A DNA stretch of 64,000 nucleotides, from NCBI GenBank assembly GCA_035653615.1, contig DASRBN010000035.1, positions 248,001-312,000 on the forward strand, in the 5' to 3' direction. The notes under the pieces are model-generated. The model was not told where the DNA came from and searched no databases. It worked only from the letters and a program-made list of their open reading frames with translations. Positions 1-64,000 of this stretch are shown piece by piece. Origin of the DNA: Ktedonobacteraceae bacterium. GTDB taxonomy: Bacteria > Chloroflexota > Ktedonobacteria > Ktedonobacterales > Ktedonobacteraceae. The position numbers were made by a program, and so were the translations under genes. How positions within the stretch are numbered: the first letter of the stretch is position 1; every line of letters starts with the position of its first letter.

Positions 1-505
1 AGCGTCGGAGAAACGCCAGGAGAGACTGTTCAATACACGCGACGCTATGATGGCAGAGAATCTGGAATATATCGTCTCCCGCGAACAGGGGCGAGGCAAG
101 GTCCTGGTTTTTGCCCACAATAGCCATCTCAAGCGTGGAAAGATGCAATGGCACTGGGGGAATGAGACGATGAACTTGTGGCCCGTTGGATCTCATCTAC
201 ATGAACGGTTCGGTCGCCGCTATGCCGTCATCGGCTCAGCCATAGGCGAATCAGTAGCCAATGGGATAGGCCAGCCGGAAGCCGGGACGCTTGAGGCACG
301 GTTCACAGCCGCTCCTGGGCCGGTGCGGTTCATTCCCACCCATCAAGGGCAAGGGCTTCCTGCCGAGGAAATGGCGACACTGCCGATTCGCTCTGGCAGT
401 CAAAAGAACAGGAGCTATGAACCACTCAACACCCAAAGCTTCACCGATTTCGATTGGTTCGCTGTCCTGGATACAACGACCTACAATGGGTGGGGCCATT
501 TCTAG
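1..505 (+). CDS. Erythromycin esterase-like protein, C-terminal part (cut by window edge)
   Basis: The reading frame is open from base 2 to the stop at 503-505, so this is the 3' end of a gene that begins outside the window; the first in-frame ATG at 47 is internal. The visible part has the erythromycin-esterase-family signature: an RDAMMAEN segment, followed by a VLVFAHNSHLKRG segment that matches the conserved 'aHNgH' region carrying an active-site histidine. Members hydrolyse the macrolide lactone ring or, more often in environmental bacteria, have unknown esterase-like activity. About 165 residues are visible against roughly 400-450 for the family. The last 60 residues are ordinary soluble sequence. 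The family call is firm; the substrate is unknown. Confidence 0.8.
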   Translation, partial: ASEKRQERLFNTRDAMMAENLEYIVSREQGRGKVLVFAHNSHLKRGKMQWHWGNETMNLWPVGSHLHERFGRRYAVIGSAIGESVANGIGQPEAGTLEARFTAAPGPVRFIPTHQGQGLPAEEMATLPIRSGSQKNRSYEPLNTQSFTDFDWFAVLDTTTYNGWGHF

Positions 506-965
506 ACTTGAGTTTGTCTCGTTGCACAACCCGGTAGATTTTGGAATCATGTTTCAGATCTATCATTCAGGAAAAACCATCATATATCAAATATAAGTAT
601 GATTACCTGTTGTCATCCAGTAGGTAATTATACTTATTTAAAGAAGCTATCTGGTTTGTGCTTCTAAAATCCTTTACTTTTGAGCTATAATGAGGTACGC
701 TAGATTATTGATAGGTTCTAGTTTTCTCAAGCCCTTTTCTGCTTCTGGGGAGGAGCTGATAAAGAAGCTGTTTTTGATTTCTTCTATCACGACAAGCCCC
801 TCGTCGTGACGAAGACAACTCTTGCCTTTCTCGATTTGAGGTAAGCCTCACTGTTATGGATGCCTGCTGTATAGCTATGTGGTCTTTGCTCGGGGCATCC
901 TGAGGTTCCTACAACGCTTCTATATCGCCTGGAATGATGAACTCTGGTTAAGAGGAGGTCATAAG
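506..965. other. Intergenic region upstream of NRPS 1
   Basis: No convincing gene lies here. It contains an imperfect hairpin (arms 595-608 and 622-635, one mismatch, 13-nt loop) without a T-run, a TATAAT hexamer at 686-691 lacking a good -35 at normal spacing, and a short hairpin at 787-809 (7-bp arms). The stretch is AT-richer than its neighbours, as expected of a regulatory leader for the NRPS gene. Confidence 0.4.
953..958 (+). promoter_or_regulatory. Ribosome binding site that decides the NRPS 1 start
   Basis: AGGAGG lies 7 nt before ATG 966. The same frame is open further upstream to 879, but that earlier start has no comparable site, so 966 is preferred. Confidence 0.75.
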
Positions 966-3900
966 ATGCTAACGACTGAGAACCCTGATACCATTCATCC
1001 GCAGAGGGAAAGCGGCAGTAATGCGGGGAGCCTGCCGATGGCCACCTTGCAACCAGTTCCAAGGGAAGGCCCATTGCCACTTTCCTTTGCACAGCAACGG
1101 TTCTGGTTGCTCGATCAACTGGAACCCGGTAGCATCACCTATCTTTTGCCCCTGGCCATACGCCTCTCTGGCCCTCTGGATATGGAAGCCTTACAACGTA
1201 GTCTGCAAGCTATTGTGCAACGCCATGAAACGCTGCGTACCTCCATCCTTACGATGAATGGTGAACCCCGGCAGATCATTGCCCCCAGCTTAGATTTGCC
1301 AGTACCCCTGGTCGATTTGTCACAAATGGCACCCTCTGAGCGCGAAGTCCAGACCCAGCAGCTCATGCTACAAGAGTTAGAGAAGCCTATTGACCTGGCC
1401 AGCAAGCAGCTTTTACGCGCCACCCTGCTGCGCTTGAATCCCAACGAACACATCCTGTTGCTTACTTTCCATTCCATCATCTGTGATAGCTGGTCCATGG
1501 GCGTCTTCATGCATGAATTGACCTCCTTCTACCAGGCTTTCATCCAGCAACAGCCCTTGTCTTTGCCTCCTCTGAGCATCCAATACGCCGACTTCGCCTT
1601 CTGGCAACGCCAGTGGTTGCAGGGTGAGGTTCTTGACACGCAACTCGCCTACTGGCGAGAGCAATTGCGGGACCTCCCTGATCCTTTACGCTTACCCACC
1701 GATTATCCTCGCCCAGATGTTCAACGCTTTCGGGGAGGACGCTACGTCTTCCAACTGCCTGAGCCGCTCAAGCTGGCTGTACGGGCATTGAGCCAGCGCG
1801 AGGACGTTACCCTGTTCATGACCTTGCTAGCGGCTTTCCAACTGCTGCTGGTCCGTTATAGCGGTGAGAATGATATTGTGGTTGGTAGCCTCATCCCCAA
1901 TCGCACTCGTGCCGAAATTGAGCCGCTTATCGGCTGCTTTGTCAACACGCTGGTCTTACGCACACGTTTGAGCGGCGAACCTACAGTACGGGAGTTATTG
2001 CAGCAGGTGCGCAAAATGGTACTGGATACTTACGCTCACCAGGATCTGCCTTTTGAGCAGATTGTGGAAGCTCTCCAGCCCAAACGCGACCTGAGCCGCA
2101 ATCCATTATTCCAGGTCATGTTCGTCCTGCAGGATGCGCCACAACGCACTCTAGAACTAAGCAACCTGACTTCGGAACCTCTGGAGATCGAGACCCATAC
2201 GGCCAGGTTTGATTTGACGCTAACCATGGAGGAGAGCGAAACCGGACTGAGGGGTGTATTGGAGTACAATATTGACCTGTTCGAGGCCGAGACGATTGCA
2301 CGTATGGCGACTCACCTGCAAACGCTGTTGGAAGGCATGGTAGCTGATCCTGAACAATCCATCTGGTTACTCCCGTTACTGAGTGCATCCGAGCGGCAGC
2401 AGCTACTTATCGAGTGGAACCATACAGCGAAAACCTATCCGCATGACAAATGCATCCACGAACTGTTTGAGGAGCAGGTTGAGCGTACCCCTGATGCCAT
2501 CGCGTTAGTATTCGAGGATGAGCAGCTGACCTATAGCGAGCTCAATGCGCGTGCCAATCAACTAGCACGCTATTTACAGAAAGCTGGAGCAGGACCAGAA
2601 GTGCTGGTGGGGATCTGCCTGGATCGTTCTGTAGGCATGATCGTTGGACTTCTGGGTATTCTTAAGGCGGGGAGCGCTTATGTGCCTATTGATCCGACCT
2701 ACCCGAAGGAGCGGCTCGCCTTTCTGCTCGAGGATTCCCAGATAGCCATCCTGCTCACACAACAAAGGCTAGCTCATGCCCTTCCAACTCATACAGCCAG
2801 ATCAGTCTATCTGGACTCGGACTGGCCTCTTATTGCTCAGGAAAGTACGACGAATGTAGCCAGCGGCGTCCAGCCAGCGCACCTGGCCTATGTAATATAT
2901 ACATCAGGCTCAACCGGGCAACCCAAGGGGGTGATGATACTCCATCATGCCTTGACCAACTATATTGAGTATGCGCGGGAGAGGTTTGGGCTGCTACCCG
3001 ATGATCATGTGCTGCAGTTTGCATCGATCAGTTTCGATGCCAGTGCCGAGGAGATCTATCCTTGCCTCATCAGTGGAGCAACCCTCTATTTACGAACCGA
3101 CATCATGCTCAACTCAGTGGCTACGTTTCTGCAACAGTGCCAGGCCTGGTCCATCACGACGTTGAACCTGCCGACGGCTTACTGGCACGAACTGACACGC
3201 AGCCTGGAAAGGGATGCAGTATCGCTTCCTCCAACTATACGCAGGGTAATTATTGGTGGGGAGCGCGCATTGCCGGAACAGTTGGCGATATGGCGGAAGA
3301 AGGTAGACCAACAGGTGCGATTCTTTAATACATATGGTCCAACTGAGGCAACGATAGCGGTGACGATGGCTGAACTGCAAGGGGATTCACAGCAGACAAA
3401 GCAGGAGCGCGAGGTGCTGATTGGGCGGCCAATTCCACATGTGTCGATTTACCTGCTGGATGCGCACTTGCAACCCGTTCCTATTGGGGTAGCAGGAGAA
3501 CTTTATATTGCGGGGATATGCCTGGCTCGCGGCTACTTAGGGCGGCCCGAGTTAACGGCTGAACGCTTCCTCCCCAATCCCTTTAGCAGCGAGCTGGGAG
3601 AACGGCTCTATAAGACGGGGGACCTGGCGCGTTATCTACCGGATGGTCAGATTGAATACCTGGGACGTACTGATACACAGGTCAAAATCCATGGCTATCG
3701 CATTGAGTTGGGCGAAATCGAAGCTGTCCTGGCGAAACACCCGGCTGTGAGTGAGGCCGTGGTTATTGCCCGCACACCAGGGAAAGAGCAGCAACGCGGG
3801 GAGGCGTTTGGAGACACACAACTGGTGGCCTATGTCGTTGCGCGACAGCAACAAGAGCTTCCAACACAGGTTGATTTACGTCGCTTTCTTGCAAAACGAT

Positions 3901-5114
3901 TGCCTGCCTACATGCTCCCGTCGGCTTTTGTGTTGTTGGAGACCCTGCCACTCACTCCTAATGGCAAGGTGGATCACCATGCTTTGCCTATGCCTGAGAA
4001 CAGCCGCTCCCTCATGGACAATGACTACGCAGCCCCTCGCACTCCCGTTGAGAAACTTGTGGCAAGAATCTGGAGTGAGGTACTCAAGCTGGATCAGGTG
4101 GGGATTCATGACAACTTCTTCGAATTAGGGGGACACTCCTTATTAGCTACTCAAATCGCCTATCGTATAAGCGATACCCTCCAATTGAAGGTATCACTAC
4201 GTACCATCTTCGAGTTTCCAACTGTGGCTGAACTCACCGAAGCCATTGAGACGCTTCACCAGATAGAGGATAAACCCAGGCTGGATGAGCAAGCACGACT
4301 GGCGGCCGAGCATGATCAACTAGTAGAAAAGAAGATTCGGCAGAAAAAACTCTCCTTGATCCGCAATGGAATCCTGATTGTGCTTGCCGGAGTGGGAATA
4401 GTAATCAGTGGTCTTGGTAGAGGTATAGTCACCGGACTTTCCACACTTCCGGCTTTCGAGAATTTTGGGCTGATCGCGGCAATGATCCTGATCGGGTTTA
4501 TCTCTTTTGAAATCTGGGTTCTGGTGCAGATGAAAGTACAAGTAAAGCACTTGCTGAAGCGGCTTGAGTCATGGGAAGAGTATGGTGTTGCTCTTGTTGA
4601 GGAGGAGTTCCATGGACTAGAAGAAGATGAAGATGCTCCCGACTTTGAGCTTCCTGACATCTTCACCAGCAAGACCTATACTCTCAAAGATCTGCTACCA
4701 AATGAGGAAAGTATCGACGATAAGAACGAGGCGACGAGAAAAGGGGTGGTCCTCATCTTCTCCTCTGCGAACTGTGGCCCTTGTAATGAGGCGATACCTG
4801 AATACATGGAATTGCTGAAGAGATTCGGTAACGAATTGACATTTGCCATGATCACTGATGGCACCCCTAAGGAGAACCGCTTAAAGTTTGCTCAATATGA
4901 CGAAAAGCCTCTTGTACTCTTACAGAAAGGTAACGCGGTATCGAATGCATATAAGGTGCGTGTCACGAATGCGCCAATCGCAGTGGGTATTCGTTTTGAT
5001 GGCTCGATTTACAATGTGCCGGCTGAGGGTATGGTTGCGATTAAATTGCATGTGTTGCATGCAACCATCGGGTGGTGCAATTGGCGTCCGCGGGACTGGC
5101 AGCCTATACAATGA
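966..5114 (+). CDS. NRPS 1: condensation-adenylation-carrier, then two TM helices and a thioredoxin-like domain
   Basis: A one-module NRPS of 1382 residues. The condensation domain (about 35-480) has an altered active site: the HHxxxDG motif reads HSIICDS (H169, S170, D174, S175), so the second, catalytic histidine is Ser. The adenylation domain (about 490-1000) has intact core motifs (YTSGSTGQPKG near 645, NTYGPTE, YKTGDL, NGKVD). Eye alignment to GrsA gives pocket residues D-A-E-N-I-G-T-I-A-K, with no specificity I would name. The carrier motif LGGHS has its phosphopantetheine Ser at 1058. A KR-rich linker, two hydrophobic helices (about 1135-1157 and 1163-1190) and a basic stretch follow, which suggests a hairpin anchor with both ends cytosolic. 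The C-terminal 150 residues look like a thioredoxin/redoxin fold with CGPC at C1270-C1273. There is no thioesterase or reductase. The 3' end converges on the flippase gene 41 bp away. Architecture is clear; function is open. Confidence 0.92.
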   Translation: MLTTENPDTIHPQRESGSNAGSLPMATLQPVPREGPLPLSFAQQRFWLLDQLEPGSITYLLPLAIRLSGPLDMEALQRSLQAIVQRHETLRTSILTMNGEPRQIIAPSLDLPVPLVDLSQMAPSEREVQTQQLMLQELEKPIDLASKQLLRATLLRLNPNEHILLLTFHSIICDSWSMGVFMHELTSFYQAFIQQQPLSLPPLSIQYADFAFWQRQWLQGEVLDTQLAYWREQLRDLPDPLRLPTDYPRPDVQRFRGGRYVFQLPEPLKLAVRALSQREDVTLFMTLLAAFQLLLVRYSGENDIVVGSLIPNRTRAEIEPLIGCFVNTLVLRTRLSGEPTVRELLQQVRKMVLDTYAHQDLPFEQIVEALQPKRDLSRNPLFQVMFVLQDAPQRTLELSNLTSEPLEIETHTARFDLTLTMEESETGLRGVLEYNIDLFEAETIARMATHLQTLLEGMVADPEQSIWLLPLLSASERQQLLIEWNHTAKTYPHDKCIHELFEEQVERTPDAIALVFEDEQLTYSELNARANQLARYLQKAGAGPEVLVGICLDRSVGMIVGLLGILKAGSAYVPIDPTYPKERLAFLLEDSQIAILLTQQRLAHALPTHTARSVYLDSDWPLIAQESTTNVASGVQPAHLAYVIYTSGSTGQPKGVMILHHALTNYIEYARERFGLLPDDHVLQFASISFDASAEEIYPCLISGATLYLRTDIMLNSVATFLQQCQAWSITTLNLPTAYWHELTRSLERDAVSLPPTIRRVIIGGERALPEQLAIWRKKVDQQVRFFNTYGPTEATIAVTMAELQGDSQQTKQEREVLIGRPIPHVSIYLLDAHLQPVPIGVAGELYIAGICLARGYLGRPELTAERFLPNPFSSELGERLYKTGDLARYLPDGQIEYLGRTDTQVKIHGYRIELGEIEAVLAKHPAVSEAVVIARTPGKEQQRGEAFGDTQLVAYVVARQQQELPTQVDLRRFLAKRLPAYMLPSAFVLLETLPLTPNGKVDHHALPMPENSRSLMDNDYAAPRTPVEKLVARIWSEVLKLDQVGIHDNFFELGGHSLLATQIAYRISDTLQLKVSLRTIFEFPTVAELTEAIETLHQIEDKPRLDEQARLAAEHDQLVEKKIRQKKLSLIRNGILIVLAGVGIVISGLGRGIVTGLSTLPAFENFGLIAAMILIGFISFEIWVLVQMKVQVKHLLKRLESWEEYGVALVEEEFHGLEEDEDAPDFELPDIFTSKTYTLKDLLPNEESIDDKNEATRKGVVLIFSSANCGPCNEAIPEYMELLKRFGNELTFAMITDGTPKENRLKFAQYDEKPLVLLQKGNAVSNAYKVRVTNAPIAVGIRFDGSIYNVPAEGMVAIKLHVLHATIGWCNWRPRDWQPIQ

Positions 5115-5155
5115 CCTTTTCGCTTTCGTGTGTCAGGAGAAGTTGGGGAATTCCT

Positions 5156-7051
5156 TTAATCAGCCCGCTTGCCTTTCCCAAAAGGAACCTTTTTGAACAG
5201 CCTATCCACGATGATGCGGTCTTCGGGGTCGATTTTGAACAGCACCAGCAATGCGACGTAAGCGGTCAGGAATACCGGCACCAGTATGAGCTGGATCGGG
5301 AATTGCGTACTCAAGAAGGAGTTGGAGGCAATGACCTTATCAAGCAGGAAGAGGAGAATAGCCGTGAACAGTCCGCTGATCAGTCCTGCTCCCAGGGGTT
5401 TCAACATGTCCAGGCGATAGGGATGCATTTTGAGCAAAAGTTGAATTTCGACGACCCGCGCGGCATTGATCGCGATCAGCGCTGCGCTGGTACTGATTGC
5501 GGTGCCAAATGCGCCATAGTGCTGGGTCAGGATGATACCGAGAACGACATTGAGAATAACCACGGCCAGGGAATTGAAGACCGAAACCTTCTGGTGGCCC
5601 GTCATAAGAAGCATGTAGCCACCGGAACCGCCGGCAACGGTCAATATATCACCGATTGCCAGTACGATCAGGATTCCCGCTCCTGATACGAAATCGCGGC
5701 CCGATATTTCAAGCAAAGGGGCAGCGAAGATGACACTTATGCCAAAAATCGGCAGGCAGAGCACAACGGACCACTTTGTCATAATTTTGAACATGGCGGA
5801 CAGCTTCTGCATCTCTTTTTTCGCGTAGAGTTCGGCTATCGTAGGCGTGAAAATGACATTGATGGTGCTGAGAGGCATCGAGATAAAACCGGTTATTTTG
5901 AGACCGGCAGCATATTGCCCAATGGCCGCCGCTGGTACATAGAAGGCGAGCAGCAAGGTATCAACGGAGTCCAGGACGGTGCTGATAATCGTCGTCAAAA
6001 AATTAGGTACGGCGAATCCCATCCACTCTCGCGCCTGGTAGGTTTCGTTTTCGACCATTCCGGCTTTTGTGAGACGAGAAACCGCGCGAAAGAGAAAATA
6101 CAGGTTGATGACATCGGTAAGCAGCACACCGAGGAAGGTCACGATGACAATGCCGGTGATGTTGCGGAAGAATAAGATAGCGATGAGCATGAGGAGAAAC
6201 GTACTCAAAGGTATCACGAACCGCTGTATCAAGACACGCTGCTTGAATTCTTTCAGTCCCTGTAAACCGCCCAGCCAGACGGTCTGCAAGCATAACAATG
6301 GAACTAATGGGGCCATGTATTGTAAAAATGGCGCGATATCGGGTTTATTTTGCAGCGTGGCTAGAGGAGTGGCGAAAAAGAGAACTAACAATCCGCCCAA
6401 TATGCCGGTGATGCTAACCAGGGTGGTGCAAAAGATTGTCAGCGTGCGCAACAAATGTGTCTGCTTTTTGCCACGATAGATGGCCATGTAACGAATCATG
6501 GCATTGTCCATACCAAGATCGAATATGGATGAGACCAGCGTGACGACCGACATACTGAGCGAATAGAGGCCAAAGAAGCTGGCGTGCAGCCCACGTTGGA
6601 TCAGTAGATTGTTGGCATACTTGAAGACGTAACCGGCGATATTGCCGAGGCCCACAATACTGGCATTACTCGCCGCGCCTGTGATCTCTGAAGCCATTAC
6701 CGGCGTCGCCGTACCTTGCTGCTTCGAGATGCCATCGAGCACCATCATCGGAATCGTAGCAAGCTTCTCAAGATCAGGGTCATCCGCGTCGAAGGTCTGA
6801 TCCTCTACTTTAGTCTCTTCAGGTATGAATTGAAGTTGCTCCACCTCCCATGGCTCAAGGTCAGGCAGTGATGGGGTGAGAAAGTCAGACAGTGGCGGGG
6901 TGATTATGTTCTCGGACCGCCTCAATCTACCAATTCTCGGCACTTTCAGCGTTATATCATCGTCCTCAAGCTCTGCTAGCGGTTGAAGACGCAGCCGGTG
7001 AAGGTGCCTGTGTGATTGATCTTTCGGTAATTGTTCAAGTTGGTTCACCAT
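5156..7051 (-). CDS. Oligosaccharide flippase-like membrane protein (Wzx/MATE type)
   Basis: 631 residues. The first 120-150 are acidic, proline-containing and apparently disordered; the rest has about 12-14 hydrophobic helices in the arrangement of the polysaccharide-biosynthesis/MATE-like exporter superfamily. Such proteins flip lipid-linked sugars or export small molecules across the cytoplasmic membrane. A second flippase (40754-42529) also carries a long hydrophilic N-terminus, so the window holds two diverged paralogues. It converges with NRPS 1, so it is not in that operon; a role in exporting the NRPS product is possible but is only a guess from proximity. No good ribosome binding site precedes the ATG; an AAAAGG lies upstream. 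Confidence 0.85.
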   Translation of the reverse strand: MVNQLEQLPKDQSHRHLHRLRLQPLAELEDDDITLKVPRIGRLRRSENIITPPLSDFLTPSLPDLEPWEVEQLQFIPEETKVEDQTFDADDPDLEKLATIPMMVLDGISKQQGTATPVMASEITGAASNASIVGLGNIAGYVFKYANNLLIQRGLHASFFGLYSLSMSVVTLVSSIFDLGMDNAMIRYMAIYRGKKQTHLLRTLTIFCTTLVSITGILGGLLVLFFATPLATLQNKPDIAPFLQYMAPLVPLLCLQTVWLGGLQGLKEFKQRVLIQRFVIPLSTFLLMLIAILFFRNITGIVIVTFLGVLLTDVINLYFLFRAVSRLTKAGMVENETYQAREWMGFAVPNFLTTIISTVLDSVDTLLLAFYVPAAAIGQYAAGLKITGFISMPLSTINVIFTPTIAELYAKKEMQKLSAMFKIMTKWSVVLCLPIFGISVIFAAPLLEISGRDFVSGAGILIVLAIGDILTVAGGSGGYMLLMTGHQKVSVFNSLAVVILNVVLGIILTQHYGAFGTAISTSAALIAINAARVVEIQLLLKMHPYRLDMLKPLGAGLISGLFTAILLFLLDKVIASNSFLSTQFPIQLILVPVFLTAYVALLVLFKIDPEDRIIVDRLFKKVPFGKGKRAD

Positions 7052-7144
7052 GCAATATTACTGCCTTTTACCTCTTGATCGTGCTTTGATGTCCTGGCAC
7101 ATCGATACCTGTTACTTTGTCAAACGTGGTCTGGCGCGTGGAGC

Positions 7145-7173
7145 GGGCGACCACCAGGGTTCGCCCCTACAGG
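7145..7173. repeat. Short palindromic repeat ending in CCCCTACAGG
   Basis: Hairpin arms GGGCGA and TCGCCC are followed by the CCCTACAGG tail that also ends the repeats at 10799-10847, 50960-50987 and 60106-60134. It lies in an intergenic region. Confidence 0.55.
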
Positions 7174-7277
7174 TTTACTATCGGAACATTTTAGGATGTT
7201 TACGGCTCCTTCATACTGTATCATGCTTACTATCGTTGTCTTACAGAAGCCCAATTAAGATATGGTAATTATTAGCA

Positions 7278-7307
7278 ACTTCAGGTTAAGGTTTTATAAC
7301 CTGAAGT
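7278..7307. promoter_or_regulatory. Perfect 11-bp inverted repeat, possible operator
   Basis: Arms 7278-7288 and 7297-7307 are exact reverse complements around 8 nt. There is no T-run, so it is not a standard terminator. It lies about 180 bp upstream of the first propeller gene. Confidence 0.35.
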
Positions 7308-7485
7308 GAGCAAGCGTATTCTCTTGTACGAGGTTTTCCAGCGGCCAATCCGGTAACATTTGAATGCTTGAAGAGTTATTTTAACCACTTCTCTACCCGT
7401 TATTTACACAGTCTTCACCTGTTTCCTCTACCCTATCAAGGAACCATATGCAAGGTGTATAGGTGCAAAAGGAAGGGAAAGAACA

Positions 7486-8940
7486 ATGAATGCTGTGTTC
7501 AATGGCGTAAAGCGGCTCTTCACGCCTATCTGGCTGCGATGCCTGCTATTACTGGTAATAGTATTCACAATCACACTCTCTGTGGTGCTGCCACGGTTGC
7601 AGCATGCACATGCTGACAATCCAGGCTGGCCGACGACTTATCTGGGGGATAATGGTCGAAGCAATTTCAATAGTTCGGAGACCATCATCAATCCATCAAC
7701 TGCCTCAAGCTTGCAGCTTGTCTGGGAGAAATCGACATGTTGCGAGGCGCCCATCACGTCGCAACCGGTGGTGGCGAATAACCTGCTCTACTGGGGCCTC
7801 TGGTCTGGCCGCGTGCAGGCGACAAAGCTGAATAACGGCAACAATATCTGGACACATGATCTCGGCCTTTCGTCCAGGAAGAGCTGCGAACCACCTAAGG
7901 TAGGTGTAGTGGGTACCTCGACCGTTGCCACCGTTACAATCAATGGGCAACCGACATCGGTGGACTTCGAAGGTGGGGCGCTCTCCAATTTCTATGCGCT
8001 GGATGCTATGACGGGTAAACAAATCTGGCGTACCCCACTGGGTGGCCCACTGCACTTCATCTGGGGTTCGGTAGCGTTCTATAACGGCGACCTGTACATC
8101 GGCACGGGTGTCCAGGGCAGTTGCGTGAGCGCACAATCGAAATTCTATCAGTTGGATGCGGCGACAGGACAAATTTTAAACACCTTCAGCACTGTGCCCA
8201 GCGGTTGCACCGGTGCGCCTATCTGGGGTTCCGCGGCAATCGATGAGCAGACAGGTATGCTGTACTTCGCTACCGGAGCACCCGGCACCTGCTCGCAAGC
8301 AGAGCCTTATGCGAATGCAATTGTAGAATTGAATACGACGGACCTGTCCTATGTCAATTCCTGGCAGATACCATCGACCAAGAGCGGGCTTGACTTCAGA
8401 AGCACCCCGACGCTCTTCTCGGCAACAATCAACGGCACTTTGTATCAGATGGTAGGCGCACTCAGTAACAACGGAACCTACTATGCTCTTGATCGCACGA
8501 ATCTTAGTGCCGGCCCGTTGTGGCAAGATCAGTTGGCAGCGCCGCAGAAAGGCAGCTATAAAGTCAACACCGAGGCAAGTACCTGGGATGGGACGACCCT
8601 CTATGTGGCCGCGGATGCCACGACGATAAATGGAACGCAGTGCGCATCCAGCGTGAGCGCGATCAACCCGGCAGATGGCTCGTACCTGTGGCAAGATTGC
8701 CTTAACCAGGGTCCGGCCTTGTGGACGATGGGTGTACCGGGCCTGGTCGTCTTCGGCGATGGCAATACGTTCAACGTAGCTGATGCCACAAATGGAACTA
8801 TCCTGTACAGCTACACTGCTACGCGGCCAGGAGCGGTCTTCCAGGGTTCAGCAACGATCTCGAATGGTGTCCTTTATATAGGAGATGCCCACGGAGACCT
8901 TTATGCTTTCGCGCCAGGTGGCTCAGCTCGCTCCAAATAA
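7486..8940 (+). CDS. Secreted PQQ-like beta-propeller repeat protein A
   Basis: 484 residues. A basic N-terminus and a long hydrophobic stretch end in an AHA-type cleavage site near residue 43, so it is secreted or membrane-anchored. The rest is made of propeller blades with motifs such as 'YALDAMTGKQIW' and 'YQLDAATGQIL', typical of the PQQ-binding-like repeat fold (quinoprotein dehydrogenases, BamB). No dehydrogenase active-site motif is evident, so it is probably a structural or binding propeller. At least six cysteines match positions in the neighbouring paralogue, which suggests conserved disulfides outside the cell. An AGGAAGGGAAAG site precedes the ATG. The paralogue follows after a 236-bp gap that contains a MITE-like repeat. 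Confidence 0.85.
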   Translation: MNAVFNGVKRLFTPIWLRCLLLLVIVFTITLSVVLPRLQHAHADNPGWPTTYLGDNGRSNFNSSETIINPSTASSLQLVWEKSTCCEAPITSQPVVANNLLYWGLWSGRVQATKLNNGNNIWTHDLGLSSRKSCEPPKVGVVGTSTVATVTINGQPTSVDFEGGALSNFYALDAMTGKQIWRTPLGGPLHFIWGSVAFYNGDLYIGTGVQGSCVSAQSKFYQLDAATGQILNTFSTVPSGCTGAPIWGSAAIDEQTGMLYFATGAPGTCSQAEPYANAIVELNTTDLSYVNSWQIPSTKSGLDFRSTPTLFSATINGTLYQMVGALSNNGTYYALDRTNLSAGPLWQDQLAAPQKGSYKVNTEASTWDGTTLYVAADATTINGTQCASSVSAINPADGSYLWQDCLNQGPALWTMGVPGLVVFGDGNTFNVADATNGTILYSYTATRPGAVFQGSATISNGVLYIGDAHGDLYAFAPGGSARSK

Positions 8941-8979
8941 ACGTTGATAGGCATGAACGGGTGCGAGGGTATCCATCCT

Positions 8980-9111
8980 TCGGGGGTAGGGGCCAGAGTA
9001 TGCGGTTTAACAAATGATGGCGGGATTCCCACCAGGGGCCGATAAATCGGCCCCGCACGTCGATTATCACAGTATTTTGTTAAAATCCCATACTCTGGCC
9101 CCTACCCCCGA
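8980..9111. repeat. MITE-like element with perfect 23-bp terminal inverted repeats
   Basis: About 132 bp lies between perfect 23-bp inverted ends (8980-9002 and 9089-9111). The TTTAACAAA box is mirrored just inside the ends. At the centre, 9036-9055, is a palindrome GGGGCCGAT-AA-ATCGGCCCC. There is no coding potential and no clear target duplication. A further partial copy of one end (TCTGACCCCTACCCCC) sits at 9138-9153, next to the ribosome binding site of the second propeller gene. Confidence 0.7.
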
Positions 9112-9176
9112 GCGACTCTGCACCAGGACGTTATGAATCTGACCCCTACCCCCCGAGGAGGTTCATAAGAGAATAT

Positions 9177-10598
9177 ATGAAGCATTTCTTTAGTGGAAAG
9201 CAACCATGGAAATTGCGCAGTTTTCTGATATTTTTTATCGGGCTTGCCATTGTGCTCGCTACAGTGATTGTTTCGGCGATGATGCCTAAGACCAATGCAC
9301 ATGCCGATACGGGCGACTGGACAACTTTTCTCGGCAGTAACGCACGTACCAGCTTCAACGCCAATGAGACTGTGATTAACCCGAGCACTGCCCCAAATCT
9401 CACACTATCCTGGACACATATGACGAATGGTACGATCACGGCTCAGCCTATCGTCTCTAATGGCGTACTTTACTGGGGTTCCTGGGATGGTCACGAACGG
9501 GCGACAAATCTCAAGAATCAAAAAGGCCTCTGGTCAAAGAATCTTGGAATTACTGTAGATAAAAACGCGGGGTGCCATCCCACTGCCGCGGGTGTTGCGA
9601 GCACTGCTACTGTTGCCACTGTATCGATCAATGGACAGAATACGCAGGTTGTCTTTGTAGGAGGGGGAGATGCTATATTCTATGCCCTCAATGCTTCAAA
9701 CGGTAGCATTATCTGGCATACGAAGCTGGGCCTGCCGCCGGCCACTTTCCTCTGGAGTTCACCGGCTTTCTATAATGGCGATATCTATGAGGGTGTTGCT
9801 TCTTTCGGCGATTGTCCACTGGTACAGGGACAGATTGTGCAGATGGATGCGGCAACCGGGGCCATTCTGAATGTCTTTAAAACAGTACCGGATGGTTGCA
9901 CAGGAGCTACCGTTTGGGGTTCGGTGGCTATCGATGAATCAACAGGCATGCTTTACTTTGGCACCGGAAATGCCGGCGCCTGTAAGCATGAGACCCTGGC
10001 TCTTTCACTGGTAGAATTAAATGCTTTGGACCTCTCGTTAGTGGCTTCCTGGAGAGTGCCGAATTTGAAAGGTGATAACGACTTCGGCAGCACGCCTACC
10101 CTGTTCGATGCCACTATTAATGGCACCTTGACCCATATGGTCGGGCTTATCAACAAGAATCGTACCTATTATGCCTTCGATCGTACAAATATTGCGGCCG
10201 GTCCTCTATGGCAGGATCAGATTTCAAGCGCGGGAGATAATATCTCATCCAGCGCCTGGGATGGCACAAACCTGTATATTGCCGGAAACAAGACTACAAT
10301 TAATGGGACAACTTGTGCTGGAAGCATCAGGGCTGTTAACCCTGCCAATGGTTCTTATATCTGGCAAGATTGTATCAAGGCGAATGTACAGGACCCTGTT
10401 ATGGCCGTGCCCGGTCTGATAGTTATAGGTGCAGGTACCGATATGCTTGTGATTAGCACTGCCGACGGCAGTATACTTTTCGATTATCATCTCGCTCCCG
10501 GTCATGCTACTTTTTTAGGGCCGGCCACAATTTCCAATGGCGTGCTTTACATAGGGAATAATGACGGTTGCCTGTATGCCTTCACACCGAGCAGCTAA
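9177..10598 (+). CDS. Secreted PQQ-like beta-propeller repeat protein B
   Basis: 473 residues and clearly a tandem duplicate of the preceding protein. It has the same order: an N-terminal hydrophobic segment ending near an AHA site, the 'FLGSNARTSFN' start of the mature part, six cysteines in matching positions, and blade motifs such as 'YALNASNGSIIW'. As in protein A no catalytic motif is evident, so an extracellular binding or scaffold role is the most that can be said. AGGAGG at 9156-9161 lies 15 nt before the ATG, rather far; AAGAGA is closer. A strong terminator follows the stop codon. Confidence 0.85.
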   Translation: MKHFFSGKQPWKLRSFLIFFIGLAIVLATVIVSAMMPKTNAHADTGDWTTFLGSNARTSFNANETVINPSTAPNLTLSWTHMTNGTITAQPIVSNGVLYWGSWDGHERATNLKNQKGLWSKNLGITVDKNAGCHPTAAGVASTATVATVSINGQNTQVVFVGGGDAIFYALNASNGSIIWHTKLGLPPATFLWSSPAFYNGDIYEGVASFGDCPLVQGQIVQMDAATGAILNVFKTVPDGCTGATVWGSVAIDESTGMLYFGTGNAGACKHETLALSLVELNALDLSLVASWRVPNLKGDNDFGSTPTLFDATINGTLTHMVGLINKNRTYYAFDRTNIAAGPLWQDQISSAGDNISSSAWDGTNLYIAGNKTTINGTTCAGSIRAVNPANGSYIWQDCIKANVQDPVMAVPGLIVIGAGTDMLVISTADGSILFDYHLAPGHATFLGPATISNGVLYIGNNDGCLYAFTPSS

Positions 10599-10608
10599 GC
10601 ATTTATTA

Positions 10609-10649
10609 AAGATGCCCTTGATCCTTTGAGACGAGGGCATCTTCTTTTT
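10609..10649 (+). terminator. Rho-independent terminator after propeller protein B
   Basis: A perfect 10-bp stem (10609-10618 with 10634-10643, AAGATGCCCT arms) with a 15-nt loop is followed by CTTTTTG. Confidence 0.85.
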
Positions 10650-10798
10650 GGCTGCGCATTTTGCTCTCAAAGCGCAAGTTAAGTAATCTCAACATGCATT
10701 GTACGCCAGACATCCAATATTCACTTTTTCTCACCCTATCTGGCCTCTGCTAAATGCTACCCTTAAATGGCCAAACATTGTTCTTGTCAGGCAGACAC

Positions 10799-10847
10799 GG
10801 GCGACCGTAGAGCGTGGATTCATCCAGCACACGGTACGCCCCTACAG
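10799..10847. repeat. Short palindromic repeat ending in CCCCTACAG
   Basis: GGGCGACCGT (10799-10808) pairs with ACGGTACGCCC (10831-10841) with a one-base bulge; the interior can form a second small hairpin. The element ends in CCTACAG. It lies just upstream of the BNR protein gene and is read through by a longer in-frame ORF that begins at 10767. Confidence 0.55.
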
Positions 10848-10880
10848 TTCATTCACAAAAAGGAAGGATCTTTACTACTC

Positions 10881-12326
10881 ATGCGGTTTATGTCCCCCCC
10901 ACTATCGCGTTTCCTGACGTACATTGGACTTGCGATAGCTCTCATTAGCGGTTGTATGCTCTTGCTCGTCTCACATTCCTTTTCACTTGCCGCGCATGGC
11001 CATGCACCTGGCAGCGTTGCTAGCGTTCAGTTGAGTACTGACCCTTATCAAAATAAGGCAGCTGAACACCAGACCGAAGTTGAGCCTGATATCTTTGCCT
11101 TTGGCTCGACTATAGTGGCCACCTTCCAGGTTGGGCGGTTCAATCGCGGCGGGAGCGACAATATCGGTTGGGCAACCTCTAGCGACAATGGTATCACCTG
11201 GCAAAACGGCTTTCTGCCGGGCATCACCAGGATTGTGAACCCGAAGAATCCTTATGATAATGTCACCGATCCCGCAGTCGCCTATGACGCGAAACATAAT
11301 GTATGGTTGATCTCTTCACTAGCTATTACCAAAAATAGGAACAAACTGCATTTCCTGGCAGTGATTGTAAGCAGGTCAACCGATGGTGGTTATACCTGGG
11401 AAAATCCTGTTGTTGTCGATAGCAGTCAAGGAAATCTCGATAAGGATTGGATCGTTTGTGATAATTCCCCCAGCAGTCCTTACTATGGAAACTGTTACGA
11501 TCAATGGGACGCCACTCCTAACTCCCTCATTCAACTGAGTGCGTCCAATGATGGTGGATTAAGCTGGGGACAACCATTAAGTACCCAGGATAATGCTTCT
11601 GGTGTAGGCGGACAGCCCCTCGTACAGCCGGATGGAACCGTTATTGTTCCTATCGATAATGTGGATGCAAATGCAGTCTTGTCTTTCACCTCTATGAATG
11701 GAGGTGCGAGCTGGAGCAACACAGTTACGGTGGCTTCGATAACAGCTCATACTGTGGCCGGAAACCTGCGCGATACTCCGCTTATCTCAGCGGCTATCGA
11801 TGGCTCAGGAACGGTGTATGTCGTATGGCAAGACTGCCGTTTTGAGGAATCTTGCTCGGCCAATGATTTTGTGATGACGACTTCCAGCGATGGGATCAAC
11901 TGGTCTCCTGTACAATTGATTCCTGCCGACCTGGTAGGCAGCGGCATAGATCATTTTCTTCCCGGGCTTGGTATTGATCCACTTACCTCTGGAAACACAG
12001 CGCATCTGGTGCTAGCCTATTACTACTATCCGCAGGCGAATTGCAATTTTTCCACATGCCAGCTTGAAATAGGCTATACGTCTTCAACAGACGGGGGGAC
12101 TACGTGGACGCCTACCAGTAATATCGCAGGGCCAATATCCCTATCCTGGCTCGCGAACACGAATCAGGGATGGATGGTAGGTGATTATATTGCTACCAGT
12201 TTCGCCGGCGGCGCAGCATTTCCTATATTCGAGATCGCCAGCGCACCTGATAAAAAGAAGCAATGTGGAAAGGGCAAAACAAATTGCCACGAGGCGACTT
12301 TCACTGTCGCTTCTGGTCTGAGGTAA
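10881..12326 (+). CDS. Secreted BNR/Asp-box repeat protein (sialidase-like fold)
   Basis: 481 residues from ATG 10881, chosen because AGGAAGGA at 10861-10868 is well placed; the ORF is open 38 codons further upstream, but that part is repeat DNA. A hydrophobic segment near residues 10-35 is a signal peptide or anchor. Six Asp-box-like motifs (S-x-D/N-x-G-x-x-W, for example STDGGYTW, SNDGGLSW, STDGGTTW) mark a sialidase-type beta-propeller. I cannot place the Arg triad, Tyr and Glu of true sialidases, so enzymatic activity is doubtful; many bacterial homologues are extracellular binding proteins. It is the third secreted propeller-type protein in a row and converges with NRPS 2. Confidence 0.8.
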   Translation: MRFMSPPLSRFLTYIGLAIALISGCMLLLVSHSFSLAAHGHAPGSVASVQLSTDPYQNKAAEHQTEVEPDIFAFGSTIVATFQVGRFNRGGSDNIGWATSSDNGITWQNGFLPGITRIVNPKNPYDNVTDPAVAYDAKHNVWLISSLAITKNRNKLHFLAVIVSRSTDGGYTWENPVVVDSSQGNLDKDWIVCDNSPSSPYYGNCYDQWDATPNSLIQLSASNDGGLSWGQPLSTQDNASGVGGQPLVQPDGTVIVPIDNVDANAVLSFTSMNGGASWSNTVTVASITAHTVAGNLRDTPLISAAIDGSGTVYVVWQDCRFEESCSANDFVMTTSSDGINWSPVQLIPADLVGSGIDHFLPGLGIDPLTSGNTAHLVLAYYYYPQANCNFSTCQLEIGYTSSTDGGTTWTPTSNIAGPISLSWLANTNQGWMVGDYIATSFAGGAAFPIFEIASAPDKKKQCGKGKTNCHEATFTVASGLR

Positions 12327-12371
12327 GCCATAAGTTATGCACTCCAGCAGGTTAGCCCGGTAAGCATAGCA

Positions 12372-12407
12372 GGCCGGTCAATCGGCAGTGGGCGCGATTG
12401 ATCGGCC
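12372..12407. repeat. 36-bp palindromic repeat between convergent genes
   Basis: Starts and ends with GGCC; extended arms from 12369 pair to 12410 with one mismatch. It lies between the stops of the BNR gene and NRPS 2 and could act as a bidirectional transcription barrier. A copy of the same 36-bp length, about 30 of 36 identical by eye, lies inside the NACHT/HEAT gene at 46266-46301. Confidence 0.7.
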
Positions 12408-12414
12408 TGCACAA

Positions 12415-15400
12415 TCAGGATTGTAACTTGCTGATGCACTCGCGCAGGTGTTGGGCCAGGATGGGGAGGTTATCGGTTCTGCAGGTCATGTGCGTGCCGG
12501 GAATAATATGCACCTCCCCGTTTTCCGCTTCGACCTGCTTGTACCATTCCTCTCGATGAGGAAACTCTTTTTCTGACCAGAAGAATGTAATCTTTCCGGG
12601 ATAGTGATATGGCAAATAGCCTGAGGCAACCCAGAGATAGACACTGGGCCAGTCATCACGCAGGTATTCGGTTTTGGGAATGAACGCTTCGACGCGGGGT
12701 ATTTCGAAACCCATAGCGTACATATCGCGACCGAGTTCGAATTTTTCGACGGTTCCAAATTGCTCCACGCCTTGCAGCATTTTACGATAGTGTTCGTCGC
12801 GCAAATATCTATAGCGATGGCGTAGGTATTTGCGCATGTGGCGGGCAAGCAGGAATATATCTAACTGTTTATCCTGCCCTAGTCGTAAAAGGCTGCCGAC
12901 CCGGTTAAGCATATTACGCATAGCCGCATGAGGGCCAGGAGTAGCCGGGTCTATCATTACAAGCAGGTCTACGGTTTGCCCTGCCGCGGTTAACTGCCTG
13001 GCTATTTCATACGCCTCAAGCCCGCCATTGCAAAAGCCACCTAAGCGGTATGGACCTTCGGGTTGAATAGCCCGCATCGATTTGATATGTTCCGCGGCGA
13101 TGGCCTCGAAAGTGGGCGGAATGCGCAGGCCATCAAATCTATAGCGCTCCAGCACGTAAAATGGCTGTTCTGGCCCCAGAGCTTGCGCTAACCTGTAAGA
13201 ATAGAATGCGCCGCTGTTCCAGTCTCCTGGCAAATAGAAAAACGGGATCTGGTTTCCACCGGCCTGAATCGTGACCACAGGAGAGCGCGAATCGCTCTCC
13301 GCAGGGCGCTTGAGAGCATTGGCGAGTTGCTCAATGGTCGGGCCGCTAAAAAGCGTAGCAAGAGAAAGCTGCTTCTTAAAGACCTTTTCTATTTTATCGA
13401 TCAGGCGAGCGGCGAGTAAAGAATGGCCTCCCAGGTAAAAGAAGTTATCGCGGATGCCGATAGGGCGCACATCTAGCAGTTCCTCCCAGATCTCGATCAG
13501 TTGATAATGCACCATCTGGGTCGGGGCGACGTAGGTATCCTCTACCATACGCCGGGTTGATTCCGGCGCCGGCAGGCTGCGTGTATCCAGTTTGCCATTC
13601 GGTGTCAGAGGGAGAGCATCCAGGAAGATAAAATCGGACGGTATCATATACTCCGGCAGCTTTTCACCCAGGAAGCTGCGCAGTTCGCTGATTGGAAGTT
13701 TCTGCTTCCTTTGCGTCACAACGTAAGCGACCAGCCGTTTTTCACTGCGTTCGTTCTGGTGGACAATGACCGCGGCTTCCCGAATGGCGGGATGCCGGCC
13801 CAGTATTGCTTCGATCTCGCCTAATTCGATGCGGAAACCGCGTAGTTTAACCTGCTGGTCCTTGCGCCCGAGGTACTCAATCGTGCCATCCGGCAGAAAA
13901 CGCACTATATCTCCTGTCTTGTACAGGCGGGCTCCCGGCTCTTCGCTGAACGGATGGGTGATGAACTTCTCGTTGGTAAGTTCGGGACGGCGCAGGTAAC
14001 CACGCGCCAGACCTGGACCGCCAATATGCAATTCGCCCGCAATACCAATGGGTACAGGGTTATTATAACGGTCGAGGATATATATTTGCGTATTGCTGAT
14101 AGGCGTGCCGATAGGGATAGAGCGGATGCCTTCGGGCAATGGCCTGGGAATAGTGTAGCAGCAGGCGAAGGTAGTCGTTTCATGCGGCCCGTAGCCATTA
14201 ATGAGCCGCGCCTGCGGCAATGACTCTAAAGCACGACGAATATGAGTGACTGAGAGAGCTTCTCCGCCGGTAAGGACTTGCTGAAGGCCGAGCAGCGCTT
14301 CAGGCGCTTCGTCGATCACCGCATTGAACAGGGAAGCGGTCAGCCAGGCAGTCGTCACCTTGTGTTTGTGTATGACCGCGCCAATACTTTTGGGAGTAGG
14401 AATTTGCTCGGAGAAAAGTACGCAGCGAGCCCCATGCAACAAAGCGCCCCATACCTCCAACGTCGAGGCGTCGAATGAAATGGGGGCCATATGCAGAATT
14501 GTTTGTGAGGCATCCAGCTGCGCGTAATTGGCGCCGATAACCAGGCGGTTGATGCTGCGATGGCATATTTCTACGCCCTTGGGTTTGCCAGTGGAACCTG
14601 AAGTATACATGACATAAGCAAGGTTATCGGAAGTGACATCACTGGTAGGATTATCAGTGCTTTCGCGAGCGACCTTTTCCCATTCTGTATCCAGAACAAT
14701 CACGTGCAGGCCATCTGTTGGCAGTTCTCCAGCCAATTGCTGTTGCGTGAGGAGGATGTGGGACTGCGCATCCGCAAGCATGAAAGCAAGCCGCTCTTTG
14801 GGATATGCCGGATCGAGCGGGAGATAGGCGCCACCGGCTTTTAGGATGCCAAGCAGACTTATAATCATCTCGAAGGAGCGATCCATACAGATACCTACTA
14901 GCACTTCCGGCCCGACTCCCAGTTTTTGCAAGTGGTGTGCCAGCTGATTGGCCCGTGCGTTCAGCTCTTTATATATCATTCGCTCATCACCATAAAGGAG
15001 CGCCACCCCATCGGGATTGCGCTCCACTTGCGCTTCGAAAAGGTGATGAACGCAGCGTTCCCCATGATAGGGCGCAGTGGTATTGTTCCACTCTACCAGA
15101 ATCTGCTGTCGTTCAGCACCGGTTAGCAGTGGCAATTGCACGATATGCTGTTCAGGATTGGCGACCACCCCTTCCAGGAGTGTCTGCCAGTGGCCAAGCA
15201 TGCGTTGAATGGTTGTCGCATCGAACAATGTGGTGCGATATTCGAAGCGGCCGGTCAGGCCGTCCGGTCGATCTTCGGCGATGATCGATAGATCAAACTT
15301 CGATGTCTCTGTATCGATGTCGGTGTAAGTGAGCGTCCATCCTGGGGGAAGATCGGGCGCCGGCGGGTCGAGGGACAGCAGCACCTGGAAGAATGGATGC

Positions 15401-16491
15401 TGATTCAAGTCACGCTCGGGATGCAATTGCTGTACGATGTATTCGAAAGGCACATCGGCATTCGCCTGCGCTTCCAGAGTCATCTTGCGCACGCGCCTGA
15501 GCAGTTCCTTGAAAGTAGGATTGCCGGATACATCGGTTCGCAAGGCCAGTGTATTGACGAAGGCGCCGATTAAGCTCGCGGTTTCGGATTGCGCGCGCCC
15601 AACGACAGGCGAGCCAACGACGATATCTTCCTGCCCCGAGTAGCGGTAAAGCAGGGTCTGGAAAGCCGCGACCAGCAGCATGTGCAACGTGACCCCTTCC
15701 TGGCGGCTCAAAGCCTTGAGGTCTCCGGTCAGATCTTTCGAGAATGTGAATAAGTGCATCGATCCCCTGAACGTGGGAACAGACGGGCGCACATGATCTG
15801 CTGGCAACTCGAGGATGGCGGGAGCATCCTTGAGTTGTTGCCTCCAGTAATGCATTTGCTCCTCAAAATGCCCTTCCTGCAGCCGCTCGCGCTGCCAGAC
15901 CGCGAAATCGGCATATTGAATGGGCAAGTCTGACAACGGGGATGGACGACCATGTGCGAAGGCATCGTAGAGCTGCGCCAGTTCTTGCAGGAAAATACCA
16001 AAGGACCAGCCATCCGAAATACTATGATGCATGTTGACCAGCAACACAAACTCCTCTTCGTCCAATTGGACTAAAGTTGCTCGGATAAGCGGACCTAGTG
16101 CGAGATGAAAGGGTTTCATGGCTTCTTGCACTGCAAGATTCCGCGCCTTACTCTCTCGCTCGGATCGGGGGAAAGCCCGCAGATCAACAATAGATAATGG
16201 GATGCTCCAGGCAGGCTTAACGACCTGCACAGGCTGCCCATTCTGCATGCTAAATGTGGTGCGCAGGACTTCATGACGCTGTACTAGTGCATTGAGGCTT
16301 CGCTCGAGTGCCTCCTCATTCACAGCGAAGCTTAGACGAATGGCGGACGGCATATTGTACGCAGCGCTTTGAGGCTCCAGCTGGTGAAGGAACCAGAGGC
16401 TTTGCTGGGTGAAGGAAGTTGGAAATAGATAGACATCTTCTTCCATTGAAGTATGGCTTGAAGATGTAGCCATGACGCCATTTTTATTCAT
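12415..16491 (-). CDS. NRPS 2: condensation-adenylation-carrier-thioesterase (terminal module)
   Basis: 1358 residues. The condensation domain (about 20-460) has an intact HHSISDG motif. The adenylation domain (about 470-970) has core motifs YTSGSTGKPKG, NGYGPHE, YKTGD and NGKLD. Pocket residues read by alignment to GrsA are D-A-L-W-L-G-G-T-F-K, which resembles the known valine-type code DAFWIGGTFK. The carrier Ser is 1024 (LGGHS). The last 270 residues are a type I thioesterase in which the nucleophile motif GxSxG reads GFCNGG, with Cys1154 instead of Ser. Asp1181 lies 27 residues later, the same spacing as in surfactin thioesterase, and His1334 lies in PGTHMT. The start codon overlaps the stop of NRPS 3 by 8 nt, so translation is probably coupled. 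This should be the last module: it adds its residue and releases the peptide. Confidence 0.93.
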   Translation of the reverse strand: MNKNGVMATSSSHTSMEEDVYLFPTSFTQQSLWFLHQLEPQSAAYNMPSAIRLSFAVNEEALERSLNALVQRHEVLRTTFSMQNGQPVQVVKPAWSIPLSIVDLRAFPRSERESKARNLAVQEAMKPFHLALGPLIRATLVQLDEEEFVLLVNMHHSISDGWSFGIFLQELAQLYDAFAHGRPSPLSDLPIQYADFAVWQRERLQEGHFEEQMHYWRQQLKDAPAILELPADHVRPSVPTFRGSMHLFTFSKDLTGDLKALSRQEGVTLHMLLVAAFQTLLYRYSGQEDIVVGSPVVGRAQSETASLIGAFVNTLALRTDVSGNPTFKELLRRVRKMTLEAQANADVPFEYIVQQLHPERDLNQHPFFQVLLSLDPPAPDLPPGWTLTYTDIDTETSKFDLSIIAEDRPDGLTGRFEYRTTLFDATTIQRMLGHWQTLLEGVVANPEQHIVQLPLLTGAERQQILVEWNNTTAPYHGERCVHHLFEAQVERNPDGVALLYGDERMIYKELNARANQLAHHLQKLGVGPEVLVGICMDRSFEMIISLLGILKAGGAYLPLDPAYPKERLAFMLADAQSHILLTQQQLAGELPTDGLHVIVLDTEWEKVARESTDNPTSDVTSDNLAYVMYTSGSTGKPKGVEICHRSINRLVIGANYAQLDASQTILHMAPISFDASTLEVWGALLHGARCVLFSEQIPTPKSIGAVIHKHKVTTAWLTASLFNAVIDEAPEALLGLQQVLTGGEALSVTHIRRALESLPQARLINGYGPHETTTFACCYTIPRPLPEGIRSIPIGTPISNTQIYILDRYNNPVPIGIAGELHIGGPGLARGYLRRPELTNEKFITHPFSEEPGARLYKTGDIVRFLPDGTIEYLGRKDQQVKLRGFRIELGEIEAILGRHPAIREAAVIVHQNERSEKRLVAYVVTQRKQKLPISELRSFLGEKLPEYMIPSDFIFLDALPLTPNGKLDTRSLPAPESTRRMVEDTYVAPTQMVHYQLIEIWEELLDVRPIGIRDNFFYLGGHSLLAARLIDKIEKVFKKQLSLATLFSGPTIEQLANALKRPAESDSRSPVVTIQAGGNQIPFFYLPGDWNSGAFYSYRLAQALGPEQPFYVLERYRFDGLRIPPTFEAIAAEHIKSMRAIQPEGPYRLGGFCNGGLEAYEIARQLTAAGQTVDLLVMIDPATPGPHAAMRNMLNRVGSLLRLGQDKQLDIFLLARHMRKYLRHRYRYLRDEHYRKMLQGVEQFGTVEKFELGRDMYAMGFEIPRVEAFIPKTEYLRDDWPSVYLWVASGYLPYHYPGKITFFWSEKEFPHREEWYKQVEAENGEVHIIPGTHMTCRTDNLPILAQHLRECISKLQS

Positions 16492-19400
16492 CTCGCAAAC
16501 TACTCCTACCCAGTGATAATGAATTTGAAGTCAATTTCATACGGTAATGCTCGCGAGAGACTGACCGTATTGGTGGCAATTGTTGCCCGGTATCGTTAGA
16601 TTTCATTCGCATTATTTTATCGGCTAATCCGGCAATTGTTGGAGTTTCAAAGAAGCTGCGCAAGGGAAGTTCCACTGCTAAGGTCGCATGAAGGCGTGAA
16701 ACTACGTACATAGCAAGCAGGGAATGCCCGCCCAGCGTGAAGAAATCGTCGTAGATTCCAATCTGCTCGATGCCAAGAACCTGAGACCACGTAGCGGCCA
16801 CGACCTCTTCGATGTGTGTGCGAGGAGGAACATATGCATCATGATTTGAACTCAGACGAAGTTGATCTGGCCCGGGCACAGGCAGAGCTTTACGATCCAA
16901 CTTGCCATTCGGCAGCAATGGTAGGGCCGGCAGCAGTATATAAGCCGATGGAAACATATATACAGGTACATATAGTGATATAAAAGAATGTAAGTCGTCG
17001 ATGGTCAGGACAGCGTTGTCTTGCGGCACGACATAAGCGACCAGGCGCGTATCTCCAGGGGCATCCTCCCGCGCAATCACGGCCACATCCCTCACTCCTG
17101 GATGCCGGCGCAGTATCTCTTCGATTTCTCCTAACTCGATGCGATAGCCACGCAGTTTGACCTGGTGATCAGTGCGCTCAAGGAACTCAATATTGCCATC
17201 GGGCAGATAGCGCACGCGATCCCCTGTTTTATAAAGCCGGGCACCTTCCTGGGACGCGGTAAACCTGGTTCCTACAAAAGGATTGGGGATGAAACGCTCG
17301 GCCGTCGCTTCTGGGCGCTGTACATAACCGCGTGCTATTCCTGCTCCGCCAACATACAATTCCCCGGCAACTCCAACGGGCACCGGTTGAAGATGTGAAT
17401 CCAGGACGTAGACCTGCGTATTGGCAATGGGGCGACCAATAGGCACCGATTCTCTCTTTTCCCCCGGTTGGCAGCGATAGACGGTACACCAGACGGTCGC
17501 CTCGGTCGGCCCATACTCGTTGTAAAGGGCACTATTGGGCAGGCAGGTGAAGTGGCGCTCCACCAGGGCCTTCGGACAACGCTCGCCGGCAACGATGACG
17601 GTCCGCAATGAGTCTAACGGGCGCGTTGATGCCTGCTCGAGCAACAAGCTATATAATGATGGCACGCACAAGGTGTGAGAAGGCTCCTGCTTTGCGATAA
17701 GGTCGCTGAGCAGGAATGGATCGCGCACTACTCCCTCTTCAGGCAGCAATAGCGTTCCTCCCTGGCACAACGTCCAATAAATACCGGCGACCGAACTATC
17801 GAATGTCAGCGCGGAGAGCAGTAAGTACTTGCGTACCGGCTCGCGATAATATGCTATGCGCGCCAGGGTAGAGTGCCAGAGATTCTGGTGTGTAATGGCT
17901 ACTCCTTTGGGGCGACCGGTTGAGCCAGAGGTGTACATGATATATGCGAGATGCTGACCCTGTACATGGCTTTTCGGGTTGTCATCCGAATTATCGTCCG
18001 GAATCTCATCGATAGCCAGGTAGAGCGGCGAGGATGGGGTGATGACATCCCCACTCGCGGGCATCATGTTCCTGTTTGTGAGGACGAAGGAGACGCGGGC
18101 GTCCTGCAACATAAAGGCCAGCCGGTCGGAGGGCGTCGCCGGATCGAAGGGCACGTAAGCGCCTCCTGCTTTGAGCACACCGAGCATTCCCACTATCATT
18201 TCCAGGCTATTGGGTAGCAGGAGACCAACTATCACCTCCGGCCCTACTCCTGATTGTCGCAAGTAGCGCGCAAGCCGGTTGGCACGCGCATTCAATGCTC
18301 GATAGGTTAACTGTTCAACGCCATAAGCCAGGGCCACAGCATCAGGTGTGCGCTCGACCTGCTCCTCAATCAGCCGGTGGACAGGCCTCTCTTCTGGAAA
18401 TGCTGTAGTAGTAGCGTTCCATTCTACCAGCAGGCGTTGACGCTCGTTTTCTGTTAGAAGAGCTAATTCCGATAGCTTGTGATCGGGATGCTGCGCGATG
18501 CTCTCCAGCAGTGTTTGCCAGTGACTTATCATACGCTGAATAGTCGTGTCGTCGAAGAGGTCGGTGCTATACTCGAAGCGGCCAATGATGCCTTCGGTTC
18601 GATCTTCGGCAATCAAAGTGAGATCGAATTTGGAGATGCCCGTTTGCGCATCCATGTGGGACAGGGTCCAACCGGAGGGTAGGACAGGGTGTTGTGGTTC
18701 GAATACAAACAGGACCTGGAAGAGAGGATTGTAACTTAGACTGCGCTGCGGTTGTAATTCCTTCACCACGTATTCAAAAGGGACATCCGCGTGGGCCTGA
18801 GCCTCGAACGTGGTCTCACGAACCTGCTTGAGGAGGTCGAGGAAGCGAAGATTTCCTGATAGCTTTGAGCGCATCACGACCGTATTCATAAACAACCCCA
18901 TTAGCTGCTCGAGTTCCGAGCGCACACGCCCTCCTGTTGCGGTACCGATGAGGATATCCTCTTGCTCTGTATAGCGATAAAGCAGGGTAGTGAAAGCTGC
19001 CAGCAGCAACATGTACATCGTTACCTGTTCCTGGCGGCACAACGCGCGCAAACGAGCGCTGAGGGAAGCTGACAGCGTGAATGGCTGTACAAACCCACGA
19101 TAGGTAGGAACGGCAGGTCGAGGGCGATCAGTGGGCAGTTCAAGCGCGGCGGGGGCGCCCGCAAGCTGCTGCTTCCAATAGGCAATGCCAGGGGCCATAG
19201 CCTGCTCTTGCATCTCCTCTCGCTGCCAGGCCGCGAAATCGGCATACTGGATAGGCAGGTCGGGGAGTGGCGACGGTTGTCCTGCCGAGAAAGCTGCATA
19301 GAGCGCGGACAGTTCAGGTAGGAACACCTGGTATATCGTGATGCCGTCGAAGATGATGTGGTGTAGCGTCAAAAATAGCCTGTGTTCCTCGTCCCCCATC

Positions 19401-19879
19401 TGTATCAACAAGGCGCGCAGCAATGGACCTCTTGAAAGATCAAAAGGGCGTCTGGCATCCGAAGATGCCAGGCGCACGGCCTGTGCCTCTCGCTGTGCTT
19501 CTGGGAGAGGGCGCAGATCCACAACGGGCAGTTTGAGATGGAGAGCCGGTTGAATCACCTGTACAGGCTGTCCGTCTACCAGGGGAAAGATGGTACGCCA
19601 TGCTTCATGCCGACGGATGATTTCATTCAGGCTTTTTGTAAGCGCATCAACATCCAATGATCCAGGCAAGTGAACGGTGACGCGCTCATTATATACAGGA
19701 ATATCGGGTTGCAGTTGCGAAAGCAGCCATATTTGTTGTTGTCCAAAAGAAAGCGGTGCTATCTCTCCTGGCGAGCGCCGGGGAATACCATTTCTGGCTG
19801 TAGCCTGTGGGCGGTCACTGAGCAAATATTGGGCTAACAGTGCGCGCTTGACCTCTGAAAGTTCGGTTCTCTCTGGCAT
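16484..19879 (-). CDS. NRPS 3: condensation-adenylation-carrier (elongation module)
   Basis: 1131 residues. A short N-terminal helical segment (ELSEVKRALLAQYL) like those before many condensation domains is followed by C (about 45-480, motif HHIIFDG), A (about 490-1010, YTSGSTGRPKG, NEYGPTE, YKTGDR, NGKLD) and T (Ser1053 in LGGHS). Pocket residues by alignment are D-S-A-C-I-A-E-V-W-K; I name no substrate. The C-terminal tail PPIRSVSREHYR resembles the tail of NRPS 4 (PPLKSIAREAYR), perhaps an end-of-protein linker or docking feature. It is the first gene of the leftward two-gene operon and overlaps NRPS 2. With a free C domain it should accept an upstream aminoacyl carrier, the obvious donor being the A-T protein transcribed from the other side of the intergenic region. 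Confidence 0.93.
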   Translation of the reverse strand: MPERTELSEVKRALLAQYLLSDRPQATARNGIPRRSPGEIAPLSFGQQQIWLLSQLQPDIPVYNERVTVHLPGSLDVDALTKSLNEIIRRHEAWRTIFPLVDGQPVQVIQPALHLKLPVVDLRPLPEAQREAQAVRLASSDARRPFDLSRGPLLRALLIQMGDEEHRLFLTLHHIIFDGITIYQVFLPELSALYAAFSAGQPSPLPDLPIQYADFAAWQREEMQEQAMAPGIAYWKQQLAGAPAALELPTDRPRPAVPTYRGFVQPFTLSASLSARLRALCRQEQVTMYMLLLAAFTTLLYRYTEQEDILIGTATGGRVRSELEQLMGLFMNTVVMRSKLSGNLRFLDLLKQVRETTFEAQAHADVPFEYVVKELQPQRSLSYNPLFQVLFVFEPQHPVLPSGWTLSHMDAQTGISKFDLTLIAEDRTEGIIGRFEYSTDLFDDTTIQRMISHWQTLLESIAQHPDHKLSELALLTENERQRLLVEWNATTTAFPEERPVHRLIEEQVERTPDAVALAYGVEQLTYRALNARANRLARYLRQSGVGPEVIVGLLLPNSLEMIVGMLGVLKAGGAYVPFDPATPSDRLAFMLQDARVSFVLTNRNMMPASGDVITPSSPLYLAIDEIPDDNSDDNPKSHVQGQHLAYIMYTSGSTGRPKGVAITHQNLWHSTLARIAYYREPVRKYLLLSALTFDSSVAGIYWTLCQGGTLLLPEEGVVRDPFLLSDLIAKQEPSHTLCVPSLYSLLLEQASTRPLDSLRTVIVAGERCPKALVERHFTCLPNSALYNEYGPTEATVWCTVYRCQPGEKRESVPIGRPIANTQVYVLDSHLQPVPVGVAGELYVGGAGIARGYVQRPEATAERFIPNPFVGTRFTASQEGARLYKTGDRVRYLPDGNIEFLERTDHQVKLRGYRIELGEIEEILRRHPGVRDVAVIAREDAPGDTRLVAYVVPQDNAVLTIDDLHSFISLYVPVYMFPSAYILLPALPLLPNGKLDRKALPVPGPDQLRLSSNHDAYVPPRTHIEEVVAATWSQVLGIEQIGIYDDFFTLGGHSLLAMYVVSRLHATLAVELPLRSFFETPTIAGLADKIMRMKSNDTGQQLPPIRSVSREHYRMKLTSNSLSLGRSSLRDE

Positions 19880-20574
19880 TCTATTACATCCACCATAGCA
19901 TCTAGCAGGTAAAATATTTTACCCTGTTTTGTACCTCATGCACCATCTCTTATATGAACATTTGCGAGTGAAGGCCCGAATCATTCCGCATCATAATGAA
20001 ACCTTGCTCTAACCGATAGAAGAGATTATTAGATTATTACCGGTTATTTCCCAGAAATATATCATGTTCCTCTTGAGAAGTAATGACAATCAGGTTAAGA
20101 CCTGGTTGCGAAAGCATCTTTCATGTTATGAATGTGCCGGTTTGTATGAAATTGCGTTCATTAAAACTCTATTAAATAGGACTGATGCAGCAGTAACCCG
20201 AAAAGCCGGTACGTAAATTTACCCATTTAGCTCATATTTACGTGTAGAAAAAGTTGCGGGGTAAGCATTGCTCATCTGGGTAGTAATTTCTTCACTAATT
20301 TTATCGTGTTAGCAACTAAGCGCTATAGTTTAACTACTTAGTAATGATATAGAGAAATACCCGCTGAAAACTTTCGTACTTTCTATATTGTCCAATGCTC
20401 CCGCCTTTGTTAGGCTCTTAGAAAGATTGTATCTCTATTCGTTTCCGGTGGGAGCGATGAGGAGTTTACTTCCGCAAGTATTCGTCGACTGCACGTGGCG
20501 CAGGTGTAAGGCACATACACCCGGAAACTACAGTGATAGTGAATGACGCAGGCAAGACCGAAGGAGAACAGCCA
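19880..20574. promoter_or_regulatory. Divergent control region between NRPS 3 and NRPS 4
   Basis: Nearly 700 bp, distinctly AT-rich compared with both flanking genes, and without a convincing gene. It must hold the promoters for both NRPS transcription units. An 8-bp inverted repeat (20211-20218 and 20236-20243, ACGTAAAT/ATTTACGT, 17-nt spacer) is a candidate operator. Further imperfect repeats lie near 20311-20345 (ACTAAG/CTTAGT) and around 20450-20530 (TTCCGG/CCGGAA). No riboswitch or T-box signature was recognised. Confidence 0.5.
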
Positions 20575-22569
20575 ATGGTGGAATGGACGTCTTCGAAGGC
20601 TCATCTACATACCCGGTGCTTGCATGAGCTATTCGAAGACCAGGTAGTACGAACTCCCCTGGCAGTGGCTATAGTTCATGGGCATCAACAGATCACCTAC
20701 CAGGATTTGAATCAGCGGGCCAATCAATTAGCGCGCCATTTACGCACCAGAGGAGTGGTGCCGGAGACGACGGTGGCAATGCTTGTCGAACGCAGTATTG
20801 ATTTTGTAACGGCAATTCTGGCTCTATTTAAGGCTGGTGGCGCTTTCCTTCCGCTCGATCCACAGTATCCAGTTCGGCGGCATTTCGAGATACTTGAACA
20901 GAGTCGTTGTCCCTATGTACTTACAACACACCATTACGAAACGCTCTTATCAGATGCACTCGCACCGTTCGATGCAGGAAAGGGGCCGCAGGTTCTCCAT
21001 TTTGAGGCTCTTATGCAGGAGAAAGAGGCCCACGAAAATCTCCCATCGTATAGTAAACCGGCAAATCTGGCATATGTTATGTATACTTCTGGTTCAACGG
21101 GATTACCAAAGGGTGTGATGGTTGAGCAGGCCGGAATGGTCAACCATACCTATGCCAAATTAGCGGATATGGATATAGGTATGGCGGATAGAGTTGCCCA
21201 GAATAGTCCGCCAAGCTTCGATATTGTTGTATGGCAATGCCTGGCGGCATTAGTGGTAGGAGGCTGCGTCCACATCGTCAAGGATGAGATCGCAAATGAT
21301 CCACTACAACTGCTGTGGCAAACAGATCAGCAAAAAATTACGGTCTTGCAGGTGGTACCATCAATGCTACGAGCCATGGTAAAGGAAGCGATGATGCTGG
21401 GTGATGAGCGTCCCAGGCTAAGGAATCTGCGCTGGATTGTGCCAACAGGTGATGCTTTATCGCCAGAACTGTGCCGGCAATGGCTGCGCCTCTATCCTGC
21501 TATTCCAATGCTCAACAACTGCGGTTCGACCGAGTGTTCCGATGACAATTGTCACTATGCGATCTACGAACCGCCGGCGGAGGACTATCCGCTACCAATT
21601 ATGCCCATAGGCTGGCCTATTCACAATATAGATGCCCATATCCTTGATGAGCAATTGATGCCGGTTCCAGAGGGAGAGGTCGGCGAATTGTATATAGGTG
21701 GCATAGGTGTCGGGCGCGGATATATCAATAATGCGGAGAGAACCGCCGAGGTGTTTCTTCCCGATCCATTTTCGCGGGAACCTGGAAAGCGATTATATAA
21801 AACACGCGATAGGGCGCGCTATCTGCCCGATGGTTCGATTCAGTTTCTTGGAAGAAGCGACAATCTCATCAAGATTCGGGGTTTGCGTATCGAGCCGAGC
21901 GAAATAGAAAGCGTGCTGGAACGTCACCCTGCCATACATGAGAGCGTCGTTCTCGCCTGGGAATCTGGTGATGAGGCCAGGCACCTGGTGGCATACATAG
22001 TTCTGGCCACGGAAGTGTCACCTTCCAATGAAGAGTTGCGTGACTGGCTGCGAATGAAGCTTCCAGAATACATGATTCCAACTATATATGTGCAACTGGA
22101 TGCCATGCCTTTGAATGCGAACGGTAAGTTAGACCGCCATGCATTGCCGGCGCCTGATCTATCGCGTCCCGAAATCCAATCGATCAACAACAGGCCACGC
22201 ACTCCGTTGGAAGAAACGATTGCAGCCACCTGGTCCGAGGTGCTGGAAATCGAGCAGGTAGGTATTCACGACAACTTCTTTGCGTTAGGTGGGGATTCGC
22301 TGTTAGCGATGCAGGTTTTGTCGCGGTTACGTGCTGCCCTTTCAACAGAGGTACCTATATACAGTTTTCTCGAAGAACCCACGGTTGCTCAACTGGCGCA
22401 ATTGCTGCAAGAAAGCCAGGCGGCGAGCATGCAGGCGAATAAACCGCCGCTGAAATCAATCGCCCGCGAAGCCTATCGAGTGCCTGCACTATCCGTTCTG
22501 GAGCAGAACGGCCAATCCGCTAAAGACTTCCAACATGAAAAAGGCAAGAACAATCATCACAGGCATTAA
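20575..22569 (+). CDS. NRPS 4: stand-alone adenylation-carrier protein (likely initiation module)
   Basis: 664 residues from ATG 20575, chosen for AAGGAGA at 20561-20567 (7-nt spacing); a GTG at 20533 in the same frame lacks such a site. The adenylation domain (about 15-520) has YTSGSTGLPKG, but unusual later motifs: the usual NxYGPTE is NNCGSTE followed by CSDDN, and YKTGDL is YKTRDR. Pocket residues by alignment are D-I-W-Q-V-T-N-D-D-K, with no assignment made. The carrier Ser is 575 in LGGDS. There is no condensation domain, so it fits an initiation module, or an in trans loader that presents a tethered amino acid to a tailoring enzyme. The SHMT/GcvT fusion starts 18 bp downstream, so the two are co-transcribed. 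Confidence 0.9.
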   Translation: MVEWTSSKAHLHTRCLHELFEDQVVRTPLAVAIVHGHQQITYQDLNQRANQLARHLRTRGVVPETTVAMLVERSIDFVTAILALFKAGGAFLPLDPQYPVRRHFEILEQSRCPYVLTTHHYETLLSDALAPFDAGKGPQVLHFEALMQEKEAHENLPSYSKPANLAYVMYTSGSTGLPKGVMVEQAGMVNHTYAKLADMDIGMADRVAQNSPPSFDIVVWQCLAALVVGGCVHIVKDEIANDPLQLLWQTDQQKITVLQVVPSMLRAMVKEAMMLGDERPRLRNLRWIVPTGDALSPELCRQWLRLYPAIPMLNNCGSTECSDDNCHYAIYEPPAEDYPLPIMPIGWPIHNIDAHILDEQLMPVPEGEVGELYIGGIGVGRGYINNAERTAEVFLPDPFSREPGKRLYKTRDRARYLPDGSIQFLGRSDNLIKIRGLRIEPSEIESVLERHPAIHESVVLAWESGDEARHLVAYIVLATEVSPSNEELRDWLRMKLPEYMIPTIYVQLDAMPLNANGKLDRHALPAPDLSRPEIQSINNRPRTPLEETIAATWSEVLEIEQVGIHDNFFALGGDSLLAMQVLSRLRAALSTEVPIYSFLEEPTVAQLAQLLQESQAASMQANKPPLKSIAREAYRVPALSVLEQNGQSAKDFQHEKGKNNHHRH

Positions 22570-22587
22570 TATGGGAGCTATTATTCT

Positions 22588-25500
22588 ATGAACCCTACTG
22601 CCATTGAGCAATTCTGGCAACGCTCTATCCCTGAAGCTGACCCGTGGTTGGCTACGGTTCTAGAACGGGAAGAAGAGCGGCAATTCTCACAAATTTGCCT
22701 GGGAGCTGCTTCGAGTTTATGCCCGCGCGCTGTGAAAGAAGCGCAGGCCTCTGTCTTCTCCAACATTGACGCCGAGGGATATCCACCAAGACGCATGCAT
22801 TCGGTTTCCTGGGAGCATCTACTCGATGTGGACGAGCAGGTGGCGCATTATGGACGCTTCGGGGATTCGCGCTACAATAAGGGAACCGAGCTGGCGAACG
22901 TCGTTGAAGTGGTGGCTCAGAGACGGGCAGCTGCCGTTTTCTCGACGCGGTGGGCGAACAATAGTAATCTTTCAGTTGACGCCGCGGATATCCATGTGAA
23001 CCTGCAATGTCCCACCGGCTCATTAGCAAACACGGCAGTATTCGAGGCCCTTTTGAAACCTGGAGATGTTGTTTTAAGCATGAATCTCGTAGACGGCGGC
23101 CACCTGACGCATGGAAGTCCTTTACACCGATCTGGCAAGACATACAGGATAGTACACTATGGCGTCGATCCGGTGACGCAACAGCTGGACTACGATTCGA
23201 TTCGAGACCTCGCCCTATGCTATCGTCCCAAATTAATTGTTGGCGGAGCCAGTTCTTACCCGTGGGCAATCGACTGGCAAAGATTGCGGGAGATTGCTGA
23301 AGAAATCGAGTCAGGACCATTTATTCTGGCCGATATCTCGCACCCGGCAGGGCTGGTGAGCGCCGGCCTTATTCCTAATCCAATCGGCTACGCGGATGTG
23401 GTGACGTTTACCACCTACAAGACATTGTGCGGCCCGCGGGGAGCGGCTATCCTCAGCACGGATTCTGCGATAGCGGAATCCATCGATAGAGCAGTGTTCC
23501 CCGGCTTGCAAAGCGCGCCGGTATTCCAGCAGATCGTGGCCCTGGCAGTGGCTTTTGAAATCGCGGGGACGCAAGCATTCCGGCAGTTGCAGCACACCAT
23601 TGCGGGGAACGCTCGCCTTTTGCATCACTATCTCACCGAGATGGAGATACCGGTAGCCTTTGGTGGCACCAATACGCATATTGTGGTCGCGGATGTTGGG
23701 AAAGTTCCTGTTATGACCGGGCAACGATTAACCGGTGACGTTGTGACGCGCATCTTAGAGCGAGCGGGTATCAGCTGCAATAGCAACATGATTCCGGGTG
23801 ATACCCATGCCGCCCTGGCCTCTGGCGTGCGCCTGGGAACGACCTGGATTTCACAACTGGGTTATGGTGAGACCGAAGTGCGCGAGATTGCATCCATTAT
23901 CGCCGATATCTGTAAAGGCATTCGATCATATCGTTTTTACGGTTCGCGCAGGGAAACGCCGGGAGGCAAAATCGAGGCCGAGTTGCTGCGGTCCGCCAGC
24001 CTGCGAGTCAAGGAAATTTTAAAGCATCGCAATGAGCATTTTGAAACATTTCCAGCACGCAGGCACCTGGAGATACGAACCGCGACAAAGTGGTTAGAAG
24101 CCTTGATGGTGACAGGAGAGCGGGCCACAGGATTTCTGCAATCGATTGTCACCAGAGATGTCTATAGCTTGAAAATAGGGGAACTGACTCCCGCGCTGAT
24201 ACTGTATGCGAATGGCGAAAAGCGGCTCGATGTGTATATTTGCGCTCTAGAGAGCCGACCATACCCACGATACCTGTTGATCTATGCAAACGATGCTGAG
24301 CCTGGTCTTCACGATTGGCTGCGCATGCTTTCAGATGGCCATATTGTAGTCGAGAGCAACGATCCTTTTATTACCATCGATGGGCCGGTGGTGATTCGGC
24401 GAGCTGACCGGCGATTTCTCAATGAAGTACAACCCGAAATTGATCACGTGGCTCAGGGGCTTACTCGTTCTCACAATGGCAGCAAACGAGAGGAAGAAGG
24501 GTTAATCGACTACAGCAAACCGTATTTTATGGGGCAAACAACACTTCCGGCGTCCAATGTGAATAAACAAAGATTTGCTTTTGAAGAGAGAAATTCTTCC
24601 AGGTTGCTGGCCGGGCCTTCGCCATTGCATGATTGCCATAAAGCATTGGGGGCCAGGTTCGCCGATTTCGGCGGTCAACAGGTGCCTCTCTATTTCACTT
24701 CTCACCACCATGAACATCAATCGGTGCGCCAGCATGCCGGGCTGTTCGATCTTTCTTACAAGGTTTTATTGGGCTTTGAAGGATGGGGGGCAGAAAGATT
24801 TTTAGACCTGGTATTGACAGAACATATTCCATCACTGAATAAGGAGGCAAGTTGTCGAACCTGCATTCTGAGTCCTGATGGTACGGTTCTCAGCGATTGT
24901 ATCGTGTACCGCCTTGCAACTGATTACTTCATGATGGAATTAGAGCCTCTTCACGCCGGGATGGTAGAAAGCTGGTTACGCACTGCTGCCGCCCACGAGG
25001 TAATGATAGACCTGGCAAGACCGGCTATTGAGGTGGATAGAACCTGTAATATTACCAATCTCACAACCACTCCTGACGCATTGACCATCCTTGCATTACA
25101 AGGGCCAGCATCTACCGCTATTCTGCAATCCCTGTTGGCAGAGAATAAGGGTCACCATGTGTTGCATAATTTGAAAAAAGGACACATTGCTGAGCTTACG
25201 TTTGCGGGTAGAACTGCGTGGATTGGGCGCAGGGGATATAGCGGTGAGCCTGTGGGATATGAAATCTTTGTGCCACAGTCGCAAGCTGTATCCCTGTGGA
25301 ATACATTGATGGACGCGGGTGCTGCTCATCACTTAAGCTCGGTGGGGCTGCTCGCGACAGAAAGTCTCAGAATAGAGGCCGGCTTGCCCCTTTATGAGAA
25401 GGAGCTGGCCGGCCCGTATTCGGTCAATCCTATGGAGGCGGGTTTTGGCAGCGCTATCAAATTGCATAAGCCGTTTTTCGTGGGCAGGCAGCAGATGCTC

Positions 25501-25761
25501 TCTTGCAAGGCCACACGAAGATTGGTACGACTACGAGCGGAAACAGGCGCGGCGAGCCTGAAGTATCTAGAACCAACGATATATGATGATGCTGGAAAAA
25601 TTATAGGGATAACGACGAGCAGCGCCTGCGTCACGGGTCAATTTTATGGGATAGGACTTCTTGATGAGTTTGAGCGAGCGAAAGGGTATCTTTGCTTGAA
25701 TGGCTCGTCTTTAGCGGTCGAGGTTTTGCCTATTGCATATGGGGCAGTGGTCGGGGCATAG
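22588..25761 (+). CDS. Fusion of serine hydroxymethyltransferase, degenerate GcvT-like domain and aminomethyltransferase
   Basis: 1057 residues. Residues 1-455 are a PLP-dependent SHMT: DAEGYPPRR matches the catalytic Glu region, ADISHPAGL the PLP-contact region, and TTYKTLCGPRG the Schiff-base Lys (K278). Standard enzymes have TTHKTLRGPRG, so the His before the Lys is Tyr and one Arg is Cys; there is also a loop insertion after the Glu motif. Residues about 485-640 resemble a worn GcvT folate-binding domain (VTGERATGFLQ). Residues about 679-1057 are a full aminomethyltransferase-like (GcvT) domain. SHMT moves a hydroxymethyl group between folate and glycine or a related amino acid; GcvT makes methylene-tetrahydrofolate from a carrier-bound aminomethyl group. 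Placed 18 bp after the A-T protein, it probably makes or alters an NRPS building block. That role is inferred. Confidence 0.85.
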   Translation: MNPTAIEQFWQRSIPEADPWLATVLEREEERQFSQICLGAASSLCPRAVKEAQASVFSNIDAEGYPPRRMHSVSWEHLLDVDEQVAHYGRFGDSRYNKGTELANVVEVVAQRRAAAVFSTRWANNSNLSVDAADIHVNLQCPTGSLANTAVFEALLKPGDVVLSMNLVDGGHLTHGSPLHRSGKTYRIVHYGVDPVTQQLDYDSIRDLALCYRPKLIVGGASSYPWAIDWQRLREIAEEIESGPFILADISHPAGLVSAGLIPNPIGYADVVTFTTYKTLCGPRGAAILSTDSAIAESIDRAVFPGLQSAPVFQQIVALAVAFEIAGTQAFRQLQHTIAGNARLLHHYLTEMEIPVAFGGTNTHIVVADVGKVPVMTGQRLTGDVVTRILERAGISCNSNMIPGDTHAALASGVRLGTTWISQLGYGETEVREIASIIADICKGIRSYRFYGSRRETPGGKIEAELLRSASLRVKEILKHRNEHFETFPARRHLEIRTATKWLEALMVTGERATGFLQSIVTRDVYSLKIGELTPALILYANGEKRLDVYICALESRPYPRYLLIYANDAEPGLHDWLRMLSDGHIVVESNDPFITIDGPVVIRRADRRFLNEVQPEIDHVAQGLTRSHNGSKREEEGLIDYSKPYFMGQTTLPASNVNKQRFAFEERNSSRLLAGPSPLHDCHKALGARFADFGGQQVPLYFTSHHHEHQSVRQHAGLFDLSYKVLLGFEGWGAERFLDLVLTEHIPSLNKEASCRTCILSPDGTVLSDCIVYRLATDYFMMELEPLHAGMVESWLRTAAAHEVMIDLARPAIEVDRTCNITNLTTTPDALTILALQGPASTAILQSLLAENKGHHVLHNLKKGHIAELTFAGRTAWIGRRGYSGEPVGYEIFVPQSQAVSLWNTLMDAGAAHHLSSVGLLATESLRIEAGLPLYEKELAGPYSVNPMEAGFGSAIKLHKPFFVGRQQMLSCKATRRLVRLRAETGAASLKYLEPTIYDDAGKIIGITTSSACVTGQFYGIGLLDEFERAKGYLCLNGSSLAVEVLPIAYGAVVGA

Positions 25762-25881
25762 TAAGGTAATACACAAACATCGCTAATGAAATAGCTTTTG
25801 CTTGAAAATCCCCTCACCCACATGTTACTATTAAACAACGCTGCTTGCTACGTCCAACAATTTCAAGGGTGAAGATATATT

Positions 25882-26811
25882 ATGAAGCACAAGATCATTC
25901 TCGATTGCGATCCCGGCCATGACGACGCGATTGCTATACTGCTGGCGGCTCACCATCCTGACATTGAACTGCTGGCCATTACTACGGTCGCGGGCAATCA
26001 ATCGGTTGAGAAGACGACGCTGAATGCGCTGAAGGTGTGTTCGCTGGCGGACATCCGAGATGTGCCTGTGGCAAGGGGGATGGATCGACCGCTTGTGCGC
26101 CCGGCAAAGCACGCGCCGGATATTCATGGCGAATCGGGATTGGATGGACCACATATTCCAGAACCGGATATCGAGCTGGCACCCCAGCACGGAGTCGAAC
26201 TGCTGATCGAACTGCTCCTGAATTCGGATGGAGATATTACGCTTGTTCCTACCGGCCCTTTGACAAATATCGCGGCCGCTATGCGCCGCGAGCCTGCCAT
26301 TCTACCCAAAATTGCCGGTATTTCGCTGATGGGCGGTGCCATCGGCCTGGGCAATGTCACGCCTGCTGCCGAGTTTAATATCCATACCGACCCTGAAGCG
26401 GCGGCTATTGTCTTCTCGTGTGGACGACCGATTACGATGAGTACGCTGGAAGTGACGCACCAGGCGCTGGCTACCGAGGAAATCTTAAGCTGCTTGCGCG
26501 AAGCACATCGACCGGTTGCGACTTTCGCGGCAGACCTGCTGGATTTCTTTGCCGGCAGGTATCGGGATAAGTTTGGCTTTCCAGCTGCTCCGGTACATGA
26601 CCCGTGCGCTGTTGCTGCCGTAGTTGATCCCACCATCCTGAAAGCCCATGATATGCATGTTGAGATCGAAACGACGGGTGAATGGACAAGCGGGCGGACG
26701 GTGTGCGATGTCTACGACACACGCGGCAAAGCACCCAATGCACGCGTCGGTTATGCCCTGGAGGTGAATCGGTTCTGGGACATGGTTATCAGCACGATCC
26801 TGACGTATTAG
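25882..26811 (+). CDS. Inosine/uridine-preferring nucleoside hydrolase
   Basis: 309 residues, the usual family length. The N-terminal DCDPGHDDAIA segment is the signature calcium-binding DxDPGxDD motif of IunH-type hydrolases, which cleave the N-glycosidic bond of nucleosides in purine and pyrimidine salvage. The later PTGPLTNIA and LMGGA segments and the C-terminal His-rich active-site region (HDPCAVAAV) also fit. AAGGGTGAAG precedes the ATG. It follows the NRPS cluster by 120 bp on the same strand, with nothing that ties it to the pathway; I treat it as the right border of the cluster. The preferred nucleoside cannot be told. Confidence 0.92.
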   Translation: MKHKIILDCDPGHDDAIAILLAAHHPDIELLAITTVAGNQSVEKTTLNALKVCSLADIRDVPVARGMDRPLVRPAKHAPDIHGESGLDGPHIPEPDIELAPQHGVELLIELLLNSDGDITLVPTGPLTNIAAAMRREPAILPKIAGISLMGGAIGLGNVTPAAEFNIHTDPEAAAIVFSCGRPITMSTLEVTHQALATEEILSCLREAHRPVATFAADLLDFFAGRYRDKFGFPAAPVHDPCAVAAVVDPTILKAHDMHVEIETTGEWTSGRTVCDVYDTRGKAPNARVGYALEVNRFWDMVISTILTY

Positions 26812-26909
26812 ATGGGAACCTGTACTTACTTGTTATTATCTTCGATGCGGGATATACTGGTGGAAGATTTGGAGCAGAAGAGTTTTGATGCAAGCGAGTA
26901 AGGAGCAAA

Positions 26910-27140
26910 ATGTTGAAATCAATCGTTCGCTTTGGCCGCTGGCTTTTTCGCTTCCTGATCTCAGGATACGACGAAGAAAATTTCAGATCACCGCGCAACC
27001 ATCCTTCGCTTTACGACTCATCGGCACGTCATGATGACTCGCTGCCAGGATTTTCCAGGCACGAACAGGCCAGGCTCTATATTGGTCATGGATGGAGGCC
27101 ACCTACACCGCCTTCGGGAAGACTCCCTGTTCAAGATTGA
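26910..27140 (+). CDS. Small hypothetical protein
   Basis: A 76-residue ORF with AAGGAG at 26900-26905 before the ATG. The N-terminal 20 residues are basic and aromatic (RFGRWLFRFLISGY); the rest is polar, Pro- and Arg-rich and looks unstructured. I recognise no domain. It stands between the nucleoside hydrolase and the convergent cysE. The ribosome binding site is its main support; it could be a chance ORF. Confidence 0.4.
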   Translation: MLKSIVRFGRWLFRFLISGYDEENFRSPRNHPSLYDSSARHDDSLPGFSRHEQARLYIGHGWRPPTPPSGRLPVQD

Positions 27141-27194
27141 GGATCTTCTTGCAGAAGAAATTTAGAGAAAAGGCCAGCCGCATCCATATACAGT

Positions 27195-27920
27195 CTAAAT
27201 CTGGTAGTCCATCTCACCGTTCCAGCCTTGAGTGAGTTCCTGGTGCTTTTTGAGCGTTTCGCCGCCCTTTACCAGCAGTTCAGCAGGCTTGGAAGCAACG
27301 ACGGAATTGGGGGGAACGGATTCGAGCACCAGGGTCATGCCGCCAATTTTGCTGCCCCTACCGATGGTGATCGGTCCCAGGATAGCTGCTCCGACTCCGA
27401 TGGTCACGTCATCTTCTATGGTGGGGTGACGTTTCTGGCGACGACCGGGGCTGGGTCGCCACCAGCCGGTTGCGCCGAGTGTGACCTGGTGATAAAGCAT
27501 GACGTTATTGCCGATCTCTGCCGTTTCACCGATTACGACGCCAGCACCATGGTCGATGAAGAAACGTTTGCCGATCTTCGCGCCGGGATGGATCTCGATA
27601 CCGCCAGTGATGAAACGCGCGAATTGCGAGATCAGCCTGGGAATAAAGGGAATGTGCGCTTTGTAGAGGGCATGTGCAATACGATGATAGAAAAGCGCCC
27701 ACAGCCCCTGGTAGAGCAAGGCTTCGAAGATGTTGCGACACGCGGGGTCTTTCTCGAAGATGACGTCAATGGCGTCCGGCCAGCGCGTTCTACGACGCGG
27801 CGTCGTGCCAGGAACGGGAATTAAGATGCCGGGAGGAACCTGAGGTAGATGCGAAAGGTCCGCTTCATTGTGATTAGGTAATGCCTGGTTCCTGGTTTCG
27901 TCTGGAATACTTTGCGACAT
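27195..27920 (-). CDS. cysE: Serine O-acetyltransferase
   Basis: 241 residues. The enzyme transfers acetyl from acetyl-CoA to serine, the first step of cysteine synthesis in the cytoplasm. After a 60-residue polar N-terminus comes the CysE helical part (LLYQGLWALFYHRIAH) and the left-handed beta-helix with hexapeptide repeats: GIEIHPGAKIG, FIDHGAGVVIGETAEIG and GVGAAILGPITIG, including the catalytic DHGAG histidine. The helical domain is short, as in EpsC/CysE proteins of Gram-positive and Chloroflexota type. It is divergent from the AlkA-like gene and shares its upstream region. No T-box or other leader was seen. Confidence 0.93.
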   Translation of the reverse strand: MSQSIPDETRNQALPNHNEADLSHLPQVPPGILIPVPGTTPRRRTRWPDAIDVIFEKDPACRNIFEALLYQGLWALFYHRIAHALYKAHIPFIPRLISQFARFITGGIEIHPGAKIGKRFFIDHGAGVVIGETAEIGNNVMLYHQVTLGATGWWRPSPGRRQKRHPTIEDDVTIGVGAAILGPITIGRGSKIGGMTLVLESVPPNSVVASKPAELLVKGGETLKKHQELTQGWNGEMDYQI

Positions 27921-28034
27921 GCTACTTGCGATCCCTTTCCATTGATCTACCTTCTGGTTAGTATGCTGGTCAAAGTTATCTTCTGTTCTGTTTGGAGTGT
28001 AGGGCAGGAAAGAGTTATTGTCAAGAGTAAGTTT

Positions 28035-28072
28035 GCTGCTGACATACTGTTGTCATCAGCACCAATTATACT
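28035..28072. promoter_or_regulatory. Inverted repeat and -10-like hexamer between cysE and the glycosylase gene
   Basis: Arms 28035-28044 and 28051-28060 (GCTGCTGACA/TGTCATCAGC, one mismatch) precede a TATACT at 28067-28072. Spacing to a -35 is not standard. This is a candidate operator-promoter only. Confidence 0.3.
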
Positions 28073-28137
28073 GTAAGCAGACCTGAAGGAATTTTCTGAT
28101 TCATCCTCGATTAAGAGGATTTGGAGGGAATCTTTTG

Positions 28138-29130
28138 ATGCTTACAGTTACTCAACACGCCAGGAAAGCAGGAGGTAATGTACTTATGTCAACATCCACT
28201 GATCTAAATGTACTCTCTGGGGCACTGAAACCATGCCCACCTTTTGACTTCTTCAAGACATTGGGCTTTCTCAATGGCTTCGGACCGACGGTGGGAGAAC
28301 AGGCGCTTGCTCCTGATTCGCTAACCAAAGCGGTCACGCTAAATGGGCACGCGGTAGCCTTTGAGCTACATAGTACCGGCACAATCGAGGAACCTGAACT
28401 TGCCTATACCCTCTATTCGGAACAGCCATTGAGCGAGGCGGAATGTGCTACCATGACTGACCGCATGCGCTTCTTTCTCAGCCTGGACGATGATCTGCGA
28501 CCTTTCTACGAGATTGGGCGGGAAGACGATGCCTTTGCTCCTATGGTCGAGCGTTTCTATGGATTGCACCAGCCGAAGTTTCTGACGCCGTTCGAGATTG
28601 CCTGCTGGGCGATCTTAGGGCAGCGCATTCCCTGGCGTGTCGCTCACAAAATAAAGATGGCTATGGTGGAGCGCTGGGGAAGCACTATTACCTTACCGGA
28701 GGGAAGCTATTGGGGATTCCCGGAACCGGCGCAGATGGCCGCCGTTGATAATGCTGAGCTGGCAAGTGTGGTGCGCAACGAGCGTAAGGTAGAGTATCTA
28801 CGGGCGGTTATCCAGTTCTTCAATGAGGTGGACGAGCAATTTTTGCGATATGGTGACTACGATGAAGTTGCGGCGGCAATTCGTGGCGTCCGAGGTATCG
28901 GCGAGTGGTCTGCGCACTTCATCATGGTACGTGGCCTGGGACGGATGGAGCGAGTACCGGCGGTTGACCAGGAACTTGCTAAGGCGGCGGCCAGGATTTA
29001 CAACCAGGGACAAATGCTTGCCCCGTCCGAGATGCAGGTATTGCTGGATCGTTATGGCGAATACCAGGGGTACTGGGCTTTGTATCTCAGGGCGCCGCAG
29101 ACATTGGAAAATCATGGCATGATGGTGTGA
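28138..29130 (+). CDS. DNA-3-methyladenine glycosylase II-like (AlkA family, HhH-GPD)
   Basis: 330 residues. Base-excision repair glycosylases of this family remove alkylated bases from DNA. The helix-hairpin-helix with the Gly/Pro-rich loop and Asp is visible: RGVRGIGEWSAHFIMVRGLG, then VPAVDQEL, where the Asp is the expected catalytic residue. A preceding LTPFEIACWAILGQRI segment matches the family's 'QQ(I/V)' helix with GQR. GGAGGGA lies 9 nt before ATG 28138; a second in-frame ATG at 28186 has GGAGG 10 nt upstream and is an alternative start (314 residues). The substrate range is not visible. Confidence 0.85.
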   Translation: MLTVTQHARKAGGNVLMSTSTDLNVLSGALKPCPPFDFFKTLGFLNGFGPTVGEQALAPDSLTKAVTLNGHAVAFELHSTGTIEEPELAYTLYSEQPLSEAECATMTDRMRFFLSLDDDLRPFYEIGREDDAFAPMVERFYGLHQPKFLTPFEIACWAILGQRIPWRVAHKIKMAMVERWGSTITLPEGSYWGFPEPAQMAAVDNAELASVVRNERKVEYLRAVIQFFNEVDEQFLRYGDYDEVAAAIRGVRGIGEWSAHFIMVRGLGRMERVPAVDQELAKAAARIYNQGQMLAPSEMQVLLDRYGEYQGYWALYLRAPQTLENHGMMV

Positions 29131-29175
29131 TAGCATAACACGGGCACTAACGCACGAAAAAAGGCAATTTTCTGC

Positions 29176-29204
29176 TTGACAATTCGCAAGCGCTCGTCTA
29201 TACT
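29176..29204 (+). promoter_or_regulatory. Sigma-70-type promoter of tRNA-His
   Basis: TTGACA (29176-29181), a 17-bp spacer and TATACT (29199-29204), with the tRNA starting 27 nt after the -10. It is the best consensus promoter in the window. Confidence 0.9.
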
Positions 29205-29231
29205 AGCGATACGTTCAAGACGTGTTGCTAT

Positions 29232-29305
29232 GGTGACCGTAGCTCAATCGGCAGAGCTCTGGATTGTGGCTCCAGCGGTTGTGGGTTCAAGCCCCATCGG
29301 TCACC
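29232..29305 (+). tRNA. trnH: tRNA-His (anticodon GTG)
   Basis: Full cloverleaf: acceptor stem GTGACCG (29233-29239) pairs with CGGTCAC (29298-29304). The anticodon stem is CTGGA/TCCAG around loop TT-GTG-GC, and the T-arm contains GGTTCAAGCC. G29232 can be the extra G-1 that marks tRNA-His, opposite discriminator C29305. CCA is not encoded. Confidence 0.96.
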
Positions 29306-29318
29306 CTTTTTATTGGCG

Positions 29319-29370
29319 AAAAAGAGCGAGGATTGGTACTCTCGGAAGTACCGTTCCTCGCTCTTTTTTT
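29319..29370 (+). terminator. Strong terminator after tRNA-His
   Basis: A perfect 12-bp stem (29321-29332 with 29355-29366) plus an inner GGTACT/AGTACC stem is followed by a T-run. Confidence 0.93.
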
Positions 29371-29424
29371 CACTGCATCTGTAAGCGCAGCTACCAGACC
29401 TGCGGCGAAGGCATCCTTTGCCGA

Positions 29425-29640
29425 TTAATGCGCGGCGATGTACACATTGGCCCAGTCATCAGGCGGGACGAGGTCCTGTGCGTTGAAGACGCGGCCAATG
29501 ACATAGGGCTTCAGCAGGTGAGTGCCGAAGCGCTGATCCATAGGCAGCCAGGCCACATCGTTGACCAACTGCTGCTCGGCCTTATTGTACATCTGCATAC
29601 GCTTGGTCTGATCCAGCGTCACGTCGGCCTGAGCGCAACT
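29425..29640 (-). pseudogene. C-terminal fragment of an oligopeptide ABC-transporter substrate-binding protein
   Basis: About 70 codons read as the extreme C-terminus of an SBP_bac_5-type peptide-binding protein: KRMQMYNKAEQQLVNDVAWL is the typical final-domain helix, followed by the last strand and a normal stop. The upstream 500 residues are missing. The frame runs back without a plausible start into the end of ftsH, 24 bp away; the only candidate start is a GTG at 29622. It looks like a relict left when a rearrangement placed ftsH against it. Confidence 0.7.
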
Positions 29641-29663
29641 CCTGTGCTTGCGAGCGAGTAGTA

Positions 29664-31658
29664 TCAGGCGCCAGCTTCGGGTGCATACGGTGGCTGCAAC
29701 ATTGGGGGCAGAGGATAAGATGAACCGTGTTCTGGGATGCGAAGTTGCCCGCCGTTGCTACCCGCAGGATTGAGATGGGGCATGCCTGCGAGAATGGAGG
29801 GTGATTCGTATTGCCCATCGTCGATGGGCTGGTTGAAGAGGGCTTCAAACACCGGCCCCTCGAGGGTCTCTTCTTTTATGAGGCGTTCGCTGATCATAAT
29901 CAGGCGTGTTTTGTTCTGGAGGAGTACGTTATAGGCCTTATCAAAAGCCTCCTGGATGATGCGGCGTACCTCTTCATCTATCTCGCGGGCGGTCTGTTCG
30001 CTGTAGTTGCGCTGCTCGCCGAAGTCGCGGCCCAGGAAAACAAGCTCATCTTTGTGCCCCAGCGCTACTGGCCCAATAACGTTGCTCATGCCATATTCGG
30101 TCACCATTGAGCGGGCAATCTTTGTCACGCGTTCTATATCATTCGAAGCGCCGGTTGTGACCTCGCCAAAGATGATCAACTCGGCGACGTGTCCGCCAAG
30201 GGCGTATGCAAGCATATCCTCAAATTGTGGTTTGCTCCAGAGGTACCGATCCTCTGTAGGCAGCAACATCGTAAAGCCGCCTGCCTGGCCGCGCGCTACA
30301 ATGGAGACCTTATGCACGGGGTCGGTGTTGGGCAGCATACGAGCTACCATGGCGTGGCCGACTTCATGATACGCGGTGATCGCCTTTTCACGCTCGCTGA
30401 TGATGCGGCTTTTACGCGCCGGGCCGGCAACAACGCGATCAATCGCCTCCTCGAGCTCGCTCATGCCAATTTTGCGCTTATTGCGCCGGGCGGCCAGGAT
30501 AGCGGCCTCGTTGAGCAGATTGGCAAGATCAGCGCCGGAGAAGCCGGGTGTTTGTTTGGCGAGCGTTTCCAGAGAGATGCTTGTTTCTAATGGCTTGCCG
30601 CGGGCGTGAACCTGGAGGATGGAGATGCGCCCGCGAATGTCGGGGCGATCAAGCACGACCTGGCGATCAAAACGACCGGGGCGTAGCAGCGCGGGATCGA
30701 GTACATCGGGGCGGTTTGTCGCCGCTATCACGATTACATTGGTATTGGTATCGAACCCATCCATCTCGACGAGAATTTGATTGAGTGTTTGTTCGCGTTC
30801 ATCGTGGGAGCCACCGAGACCTGCGCCGCGTTGCCGACCGACGGCATCGATCTCGTCAACGAAAACGATACAGGGGCTGTTGCGTTTGGCCTGGTCGAAG
30901 AGGTCACGAACGCGGCTGGCACCGACGCCGACAAACATTTCGACAAATTCGGAGCCGCTGATGCTAAAGAAAGGGACACCGGCCTCGCCCGCGACAGCGC
31001 GTGAAATCAATGTTTTGCCGGTTCCTGGTGGGCCTACCAGCAACAGGCCCTTAGGGATACGGGCCCCAAGCGCGGCAAACTTATCAGGAAATTTCAAAAA
31101 CTCGACGATTTCCTGCAATTCCTGCTTTGCCTCTTCCACGCCGGCAACATCGGCGAAGGTGACGGTGGGTTTGTTGCCCATAAACATGCGGGCGCGGCTC
31201 TTGCCAAACGACATAGCCTGATTATTACTTCCCTGTGCCTGGCGCATCATGAAGATCAGCAGGCCGGCAACCAGGATAAAAGGAATGAGACCACCGAGAA
31301 TACTCAGCCAGGCTCCTAATGCGCTGGGGGCTTCATACTCAAGTACCAACAAGTGGCTATTCGTATAATCGATGCCATTATCCTTGAGCACCTGCGTAAC
31401 ATCAAAAGAACTGTTTATATTCGCTGCTTCTTTGCTTCCATCCTGGCCACGAGTCAATGTGATGGTATCGCTTGAGACATCCAACGTATCCTGCTGATTC
31501 TTACTCATGTCGGTTTTGATATCGCTCAAAATCGTTGATACGTTGACCTGTTTTGTATCAGATGGCGAACGGAAGAAAAGTACGATGATCAGGACAATGG
31601 CCAGCAACATTATGAGCCAGATAAAGCTGGTTCTTAGCCATTTCCCACTGCTCGACAT
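29664..31658 (-). CDS. ftsH: ATP-dependent zinc metalloprotease FtsH
   Basis: 664 residues, usual length. This membrane-anchored AAA+ protease degrades unassembled membrane proteins and short-lived regulators. Two N-terminal helices (about 12-29 and 118-137) flank the extracytoplasmic domain. The AAA domain has Walker A GPPGTGKT (209-216), Walker [10 protein letters not shown] (263-271) and the second region of homology [15 protein letters not shown]. The zinc site HEVGH is at 431-435. The C-terminal 40 residues are Pro/Gly/Ser-rich and probably disordered. A GAGAGGA site precedes the start. The gene stands alone: a relict gene lies downstream and a convergent-free gap with a TATAAT-like box lies upstream. 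Confidence 0.97.
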
Positions 31659-31829
31659 TGGGATTCCTCTCTACTCTCGGGCAGGCAGCACGCCCCCGAC
31701 ACTCAATAAGCCTATCCTTTTGCTGCCTGACATGCAATGCTTGACTCTTTGTGGCTTATTATAGCACACCCTTCCACATAACTTGTAGATTGAGGACACT
31801 TTACCTGTCATGAACCGGGATATAATCGT

Positions 31830-32558
31830 TTAAAATGCTGGCCTGGCCAGAACGAGGCCCCAGACTGCCAGCGCACCAGCTGAGAAGAGGGGAGCGGCGC
31901 AGGCCTCCAGCGTGGAACCGGTGGTAGATACATCATCGACGATAAGGATTCTGCGATTCAAAAGAGCGCCAGTTGTAAATGGAGGGGGACAAATAAAGGC
32001 GCCGGTGACGTTCTGGCGGCGCTCCCTGGGGTGCAAGTCTACCTGAGCGAGCGTTGCCCGTGTGCGGATGAGCAGGCCGGTATGCAGCGGAATGCCGAGT
32101 TTTGTAGAACAGGTGCGGGCCAACAAATAGGAGTGGTTATAGCCACGCTGGCGTTCGCGCTGGCTATGCAAGGGCACCGGAACAATCATGTCGGCTTGAA
32201 TAGCATATCTCACATAAGCCTGGGCCAGCAGTTCTCCAAGAGGTTGTGCCAGGCGGGTATTTCCCCTGTACTTGAGCGCATGAATGTATCCACGCAATGG
32301 TTCCTGGAACGGGCCAATGGCCCGCAAACCACTCAAGGTCAGGCGATGGTAATAGCAGGCTTTACAGATTCCATCAGGAGGAAGCGGAGCGCAACAATGC
32401 TGGCAGATTGTAGGAGGCAGAGGTTGAATTCGAGCGATACAGGATGGGCAGAGGATATAGCCATTGCGCTTACAACCGGCACATCGTGGAGGGAAGACAA
32501 TATCCAGGAAATGCTGCGTAAGAGTCTGGGCCTGTTGTTGAGGAGCTTTCAAGCTCAT
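31830..32558 (-). CDS. comF: ComF-family phosphoribosyltransferase-like protein
   Basis: 242 residues. The N-terminus has two CxxC pairs of a zinc ribbon (CAGCKRNGYILCPSC) and a second cysteine cluster (CQHCCAPLPPDGICKAC). The C-terminal half is a type I phosphoribosyltransferase fold with the PRPP loop ILIVDDVSTTGSTL. ComF proteins are needed for DNA uptake in transformable bacteria, where they act in the cytoplasm with ComFA; in others the role is unknown. GAGG lies upstream of the ATG. There is no neighbouring comFA or comE gene. Confidence 0.9.
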   Translation of the reverse strand: MSLKAPQQQAQTLTQHFLDIVFPPRCAGCKRNGYILCPSCIARIQPLPPTICQHCCAPLPPDGICKACYYHRLTLSGLRAIGPFQEPLRGYIHALKYRGNTRLAQPLGELLAQAYVRYAIQADMIVPVPLHSQRERQRGYNHSYLLARTCSTKLGIPLHTGLLIRTRATLAQVDLHPRERRQNVTGAFICPPPFTTGALLNRRILIVDDVSTTGSTLEACAAPLFSAGALAVWGLVLARPAF

Positions 32559-32647
32559 TTTTTATACCTCGAGGAAATCAGAATCTTTGAAGGTACGAAC
32601 TTCCCTTACATGCAATGAACAGCGAAGGTTCTCTTCTACCATGAAAG

Positions 32648-32686
32648 TAAAAAAGGAGAACCACTTCGATGAAGTGGCCCTCCTTC
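32648..32686 (-). terminator. Terminator of the secreted cysteine-rich protein gene
   Basis: On the minus strand a long stem (GGAG..CCACTTC with GAAGTGG..CTCC, small internal mismatch) is followed by a run of seven T. It is placed just after the stop at 32706. Confidence 0.85.
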
Positions 32687-32705
32687 TCTCGCTCAGAAGA
32701 GCGAA

Positions 32706-34373
32706 TTAGTTGTTGGACGGACAATAATTCTTCGGCAGTATCTGGCGGAAATCCTCAAAGTGCGCAACGGCGCTGCCACCAACACTGGTATAGGTTACAG
32801 TAATCAACTGACCATACTGGTTGTACTCGTTGAAGTCATTGGTGCTGCCCGGAATGTGATTACCGAACTGCCAGACACAATCCTGACGGAATTGAGCTGT
32901 ACTGAAGAACGGGTAGAAGTTGGCGGGATACCCGTCATCGGTATCTGGGATAATTGTGCAGCCCTGACCGGTATCGCGATTGCACTGGCCAGTGTCAATC
33001 TCAATGCGCGGCATATCCGACTCGAACGCCGTACGACTATAGTTGACATTGTAATCTGGGCCGGTTAGAGGACTGGTGACGCGAATCGGCGTTGGATGCA
33101 GGGTAGTATTGCCATCAGGCCACAGGGGCTGGTAGGGGACTCCATCAAAGCCGGGGACATTTTCGCCTATGCATCCACTCACCTGAACTAGCGAAGATGA
33201 AGAGGCAGGGAAACAGCCCGTATCATCGCTGTCGGTTGGCTCCTGGTCGTTAATGATGCCCTCTGTATTACCCGTGGGGCAGTTGCCTCCAGGAGAAATC
33301 GCGTTTGAGCCATTGCAGTAGTCAAAGTGGCCGATTTCGACATCGTAGGCGATGTTGTAGGTATGGGCGGCCCACGTCACACGGGTCTCCTCAGAGGAGG
33401 TGCTGTACATGGGATGGAAATCGTAATTAATTTCCGTGCAGCTGGTTCCGTTGGGCGCAAACTTGATCTGGCCAAACCCATTGGCGGCACTCGTTGTCAT
33501 GGAGCCGCTCTGCCCTGTCGTCTGGTCGTTGAGGTCGATTTGCAGGCCATGAGCGGTGTCATGCATCCTAATGATGACATCATCGCCCGAATTCATGAAC
33601 AGGTCGTAATTTGGATTGGGCGTAAAGGTATCTTGCGTTGCATGAAGGGGATTGGGGGGTGAATTCGGCTGCGGTTTCCCGTTCAAGGTAATGAACGCGA
33701 AGTTGATGTACTCGACGCCACCGACAATCTCTCCCTGACAGGTAGAGTTGAGCGCCTGTCCCGTGACAGGATTGGCAGAGTAGCTGTCGATGTTAAGGGC
33801 GGCACACCACTTGGTGGGGTCGCAGCTGTTGCCAGCAGGCCACTCCACCCAACCGGGAGGATAGAACTGCATCTCCATGAATGCGGTTCCAGGATGCTTG
33901 GGGCTGATGGCGGGGTCGACGATGTTCTTGTCGCTGTCGGGCGTGCAGTTCTTCACCTGTTCGGGGAATGACTGCGTATCGCACATCGCCATACCGAACC
34001 AGAAGGCTGGCGTGAGCTGGAAGTTCCAGGATTTCCCCTTGACTTCCTTGGTGCCCTGCGGATCTTTAGGCAGCGTGAGCTCGTACTGCATCTGATTACC
34101 AGAGCCAGGCACATTGGAATAGTAGAGATTCGATGGCTCGTCATGTCCGACGTAGTAGGGCCAGGGATTGTATGCATTGGAGATCTCCGTGCATAGCAAA
34201 GCACTGGTCTCATCACATCCGTACGTCACATGTTTTAGCCCTGGATTGCTTGCCGATGCAGCATGGGTAGCTGTTCCGCGCAATGCTCCTGTTGCGAACA
34301 GCCCGGCGACAATGGCTGCCAGAGCAAACAGGGAGAGCGCGATGCTCAACTTTGAGCGGGAAGAGAAGCGCAA
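32706..34373 (-). CDS. Secreted cysteine-rich protein of unknown function
   Basis: 555 residues. The N-terminus has basic residues, a hydrophobic core (LSIALSLFALAAIVAGLFAT) and an ATHA-like cleavage site near 38, so it is exported. The mature part is rich in Asn, Gly, Pro, Ser and Thr, with about 15 cysteines spread as in disulfide-bonded extracellular proteins; short stretches such as HDTAHGLQIDLNDQTTGQSG suggest a beta-rich fold. I recognise no catalytic motif and name no family. It has its own terminator and a 314-bp upstream gap, so it is monocistronic. Confidence 0.75.
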   Translation of the reverse strand: MRFSSRSKLSIALSLFALAAIVAGLFATGALRGTATHAASASNPGLKHVTYGCDETSALLCTEISNAYNPWPYYVGHDEPSNLYYSNVPGSGNQMQYELTLPKDPQGTKEVKGKSWNFQLTPAFWFGMAMCDTQSFPEQVKNCTPDSDKNIVDPAISPKHPGTAFMEMQFYPPGWVEWPAGNSCDPTKWCAALNIDSYSANPVTGQALNSTCQGEIVGGVEYINFAFITLNGKPQPNSPPNPLHATQDTFTPNPNYDLFMNSGDDVIIRMHDTAHGLQIDLNDQTTGQSGSMTTSAANGFGQIKFAPNGTSCTEINYDFHPMYSTSSEETRVTWAAHTYNIAYDVEIGHFDYCNGSNAISPGGNCPTGNTEGIINDQEPTDSDDTGCFPASSSSLVQVSGCIGENVPGFDGVPYQPLWPDGNTTLHPTPIRVTSPLTGPDYNVNYSRTAFESDMPRIEIDTGQCNRDTGQGCTIIPDTDDGYPANFYPFFSTAQFRQDCVWQFGNHIPGSTNDFNEYNQYGQLITVTYTSVGGSAVAHFEDFRQILPKNYCPSNN

Positions 34374-34687
34374 AACTACACCTCACTTTCAAAAATAGAG
34401 ATCAATGTTGTCCGACTGCTCGAACAGAGAAACATTTAACCAATTCAATTATTCAACCTCTGGCAATGCGGCGGAAGGGAAGGAAGGTTATGAATTGGTT
34501 AAGAAATGGTTGAAGTCCATTGTTCCCCCTCAACACTCGGTTGTGATTTGCGAGCTTGCGGACAAACTCCAACGACGTAAGACGAGTGCCTACTGTGACA
34601 ATGTAAAAATTTTGGCCTGATATGGAATTTCCCCTGGTTGATATTATACCATGAGACGGGAAAATTTGGAAGAGGTTTTCAGTATTC
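34374..34687. other. Intergenic region upstream of the secreted cysteine-rich protein
   Basis: An AT-rich 314 bp that should hold the promoter of the leftward secreted-protein gene and the 3' end of the membrane-protein transcript. I see no strong hairpin, repeat or gene. Confidence 0.4.
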
Positions 34688-35512
34688 TTATGGATTTTTA
34701 ATGTTTGTTTCTTCAATTGAATACACATAATGCAGTTGAGGAGAAAATATAATCTCTACTATTGTATCTTTACGCAAACGTTTGTATGTTTGTTCAGGTA
34801 CGCTAAAGGTTTTGATCTCGTCCGAATCTAAGGGCTGTAATGCTACTCCATACCAGGAACCCGCAAAACGCGGGGTCAATCCAGGGCGATTGGTGCGGCG
34901 TGCTTGCCCTGTCGAGCGTAATGCAACGACGCTTGCTATCATAGTGTATTGTCCTCTATCTCGACCGCGATACTTTGCACGCCAATCGAGCCATCCCCAA
35001 CGCGCGAGTAGGAAAGGATAAGGGAATAATACCAGGCCGATGAGCAACAGTGCTAAAGAACCGAATGGGTCACCGCTCGCGCTCGTTCCCGGCAGGGGAT
35101 AACGTTGGCCGGCATAATCCAGGGCGTAGAGGAAACGCAGGTGCGGTGAATAGTCCAGCAGTACCGGGTCGCCATTGTGTATGCTTTTAGCAAGAGATTG
35201 AGAGACCGCGGGAACGACCGCAGAATTGCCGTCATGCAAACGAATGATGAGATGAGGGAGGGTATCTACTATATTCGTCGTATGCCCCGTTACGGTTCCT
35301 GGAATTTGTAGCGGTGGCGAATTGGCATCGATTATTCCCACTAGCAGCGTAAATAGCCCGCTGCCTATAAGCAGCAGGCCGAGGAAAGCGAGCAGGCCAC
35401 CGAAAAGTATGGCATTACGTGGTTTAATGCCGGGCCGCCAGCTCCACCATAAGATAGGCGAGTTATCATATGAATCTTTTTCGTTTTCATGCTGTACCAG
35501 ATTGTCCGGCAT
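34688..35512 (-). CDS. Membrane protein of unknown function (two or more TM helices)
   Basis: 274 residues. A hydrophobic helix (about 34-62) is followed by an extracytoplasmic-looking domain of about 90 residues, a second hydrophobic region (SLALLLIGLVLFPYPFLLA) and a C-terminal soluble domain of about 100 residues. The organisation resembles DUF3592-type membrane proteins, but no signature is decisive. It is transcribed leftward, with the divergent 157-residue membrane protein upstream. Confidence 0.65.
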   Translation of the reverse strand: MPDNLVQHENEKDSYDNSPILWWSWRPGIKPRNAILFGGLLAFLGLLLIGSGLFTLLVGIIDANSPPLQIPGTVTGHTTNIVDTLPHLIIRLHDGNSAVVPAVSQSLAKSIHNGDPVLLDYSPHLRFLYALDYAGQRYPLPGTSASGDPFGSLALLLIGLVLFPYPFLLARWGWLDWRAKYRGRDRGQYTMIASVVALRSTGQARRTNRPGLTPRFAGSWYGVALQPLDSDEIKTFSVPEQTYKRLRKDTIVEIIFSPQLHYVYSIEETNIKNP

Positions 35513-35683
35513 GGGATAGGCTCCGATGTTGATTGCTGTTTTTGCGCCTGGAACGTTTGATTAGCATGTAGCATAGTTCATGGTGGGGGTAATTGCAACA
35601 TGATATGATCGTCGCTGTCAGACCGCACTGGCGTGTTTCTGTGATATACTTACGTTAAAGCAATTATTATTCAGGAGATGATC

Positions 35684-36157
35684 ATGGATCAGATGAGCTC
35701 CCCTTCAAATGTACCACCAGAAAAACGAGCGCCAAATGCTGGCAGCAGCGCAGCAGAAGAGAAACTTGCTGCTACCAGCCCGAATGTGGAGGCAGAAAAA
35801 CCTGCCCTCGATACAAGTCCTGCGGCAACCGCCGAGAAGGAATCCTTTACCAGCCCGAATGTTGCGCAGGAAATACCGATTTCTGAGCGCAGGCAGGCTT
35901 ATGGTACGGCAAAAACCGAGAATCTGCGAGATTCAGGTCTATGGCGTATCATCCTGCCCGGTTTTGTAATCCTCTGTTGCCTGGCCATGCTTGCGATACC
36001 GCTGATTATTCTGATACCCTTGCTTTCCAACTCGGTGAGTAACAATATCTCACTCGTCTGGCTGTGGATTGTACTGATTATTCTTGATGTCAGCATTGCG
36101 GCAATCGCAATTCGCGGGCTATTGAAAATATTCATGACACCGGCAGAGAACTACTAA
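35684..36157 (+). CDS. Small membrane protein with disordered N-terminus
   Basis: 157 residues from ATG 35684 (AGGAG at 35673-35677; an ATG two codons earlier lacks room for the site). Residues 1-85 are rich in Ala, Glu, Pro and Ser with three spaced S/TSPNV motifs (TSPNVEAEK, TSPNVAQE), probably unstructured. Two hydrophobic helices (about 93-115 and 124-145) end the protein. No family was recognised. Its stop overlaps by 4 nt the stop of the convergent ogt gene. Confidence 0.65.
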   Translation: MDQMSSPSNVPPEKRAPNAGSSAAEEKLAATSPNVEAEKPALDTSPAATAEKESFTSPNVAQEIPISERRQAYGTAKTENLRDSGLWRIILPGFVILCCLAMLAIPLIILIPLLSNSVSNNISLVWLWIVLIILDVSIAAIAIRGLLKIFMTPAENY

Positions 36158-36702
36158 GATTGAGGAACGCCAGCTTTCTCCAGCGCGAGCAGCCATTGTT
36201 TGGCGGGAATGCCACCGCCATAGCCTGTTAGTGAGCCATTGCTACCTATGACGCGGTGGCAAGGAACGATGATAGCAATTGGATTGGCTCCGTTGGCTGC
36301 TCCCACTGCTCGCACAGCTGCGGGCCGGCCAATGGCTTGCGCGATTTCCTGGTAGGAGCGGGTTTCACCGTAGGGGATACGAAGCAGTTCTTGCCAGACG
36401 GCGAGCTGAAATGCCGTACCCTGCATGTCCAGGGGGCAGGTGAATTGCAGGGGTTCTCCTGCCATGTAGCGCGCGAGTTCGTCCACCGCCTTTTGCAGGG
36501 GGCCGATCTTTTCGCCTTCGATCACCCGCTCGATTTCCATTTTGCGCCTCGCCCACGCGAAGCCTGTATCTGCCGGTGTTCCGGGCGTGCCGGTCCAACA
36601 TACACCATTTTCTGTGGCTATGACGACGCAGGCTCCTATCGGGCCAGGCACACGTGCCCAATAGAGTGTCTGCGTTGCGTTTTTTTTTGCTATTACTACC
36701 AT
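36154..36702 (-). CDS. ogt: Methylated-DNA-protein cysteine methyltransferase
   Basis: 182 residues. This suicide repair protein takes O6-methyl groups from guanine. The active site IIVPCHRVIGSNGSLTGYGG contains the acceptor Cys in the family PCHRV motif, preceded by the GNPxAxRAVG-like segment (GRPAAVRAVGAANGANPIA). An N-terminal ribonuclease-like domain of about 90 residues is present, so it is of Ogt/Ada-C size. The start ATG is at 36702. It overlaps the stop of the convergent membrane protein by 4 nt. Confidence 0.95.
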   Translation of the reverse strand: MVVIAKKNATQTLYWARVPGPIGACVVIATENGVCWTGTPGTPADTGFAWARRKMEIERVIEGEKIGPLQKAVDELARYMAGEPLQFTCPLDMQGTAFQLAVWQELLRIPYGETRSYQEIAQAIGRPAAVRAVGAANGANPIAIIVPCHRVIGSNGSLTGYGGGIPAKQWLLALEKAGVPQS

Positions 36703-36781
36703 GCCGCTCTCCTTGACGTTGTACAGGTGTTCTTGTTGAGTGTACCATGAGAGAGGGATAGTAGCAAGGAGAACAGCTTTT

Positions 36782-37165
36782 ATGAATCCATACGTTCCGC
36801 CGGCTAATCAGCTTATTGTTGAGCTATATGTGCGCGATCTGAGAGCATCGTGCGAATTCTACCAGCGGCTGGGCTTCCAGCTTGCGCGCGATGATGGCGA
36901 TTTCGTGGAATTGCAGTGGGAAGATTCGCTTTTGTTTCTTGAAGAGGTACCCGCTGCATCACCTCCGCCGTCGTCTCCTGTTGGCAATATTCGTATCATG
37001 GTGCCGAACGTCGATGACTATTGGAGCCTGGCACAGGAGTTAGGCGCGCAGGTCTTACGGCCGCTTGAAGACCGCTATTATGGCCTGCGCGATTTCACCA
37101 TTGTGGGGCCAGATGGGCTTGGGCTGCGCTTCGCGACACGCTTATCAGATATTCGGAAATCATGA
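36782..37165 (+). CDS. VOC-family (glyoxalase/bleomycin-resistance fold) protein
   Basis: 127 residues from ATG 36782, chosen for AAGGAGA at 36766-36772. One VOC-type paired beta-alpha-beta-beta-beta unit: the NQLIVELYVRDLRASCEFYQ start and the DFTIVGPDGLGLRF end are typical, including the DPDG-like turn. The family includes metal-dependent isomerases, dioxygenases and drug-binding proteins; no specific role is visible. Its stop overlaps by 6 nt that of the convergent FHA gene. Confidence 0.85.
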   Translation: MNPYVPPANQLIVELYVRDLRASCEFYQRLGFQLARDDGDFVELQWEDSLLFLEEVPAASPPPSSPVGNIRIMVPNVDDYWSLAQELGAQVLRPLEDRYYGLRDFTIVGPDGLGLRFATRLSDIRKS

Positions 37166-38353
37166 AGCTTGCTTGAAAGTACAGGCTACTTTGCCAAATT
37201 CGAGCGTACTGCCGTCCTCAAAGGAGGTAGGAGTATTTGGAGCAAGCTGCTGGCCATTTATGCGGGTGAGGTTTGTACTTTTCAGGTCGGTAAGTGTATA
37301 GCCATCCTGCGTGCGCTCTATTACGGCATGCATGCGCGAGACGGTATTGGATTCGGGGACATCATACAAATTGATGTCTGGTTTCACATCGCCTGTATCC
37401 GGGTTGGCACGTCCGATAGTTAAGCGCGAACCGGTCAGTTCTACCCGATTCTCATTCGCAAAAAGCAGGTAGCCCCAGGCATTGCCGCCCGGTTTATTGG
37501 GCATCACCACCTCTGTTTTTGGGGTCATCTCCACTGCGACCGTTGGTTCTGCCACACGTTTTTCTTTGAACGAAGTACCACACTTTGTACAAAAGGCGGC
37601 ATCCGGTTTATTGCTTGCTCCACATTGAGGGCAGTGTATTTCTTGCGGTACTAATAGTTGGCCGCAGTGGGCGCAGTACACATCGCCGGCGTCGTTTTGT
37701 GTATGGCAGTGCGGGCATTCTACTTTTTTAAAGGCAGGTGATTGCGATACTGCTCGTACCTGCTGTTGTAAGGGTGGAGGTGGTGGCACTACGGCCTGTT
37801 GTGGAGGATAGGGAGACGGTGAGCCAGGGGTCCATTGAGGTGGTGGCGTGTAAGCAGGTGGTGGAGGTGGTGTATTGGATGGTGGAGGCGGCGGTGCCAT
37901 TTGCTGCTGCACCTGTGGCGGTAGCATGTGAAAAGGAACGGGGCCAACCTGCACATTGGCTTGCTGCTGGCGTACTACTGCATCCAGGGCATTGAGGAGT
38001 TGTTCGGTGAGGTTCGATTGCCGTATCGCGCCCGCGCCAGCTGTGAATGCAAGTGGCCATAAGACAAGTAGTCCGACAGCGCCCACTGCTGCTTTGTCCG
38101 CCCATTTTTGTTGGCCAATGACTGCCATGACGCCGCCCGGCGTGTTTTGCAGGGTCAATGTCAACGCGGCCTGCATACCTATGATAGCGGCAAAGTCGCC
38201 GCCCTTTTTGAACTGAACGACCATATGATTTCTATCGCCAAAATGCTGCACCTGGTAGCCTTGCATAAGGAACATATTCTCTAAATCGATGGCAATTCGT
38301 TGGATGTCAAGTCCTTGCGCCTGATAAAATCGAGTATCCATTGTGTTCTCCAA
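37160..38353 (-). CDS. Zinc-ribbon and FHA domain protein
   Basis: 397 residues. The N-terminal 130 form an unknown alpha/beta domain with a hydrophobic segment near 92-108. A Pro/Gln-rich linker follows (about 145-205, many PPPPP runs), then two zinc ribbons (CPHCHTQNDAGDVYCAHCG and CPQCGASNKPDAAFCTKCG). The C-terminal FHA domain (about 300-395) has the key GR (LTIGRAN), S and H (VSRMHAVIE) and N (STNLTRING) residues that bind phosphothreonine. Such proteins read Ser/Thr kinase signals; a kinase gene lies at 51179, but not adjacent. It converges with the VOC gene. Confidence 0.9.
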   Translation of the reverse strand: MENTMDTRFYQAQGLDIQRIAIDLENMFLMQGYQVQHFGDRNHMVVQFKKGGDFAAIIGMQAALTLTLQNTPGGVMAVIGQQKWADKAAVGAVGLLVLWPLAFTAGAGAIRQSNLTEQLLNALDAVVRQQQANVQVGPVPFHMLPPQVQQQMAPPPPPSNTPPPPPAYTPPPQWTPGSPSPYPPQQAVVPPPPPLQQQVRAVSQSPAFKKVECPHCHTQNDAGDVYCAHCGQLLVPQEIHCPQCGASNKPDAAFCTKCGTSFKEKRVAEPTVAVEMTPKTEVVMPNKPGGNAWGYLLFANENRVELTGSRLTIGRANPDTGDVKPDINLYDVPESNTVSRMHAVIERTQDGYTLTDLKSTNLTRINGQQLAPNTPTSFEDGSTLEFGKVACTFKQAS

Positions 38354-38456
38354 TGCGGGTAACGTGATGTATTACCATTGCTAATAAAGTACTTCAAACT
38401 CATGCTGAGTATAGCATTTGACGCCAAATTTGTATACTTTATCAAAAGTGAGCCAC

Positions 38457-38485
38457 TTGTTGGGGTTTCATAAGTATGCTATGAT
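38457..38485 (+). promoter_or_regulatory. Candidate promoter for the small ORF
   Basis: TTGTTG (38457-38462), a 17-bp spacer and TATGAT (38480-38485) lie 70 bp before the ATG of the small ORF. Confidence 0.45.
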
Positions 38486-38554
38486 AATTATGCTACTTCT
38501 GGGCCAGCAAGCCTGAGAAGCCAACCAGGACAAAATAGAACCAGAAGGACACTT

Positions 38555-38700
38555 ATGGAGTGTACAACTGCAAAGTTTTTTTAGTGCCAGACGAGCAGTA
38601 CCTTCGTCTCTTCGATATATACTGGCAACAGCGTCTCACTAAAGATGAAGCACTGGCGGCAAAACTGCGCTCACTTGGTTTTGATCCCGATAAAATATGA
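38555..38700 (+). CDS. Small ORF of about 48 residues with a frame break at a T7 run
   Basis: ATG 38555, after AGAAGGA, opens a frame that stops at 38582-38584, directly after a run of seven T (38576-38582). The other frame continues from there as 40 protein-like residues (VPDEQYLRLFDIYWQQRL, ending LGFDPDKI) to the stop at 38698-38700. One extra T would join both into a 48-residue protein. A GTG at 38560 could instead start the second frame directly. It may be a small gene read by slippage, a sequencing error in the homopolymer, or a worn gene. The function is unknown. The IS630 element begins 16 bp downstream. Confidence 0.4.
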
Positions 38701-38716
38701 TACGTAAACTCTCTAC

Positions 38717-38744
38717 TGGTCAGTTCAGTTAGGTTTTAGGGAGG
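38717..38744 (+). repeat. Left terminal inverted repeat of the IS630 element
   Basis: 28 bp beginning TGGTCAGTTCAG, the exact reverse complement of 40723-40750. Confidence 0.93.
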
Positions 38745-38774
38745 TGGTATGCTGAGCCAAAACGGAGGATCAGT

Positions 38775-39898
38775 ATGCCACGACCACCAGCAGTGACCTT
38801 AACCGAGGAAGAGCAGCGAACTCTGGAAACCTTTGTGCATCGCGGCAAAGCCAACGCCCGCACCCTCACCCGTGCGCGCATCCTGCTCAAATCCGCCGAG
38901 GGATGGAGTACCGCCGAGCTTGCTGCCGCCTTCGATGTGTGTGAGGCAACGGTGACGAATGTGCGACGGAGGTTCGCCGAGGGAGGACTGGAGGTTGTCT
39001 TGCACGACAAAGTGCAGCAGCACCGCCGCAGCGCCCTCTCGGGTCTCCAGACCGCTCACCTGATTGCCGTGGCGTGTAGCCCGTCGCCCGATGGGCATGA
39101 CCACTGGACCGTGCGACTCCTGGCGCAGAAAGCGGTCGAGTTGGGATTTGTGGCCAACATTTCGCCCACGACCATCCACGAGCTGCTCAAAAAAACGAAC
39201 TGAAGCCCTGGCAACACGAACATTGGTGCCTCCCGTCAGTAGGAGGGGAGTTTGTCGCCGCGATGGAAGACGTGCTGGACCTCTACGAGGAACCGTATGA
39301 TCCGCAGTACCCGACGGTCTGCCTGGATGAGAAGCCGGTGGTGTTGCATGCCGATGTCCAGCCGTCCCTTCCTGTGGAGCCAGGCCAGCCAGTGCGCGTG
39401 GATTACGAGTATGAACGCAACGGCACGCGCAATCTCTTCGTCATGGTCGAGCCATTGGCAGGCTGGCGACATGTGGAAGTCACCGCACAACGGACCATGC
39501 AGGACTACGCCAAGGTGGTGCGCTGGTTGGTGGATGAGGTCTATCCGCACGTGGAGTACATTCGCCTGGTGCAGGACAACCTGAACACACACACCCCGGC
39601 CTCCCTCTACGAAGCCTTCCCTCCCGCCGAAGCACGTCGCATTCTGCAACGTGTCGAGTTCCACTACACCCCCAAGCACGGCAGTTGGTTGAATATGGCC
39701 GAGATCGAGATCGCTATTCTGGAGCGCAATGCCCTCTCCCGACGCTTGCCAGACGAAGCAGCACTCCGCCGCCAGGTCTCGGCGGTGGAAACGGAACGCA
39801 ACCAACAGCGGCGAGGGATCTCCTGGCAGTTCACCTCGCGCGATGCGCGCGTCAAGCTCTCGCGGCTCTATCCGGTGAAAGAAGCCGAAGTGAACTGA
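38775..39898 (+). CDS. IS630 transposase made by -1 frameshift (two overlapping frames)
   Basis: Frame 1 (38775-39203, 142 residues) carries the helix-turn-helix DNA-binding part (STAELAAAFDVCEATVTNVR). Frame 2 carries the DDE catalytic part, with Asp in CLDEKP, Asp in VQDNLNTHT and Glu in WLNMAEIEI; its first ATG, 39263, is internal. A run of seven A (39189-39195) in the context CTC-AAA-AAA-A allows a -1 shift, after which the frame continues KNELKPWQ without interruption. The joined product is about 374 residues, the full length of IS630 transposases, so both parts look intact and the element may be active. Confidence 0.9.
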
Positions 39899-39994
39899 CT
39901 GCACGGGCTGCTTCTCTAGGAGGAGGCGAGTAGTAGGCCCGTCTGTAGCGAGAGGGCAAAAGGGATGACCCGCGGCTCTGCTAGGTCTATCCCT

Positions 39995-40528
39995 TCACTG
40001 GGAGCCAATTCCTTGATAAGCGTCGCCCAAGGCAAGCAGGTCAGGAAGCCAATGCTCTCCCTGGTCCTCGTATAACCGTCTAACGAGTTCGGTAAAGGAA
40101 AAGGCCACGATCGCGCAAGAACCGGGATTGGCATGACATCCTAGCGAACTATCATAACAGCGCCCCGCCCGCTCCTTGCTCAGATCGATCGTCAGATACT
40201 CTCGGTTTTCATCGCGAGCGATGAGATACCACGACCAGGAAATATCGTCCAGGGAAGAGGTGAATTGATCAGGATAGGCCCCCGGCTCTAAGAACGGCGT
40301 GGCTACGACAACCTCCATGGGAGGCACAAGAATCGTGGTATACGGACTTTGCTTGAAGAGCGTCAGCCCTCCGCACACCTCGTAGAATTCGCGTAAGTCC
40401 TCTGGCAAGACGTGTCCGGGATGCACGACCGGCAGGCGAAGGTCTCGTCGTCCAATCGGCTCAGCTACCGTACAGCCAGGGGTTTCTCGGATACGAGCGA
40501 CCAACTCATGAATAGGGATGTCAGTCAT
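39995..40528 (-). CDS. SUKH-superfamily (SMI1/KNR4-like) protein, passenger of the IS element
   Basis: 177 residues from ATG 40528, where GAGGAGG lies 9-10 nt upstream; the ORF is open 14 codons further up without such a site. The LPEDLREFYEVCGGLTLF segment is the hallmark SUKH motif. This family is best known as immunity proteins against polymorphic and contact-dependent toxins. The gene lies fully between the IS630 inverted repeats, opposite to the transposase, so it moves with the element. No toxin partner is present. It could be a selfish immunity cargo or have an unrelated binding role. Confidence 0.8.
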   Translation of the reverse strand: MTDIPIHELVARIRETPGCTVAEPIGRRDLRLPVVHPGHVLPEDLREFYEVCGGLTLFKQSPYTTILVPPMEVVVATPFLEPGAYPDQFTSSLDDISWSWYLIARDENREYLTIDLSKERAGRCYDSSLGCHANPGSCAIVAFSFTELVRRLYEDQGEHWLPDLLALGDAYQGIGSQ

Positions 40529-40722
40529 GCTTTGCCTCCTCAATGGAGCTTTCGATTCAGGTCGGGTCAAGCTCAGTGGTCGGCTGGCTACTAAAAACCT
40601 TTCTGCTTTTCACTCCCACTCTCTCCTTCTTTCCTTGCCGGTCAAACTTGGAACTGCTTGACGATCATTGTACCTGGGTTTTGGGAGATGGTTCTGACAA
40701 CAGAAGAGAGGCGGGTCCGCTC

Positions 40723-40750
40723 CCTCCCTAAAACCTAACTGAACTGACCA
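40723..40750 (-). repeat. Right terminal inverted repeat of the IS630 element
   Basis: 28 bp ending TGAACTGACCA, an exact reverse complement of the left end. The next base (40751) is C, so together with the TA duplication it forms the flippase stop TAG on the minus strand. Confidence 0.93.
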
Positions 40751-42529
40751 CTACTTTGTCCTGGCGAAACTTTTCAAATACTTCGCTGCCAGCGGATTCA
40801 GGCTGTGAATCATCTCCAGGTCTGTCATGCTGAGGGGGCGGATCAAGAGCAAAAGACCAAGGCTCAGGAGCAGGAAGATTATACCGGCAACGCCCAACAA
40901 GACGTGCCCGGCAGGATGCCAGACAAGTTCAGGCAGCGCGGCGATGGTGAACGCGAGTAGTAAGCGCAGCGTGAACCCCAGGGGATACTTCTCCGGCAGG
41001 TCGCGCCAGAGGAATGCGAGCAGCATACTGCCTGTGACGATCTGCGAAATTCCATCGGCGACAAGCGCTCCAGCAGGCCCCCAGCGGGGTATTAACGCTA
41101 TTCCGATGACGACCACCACGAGCAGACCAACCCATTGGCCCAGCACGACCAGTCTTGCCTTTCCCATGACATAGAGCGTGGACTGGTGAATTGTCGTGCC
41201 CAGGACACGCACGATGATGTTGAAGAACAGAAAGATGGCCAGGAGCGGCCCTACAGCGGCGAAATTTGAGCCGTAAAGCGCTACCGCGATATTTTGCGCG
41301 TTGAAGAGGCAGAATAGGAGCAGAGGAGCGGCCAGCAATGTTTCAATTTTGATGAGCGTCTGCCACGAACGGCCAAGCCGATGATAGTTTTTTCCGACGA
41401 AAGCTGCCGCCAGCGCGGCACCGCCAACACCACCAAAGCCAGAGACGAGCAGGATACTGGCGGCATGTGCCAGCTGAAAGGAGAGGTTGAAGAAAGCGAT
41501 CTGTGCCAGCGAGATGGCAAAGTAACCCAGCAGGATGATCGAGACTTGCTTGAGTAGCGCGCCTGAAACCAGATTCGTCAGCCAGGCGGAAATGCCAAGC
41601 CGCACTACAGGCCACATCGGCTGTTTGTATTCGGCCCCACGCGCGAGTAGTAATGGAGCCTGCCAGAGGGCAAGCACAGCGGCGTTCAGCAGCGTACATA
41701 TGGCTTCCAGCCAGAGAATACTATCAATACCCCAACCGATTTGCAGCAGGAAAAAGCTGAAGACCAGGATCAGCAACTGCACCACGCTGCCGGCAATAAA
41801 GACCACTCGCATGCGCATAATGGAGGCGTAGACGGCGGTAAGCAGGCTGGCAATGCCATTGCCGAGGATATAGAAAGCGATGGGAGCGATGTGGCCGAGC
41901 AGGCTGGGGGCGCGCAGGCCCGCGGCCATGGCTGCTGAACCGGAAATGGGAATGGCGGCAATGATAGCAGCGAGTACCTGCAAGCCGAATAACATGATAA
42001 TGACGCTAATGATGAGCGTCACGATGCGTAAGGCCATCAAGCGCCGGACGAGTAGCGCTGCCGATGCCTTACCATGCTCGGCAAAGACACGTGGCACAAA
42101 GGTTGTTGTAGCGTCTTCCAGACCGAAGGCGACGATATAGGCGATGGTATTGAAAGCGGCAGATGCAACCGCGAAGATGCCGTATTCCTCAACCGATACC
42201 TTGTGTGTGATGATGAGCGTCAGGAAGAAGAGAGAAAAATAAACCCAGAGACCATAGGCCTGGTTGAGCAGATAATTGGCAGGTGTTCTCTTGAGGAGGT
42301 GCTGCGCGCCCGCCTCTCCGAGAGGTATATCTGTTTCGGCAGCATAAGAGGGCACAGAAGGTAATACTCCTGAAATTGTACGTGTACTATTTTCAATAGG
42401 CGCTGCTTTTATCCCTTTTGTCTTCGCCTTCTCCACTTGTTCATCCCCTGCTTCCAGGTTATTATCTTCCTCCGGTTGAAATGAATCGATATGTACCAAT
42501 CTCAACGGACGCAATGATGGTTTTTGCAT
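40751..42529 (-). CDS. Oligosaccharide flippase-like membrane protein (Wzx type), last gene of an envelope operon
   Basis: 592 residues. The first 75-80 are hydrophilic; about 13-14 hydrophobic helices follow, with the family's N-terminal pattern (SVEEYGIFAVASAAFNTIAY). It probably flips lipid-linked oligosaccharides across the cytoplasmic membrane. It follows the 146-residue membrane protein by 9 bp and the NagZ-like gene upstream of that, so the three form one leftward operon. The IS630 element sits in the TA of the stop codon; the stop TAG is rebuilt from the duplicated TA and the terminal base of the element, so the protein is unchanged. Transcription past the gene now enters the element. 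Confidence 0.88.
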   Translation of the reverse strand: MQKPSLRPLRLVHIDSFQPEEDNNLEAGDEQVEKAKTKGIKAAPIENSTRTISGVLPSVPSYAAETDIPLGEAGAQHLLKRTPANYLLNQAYGLWVYFSLFFLTLIITHKVSVEEYGIFAVASAAFNTIAYIVAFGLEDATTTFVPRVFAEHGKASAALLVRRLMALRIVTLIISVIIMLFGLQVLAAIIAAIPISGSAAMAAGLRAPSLLGHIAPIAFYILGNGIASLLTAVYASIMRMRVVFIAGSVVQLLILVFSFFLLQIGWGIDSILWLEAICTLLNAAVLALWQAPLLLARGAEYKQPMWPVVRLGISAWLTNLVSGALLKQVSIILLGYFAISLAQIAFFNLSFQLAHAASILLVSGFGGVGGAALAAAFVGKNYHRLGRSWQTLIKIETLLAAPLLLFCLFNAQNIAVALYGSNFAAVGPLLAIFLFFNIIVRVLGTTIHQSTLYVMGKARLVVLGQWVGLLVVVVIGIALIPRWGPAGALVADGISQIVTGSMLLAFLWRDLPEKYPLGFTLRLLLAFTIAALPELVWHPAGHVLLGVAGIIFLLLSLGLLLLIRPLSMTDLEMIHSLNPLAAKYLKSFARTK

Positions 42530-42538
42530 ACCCTTATT

Positions 42539-42979
42539 CTAGCGCAAATCGAAGAGATGTCGAGCTAACCAACCTATTCCTCCTAGTGCGGCGAAAAGTT
42601 CCAGCAGGCTGACATTAGCCATAACCTGGGTGGGGGCAACCAGGTAGAATGCGCCAACTTTGGAGGTGGCAGCAATGACGAAGAGTCCAAGCCCTATCCA
42701 TGCCGGCAATGTGGCAAAAAGCAGCGCTCGCTGCCATGAGCGGCAGAGAAATCCGATTACCGTAGGGAGGAGGTACAACAGCACGGGTATGATCATAGCG
42801 ATAATGGGAGGGAATGGTCCATCCAATGCCGCCGTTTCAGAATTCGGCAGCAGGCGCGTCCACAATTGAGCGGGCACCAGCGCCAATGTTACCAGTATCG
42901 TTTCAAGTGCAATGAGCCCGAATACCAACATTGACCATCTTTTATTTTTCTCTGCATCCGGTATACTTACGCGCAACAT
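42539..42979 (-). CDS. Small membrane protein with four predicted helices
   Basis: 146 residues, four hydrophobic segments (about 18-37, 57-75, 84-105 and 117-138). No domain was recognised. It lies 9 bp upstream of the flippase and 36 bp downstream of the NagZ-like gene, hence in their operon. It may be a partner of the flippase, but nothing in the sequence proves this. Confidence 0.7.
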   Translation of the reverse strand: MLRVSIPDAEKNKRWSMLVFGLIALETILVTLALVPAQLWTRLLPNSETAALDGPFPPIIAMIIPVLLYLLPTVIGFLCRSWQRALLFATLPAWIGLGLFVIAATSKVGAFYLVAPTQVMANVSLLELFAALGGIGWLARHLFDLR

Positions 42980-43015
42980 CTTTGACCCTTCGATTCCGGA
43001 ATATCCTGATTACTT

Positions 43016-44584
43016 TTATTCCTTTGGTAAAGGAAGCAAACCCATTTCGTATTTTAGCATTAAAATGCGGCGTACCGAGTCGTCGATACGCTGCTGGCTA
43101 ATGGCGCCCGAGGCTATAGCCTGCTTGATGCCTTCGATCATAGTAGCAACGTCTTGTGGTGTAGATGCACCCATCAGCAGGTCATCGCCGGCCTCAACAG
43201 CTAAGGCCGCCGCCTGCCCTTCTGGATAGTAGGAGGTAATGCTTTCCATGGTAAGACTATCCGTCATAATAACGCCTTGAAAGCCTAATTCGTCGCGCAG
43301 GATGCCGGTGACGACTTTGTAAGAGAGGGAAGATGGAATAGTATTATCCACCGCTTGCACGAGTTCATGCGTTACCATGACGGCATGGACAATGCCCTGC
43401 TGGATCAGCGCTCGATATGGCGCCCAGTCGATAGTTTCCAATTCGCTCTTTGAGCGGGTTAAAACAGGAACTCCTATATGTGGGTCGGTGCTGACATCGC
43501 CTAATCCGGGGAAATGCTTCAGCGTGCCGAGTACTTTGCCGCTCTGTTGCAGCCCTTGCAGGTAGGCCTGGGCCATTTCGGTGACGAGCGAGGGATTGTT
43601 GCCGAATGTCCGATCAACCAGCTGCGGGTTATACGTATTATTCACATCCACAACAGGCGCAAGATTGAGGTTAAAACCGTAGGATGAGAGGTCTTCGGCA
43701 TCCTGAATGCCCTCTGCCCCGGCTTTAGCCGGGTCGTTTGTCGCCCCTATCTCTGTTGCTGATGGTCGAGGCCCGTCCAGGTTTACTAATCGATCTACCG
43801 TCCCACCCTCCTGGTCGATTGCCACGGCAAGGGGAATCGTGCTGTTGCTCTGCATCTGGGCGATCAAGCCTTTGAGCTGCGTCTTACTCACAATGTTATT
43901 GTTAGCGGTAAAAATTAGCACGGCTCCTACATTATACTGGCTGACCATAGCGCTGATATCGAGTCCATAGGTCGGCCCGGTAAACTGCACAATCATCATC
44001 TGCCCCAGTTTTTGGTCCAACGTCATGTTTTGCAGGATCAGATTGATATATTGCTGCGGCGTCAACTTTTGCGTTGCCTGTCCGGTCGCTCGGGGCGTTA
44101 ACTGTCGAAGACCTTTATTGATCACCTGGATCAGGTTTTTATTCGCGGTGGTCGATGAACCGCCAAGTACATTAGCCCACCCCTGGGGTCCCGTAATCTG
44201 CGCATAACCGGCGATAGTGGTATTGATGACCAGCATCAAAAGCAGGCCCAGCAAGAAGAAGACCTTACTGCGCGACATTCCCTTTTTTTGATACGATTGA
44301 CCTGCCGCGGCAGGCAATACCACTGCTGTACGCGTTCCAGAAATACCGGGTAACATGTCTGGCAGTTTGAGGGTATCAATAGCCTCAACGCTAGAGATGG
44401 CTTTCTTCTCGGCATTGCCATTCATTTGCGCAGGGCTTTTTGATTCGACCGGTTCTTTCCCTATGGCAGCTATCCCCATATGCGTAAAATTTGCGGGCAC
44501 CTTCACAATTACGTGTTTTGCCGTATCGTCATCTTCACCTGTTCCATAGCGCGTCCCGGGAAACTGATTCTGGGCTGATTCCAT
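43016..44584 (-). CDS. nagZ: Membrane-anchored glycoside hydrolase family 3 (beta-N-acetylhexosaminidase-like)
   Basis: 522 residues. A 105-residue cytosolic hydrophilic part precedes one TM helix (about 107-127), so the enzyme domain is outside. GH3 signatures are clear: KHFPGLGDVSTDPH, the His-containing motif of NagZ-type enzymes, and MTDSLTMESI with the expected nucleophile Asp. Such enzymes remove N-acetylglucosamine from peptidoglycan fragments. There is only one GH3 domain, as in NagZ. AGAGG precedes the start. It is first in an operon with a membrane protein and a flippase, which suits cell-wall or glycan turnover. The cytosolic N-terminal extension is unusual. Confidence 0.88.
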   Translation of the reverse strand: MESAQNQFPGTRYGTGEDDDTAKHVIVKVPANFTHMGIAAIGKEPVESKSPAQMNGNAEKKAISSVEAIDTLKLPDMLPGISGTRTAVVLPAAAGQSYQKKGMSRSKVFFLLGLLLMLVINTTIAGYAQITGPQGWANVLGGSSTTANKNLIQVINKGLRQLTPRATGQATQKLTPQQYINLILQNMTLDQKLGQMMIVQFTGPTYGLDISAMVSQYNVGAVLIFTANNNIVSKTQLKGLIAQMQSNSTIPLAVAIDQEGGTVDRLVNLDGPRPSATEIGATNDPAKAGAEGIQDAEDLSSYGFNLNLAPVVDVNNTYNPQLVDRTFGNNPSLVTEMAQAYLQGLQQSGKVLGTLKHFPGLGDVSTDPHIGVPVLTRSKSELETIDWAPYRALIQQGIVHAVMVTHELVQAVDNTIPSSLSYKVVTGILRDELGFQGVIMTDSLTMESITSYYPEGQAAALAVEAGDDLLMGASTPQDVATMIEGIKQAIASGAISQQRIDDSVRRILMLKYEMGLLPLPKE

Positions 44585-44904
44585 AGGATACCTCTTTCAA
44601 AGTCGATATTTCTGAAGGTAAAGAGAACATAGGTGACTTCCTAAAAAGAAACGGATACAATGGATGAGTTGAATCATAAACCGACATTTCTCCTATTCTA
44701 ATCGCTATACTAGCACAATATTCACCGGAATACAGTGATTTCTATCACAAAATTGAGCAATCAGGCCCCTTTTTTGGCGGAGATTTCACTTTTGACTAAA
44801 TATCAGGTGCTATTGAGACTATGCAGGCCGGCAAATCGAGGCCTGCGAGCTATAGTCAATAAGTGATATTTGCGATATACTGTCTCTGCTAGCCATGACA
44901 AAAC
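44585..44904. other. Divergent intergenic region with a palindromic repeat
   Basis: This separates the NagZ-like operon and the NACHT gene, which are divergent. A hairpin at 44817-44857 has nested arms (GACTAT/ATAGTC outside, GCAGGCC/GGCCTGC inside) and shares the GGCCGG..AATCG core of the repeat at 12372. No gene. Confidence 0.5.
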
Positions 44905-47900
44905 ATGAAAGGCAGTGATCGCGGCATGTCAAAAGAGCAGTACGCCACAGAATCCGCAGCTCAAGCCAGGATGATCGACAGGAGCATAGGGTCTTCTGTA
45001 AGATCAGGTGAGACGCGGTCGCGCTTACTCCATTTTCTGATTGGCCCTGGCATAGCGCTAGTCCTTATTTGCATTGAGGTGATTCTCTGGATACTTAATC
45101 CATTCCATCTATTCGGTAGAAATGCCCCACATAGCCTTGCAAGCCTGCTGACAACGCTCGTACACACTCCGCTATTGCTAGTCATTCCTCTCTTTGAACT
45201 GCTAATTATCAGTGGACTGGTGCTACTATCCGAAAGACCGCTTGCTATTCGCGCTTACCTGCGAGAAATACAGAGCAATCTAGAAGACTATCGCACTTTA
45301 TATACGCCGCTGACGACCTGGAAAGTCGCATATAATACGAATCTGGCTTATCATCAAGATACTGCCGATCCCACGATTTCGACCCCATCCCAGAGCATGT
45401 CGTTGAGTGAACTCGCGCGGGAACGGCATTCGCACCTGTTAGTTCTGGGGTCGGCGGGCATGGGCAAAACGACGTTCCTGCGCCTGTACCAGTACACCTG
45501 CTTGCAGCGATGGGCCGCGTTGATGTCTGGTCGCGACCACATCCCCATCTATATTCCTTTGAGCCAGTACAGCCTCTTCCTCCAGGCACTCAAGGAGACG
45601 ACTTCAACAGAGGCGATGGGAAATGGAACGTTACTTGATTTTCTGCTTAGTGGCGACCTTCCGGGTCTGCACCACCTGCGCCCGTATCTGAACAGATTAA
45701 TGGCGCGGGGGCGTATCGTGTTCTTATGCGATGGTTTGGACGAGGTTGATGAGCAGTACCAGGCTGTAGTCAATACAGAAGTTGCGCAGTTGATGAGCCA
45801 GCAGCAAAACCGGCTGGTAGTCACCGGCAGCGAAGCGCATTTCCGACGGCAGCAAGAACTGGTGCGGGCGGCAAGCGAAAATCTGGTGGCACGGGCAACG
45901 TTTTTACCGCTTGATATGGCGCAGATTCGCAGCTTCATCGAGCAATACATCGATTCGGGGGCATCACTGGTCATTGCACGTTCAGGCAACGACCGGAGGC
46001 ATACCGCGGGGCAAATTATCGATGTGATTACGCATAGTCCTGTTCGTCATCAATATTCTAACCCTATGTTGCTCTTCGTGCTGCTTGAGATCATCGATAA
46101 GATTGGCGTTGAACAGGCCAGGCACATTGATACGCGCGGGCGCCTTTTACAGGAATTTGTGATGTGCGTGATGCGGCATGCGTCAAGCACGTTAGATCAG
46201 CATTCGGAGGTTCCAGAAGAGAAAGAGATATTGTTCTTCCTTGGCGAACTGGCCTGGGCGGGGGGGGCCGATAAATCGGCGGTGGGCACGATCAATCGGC
46301 CCCTACGGGGACCAGGCCAGATAGATAGTCATGAGGAGCGGAGGGGAGATCAGGGAGTTAGCCGGGATGAGAAGGAGCAACTGCTGCAATTTGCACGACG
46401 CGCGACTCTGATCGAAGAAAATCCTGGTGGTACGATACGCTTCCGCCATCAATTGATTGCCGCGTACCTGGTTGGCTACTATTTCAATACTGTAATGGGA
46501 GAATCTACTGCAACAGGCCAGGCAGGACAGATAGACAATGGGGCGATGCTACAGCGTTTACTCAGTGATGTTGAATGCCACGCTGTAGCTATAGTGATGT
46601 GGGCCGGACAGGTAGATAACGCAGTAGCACTGGCCGAACGCATCACTGCACAGGCACAGGAAGCTCCTATAGAAACGCTGGTATTTAGCATGCTCTGTAT
46701 TGGTACGGCCTGGTCAGGATCGCAGGGTGAGAATGCCGGTCGGGTAGGAATGCCGCCAACAGTGGAGAAAGTTGCGGCGGCAGTTTTGAGTGATGCGAGT
46801 TCGCGCCAACAATTGGCAGATCTCTTTACTCGCTGCGCTGTGAGCGGGGGCGAGGAAATCTATCAATCGCTGTTCCCAATATTGTTGATTGATGGCGCTG
46901 AACTGTTTATACCGCTTCTCGATCCCTTGATTGTTCCCGATCTGCTTTTCAAAGAACTGTGTGCGATTGTAGATAACGGGGCTTACGATCAGCAGGTCAA
47001 ACGGCTGGTGCGCGTTCTGGGGCATTGCGGGGCGACAGCTGTTCCTCGCGCGGCAGAACTGTCGCAGGTCGGGGCCGGCAGAAGCCTGCGTTTGCGCTCC
47101 GCGGCGATTAATATCCTTGGCGGGACCGGTGAATCGAGCGCGGTACCCCCTTTACTTGTCTGTCTGGGCGATCAGGATCAATTCGTGATGAATCGGGCCA
47201 TCAGCGCGTTAATTCGCCTTGGCCCTGAACATGCGCTATTGCTTTTGCTAGAAGAATTGGCAAATCATACGCCATCGGCGGTGCGAAAACAAATTCAGCT
47301 GGCAGCACTCAAAATCTTAGAGCGCTTTCTTGGGGAATCAAGCCCTGCGAGGCGACTCAATCAAACACAATATCAGAGCATCATTAATCTTCTCCTGGCG
47401 GTGCTGTCCGCGAATTATGCAGCAGAGGTGCAGGAGGCGGCGCGAGAAATCCTTGTGCAGCAGGGTCAGAGCGAGAGTGGGGAAAAGGCCATTGACTTAC
47501 TGGTACAGAATCTCGCGTCAAGTGATGAGGGAACGGCTCGCAGCGCGCTCAAGACGTTGGAAGATATCGGCCCGGCGGCGACTTCGCGCCTGATAGGGCT
47601 ACTACGCCAGCAGCCGCCGGAACTGGTGCGTGTACGCATTGTCGAGGTGTTCGGATACGTGCGCGATGAGCGTGCATTGCCCTATCTTCTCACGCTGCTG
47701 GCTGATCCTTCTATGACGGTGCAGCAATATGTTGCGCTTGCTTTGCGCGCTTATGCTCCTGCAAGCATTGCCGGTCTCATTGATGTCGTATTGCATGGCG
47801 ATAGCGAGTTCGTTGCGACCAGGGCAGAACAGGTATTGGGCGATATTGGTGAGGATGTCGTCAATCCGGTTATACAGGCATTATCTCCTGTGGAACCCGA

Positions 47901-50151
47901 GCGCACGCACCTGCTGGTCCATGTCCTGGAGCGCGTGCGTGATCCACGAGCGCTTCCGGCGCTTATTCCTCTTTTGCAAACAGCGCAGGCGGGGCAGACG
48001 CTGCTGCTGGCCGTTATCCATGCGCTGGGCGAATTCGCCGATGCGCGAGCCGTTCCACCTTTGCTCGCTATACTGGCGCATTCCAATCCATTGCTCCATG
48101 AAGGCGCGATCAATGCACTCAGCCGGCTTGGGGAAGTAGCGCTCGACCAGTTGATCGAGGCGTTGGAGGTTTATCAAGACGCGGAACTCATCGCGCGGGT
48201 GCAGCGCGCGATTCTCGGCATGGCGCATTTCCCAGGTGAGCAATTGTTGAATAGCCTGGCAAGGGGCAGCGATGCGCAGGCAGAACGGATCATTGATATA
48301 TTCCTGGAAAAAGGGGCTGAAGCCGCGCAGGTACTGGTCGCCAATCTCTTTCACTCCAACAGGCGTGTGCAGGACTGCGTGCGCCTGATGGTAGGCGAGA
48401 TGAGCGGGCGCATTATTGTTCCGGCGCTGCTGGACGAGTTACATCGACCGGAGGCTCATTGGAGGGAAGTAATAACCGAATACCTGCTGCGGCATCCTCA
48501 GGAAGCCGTTCCCCCCCTGGTCGCCTTGCTGGACGATCCCGAACGCGGCGATCCTGCCTTCGCGGTCTTATCAAACTTCGGCCCGGAGATACTCCCGATG
48601 CTGGTGCCAGGCCTGGATTCTTTGAATAATCTGGCGCAGGAGCGCTCGCGGCATATCGTGGTGGAGCTGGTACGCCAGATACCTGAAGCGATTCATGAAG
48701 CTGTGCAGCTCTTCAACCTGGGGCTGCCGCAGCGCGCACGCGAGACGCTTGTGCATGTACTGGTCTACGACCTGGCCGAGATAAGCATTCCCACGCTGCT
48801 ACAAGGGCTGGAAGATGCGCACCTGGTGGGCCATGTTTCGGAGGTACTGGTGCGTATCGTGCAGGAGGATGGCAGGAGCGGCGAAATAGCGCTGAATGCG
48901 CTGCTGGATAGCCTGCGTATAGAGCCGAGGCGTCATGGCGCGGCATTTACACTGGTTGATATCGGCGAAAAAGCTGTTCCCGGCGTGGGCAGGTTGATTA
49001 CCGATGCCGAGGCGCATGTGGCGGAGACAGCACAAAATATATTGAGCGAGATGGGCGTACCGGCTTTTGCCTTCATCTGGTCGGCGCGCAGCGATACAAG
49101 CAATCCTGAACGGCGTGAAGCTGCCCGCACCATCTTTCGCAAGATGCGCACGGTCGTCATCAAGGATGAGCTTGTCGAGCTACTGAATAGCAGTGAGCTG
49201 GATAAGGTTTCTATGGCGCTGATATTGTTGTTGGAGCGCATTCACGATGAGGCCTTGCAGCCAGGATCAGAGCATGAAATGATACCGGCGCTGCTGGAAC
49301 ATGTGCAAACACATAGCGATGAGCAGGCGAGCCTGCGGGTGCTGGCATTGTTGTTGCTCCTGGGCGCGAATATGGTACTGACCCATATGGTTCAAGCGCT
49401 GTATGACTATCCAAGCCACCAGGAGCGCATCATCCAGGCATTCTTGCTGCTCGGTGAGGAGGCGGAAGAGAGCCTTTTGGATATGCTGCATGATCCCGAT
49501 GCGCCTACCAGCCTGCGCGCTGAGGCTGCGGGAGTGCTGGGCATTATCGCACCACACCAGGATATCCGGGAATATGCGAGTATGCTGGGTGAATATGGTT
49601 TATGGGCAGGACGTTCGACCGGTCGCTCTAGCCTCCTGCAACCCGACCGTCTTGCTATCTCGCTGCGCGCCCTTGGCGGCTTGCTGGCAGGAGGTCATTG
49701 GGATATTAACGAATTACTTAGTATGCGCAATGCGAGCCGGGAGGGCAGCGCGGAGCGCGAGTTGTATGATATCTTGCTGGGATGGCGCAACAGTCCGCGT
49801 ATCGCGCTGCTTCAACACGATCTGGAAAACGAGCGCCAGCAGCGCAAACAAGATGTATTGAATTTCACACAAAAAATTCTCGAACTGAATGCTCAGGTAC
49901 AGGAACTTGAAGAAGATCTCGAGCAGGTACGCCAGGAACACAGTTCGCGCAGTGAGGAACTGGAGTATGCCACACGGGAGATCGACCATTTACGCGTCAA
50001 CCTGAACGACGCGATGCAGGAGAAACAGACGATGCGCAACAGGCTACAACAGGCGCTGAAGGAGAATGAGGCGCTGCAGACTGAAAATCAGCGATGGAGC
50101 GCCTACTGCGACCGGTTAGAAGATGAGATCAAGCATTTAAAGGGAGCATGA
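44905..50151 (+). CDS. Membrane NACHT NTPase with HEAT repeats and C-terminal coiled coil
   Basis: 1748 residues. Two hydrophobic helices (about 41-68 and 83-110) lead to a NACHT-type STAND NTPase: Walker A GSAGMGKT (182-189) and Walker B FLCDGLDEVDE (about 273-283). Residues about 453-472 are encoded by a dispersed palindromic repeat. A long array of HEAT/PBS-lyase repeats fills about 690-1560 (for example AVPPLL..., ALPYLLTLLADP, ALPALIPLLQ). The last 110 residues are an almost uninterrupted Glu/Gln/Arg-rich coiled coil. STAND NTPases with repeat arrays act as sensors that oligomerise; bacterial examples include antiphage and signalling proteins. No effector domain such as a nuclease is visible. 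The start ATG 44905 has no strong ribosome site; ATG 44926 is an alternative. Confidence 0.88.
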   Translation: MKGSDRGMSKEQYATESAAQARMIDRSIGSSVRSGETRSRLLHFLIGPGIALVLICIEVILWILNPFHLFGRNAPHSLASLLTTLVHTPLLLVIPLFELLIISGLVLLSERPLAIRAYLREIQSNLEDYRTLYTPLTTWKVAYNTNLAYHQDTADPTISTPSQSMSLSELARERHSHLLVLGSAGMGKTTFLRLYQYTCLQRWAALMSGRDHIPIYIPLSQYSLFLQALKETTSTEAMGNGTLLDFLLSGDLPGLHHLRPYLNRLMARGRIVFLCDGLDEVDEQYQAVVNTEVAQLMSQQQNRLVVTGSEAHFRRQQELVRAASENLVARATFLPLDMAQIRSFIEQYIDSGASLVIARSGNDRRHTAGQIIDVITHSPVRHQYSNPMLLFVLLEIIDKIGVEQARHIDTRGRLLQEFVMCVMRHASSTLDQHSEVPEEKEILFFLGELAWAGGADKSAVGTINRPLRGPGQIDSHEERRGDQGVSRDEKEQLLQFARRATLIEENPGGTIRFRHQLIAAYLVGYYFNTVMGESTATGQAGQIDNGAMLQRLLSDVECHAVAIVMWAGQVDNAVALAERITAQAQEAPIETLVFSMLCIGTAWSGSQGENAGRVGMPPTVEKVAAAVLSDASSRQQLADLFTRCAVSGGEEIYQSLFPILLIDGAELFIPLLDPLIVPDLLFKELCAIVDNGAYDQQVKRLVRVLGHCGATAVPRAAELSQVGAGRSLRLRSAAINILGGTGESSAVPPLLVCLGDQDQFVMNRAISALIRLGPEHALLLLLEELANHTPSAVRKQIQLAALKILERFLGESSPARRLNQTQYQSIINLLLAVLSANYAAEVQEAAREILVQQGQSESGEKAIDLLVQNLASSDEGTARSALKTLEDIGPAATSRLIGLLRQQPPELVRVRIVEVFGYVRDERALPYLLTLLADPSMTVQQYVALALRAYAPASIAGLIDVVLHGDSEFVATRAEQVLGDIGEDVVNPVIQALSPVEPERTHLLVHVLERVRDPRALPALIPLLQTAQAGQTLLLAVIHALGEFADARAVPPLLAILAHSNPLLHEGAINALSRLGEVALDQLIEALEVYQDAELIARVQRAILGMAHFPGEQLLNSLARGSDAQAERIIDIFLEKGAEAAQVLVANLFHSNRRVQDCVRLMVGEMSGRIIVPALLDELHRPEAHWREVITEYLLRHPQEAVPPLVALLDDPERGDPAFAVLSNFGPEILPMLVPGLDSLNNLAQERSRHIVVELVRQIPEAIHEAVQLFNLGLPQRARETLVHVLVYDLAEISIPTLLQGLEDAHLVGHVSEVLVRIVQEDGRSGEIALNALLDSLRIEPRRHGAAFTLVDIGEKAVPGVGRLITDAEAHVAETAQNILSEMGVPAFAFIWSARSDTSNPERREAARTIFRKMRTVVIKDELVELLNSSELDKVSMALILLLERIHDEALQPGSEHEMIPALLEHVQTHSDEQASLRVLALLLLLGANMVLTHMVQALYDYPSHQERIIQAFLLLGEEAEESLLDMLHDPDAPTSLRAEAAGVLGIIAPHQDIREYASMLGEYGLWAGRSTGRSSLLQPDRLAISLRALGGLLAGGHWDINELLSMRNASREGSAERELYDILLGWRNSPRIALLQHDLENERQQRKQDVLNFTQKILELNAQVQELEEDLEQVRQEHSSRSEELEYATREIDHLRVNLNDAMQEKQTMRNRLQQALKENEALQTENQRWSAYCDRLEDEIKHLKGA
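46266..46301 (+). repeat. 36-bp palindromic repeat read in frame inside the NACHT/HEAT gene
   Basis: Begins and ends with GGCC and matches the intergenic copy at 12372-12407 in length and in about 30 of 36 positions by eye; its first 15 bases equal 9038-9052. It is translated as part of ADKSAVGTINRPL, between the NTPase region and the HEAT array. Confidence 0.75.
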
Positions 50152-50235
50152 CTTGTATCTTCCTGCACACTAAGGTATCATGGAAAAGGTTTTTGTTATC
50201 GCAATGATTGTTATGTCATATAGTAGGAGAACAAT

Positions 50236-50862
50236 ATGCAGAGTTTCTTAACAAGCCCGAGCCGGCCAGCTTTGCGCAATGGGCTTATCTTTGGAATCGC
50301 TCTCGGCATTATCGAGGTGCTGTTTAGCTTTATAAGTCAAGCGGCTGCCCTGGCTGGCATTGGTACGCTGATAGCTTACGGACTCTATATTCTATTCGGA
50401 TTCATCGCCGGTCTGCGAGCTTCACAACTAACCGGTAAGACGACGACAGGCGTGGCAGCCGGTGTATGGACGGGTCTATTCAGTTCTCTGGTCTCTTCTC
50501 TGGTCTCTTTCGTTCTCGTCTTAGTCAATATAAACGCTATCATTGGGACTTTCCAGGATCAGGCCAGAAAGACTCACCAGAACCCGGCTGTCTATACATC
50601 CCAGACGGTCATTGAGATCGAGTTGTTTGTGCTGGTGATTGTGATTATCGTCGCGTTGCTGCTTGGATTGGCCGGTGGAGCAATTGGCGGCGCTATCGGC
50701 AAAAACCGTTACGTTCCCACAGAGGAATACGAGGAATCCTTCTTTGTGCCTCCACTGAGAGAATCAACCGCATCAAGCATGGAAACGCCGACCGAGGTAA
50801 CGACGGAGAATGAGGCAGCTCCGACAGAGATTTCGCCGACCGAGAAGTCACCGCTGGAGTAA
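50236..50862 (+). CDS. Four-helix membrane protein related to the kinase membrane tail
   Basis: 208 residues: four hydrophobic segments over about residues 10-155, then a polar tail rich in Glu, Thr and Pro. The membrane part lines up with the C-terminal 120 residues of the kinase encoded next: RNGLIFGIALGIIEV against RHSLIFGSILGIVSI at the start, and GGAIGGAIGK against GGTIGGVIGK at the end. It is thus a free-standing version of that domain. The polar tail has repeated TPTE/SPTE motifs that could be phosphorylated. The function is unknown; membrane partner or substrate of the kinase is a reasonable guess. Confidence 0.75.
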   Translation: MQSFLTSPSRPALRNGLIFGIALGIIEVLFSFISQAAALAGIGTLIAYGLYILFGFIAGLRASQLTGKTTTGVAAGVWTGLFSSLVSSLVSFVLVLVNINAIIGTFQDQARKTHQNPAVYTSQTVIEIELFVLVIVIIVALLLGLAGGAIGGAIGKNRYVPTEEYEESFFVPPLRESTASSMETPTEVTTENEAAPTEISPTEKSPLE

Positions 50863-50917
50863 ATTTGAAAGTTACCTCTAATGAACTTTGTCAACCGAAC
50901 AGAGGAATCGCCTCGTC

Positions 50918-50987
50918 CTGTAGGGACAGTGGCTTGTCCCTGTCCCGGCTGGGGCACGAGGACAGGGACAAGCCACTGTCCCTACAG
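50918..50987. repeat. Perfect 28-bp inverted repeat of the GGACAGG..CCCTACAG family
   Basis: Arms 50918-50945 and 50960-50987 are exact reverse complements around 14 nt. Each arm resembles the 29-bp units at 60106-60134 and 60157-60185. Confidence 0.85.
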
Positions 50988-51078
50988 CATTACCCGATTC
51001 GATGGGAAAAATTCATCAGGACGACCGCAAGGGTCGTCCTGATTTCAGGCTTGAGAAGGAGAACTTGACTATCCCACA

Positions 51079-51107
51079 TTTTCAATCGCTCTCAGCTATG
51101 CTATAAT
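51079..51107 (+). promoter_or_regulatory. Candidate promoter of the kinase gene
   Basis: TTTTCA (51079-51084), a 17-bp spacer and TATAAT (51102-51107) lie 72 nt before the start codon. Confidence 0.5.
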
Positions 51108-51178
51108 AACTCAACGGCAAGATGAGTCGTTCAGTTATTAAATAGCGTTGCATGAGTGATTGAGAAGGGGATAGTCAG

Positions 51179-52567
51179 ATGGCTTCTCAAGGTCCGCTTT
51201 CTGGTCAAAGATTGGGGAACAAGTACCTCCTGGGCGAACTGCTTGGCAGTGGGGGATTTGGGGATGTCTACAAGGCACAAAATCTCTACCTCAACCGGCC
51301 ACAGGCCATCAAAGTTCTGCTGGAGAAACATTTCAGTGATGTATCTTTCTGCCAGCGTTTTATTCGCGAAGCACAAACGCTGGCTGGCCTGAGCCATCCC
51401 AACATCCTGCCCGTCTACGACTTTGAACTAGAGGGCAACCGCGCCTTTCTCGTCATGCCCTTTATCAGTGGAGGAACGCTGCACGATATTTTGAAGCAGC
51501 GCGGTCAATTGAACCTGCAAGAGACCGAAAACTATCTCACACAAATCTGCGCGGCTTTAGACTACGCCCATGCCAGAAACGTCGTTCACCTTGACCTCAA
51601 ACCGCTCAACCTGCTGCACCAGGATGGCATCCTCTTACTCTCAGATTTTGGACTGGCCCATTTGATGAAAGAGGGCGCGGTAGAGGGCGGTTCGAGCCTG
51701 CGTTTCGGCTCTCCACATTACATGGCGCCGGAGCATCTTCAAGGCCTGCCCCAGCAGCGCAGCGATATCTATGCTTTAGGCGTGATGCTCTACCAGATGC
51801 TGGCAGGCGAACTACCATTTCGCGGCACAACACCCGAATCAATCATGCTCAAACACCTTACTGAACCGCCGCCTCCTTTACGTTCAAGGCGATCAGACCT
51901 GCCTTCCAACCTGGAGCCAGTGATAGGGAAAGCAATGGCGAAAAACCCGGCTGCGAGATACGAGACGGCGGGGAAATTACTGGTGGATTTCAAAGCAGCT
52001 GTCTCGAAGCCAGCTACGCAATTGCATCAATCTTCGCCATACAATCCACCTCTTGCACCAACGATACCAGCCAGGAATCCCTCGGTTGCGCTTTATAACC
52101 AGGGATCGCTTTCTACTCCAAACACTCCGGGCGTATCTACGACGCAAAATGCTTTCAGAGGCACACCATATACAGGACAGCCTGCACCTCAGAAGGCAAC
52201 AACAATTGGCCATCCTATTTTGCGGCACAGCCTTATTTTCGGAAGCATCCTTGGTATTGTATCTATTATTCTTTTTTATACTAACATTTATCTTGATGTC
52301 GGAGGATTCAACATTTTCTCTTTGCTTTTGTTTATATTTTTCAGCCTGTTTGCGGGTCAAGGTTCTTCGAAGAAAACTAGAAAAATAAGAACAGGGATCA
52401 TTTCAGGTATATATACATCATTGATAGGAGAATTTATTGGTTTTTTAAGCATTTGGATTCAATATCAAATCTTTTACATTCATGGTATTGAGATAATACC
52501 AGTAATCCTGCTTGGACTCATTGGAGGAACTATCGGCGGAGTTATTGGCAAACTGCGTTCAAAATAA
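51179..52567 (+). CDS. Membrane Ser/Thr protein kinase with C-terminal four-helix domain
   Basis: 462 residues. The kinase domain (about 10-275) is complete: glycine loop GSGGFGDVYKA, AIKVLL lysine, catalytic loop HLDLKPLNLL (Leu in place of the Arg of HRD), DFG in LLSDFGLAH, and APE in YMAPEH. A Pro/Ser/Thr-rich linker (about 280-340) leads to four hydrophobic helices (about 345-455) homologous to the preceding 208-residue protein. The kinase domain is N-terminal and cytosolic, with no extracellular sensor, unlike PknB types. The phosphatase gene follows 42 bp later, so the two probably form an opposing pair. The membrane tail is AT-richer than the kinase part, which may mean the two parts have different origins. 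Confidence 0.92.
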   Translation: MASQGPLSGQRLGNKYLLGELLGSGGFGDVYKAQNLYLNRPQAIKVLLEKHFSDVSFCQRFIREAQTLAGLSHPNILPVYDFELEGNRAFLVMPFISGGTLHDILKQRGQLNLQETENYLTQICAALDYAHARNVVHLDLKPLNLLHQDGILLLSDFGLAHLMKEGAVEGGSSLRFGSPHYMAPEHLQGLPQQRSDIYALGVMLYQMLAGELPFRGTTPESIMLKHLTEPPPPLRSRRSDLPSNLEPVIGKAMAKNPAARYETAGKLLVDFKAAVSKPATQLHQSSPYNPPLAPTIPARNPSVALYNQGSLSTPNTPGVSTTQNAFRGTPYTGQPAPQKATTIGHPILRHSLIFGSILGIVSIILFYTNIYLDVGGFNIFSLLLFIFFSLFAGQGSSKKTRKIRTGIISGIYTSLIGEFIGFLSIWIQYQIFYIHGIEIIPVILLGLIGGTIGGVIGKLRSK

Positions 52568-52609
52568 TATCAAACCAATACCATCTGAAGGCCGAAAGCG
52601 AGGCAAACC

Positions 52610-53224
52610 ATGTCCGAAGAAATTGTTCAGCAAATCAAAGAACGTATGTACTCGGACCCTGCCTTTCGCCACGAGCTTATTGATTCGCCATTGCGTGTAT
52701 TGCAAGCATATCCTCTCACCGAAGAGGAAAAGCAACAGTTTATCGCTCCGAACTTTGGCTGGATGATTGAGAACAGGCTGGCTGGCGTCTCCTATCCACG
52801 CTCTGAGGATACCATCGCTCTGTTGAGCAAACTAGGAGTACAGGCGTTACTCACCCTATCGGAAGAGTCATTGCCAGCTGAACTGCTCAGCAAGTATCAG
52901 CTTCGAGCGGAGCATTTGCCTGTAACCGACTTTACTGCTCCAACTCTTGAGCAGGTCAAGCGAGCCATAGACATTATTGACGACTTTCTGGCGCAGGGCT
53001 TACCGGTTGCCGTCCATTGTCGAGCGGGCCTTGGCCGCACCGGAACCATCCTGGCATGCTACCTGGTCTCGCAGGGCTGTAGCGCCAGGGAAGCGATTGA
53101 GCAGGTACGCATGAAACGCCCAGGTTCGATTGAGACGGCTGAGCAGGAGGCGGTAGTTGAGAAGTTTTTGCATATCTGTCAGAAGAAGAAGGAGGAGCCA
53201 TCTCGCTCTGATGAACTTCGCTAA
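52610..53224 (+). CDS. Dual-specificity/tyrosine-type protein phosphatase with leader-like N-terminus
   Basis: 204 residues. The phosphatase part (about 50-190) has the signature HCRAGLGRTG with Cys137 and Arg143, and a likely general acid Asp107 in PVTDFTAPT; this is the compact cysteine-phosphatase fold. The first 45 residues (SDPAFRHELIDSPLRVLQAY, then LTEEEKQQF) resemble the helical DP-x-F-R-x-x-L segment of NHLP/Nif11-type leader and LigA-like domains, perhaps a protein-binding helix bundle. It lies 42 bp after the kinase on the same strand, so it likely reverses that kinase's phosphorylation. Confidence 0.88.
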   Translation: MSEEIVQQIKERMYSDPAFRHELIDSPLRVLQAYPLTEEEKQQFIAPNFGWMIENRLAGVSYPRSEDTIALLSKLGVQALLTLSEESLPAELLSKYQLRAEHLPVTDFTAPTLEQVKRAIDIIDDFLAQGLPVAVHCRAGLGRTGTILACYLVSQGCSAREAIEQVRMKRPGSIETAEQEAVVEKFLHICQKKKEEPSRSDELR

Positions 53225-53346
53225 AATGCTGTTAGGAACAACACCTCGTGCCTTCCCTCCCCTGGCCCCTGGCTTGCCCACTCGACAAAACCTCTACAGC
53301 ATGCTACACTACAGGCCATAAAATGGATGAGGGGGTCTAGTCCAGC

Positions 53347-54291
53347 ATGGCAGGCTTATGGGATAGTATTATGAAGCGGCTGGTCAAAACCTATGCGCCG
53401 CACTTTACTAACTGGCTAATGGCGGAGGCCACGTTTGTACGCACCTTAAATGTGGAATTGCAGAGCCAGCAGCTCTATGTCGATGCCCTGATCGAGATCA
53501 GCAAAGGTGGCGAGCCTGGACTGCTGCTGATCGAATTTCAATCGTATCGTGATCCTGAGATGGGGCGACGAGTGGCGGAGTACAGCGTGATCGCCTCGCG
53601 GGAAAACCAGCATTGGGAAGTCTCTCCGTTCGTGATTTTCCTGCGCAAGGTTGGAGAAGTGGACCAACCGCCATATATTCGTGTGCATCGCGATGGCTGG
53701 GAGGAGTATCGCTTCAACTATCATATGATACAATTATGGGAGCTACCGGCCGAGTTCTTCTTGCAGCATGGCTGGTTAGGATTGCTACCGTTGGTGATTC
53801 TGACCCGGGGAGGCAAACGACCCGCCGCGGTCAATCAGGTGGTAGAAAAATTGACACAGGCGCAGGAGTACGACTTGTTGGCACTGACCCGCTTGTTGGG
53901 TGGGCTGGTGTACAAAGAAGGCACCGACGCAAGCGCATGGTTCAAGAGGAGGTTTCACATGTTCCAGGATATTCTGCGCGAATCCTGGGTCTACAAGGAG
54001 ATCGCGCAAGAATACTTTGAGCAAGGGGTTGCTCAGGGTATCGAGCAGGGCATTGAGCAGGGCATTGAACAAGGAGTTGAGCAGGGCGAGCTACAGGGAC
54101 AACGGAAGATGTTGCTGACCTTTATACAGAAGGATTTCCCTGAGGCATTGATCCTGGCCGAGGAGCAGGTAAATAAGATCAGAGACCCTGAGACTTTACA
54201 AACGGTCTTCCTTAAACTGATTCATGCTCAGACGGTTGAGGATGTGAAAAAGATTCTCTTTGATGTAGATACGAGTACAGAGAGACATTGA
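53347..54291 (+). CDS. Rpn/YhgA-like protein with PD-(D/E)XK nuclease-type fold
   Basis: 314 residues. The N-terminal half fits the transposase-like PD-(D/E)XK family: DALIEI followed by LLLIEFQSYRD gives the D...ExQ core. The C-terminal part contains a short tandem peptide repeat of the unit GIEQ/GVEQ (about 236-252), encoded by near-identical 12-bp units, then a helical tail. These proteins (RpnA-E, DUF4351-like) promote RecA-independent recombination in E. coli; they are common in cyanobacteria and Ktedonobacteria in many copies, and the role there is unclear. No inverted repeats flank the gene, so it is not shown to be mobile. Confidence 0.8.
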   Translation: MAGLWDSIMKRLVKTYAPHFTNWLMAEATFVRTLNVELQSQQLYVDALIEISKGGEPGLLLIEFQSYRDPEMGRRVAEYSVIASRENQHWEVSPFVIFLRKVGEVDQPPYIRVHRDGWEEYRFNYHMIQLWELPAEFFLQHGWLGLLPLVILTRGGKRPAAVNQVVEKLTQAQEYDLLALTRLLGGLVYKEGTDASAWFKRRFHMFQDILRESWVYKEIAQEYFEQGVAQGIEQGIEQGIEQGVEQGELQGQRKMLLTFIQKDFPEALILAEEQVNKIRDPETLQTVFLKLIHAQTVEDVKKILFDVDTSTERH

Positions 54292-54312
54292 CCACTCAGG
54301 AGATGCAGACCT

Positions 54313-55746
54313 TCAAAAGGCCCTCTTTAAGGCTGCTCTGGCCGCGAAATAGCCGCACATGCCATGCACGCCGCCACCGGGTGGGGTCGATGATGAACAG
54401 ATATAGAGATGCTTGTCGGGGGTGGCGTAAGGCACGAGGCGGACGGCGGGTCGCGTGAAGAGTTGCAGGAAATCCTGCACGCCACCATTGATGTCGCCCC
54501 CGATATAATTGGCGTTGTATTGTTGGAGTTGGGTGGGTGACATGGTGTGACGGGCCAGAATGCGGTCGCGAAAACCGGGCGCGAAACGTTCGATCTGCGC
54601 TTCGATGCGCTCCGTCATGTCGAAGGTCGAGCCATTGGGTACATGGCAATAGGCCCAGAGGGTTTGCTTTCCAGTGGGGGCGCGTGTAGGGTCGAAGAGG
54701 CTCTGCTGGGCGGTGATGACGAACGGTTTTTCGGGGGGTATCCCTTTCCAGCAGGCCGATTCAGACGCGGCTATCTCCGGGAAGGTGCCGCCGATATGGA
54801 CGGCTCCGGCGCGCAGGCATGCTTCCGCTTTCCATGGCACCGGGCCATCCAATGCGAAATCAACTTTGAAGACGCCGGGACCATAGCGATAGTGCCTGAG
54901 TTGCTGCTTGTATAAACCGTTCAAGCGATCACCGGCGATGCGCAATAACTGGCGCGGCGTCACATCAAAAAGGGTTGCCCGCGCTTCAGGCAATGCATCG
55001 AGAGAGTTGATCTCGAAATTTGTTACAATTTCTCCGCCCAATGAACGTAAATATGCCGCCATGGCATCTGAGATTTTCTGGGCGCCACCACGTGGAAAAG
55101 GCCATCCGACAATATGCGCGGGAAGACCAACCATGAGGCCGAAGGCGGCGCTGGGTGGGCGATTGAGGGGCAACATGGAGTGCGCGGCAAGGCCGGCGAA
55201 AAGGGCACGAGCGCGCTCCCCTTTAAATTCTGTTTCCGCGACGCTGCTGGCCGAACGAATGGCGCGCAGTCCAAAGGGAACCAGGACGAAAGGATGCAGC
55301 AAGGGCGATATACGCAGGGGGCCAAGGAATGCATTTTCGATGATGTTCCAGTGCCTGACGAGTGGATTCACCATTTTCTCGTATGCCAGCGCGTCACGGC
55401 CCAGGGTCGCAGCCGTTTGCTCTACTGAACGCTCAAGCACCATGGCCGTGCCATCATCGAGCGGGTGAGCAAGGGGAGCATCGGGTTGTATCCATTCCAG
55501 GCCGTGTGAAGCAAGAGGCAGCGAACGAAGGAATGGGGAGGTTACTGCAAGTGGATGTATAGCAGAACAGACATCGTGTAGGAAACCCGGCAGCGTCAAT
55601 TCCTTCGTGCGAGCGCCACCCCCTATTGTGTCCTTCGCCTCGAAGACAATTACCGATCGGCCTGTACGCGCGATGGTGATAGCGGCTGCCAGGCCATTGG
55701 GTCCCGACCCAACTACAATTGCATCATATTTATAATATTCAGGCAT
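54313..55746 (-). CDS. FAD-dependent oxidoreductase of the phytoene desaturase/CrtI type
   Basis: 477 residues. The N-terminal dinucleotide-binding motif AIVVGSGPNGLAAAITIA is followed by the GGGARTKELTLPGF segment that contacts FAD, as in CrtI-related amine oxidase-fold enzymes. The C-terminal segment PPGGGVHGMCGYFAA is the conserved FAD-binding end motif. The family includes carotenoid desaturases and many uncharacterised members; no carotenoid gene is nearby, so a specific substrate cannot be given. It converges with the Rpn-like gene (21-bp gap). A 76-bp palindrome lies upstream. Confidence 0.87.
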   Translation of the reverse strand: MPEYYKYDAIVVGSGPNGLAAAITIARTGRSVIVFEAKDTIGGGARTKELTLPGFLHDVCSAIHPLAVTSPFLRSLPLASHGLEWIQPDAPLAHPLDDGTAMVLERSVEQTAATLGRDALAYEKMVNPLVRHWNIIENAFLGPLRISPLLHPFVLVPFGLRAIRSASSVAETEFKGERARALFAGLAAHSMLPLNRPPSAAFGLMVGLPAHIVGWPFPRGGAQKISDAMAAYLRSLGGEIVTNFEINSLDALPEARATLFDVTPRQLLRIAGDRLNGLYKQQLRHYRYGPGVFKVDFALDGPVPWKAEACLRAGAVHIGGTFPEIAASESACWKGIPPEKPFVITAQQSLFDPTRAPTGKQTLWAYCHVPNGSTFDMTERIEAQIERFAPGFRDRILARHTMSPTQLQQYNANYIGGDINGGVQDFLQLFTRPAVRLVPYATPDKHLYICSSSTPPGGGVHGMCGYFAARAALKRAF

Positions 55747-55840
55747 GTATAACGCTTTTTATGGTTGACAATCCGGCTTATCCCGCTGATTTCCCAGAGG
55801 TCCCCAGGACGAGGTGAACCCAGGTAGGCTCAGGATGGGG

Positions 55841-55916
55841 GAGGGATTCTTCGCTTCGCTCAGAATGACAGGCGTGCGCGCACGCCTGTCATTCTGAGCG
55901 AAGCGAAGAATCCCTC
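55841..55916. repeat. Perfect 76-bp palindrome
   Basis: The two 38-bp halves are exact reverse complements with no loop, centred between 55878 and 55879. The arms contain ATTCTTCGCTTCGCTCAGAA, a sequence I recall as a dispersed repeat in many bacterial genomes. It lies between two leftward genes and could form a very stable cruciform or RNA hairpin. Confidence 0.92.
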
Positions 55917-55985
55917 GCGCTCCTACCGAGAATCACCAGGGCTTATAGACCCTGTAATAGTAGTATACCGCAAAGATCTCCCCCT

Positions 55986-56516
55986 TTACGGTACCAATTC
56001 GCCCGATTGTACTTTCAGCATGAGGGTGAGCCAGGCCAGCGTTTGCGGCATTGAGACCGGCAAGGAGAACCTGTAAGGTGTATCATGATCGCCGGGTGTG
56101 CCAGGTTCTACCTCTAATCTTCTTATGTCAAGTACGCTGATGCCTGCTCTGTTCGTGTCACTGTGGTGCTCGTTGATAGCCTTTGTTGCGGTCACCGCGG
56201 CCGGGATAGCAACTTCCTTCTCATGGGTATTTAAAGGCTCGGATTCAAGGCGTACTATATCTTCGCGGCTTATTCTTTGGCCACTTAGAAATTGTGTTGC
56301 CGTCATGGAATTGGAAGTCAGGCCTTCGTTTTCACGGGTCAGCATCTCATTCAATTTCTCAGGCGAGGCAGAGAAGAATACGCGAATACGCTCTTGCGGC
56401 ACACAGCTAAACATCTTGATTAAACCCATGACTGATTGTGGAGATGTTAACAGGGTTGATTTCCATTGCCAGTTCGCGGTTTCATTTACGCGTAAGGCAA
56501 CGCGGTAGTAGATCAT
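55986..56516 (-). CDS. Hypothetical soluble protein
   Basis: 176 residues, no membrane segment or signal peptide. A short N-terminal region (YYRVALRVNETANWQWKST) and the middle part (PQERIRVFFSASPEKLNEML) look like a compact alpha/beta domain; a polar linker follows. I recognise no named family. An AAAGGAG-type site precedes the ATG. It is followed on the left by the palindrome and the oxidoreductase gene, and is divergent from the aldolase-like gene. Confidence 0.65.
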   Translation of the reverse strand: MIYYRVALRVNETANWQWKSTLLTSPQSVMGLIKMFSCVPQERIRVFFSASPEKLNEMLTRENEGLTSNSMTATQFLSGQRISREDIVRLESEPLNTHEKEVAIPAAVTATKAINEHHSDTNRAGISVLDIRRLEVEPGTPGDHDTPYRFSLPVSMPQTLAWLTLMLKVQSGELVP

Positions 56517-56715
56517 GGTATAACTCCTTTTTGTATTTGTTTTGTGCCATAGAATTTTTAATTGTCGAACCTTTTAGAAGCAGATAATGTAGCGCTTTGC
56601 TATTCGTAACGGTGAACGTTACGAATGTGAGTTTTTGTGATACGATTTTGTTGTTGAAAAATTTGTCTCCAGGGTGATAACCCTGTTCTTCCACGCCGAC
56701 TATTAAGGATCCGAC

Positions 56716-57810
56716 ATGACACATACAGACGAAGCACAGCAGGTATATAAGGCATGCACACGTTTTCTTACCCAGCATTATCCTCGCACACCTCAGCAGG
56801 TTTTGAGAGAACTTGCGGAGACGACAGACCCAGACATCGAAGTAGATCGTTATGGACAGGGCGAGATCATCAATCGATTTGAGGCAGAAGTGGCGGCACT
56901 TTTGGGGAAAGAGGCGGCCGTTTTCATGCCCAGTGGAACCATGTGCCAGCAGATTGCGTTGCGTATCTGGTGCGAGCGACGAGGGACATCTACGGTTGTT
57001 TTTCATCCTACGAGTCACCTGGAAATACATGAACAGAAAGCGTATGAGCGTTTGCATGGACTGCACGCTATCCTGGCCGGTTCTCCGGATAGGCTGCTTA
57101 CGCTCAAAGACCTCAGTGCGATTGCCGAGCCGGTGGGAGCTTTGTTACTGGAATTGCCACAGCGAGAAATAGGTGGTCAATTGCCGACCTGGGAGGAGCT
57201 GAACGAGGTGATCGATTGGGCACTTCAACGTCATATTCCCACGCACCTGGATGGGGCGCGGCTCTGGGAAACACAGCCATTCTACAGGCGCGAATATGCT
57301 GAAATTGCCGGGCTGTTCGATACTGTCTATGTCTCTTTTTACAAAATTCTTGGCGGCATTGCAGGGTCGATGCTGGCCGGGCCTGCGGATGTTATTGCTG
57401 AGGCGCGCGTCTGGCAGCGACGACATGGTGGTAACCTGATTCACCTCTATCCCTATGTTCTCTCGGCTCAGAAGGGCTTGAGGGAGAAGTTGGGCCGGAT
57501 GGAGGTCTATTGCGCAAAGGCAAAGGAGATAGCGGCTCTGCTTGCCGGATTTCCACAAATCGAGATTGTGCCAAACCCACCGCATACGAATATGATGCAC
57601 GTTTTCCTGCGTGGAGAACAAGAGAAGTTGCTGGCCGCCGCGCTTGAGATCGCAAAAGAGACGCGTGTCAGGCTCTTTCAGTGGTTAACTCCGGCGGTCT
57701 TACCTGCCTATCAAAAATTCGAGCTGACTGTGGGGGATGCTACACTTGATTTACCGAACGAGGAGATTGAGAGCCTATTTCGAATGCTTTTCGAGAAGGC
57801 AAATAGGTAA
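56716..57810 (+). CDS. Low-specificity threonine aldolase / beta-eliminating lyase-like PLP enzyme
   Basis: 364 residues, fold-type I PLP enzyme. Threonine aldolases split threonine into glycine and acetaldehyde. Visible features: DRYGQGEIINRFEAEVAALL near the N-terminus, FMPSGTMCQQIAL for the PLP phosphate site, HLDGARLWE with the Asp and Arg contacting PLP, and VSFYKILGG with the Schiff-base Lys. Its last 71 nt overlap the last codons of the convergent primase-like gene. Besides aldolase, tryptophanase-like or alanine-racemase-like activity cannot be excluded. Confidence 0.85.
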   Translation: MTHTDEAQQVYKACTRFLTQHYPRTPQQVLRELAETTDPDIEVDRYGQGEIINRFEAEVAALLGKEAAVFMPSGTMCQQIALRIWCERRGTSTVVFHPTSHLEIHEQKAYERLHGLHAILAGSPDRLLTLKDLSAIAEPVGALLLELPQREIGGQLPTWEELNEVIDWALQRHIPTHLDGARLWETQPFYRREYAEIAGLFDTVYVSFYKILGGIAGSMLAGPADVIAEARVWQRRHGGNLIHLYPYVLSAQKGLREKLGRMEVYCAKAKEIAALLAGFPQIEIVPNPPHTNMMHVFLRGEQEKLLAAALEIAKETRVRLFQWLTPAVLPAYQKFELTVGDATLDLPNEEIESLFRMLFEKANR

Positions 57811-58921
57811 AGGGACGGATTACAGTGTATTCTTCATTTTCAGTCTCATACAGGGCTAGAAGTGGAGTCAGGCAGGCCGATCCTGATTGACGCCAGCGTT
57901 CGTTCCAATCCTTGCCGCCGGGATTTTCTTGCTGCGAGCATATTTTTACTGTGATACTGGCCTCTTCAAACTGTTCAGCCAGGCGGCGTGTTGCTTCCTC
58001 ACCACCAGCGTCATTGTCAAGCGCAAGCGTCACAATATACAATTGCGATGGGAACCAGTCTACCTGTGCCGCGGTTCCGGCCAATGCCACAATATCTCTT
58101 GCAGGAAAACCTGCCGCGATCAGCGCCAGGCGGTCAAAAGCTCCCTCGACGAGTACAATGGATCGCGGAAACTGCTCCAGGTCAGTTCCAAACCAGCCGG
58201 CCGGATTCGTCTTGATCCAGCGGCGTGGTCTCCCAGGCTTATCCAGGAGCTCCTTATGCGCGTTTTCATCCATTCCTGGCTTCCACTGCCATAAGGAACG
58301 CCCAATGAACCCCTTGCCATAAGGAGAGACCAGGGGAAAAAGCATGCGGTCTGTCCAGCGCTGGAGGATGCGGCGCTGCCCACGCAGTTCGGGCCTGTTC
58401 ATTATCTCGGCAGGTAGATAGCAAACGCCGGTATCAATCGCTACTTCCAGTGGAATGCCCCGTTCGCGTAGATATGCCCGCGCCCTGGCTGATTGCTTTA
58501 AAGCCGCGCGCATCTGTTGTTCCAGTGAAAGCAGCCAGGCCAGTTCGTCTCGCTGCCACTTCGGCACGGTTCTGGGCGCGTGCAGCAGTACAGGCTGGTA
58601 GACAAACGGCAATTTCTTTTTATTTTCGTTTGGAGGATGATAGGTTTCTGACGACTCAGGAGATAATCCCTGATAGTGCATGCGTATCAGGCGCTGCGCG
58701 GTTTCACGATTCCATTCTGCGACCAGCACGGTGACATCACATGCAGCATTAAAACAATGCCCCCAGCCGTTCGCTTTATTGATGGAGAGCGAGCGCTGGT
58801 GATCGCTGCCATGCAGGTGGCAGTAGGCGCGCACGTACTCACCCACGTGTACTGGATCGCAAAGTTCAGATTGCAAGATGATCTCTATGCGCTTGCCGCG
58901 TTGTGTATGTATCGTAAGCAT
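57740..58921 (-). CDS. Orphan DnaG-like protein with CHC2 zinc finger and Toprim domain
   Basis: 393 residues. The N-terminus has a CHC2-type zinc motif (Cys and His in YCHLHGS, then Cys in GWGHCFNAACDV). The middle has a LRERGIPLEVAIDTGVCYLP segment typical of the DnaG catalytic core, and the Toprim domain shows VLVEGAFDRLAL (Glu) and LALDNDAGG (the DxD). Primases of this shorter sort occur on phages, plasmids and integrated elements. There is no helicase-binding C-terminal domain, so it is not the main chromosomal DnaG. The last 71 nt overlap the aldolase-like gene on the other strand; both frames look real up to their stops. No other replication or phage gene is near. Confidence 0.82.
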   Translation of the reverse strand: MLTIHTQRGKRIEIILQSELCDPVHVGEYVRAYCHLHGSDHQRSLSINKANGWGHCFNAACDVTVLVAEWNRETAQRLIRMHYQGLSPESSETYHPPNENKKKLPFVYQPVLLHAPRTVPKWQRDELAWLLSLEQQMRAALKQSARARAYLRERGIPLEVAIDTGVCYLPAEIMNRPELRGQRRILQRWTDRMLFPLVSPYGKGFIGRSLWQWKPGMDENAHKELLDKPGRPRRWIKTNPAGWFGTDLEQFPRSIVLVEGAFDRLALIAAGFPARDIVALAGTAAQVDWFPSQLYIVTLALDNDAGGEEATRRLAEQFEEASITVKICSQQENPGGKDWNERWRQSGSACLTPLLALYETENEEYTVIRPFTYLPSRKAFEIGSQSPRSVNQV

Positions 58922-59183
58922 GGTTAAAAACGATTTCTCTTATTCTCACTCTGAACGTCAAGCCTCAGAAATGGCTGGAATACACTCCTTTGCACCAGGC
59001 CGTTCTTTCTTAGAACATATATTCTATATACGTAAAACGAAGGGGGAAATAAAATTGTTTCAATGCTTCCTGGTCGCTTGACAGGGTACAGTTACGCGTG
59101 CTACTGTGCTGTTATGAAATGGTGCTTCCTTCCCATGAAATCTTGGCGTAGCTCGCATATGTGCGCCCGTAGAGGGGCATAAG

Positions 59184-59975
59184 ATGCTCCTCTTCAAAGT
59201 ATTGTTGACCCCGGTATTAATCGGCCTGGTGAGCCTGGCGGGCAGGCGCTGGGGGCCTGCGGTAAGCGGCTGGCTCATTGGACTGCCCCTCACTTCGGGA
59301 CCGGTTAGTTTATTCCTGGCGCTTGAGCAAGGAAAATCTTTCGCTGCCACCGCGGCGGTCGGCACATTGTTGGGACAGATTTCAACAGCGCTTTTTTGCC
59401 TGGCGTATAGCTGGCTCTCGTTCCGCTTGAACTGGCTATGGAGTATGCTCGTAGGCTGGGGCGTATTTATGCTGCTGACTGTTGTTTTAGCACACGTCTC
59501 GGTTCCCCTGATCGTCGCATTTATAACAGTTGTTTGTGTGCTTGCAATCGTGCTGAAACTCTTGCCTGGGGGTCAGGAGCAAGTGGAATTAAAAAATCCG
59601 CCGCAGTGGGAAATATTCCTGCGTATGCTAGTGGCTACGAGTGTTGTGCTGGTCCTTACAGGACTCGCAAATGTTCTGGGTCCACAATTAAGTGGATTGC
59701 TTACGACTTTCCCTATGTATGCCAGTATTTTGTCTGCTTTCTCCGCACATTTTCAAGGGCCGATAGCCGCCCGGCGGGTGCTGCGCGGGCTTATGATGGG
59801 CTTTAGTACCTTCGCGGTCTTCTTTGTTATTGTTTCCGCCACCATTGAAAGCTGGGGCATCGCATTCGCTTTCATCCTGGCATTATGTGCCGCACTGCTG
59901 ATACATGGCGTCTCGTTTATGCTACTGCGGAAGTATGTGGTAGGGAGCGGTCAGATACAAAGTAAGAGAACATAG
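59184..59975 (+). CDS. Membrane protein made of two similar halves
   Basis: 263 residues, about eight hydrophobic helices. The two halves repeat: GPAVSGWLIGLPLTSGPVS in the first matches GPQLSGLLTTFPMYASILS in the second, both followed by an aromatic/Gln-Gly turn and a similar helix. This suggests an internal duplication, as in small transporters with inverted repeats. No family name or substrate can be given. It stands alone; the primase-like gene is divergent and the LuxR gene follows after 107 bp. Confidence 0.75.
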   Translation: MLLFKVLLTPVLIGLVSLAGRRWGPAVSGWLIGLPLTSGPVSLFLALEQGKSFAATAAVGTLLGQISTALFCLAYSWLSFRLNWLWSMLVGWGVFMLLTVVLAHVSVPLIVAFITVVCVLAIVLKLLPGGQEQVELKNPPQWEIFLRMLVATSVVLVLTGLANVLGPQLSGLLTTFPMYASILSAFSAHFQGPIAARRVLRGLMMGFSTFAVFFVIVSATIESWGIAFAFILALCAALLIHGVSFMLLRKYVVGSGQIQSKRT

Positions 59976-60082
59976 CCAGGTGAGGAGAAGAGGGGATGTG
60001 AGCTTGTGGTTTTCGAGAGCGTACATTAGGGTGTAGAAAGAAACGCTTGCAATGAGCCAATCCCGGCGTTGGAGGTAGCGAC

Positions 60083-61507
60083 TTGAAATACTCCTCGGGG
60101 CAGCAGGACAGGCACGAGGCACTGTCCCTACAGGAGCGGCGGCATGTCGAGGATGAGGACAGGCACGAGGCGCTGTCTCTACAGGCGCTTCCTCATAATG
60201 ATGTTTACTTGTGCGATCCCACGTGGATTTCAAGCGAGATGGAGCGCGTTGCGTTGCTGGTGCCGGAGGTCTCTCATTCGGCTACTGGCGATCTATTGAG
60301 TTATGCCCTCGCCTATGCTGAACGCTATACGTATGATGTCCTCCAACTGGAGCAGGAATGGCGCTTCCTTTACGCGGCATTGATCGAGGCATGGAGGCAA
60401 TCGCAGCACGTCATCATCATACGCCTGGTTCATGCGCTGGCATATCTGGTTTGCCGTCCCAGCACTTCCGCTGTGGCGGAGCATATACTGCGCCTGGGCA
60501 TTGGAGCCAGCCGGCGCATGCAGGATTGGCAGCATCTGACCCATTTCTTGAATCGATTGGGCTGCTTGCTTACTGCCCGCGGCAGGTACTCGCAGGGATG
60601 GCGTATCTGGTGCAAAAGTCTGGAACTGGCAAGAGCATCCGGTTCCTCGCACGGCCTCTGGGAACCGCTCGCCAGTTTTGTGTATATCGCGGATATGCTT
60701 GGGAACTATCAAGCCGCTCACCAGTTCGCCGAGAGCTTACAACACACTGATGGCATTGACGCTCCGGACATGCTGGCTGTGGCCGTTTTTGTGCGTGGAT
60801 TTTTTGCTCGCACCAGCAGCAATCTTGAGCGAGCGTTTGAAGATTTCAGCTACTCTTTGCGTCTGCTCTCCACGGGCGACCACCTGGGTACGCTCCTCCA
60901 GGCAGACGGGCGATCACCGGGATACACCCCTCCAGGCACACCGCCATCCGCATACCGGCAGCTTTTTTCTATGGCCGTGCAGACCGAGTTGGCACGCGCA
61001 CAGGGAGACTATGCACGCGCGCAGGAGCTGGCCGAGATTACCCTTTCACTTGCGCAACTGTTCGGCGATTACTATACATTGGTTGAACTGCTGATTGATC
61101 AGATCGTTTTTACTTTTCAACAGCGACAATTCACCGATACGGTGGCCGGGTTCATACGCCTGCACGATGTCATACGCCAGTATGAGGCGCACCATCTCTA
61201 TGAGCGCTGCCGTTGCCTGGAACAACTCATGAACGACTATGTGCCCGGTTGGCGCAGACTTGCGGGCAGTTCATCAGACCCACTCCTTCCCACCATTGTA
61301 TCTTCTGAGCTTCTGGAGCCGCTGAGCGAACGGGAAATAGAGATACTTCAACTCGTAGCGGGCGGCCTTTCCAATTCAGAGATAGCCGGGCGATTAGTAA
61401 TTACCAGGGGCACCGTGAAGAAGCACCTCGAACACATTTACTCCAAGCTCGACGCGCATAGCCGCACCGCCGCGATTGTAAGGGCCAGGACACTTCATCT
61501 TTTATGA
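60083..61507 (+). CDS. LuxR-type regulator with TPR-like region and repeat-derived N-terminus
   Basis: 474 residues from a TTG, chosen for GGAGG at 60071-60075 with 7-nt spacing; ATG 60239 is an alternative start. Residues about 30-390 are helical and TPR-like, as in the C-terminal part of MalT/LAL regulators, but no ATPase domain is present. The C-terminal 65 residues are a LuxR helix-turn-helix (PLSEREIEILQLVAGGLSN, then ITRGTVKKHL). The first 35 residues contain DRHEALSLQ twice, encoded by two copies of a dispersed 29-bp repeat. The WD40 lipoprotein gene follows 123 bp later on the same strand and may be its target. Confidence 0.85.
   Translation: MKYSSGQQDRHEALSLQERRHVEDEDRHEALSLQALPHNDVYLCDPTWISSEMERVALLVPEVSHSATGDLLSYALAYAERYTYDVLQLEQEWRFLYAALIEAWRQSQHVIIIRLVHALAYLVCRPSTSAVAEHILRLGIGASRRMQDWQHLTHFLNRLGCLLTARGRYSQGWRIWCKSLELARASGSSHGLWEPLASFVYIADMLGNYQAAHQFAESLQHTDGIDAPDMLAVAVFVRGFFARTSSNLERAFEDFSYSLRLLSTGDHLGTLLQADGRSPGYTPPGTPPSAYRQLFSMAVQTELARAQGDYARAQELAEITLSLAQLFGDYYTLVELLIDQIVFTFQQRQFTDTVAGFIRLHDVIRQYEAHHLYERCRCLEQLMNDYVPGWRRLAGSSSDPLLPTIVSSELLEPLSEREIEILQLVAGGLSNSEIAGRLVITRGTVKKHLEHIYSKLDAHSRTAAIVRARTLHLL
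60106..60185 (+). repeat. Two direct 29-bp repeat units within the LuxR gene start
   Basis: Units 60106-60134 and 60157-60185 differ at two positions and are 51 bp apart (17 codons), so both are read in the same frame as DRHEALSLQ. Each resembles the arms of the inverted repeat at 50918-50987 (about 25 of 28 by eye). Confidence 0.8.
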
Positions 61508-61630
61508 GGGCAAGCGCGTACTGCCCTCTACGAGAAAATACGTCTTTTGGCGAATGACGCTTTCCCATCCATATGCTACGCTGGATGCACCGGTAATTGC
61601 CGCGTAGATGGCTTATGAAAGGGAAGGACG

Positions 61631-62761
61631 ATGGATAGAAATCCAATTGCGTTATCTGCTTATGGCCTCAATCTTCGCCGCGTAGTATTTCACGGAGCCT
61701 GTTGCATGGTATTCCTGCTGCTTGCCGGGTGCGCTTCTAACGCGCCTGCTTCAACCGCCGGTTCTGGAGCGTCCACGCCTAGACCGACAGCTACCGCGAC
61801 TATGGCTCCGACTGCCACCCCTACCCCGAATTTTCCAACGCTCTCCAAGGCGCTATTGACATACAATGGACACGGCAAGGCGGTTGTGGGGATAGCGTGG
61901 TCGCCGGATGGAAAGGAAATGGTCTCCGGCAGCGATGATTATACGGTGCAAGCCTGGAGTACGCAGACCGGAAAACAGGTCTGGAGTTATAACACCGGCA
62001 GCTATGTATTCGCGGTGGCATGGTCGCCGGATGGGAAAGAAATTGCCGCGGGCGGCGGCGATGGCTCGGTGACGCTGTTGAACGCTGCCACAGGCAAGCT
62101 CATCGCGAACTACACCGGACAGACCGGTTTCATTCAAGGGCTGGCGTGGTCGCCGGATAGCAAACGCATCGCTTCGGGCAGCGAGGATGGTACGGTGCTG
62201 GTGCGCGATGCTGCGAGCGGCAGGGTAATGGTGAACTATACGGGTCATAGCAGCGCTGTACAAAGGATTGCCTGGTCTCCCAATGGCACAGATATTGCCT
62301 CGGCCAGCTATGATGGCACCGTGCAAATCTGGAATGCTTCCAACGGGCAGCACGTGTTGACGTATAAGGGCAATGGAGCGCCTGTGTGGATGGTTGCCTG
62401 GTCGCCGGATGGAAAAAAGATCGTTTCAAGTACCGGAAGCGCAGGTACCAATGGCCCCGTCTCTTCCGGCAACACAGTAAAGGTGTGGGACGCGACAACA
62501 GGCCAGACGTTGCTGACATATACAGGATATGGGGATGCAAATAACATCTACGCGCTGGCATGGTCGCGTGATAGCAAACTGATTGCTTCCGGTGGGGACG
62601 ATAATATGGTGCGTATCTGGAACGCGACGACAGGGCAAACCATCATGGCGTACAAGGGGCATACAGATATCGTCTGGAACGTTGTGTGGTCGCCCGATGG
62701 CAAGCTGATTGCTTCGTGCAGCCAGGATGCCACCGTTCAGATCTGGCAGCCGCAGCTATAA
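61631..62761 (+). CDS. WD40-repeat lipoprotein
   Basis: 376 residues. The N-terminus is a lipoprotein signal (LLLAGC, lipid-modified Cys34), followed by a Thr/Pro/Ala-rich linker to about 75. The rest is seven WD40 repeats with very regular units (AWSPDGK, then GSDDYTVQAW-like ends), forming one complete seven-bladed propeller outside the membrane. Such proteins are protein-binding platforms; no enzyme motif is present. GGGAAGGACG precedes the ATG. The stop overlaps by 6 nt that of the convergent dehydratase gene. Confidence 0.92.
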   Translation: MDRNPIALSAYGLNLRRVVFHGACCMVFLLLAGCASNAPASTAGSGASTPRPTATATMAPTATPTPNFPTLSKALLTYNGHGKAVVGIAWSPDGKEMVSGSDDYTVQAWSTQTGKQVWSYNTGSYVFAVAWSPDGKEIAAGGGDGSVTLLNAATGKLIANYTGQTGFIQGLAWSPDSKRIASGSEDGTVLVRDAASGRVMVNYTGHSSAVQRIAWSPNGTDIASASYDGTVQIWNASNGQHVLTYKGNGAPVWMVAWSPDGKKIVSSTGSAGTNGPVSSGNTVKVWDATTGQTLLTYTGYGDANNIYALAWSRDSKLIASGGDDNMVRIWNATTGQTIMAYKGHTDIVWNVVWSPDGKLIASCSQDATVQIWQPQL

Positions 62762-63709
62762 GATCGTTTTTAAGGTTTCCAGGCTCAGATTGGCGCCGCA
62801 CAGGATCACCACCACGGTTTTATCCTGGAACCGCCGCGGTGTTTTCAGCAGTGCGGCGAGTGGAACGGCGGCTGCGCCCTCAATGAGCATGTGATGGGTC
62901 TCGATGCACAGGCGCATGGCCTGGCGAATCTCCGCTTCGGTGACGAGGATGTAGTCATCGACCAGGCGGCGGCAGAGTGGGAATGTAATCGCATCCTGCT
63001 CCACGCCGCCCGCCGTGCCATCCGAAAGTGTCGGCAGCGACTCCATCTCTAGAATACGCCCGGCCTGCACCGACTTTGCCATGACGGGCGAATGTTCCGG
63101 CGAGCAACCGATAATTTCTGCGCGCGGGAAAACGGTCTTTACATAGGCCGCAACGCCGGAGATCATTCCGCCGCCGCCGAGGGCCACCAGCACCACGTCG
63201 ATATGCTCCGCCTGACGGCATAGCTCGACGCCGATAGTGCCCTGACCGCCTATGACGTGCTCATCATTGTAAGGTGAGATATAGGCCATGCCGTGCTGCG
63301 CCGCGTAGGAACGAGCATAGGCCTCCGTCACCACGCAATCGCTGCCCCAGACCTGAATATCCGCGCCATAACTTCGAATAGCCCTCACCTTGATGGGAGA
63401 GGCATCTTCAGGCACAAAAATGGTGCCATGCATCTTGAGTGTATGCAATCCAAAAGCCACGGCGATGCCATGATTGCCGGAAGACGCGGCCACCACGCCC
63501 TTTTCCTTTTGTTGTGGTGCAAGCGAGAGGAGAGCATTCATAGCCCCGCGCACCTTAAACGAGCCGGTATATTGCAGGTTTTCCAGTTTCAAATACACCT
63601 GGCTTCCCGTTTGTTTGCTCAAGGAGAATGAATGCTCAAGCGGCGTCTCACGAATGGAAAGCCGGATGCGATGTTCCGCTCGCAAGACCTCCTGCACGAT
63701 ATCCATCAC
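62756..63709 (-). CDS. Threonine/serine dehydratase (PLP fold type II)
   Basis: 317 residues, catabolic TdcB-type length without the regulatory ACT-like domain of biosynthetic IlvA. It deaminates threonine to 2-oxobutanoate or serine to pyruvate. The Schiff-base Lys lies in GSFKVRGAMNALL, the substrate loop is SSGNHGIAVA, and the PLP phosphate loop is ALGGGGMISG. Serine racemases share these motifs, so racemase activity is possible. The start overlaps the stop of the DUF1330 gene by 4 nt, so the two are translationally coupled; the 3' end overlaps the WD40 gene by 6 nt. Confidence 0.93.
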   Translation of the reverse strand: MMDIVQEVLRAEHRIRLSIRETPLEHSFSLSKQTGSQVYLKLENLQYTGSFKVRGAMNALLSLAPQQKEKGVVAASSGNHGIAVAFGLHTLKMHGTIFVPEDASPIKVRAIRSYGADIQVWGSDCVVTEAYARSYAAQHGMAYISPYNDEHVIGGQGTIGVELCRQAEHIDVVLVALGGGGMISGVAAYVKTVFPRAEIIGCSPEHSPVMAKSVQAGRILEMESLPTLSDGTAGGVEQDAITFPLCRRLVDDYILVTEAEIRQAMRLCIETHHMLIEGAAAVPLAALLKTPRRFQDKTVVVILCGANLSLETLKTIL

Positions 63710-63996
63710 TGAAGCCCCTGTACTACCACGCCCTGGGTAAGGGCCGATTTCAGGCGGATATCTTTTATTGCCGTGTATTCTTCCGAGTTGTACCAGCGAT
63801 TGACCTGCTCGAGACTTTCAAACTCCAGGATCAGCACTCGCTTTGGATGCCAGTTGCCTTCTATGATAGCAACCGGTTTGCCGGCGGCGAGGACTTTTCC
63901 GCCATACTGGAGTATAGTTGGAACTACTCGCCTCTGGTATTCACGATAGCCCTCTGGATCAATAATTTCTTGCTCTGCGACGATGTAGACCGCCAT
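63706..63996 (-). CDS. DUF1330 domain protein
   Basis: 96 residues, the complete family length. Small ferredoxin-like alpha/beta fold; MAVYIVAEQEIIDPEGYREY at the start and the LILEFESLEQVNRWYNSEEY region are typical. The biochemical role of the family is unknown. It is first in a two-gene operon with the dehydratase (ATGA-type 4-nt overlap). Confidence 0.88.
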   Translation of the reverse strand: MAVYIVAEQEIIDPEGYREYQRRVVPTILQYGGKVLAAGKPVAIIEGNWHPKRVLILEFESLEQVNRWYNSEEYTAIKDIRLKSALTQGVVVQGLQ

Positions 63997-64000
63997 AGGT

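Follow-up and report, generated by a model that had tools for sequence, protein, structure and literature searches.

A 64,000-nucleotide stretch of DNA from a Ktedonobacteraceae bacterium (hereafter, the window) encodes P0001, a 1,057-amino-acid fusion of an SHMT (GlyA) domain, a GcvT (T-protein) relic, and a GcvT domain that descends from a family of housekeeping fusions found in other Chloroflexota, lies in the operon of an NRPS A-T protein, and has lost SHMT residues that are invariant in its relatives. The explanation that we favor, tentatively, is that P0001 is a former housekeeping fusion recruited to the NRPS operon, with a predicted activity in which the amino donor has shifted away from glycine. 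As judged from its sequence and setting, the probable task of P0001 is to produce or alter an unusual building block.

The gene is a single open reading frame on the forward strand, running from an ATG at 22588 to a stop at 25761. Its SHMT-like domain (aa 1 to 450; 22588 to 23937, +) aligns with the SHMT of Bacillus stearothermophilus (bsSHMT; 1kkj) and matches Pfam SHMT at 1.1e-94 (PF00464; 317.8 bits versus a cut-off of 27). It is followed by a middle domain, a GcvT fragment of about 110 residues identified by a family profile and Foldseek that gives a weak Pfam GCV_T stretch (24070 to 24387, +), and by a C-terminal GcvT domain (aa 680 to 1027; 24625 to 25668, +; PF01571, 2.9e-63, 213.9 bits versus a cut-off of 25.6). 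The three folate-linked domains that an earlier, sequence-only reading had placed in one chain were thus recovered, as was the PLP lysine that it had described as retained, Lys278 (Lys226 in bsSHMT), which sits inside TTYKTLCGPRG. An insertion of about 28 aa in the active-site loop region of the SHMT domain (22786 to 22869, +) is present in all members of the fusion family and absent from bsSHMT. The full-length AF2 model of P0001, with a pLDDT of 61, is too weak for active-site modeling.

Upstream in the same operon lies a free-standing A-T protein (20533 to 22569, +; AMP-binding, AMP-binding_C, and PP-binding in Pfam), and the 18-bp spacing noted from the sequence was confirmed: the gap covers 22570 to 22587, and GGGAG, a ribosome-site-like motif, precedes the ATG of P0001. 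The carrier motif of the A-T protein, LGGDSLL, is intact. Divergent from this operon and 653 bp apart is an NRPS C-A-T gene (16484 to 19879, −; Pfam), which overlaps a C-A-T-TE gene encoding a termination module (12415 to 16491, −; Pfam). At the usual ten positions, the A-domain code of the A-T protein reads D-I-W-Q-V-T-N-D-D-(K), and its relatives within Ktedonobacteria NRPSs mostly carry D-I-W-[EQ]-x-T-x-D-D; a literature search for the code found no match, and a search for the same A-T protein elsewhere in Ktedonobacteria found only generic A-T relatives, at no more than 54%. We presume that the code resembles those for diamino acids (diaminobutyrate type) and not that for alpha-methylserine. 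Elsewhere in the window, an NRPS C-A-T protein (879 to 5114, +) has a C-terminal tail unusual for an NRPS, residues 1251 to 1364, which match AhpC/TSA (thioredoxin fold) weakly and at the Pfam cut-off. Two paralogous PQQ-type beta-propeller genes (7486 to 10598, +) and a BNR-repeat gene (10767 to 12326) also lie among the NRPS genes.

The fusion itself is widespread. Whole-protein searches of 350 sampled Chloroflexota genomes found relatives of P0001 in 70 (E of ≤1e-85), about 45 of which carry the relative as one full-length frame of 1,040 to 1,300 aa with 35 to 41% identity; in a class-level search of 47 genomes from the group to which the window belongs, only the window's genome yielded the fusion. 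Family searches for SHMT, GcvT, and gcvP (the glycine-cleavage P-protein) in 36 carriers, and in the genome of P0001 itself, revealed that the fusion, in one or two copies, is the sole SHMT in 34 of the carriers and also the sole GcvT in several (G139, G195, G202, G237, and G346); gcvP was present in every carrier checked, 3 to 9 kb from the fusion in three (G216, G258, and G325). For these reasons, the fusion in other Chloroflexota is a housekeeping GlyA-GcvT enzyme; a literature search for a description of it found none. The chain is split into adjacent SHMT-middle and GcvT genes at four loci (L078, L081, L087, and L093). A pattern scan for GxxW[LIV]xQLG after IPGD returned 38 loci, nearly all of them Chloroflexota fusions and canonical at the SHMT sites checked. 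No NRPS gene was found in about 75 neighborhoods of relatives, 40 of them covered by gene maps and these plus the 38 pattern-scan loci by BLAST with the window's NRPS proteins. An NRPS-specific architecture was thereby ruled out, and the earlier proposal that the fusion is an NRPS tailoring unit, with the associated question of whether it always sits beside A-T proteins, is largely answered in the negative: the fusion as such is common in housekeeping loci away from NRPS genes, whereas the P0001 copy is not such a case. The members with the most changes at conserved positions of the GcvT part are L062, L064, and L070 (family f40), and two of the genomes (G182 and G231) also have a separate canonical gcvT; this points to a loosening of constraint where a genome has a second copy.

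P0001 shares with these fusions (L036 to L094 and L095 to L134) the SHMT insertion, the truncated GcvT relic, the GcvT domain, and a common clade, with identity of up to 42% over the whole length. The middle domain had been read as a degenerate GcvT, and this holds: its family profile matches the Bacillus subtilis GcvT (1yx2) at 3.3e-9, and its AF2 model, with a core pLDDT of 75 to 93, retrieves T-proteins at Foldseek ranks 1 to 7 over about 110 residues. Among fusions of about 1,225 to 1,250 aa, L075 (G064; 6643 to 10389) has a complete GcvT at this place (Pfam, 2e-44; alignment) and L140 (G352, a Brocadiia/Planctomycetota MAG; 3219 to 6896) a longer, divergent middle domain. As a full-length GcvT occupies the same place in G064, the short domain is what is left of a second, once complete GcvT, a relic typical of the whole family and no peculiarity of P0001. 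With more than half of the GcvT fold missing from a fragment of about 110 residues, a working folate site there is unlikely.

The C-terminal GcvT domain, like other T-proteins, keeps the catalytic aspartate, Asp770, which we take to correspond to D97 of the Escherichia coli and D101 of the human enzyme; a D97N entry is among the Foldseek matches. It differs from them in the neighboring Asp and the folate-side Asn, with the family motifs IDD and VVNAxN broken at Ser769 (from Asp) and Glu786 (from Asn), and 11 of 41 near-invariant GcvT positions are changed, compared with 0 to 9 in other members (one short fragment aside).

A tree of the SHMT domain places P0001 within the fusion clade (98% SH-aLRT), at the end of a branch 1.36 changes per site long; the tree is a quick one, and with so long a branch the exact placement is unsure. 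P0001 retains 83% of near-invariant SHMT positions, versus 17 to 38% of variable ones, and the absence of any stop in 1,057 codons at such divergence, together with the retention of invariant positions, indicates that it is translated and under selection. No relative above 42% identity was found in about 980 Chloroflexota genomes, the nearest (L159 to L161) being canonical; no plasmid record covered 80% of the protein, and a search of viral contigs with P0001 as the single query found no relatives. Co-occurrence with NRPS genes is seen at P0001 only, a single sequence, with no orthologue closer than 42% found in those genomes, in the pattern scans of 84,980 species, or on plasmids. Contig C19 of its own genome carries a gcvT-gcvH-gcvPA-gcvPB run with a canonical gcvT, in which gcvH was assigned solely from its position and the start of its sequence; two more SHMT-like genes lie on C41 and C30. 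With this operon and another SHMT present, housekeeping does not depend on the fused copy. The SHMT-like gene on C30 (L143; 7185 to 8582) has Ala at Tyr51, Phe at Tyr61, and SAGK for TTHK, and is a divergent SHMT-fold enzyme outside NRPS genes.

Alignment of the SHMT domain with 39 fusion relatives and bsSHMT, whose numbering is used here, showed that 17 of 100 near-invariant positions are changed in P0001, versus 0 to 6 in the other members, and that the losses cluster on the substrate and PLP-phosphate side. Ser31, Tyr51, Tyr61, and His225, invariant in all 39 relatives, are all lost. Ala-Ser replaces Ser31-Glu32 (aa 41 and 42; 22708 to 22713, +; S-E in 39 of 39 relatives), Asp replaces Tyr51 (aa 61; 22768 to 22770, +), Asn replaces Tyr61 (aa 97; 22876 to 22878, +), and Tyr replaces His225, adjoining the PLP lysine, to give TTYK (aa 277 and 278; 23416 to 23421, +; alignment and pattern scan). 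In addition, Ser-Ala replaces the invariant Gly256-Gly257 of the PLP phosphate loop (aa 309 and 310; 23512 to 23517, +), and Arg366 is Leu. The Chloroflexota fusion members checked keep Ser31-Glu32, both tyrosines, TTHK, and Gly256-Gly257, lack NRPS neighbors, and usually provide the only SHMT of their genome. Glu53, His122, Asp197, His200, Lys226, Asn341, and Arg357 are kept in P0001, which in these residues and in fold resembles bsSHMT, while differing from it in the replacements at Ser31, Tyr51, Tyr61, His225, and Gly256/257 and in its fusion to GcvT. The sequence-only reading had taken two motif changes as signs of altered specificity. TTYK is indeed peculiar, with 0 matches to TTYKT[LMIVF]xGPRG in a DNA-pattern scan across 84,980 species; LCGPRG is ordinary, being common in canonical housekeeping fusions with TTHK, and was discarded as a specificity signal.

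For several of the changed residues, roles in substrate or PLP binding or in donor choice have been described. In Thermus thermophilus SHMT, the substrate site comprises Ser31, Tyr61, Arg358, and Glu53, with Ser31 binding at the substrate carboxylate site, and the PLP phosphate is held by Tyr51 and the amide of Gly258 (PMC10397204). Tyr55 and Tyr65 of SHMT set the amino donor, their counterparts in alpha-methylserine hydroxymethyltransferase being Thr60 and His70, and the Tyr55Thr change opens SHMT to D-Ala and D-Ser (reviewed in PMC6411801). Since Tyr51 and Tyr61 are the sole tyrosine pair ten apart in YAEGYPGRRYY, they are the same pair as the published Tyr55/Tyr65; Tyr51 thus combines donor specificity with a PLP-phosphate contact, and Tyr61 with a substrate contact (PMC6411801, PMC10397204). 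P0001 resembles the alpha-methylserine enzymes (Aminobacter/Ensifer type) in having both tyrosines changed, and differs in carrying Asp61 and Asn97 where those have Thr and His. To our knowledge, no GcvT fusion of an alpha-methylserine hydroxymethyltransferase exists. With Tyr51, Tyr61, and Ser31 changed and the catalytic set kept, the pattern fits a shift of donor better than random decay, and altered substrate choice, as first proposed, is better supported than before, given the changed tyrosines, a copy that is not the housekeeping one of its genome, and the operon with the A-T protein.

The main rival of a donor shift is that P0001 is degenerate or catalytically dead, a pseudoenzyme or a gene in early decay, present in the A-T operon by chance and perhaps serving as a scaffold or a folate- or PLP-binding part. 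We consider this unlikely, while noting that Asp at the Tyr51 phosphate contact, together with the altered Gly256/Gly257 loop, means that PLP may have been lost; the change at His225, the loss of Asp769 and Asn786 from the GcvT domain, and the long branch point the same way. Against it stand the stop-free 1,057 codons at 1.36 changes per site, the kept catalytic Lys, Asp, Glu, His, and Arg, and the retention of invariant positions far above variable ones; moreover, the Helicobacter pylori SHMT is a published instance of a nonstandard PLP site (PMC6294363).

For folate-independent C-C bond exchange, NRPS and nucleoside pathways have repeatedly drawn on SHMT-like enzymes (PMC5490192). P0001 might likewise be an aldolase or transaldolase with the SHMT fold, akin to ObaG, LipK, and FTase, and supply the A-T protein with a beta-hydroxy amino acid. 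A larger aldehyde could be favored by the loss of Tyr61 and Ser31, and the L-threonine transaldolases ObaG, FTase, and LipK are themselves PLP enzymes of the SHMT fold that natural-product pathways have taken up. However, these form a separate clade in the ObaG paper and lack a GcvT domain, whereas P0001 lies in the SHMT fusion clade with 44% identity to bsSHMT (ObaG has about 25% to SHMTs) and falls far below the transaldolase family score (74.6 bits against the FTase model F_threo_transal, TIGR04506, with a cut-off of 650). As an attached GcvT domain also makes no sense with a folate-free reaction, we regard this alternative as improbable.

It is very doubtful that P0001 works as an ordinary bifunctional GlyA-GcvT, a source of serine, glycine, or methylene-folate, and lies near NRPS genes by chance: that is the role of the family in other Chloroflexota, but here the genome is already equipped with a gcvTHP operon and another SHMT, and only the P0001 copy has lost the invariant SHMT residues. 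A reading close to the original proposal, a self-contained one-carbon NRPS tailoring enzyme in which the SHMT domain would hydroxymethylate an alpha-substituted, perhaps carrier-bound, amino acid and the GcvT domain would hand over methylene-folate within the chain, seems to us just as hard to sustain.

For recruitment with a shifted donor, the explanation that we favor, we infer the activity and substrate of P0001, the hand-over of its product to the A-T protein, and the role of its GcvT domain as follows. The bifunctional housekeeping fusion of other Chloroflexota is the ancestor; a copy may have entered a Ktedonobacteria-like lineage, where the resident gcvTHP operon and another SHMT would have freed it from housekeeping, and it would then have been recruited into an operon with the A-T protein. 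In the SHMT domain, the PLP lysine is kept, as are the residues for general acid-base chemistry and carboxylate binding, but the donor pocket is rebuilt (S31A, Y51D, Y61N, H225Y, G256S, and G257A), so that retro-aldol/aldol chemistry on a non-glycine amino donor appears most likely. The likely product would be an alpha-substituted (e.g., alpha-hydroxymethyl) or otherwise nonstandard amino acid, which the A-T protein might activate for the divergent C-A-T/C-A-T-TE line; the role of the GcvT domain, changed too but still with its catalytic Asp, would be no more than adding to or drawing from the folate one-carbon pool in cis. Several points count against this explanation: Asp at the Tyr51 site, next to the PLP phosphate, might lower the affinity for the cofactor; the GcvT domain shows decay; P0001 lacks the Thr/His pair of the alpha-methylserine enzymes; the A-domain code presumably resembles diamino-acid codes rather than one for alpha-methylserine; and P0001 is a single sequence.

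In many Chloroflexota, a single GlyA-GcvT chain would join glycine cleavage to serine synthesis. P0001, a fusion beside an NRPS loading protein that is altered at the two donor-deciding residues of its SHMT domain, is in this respect a natural experiment and could offer a new way of making the quaternary amino acids of peptides, or a biocatalyst for them.
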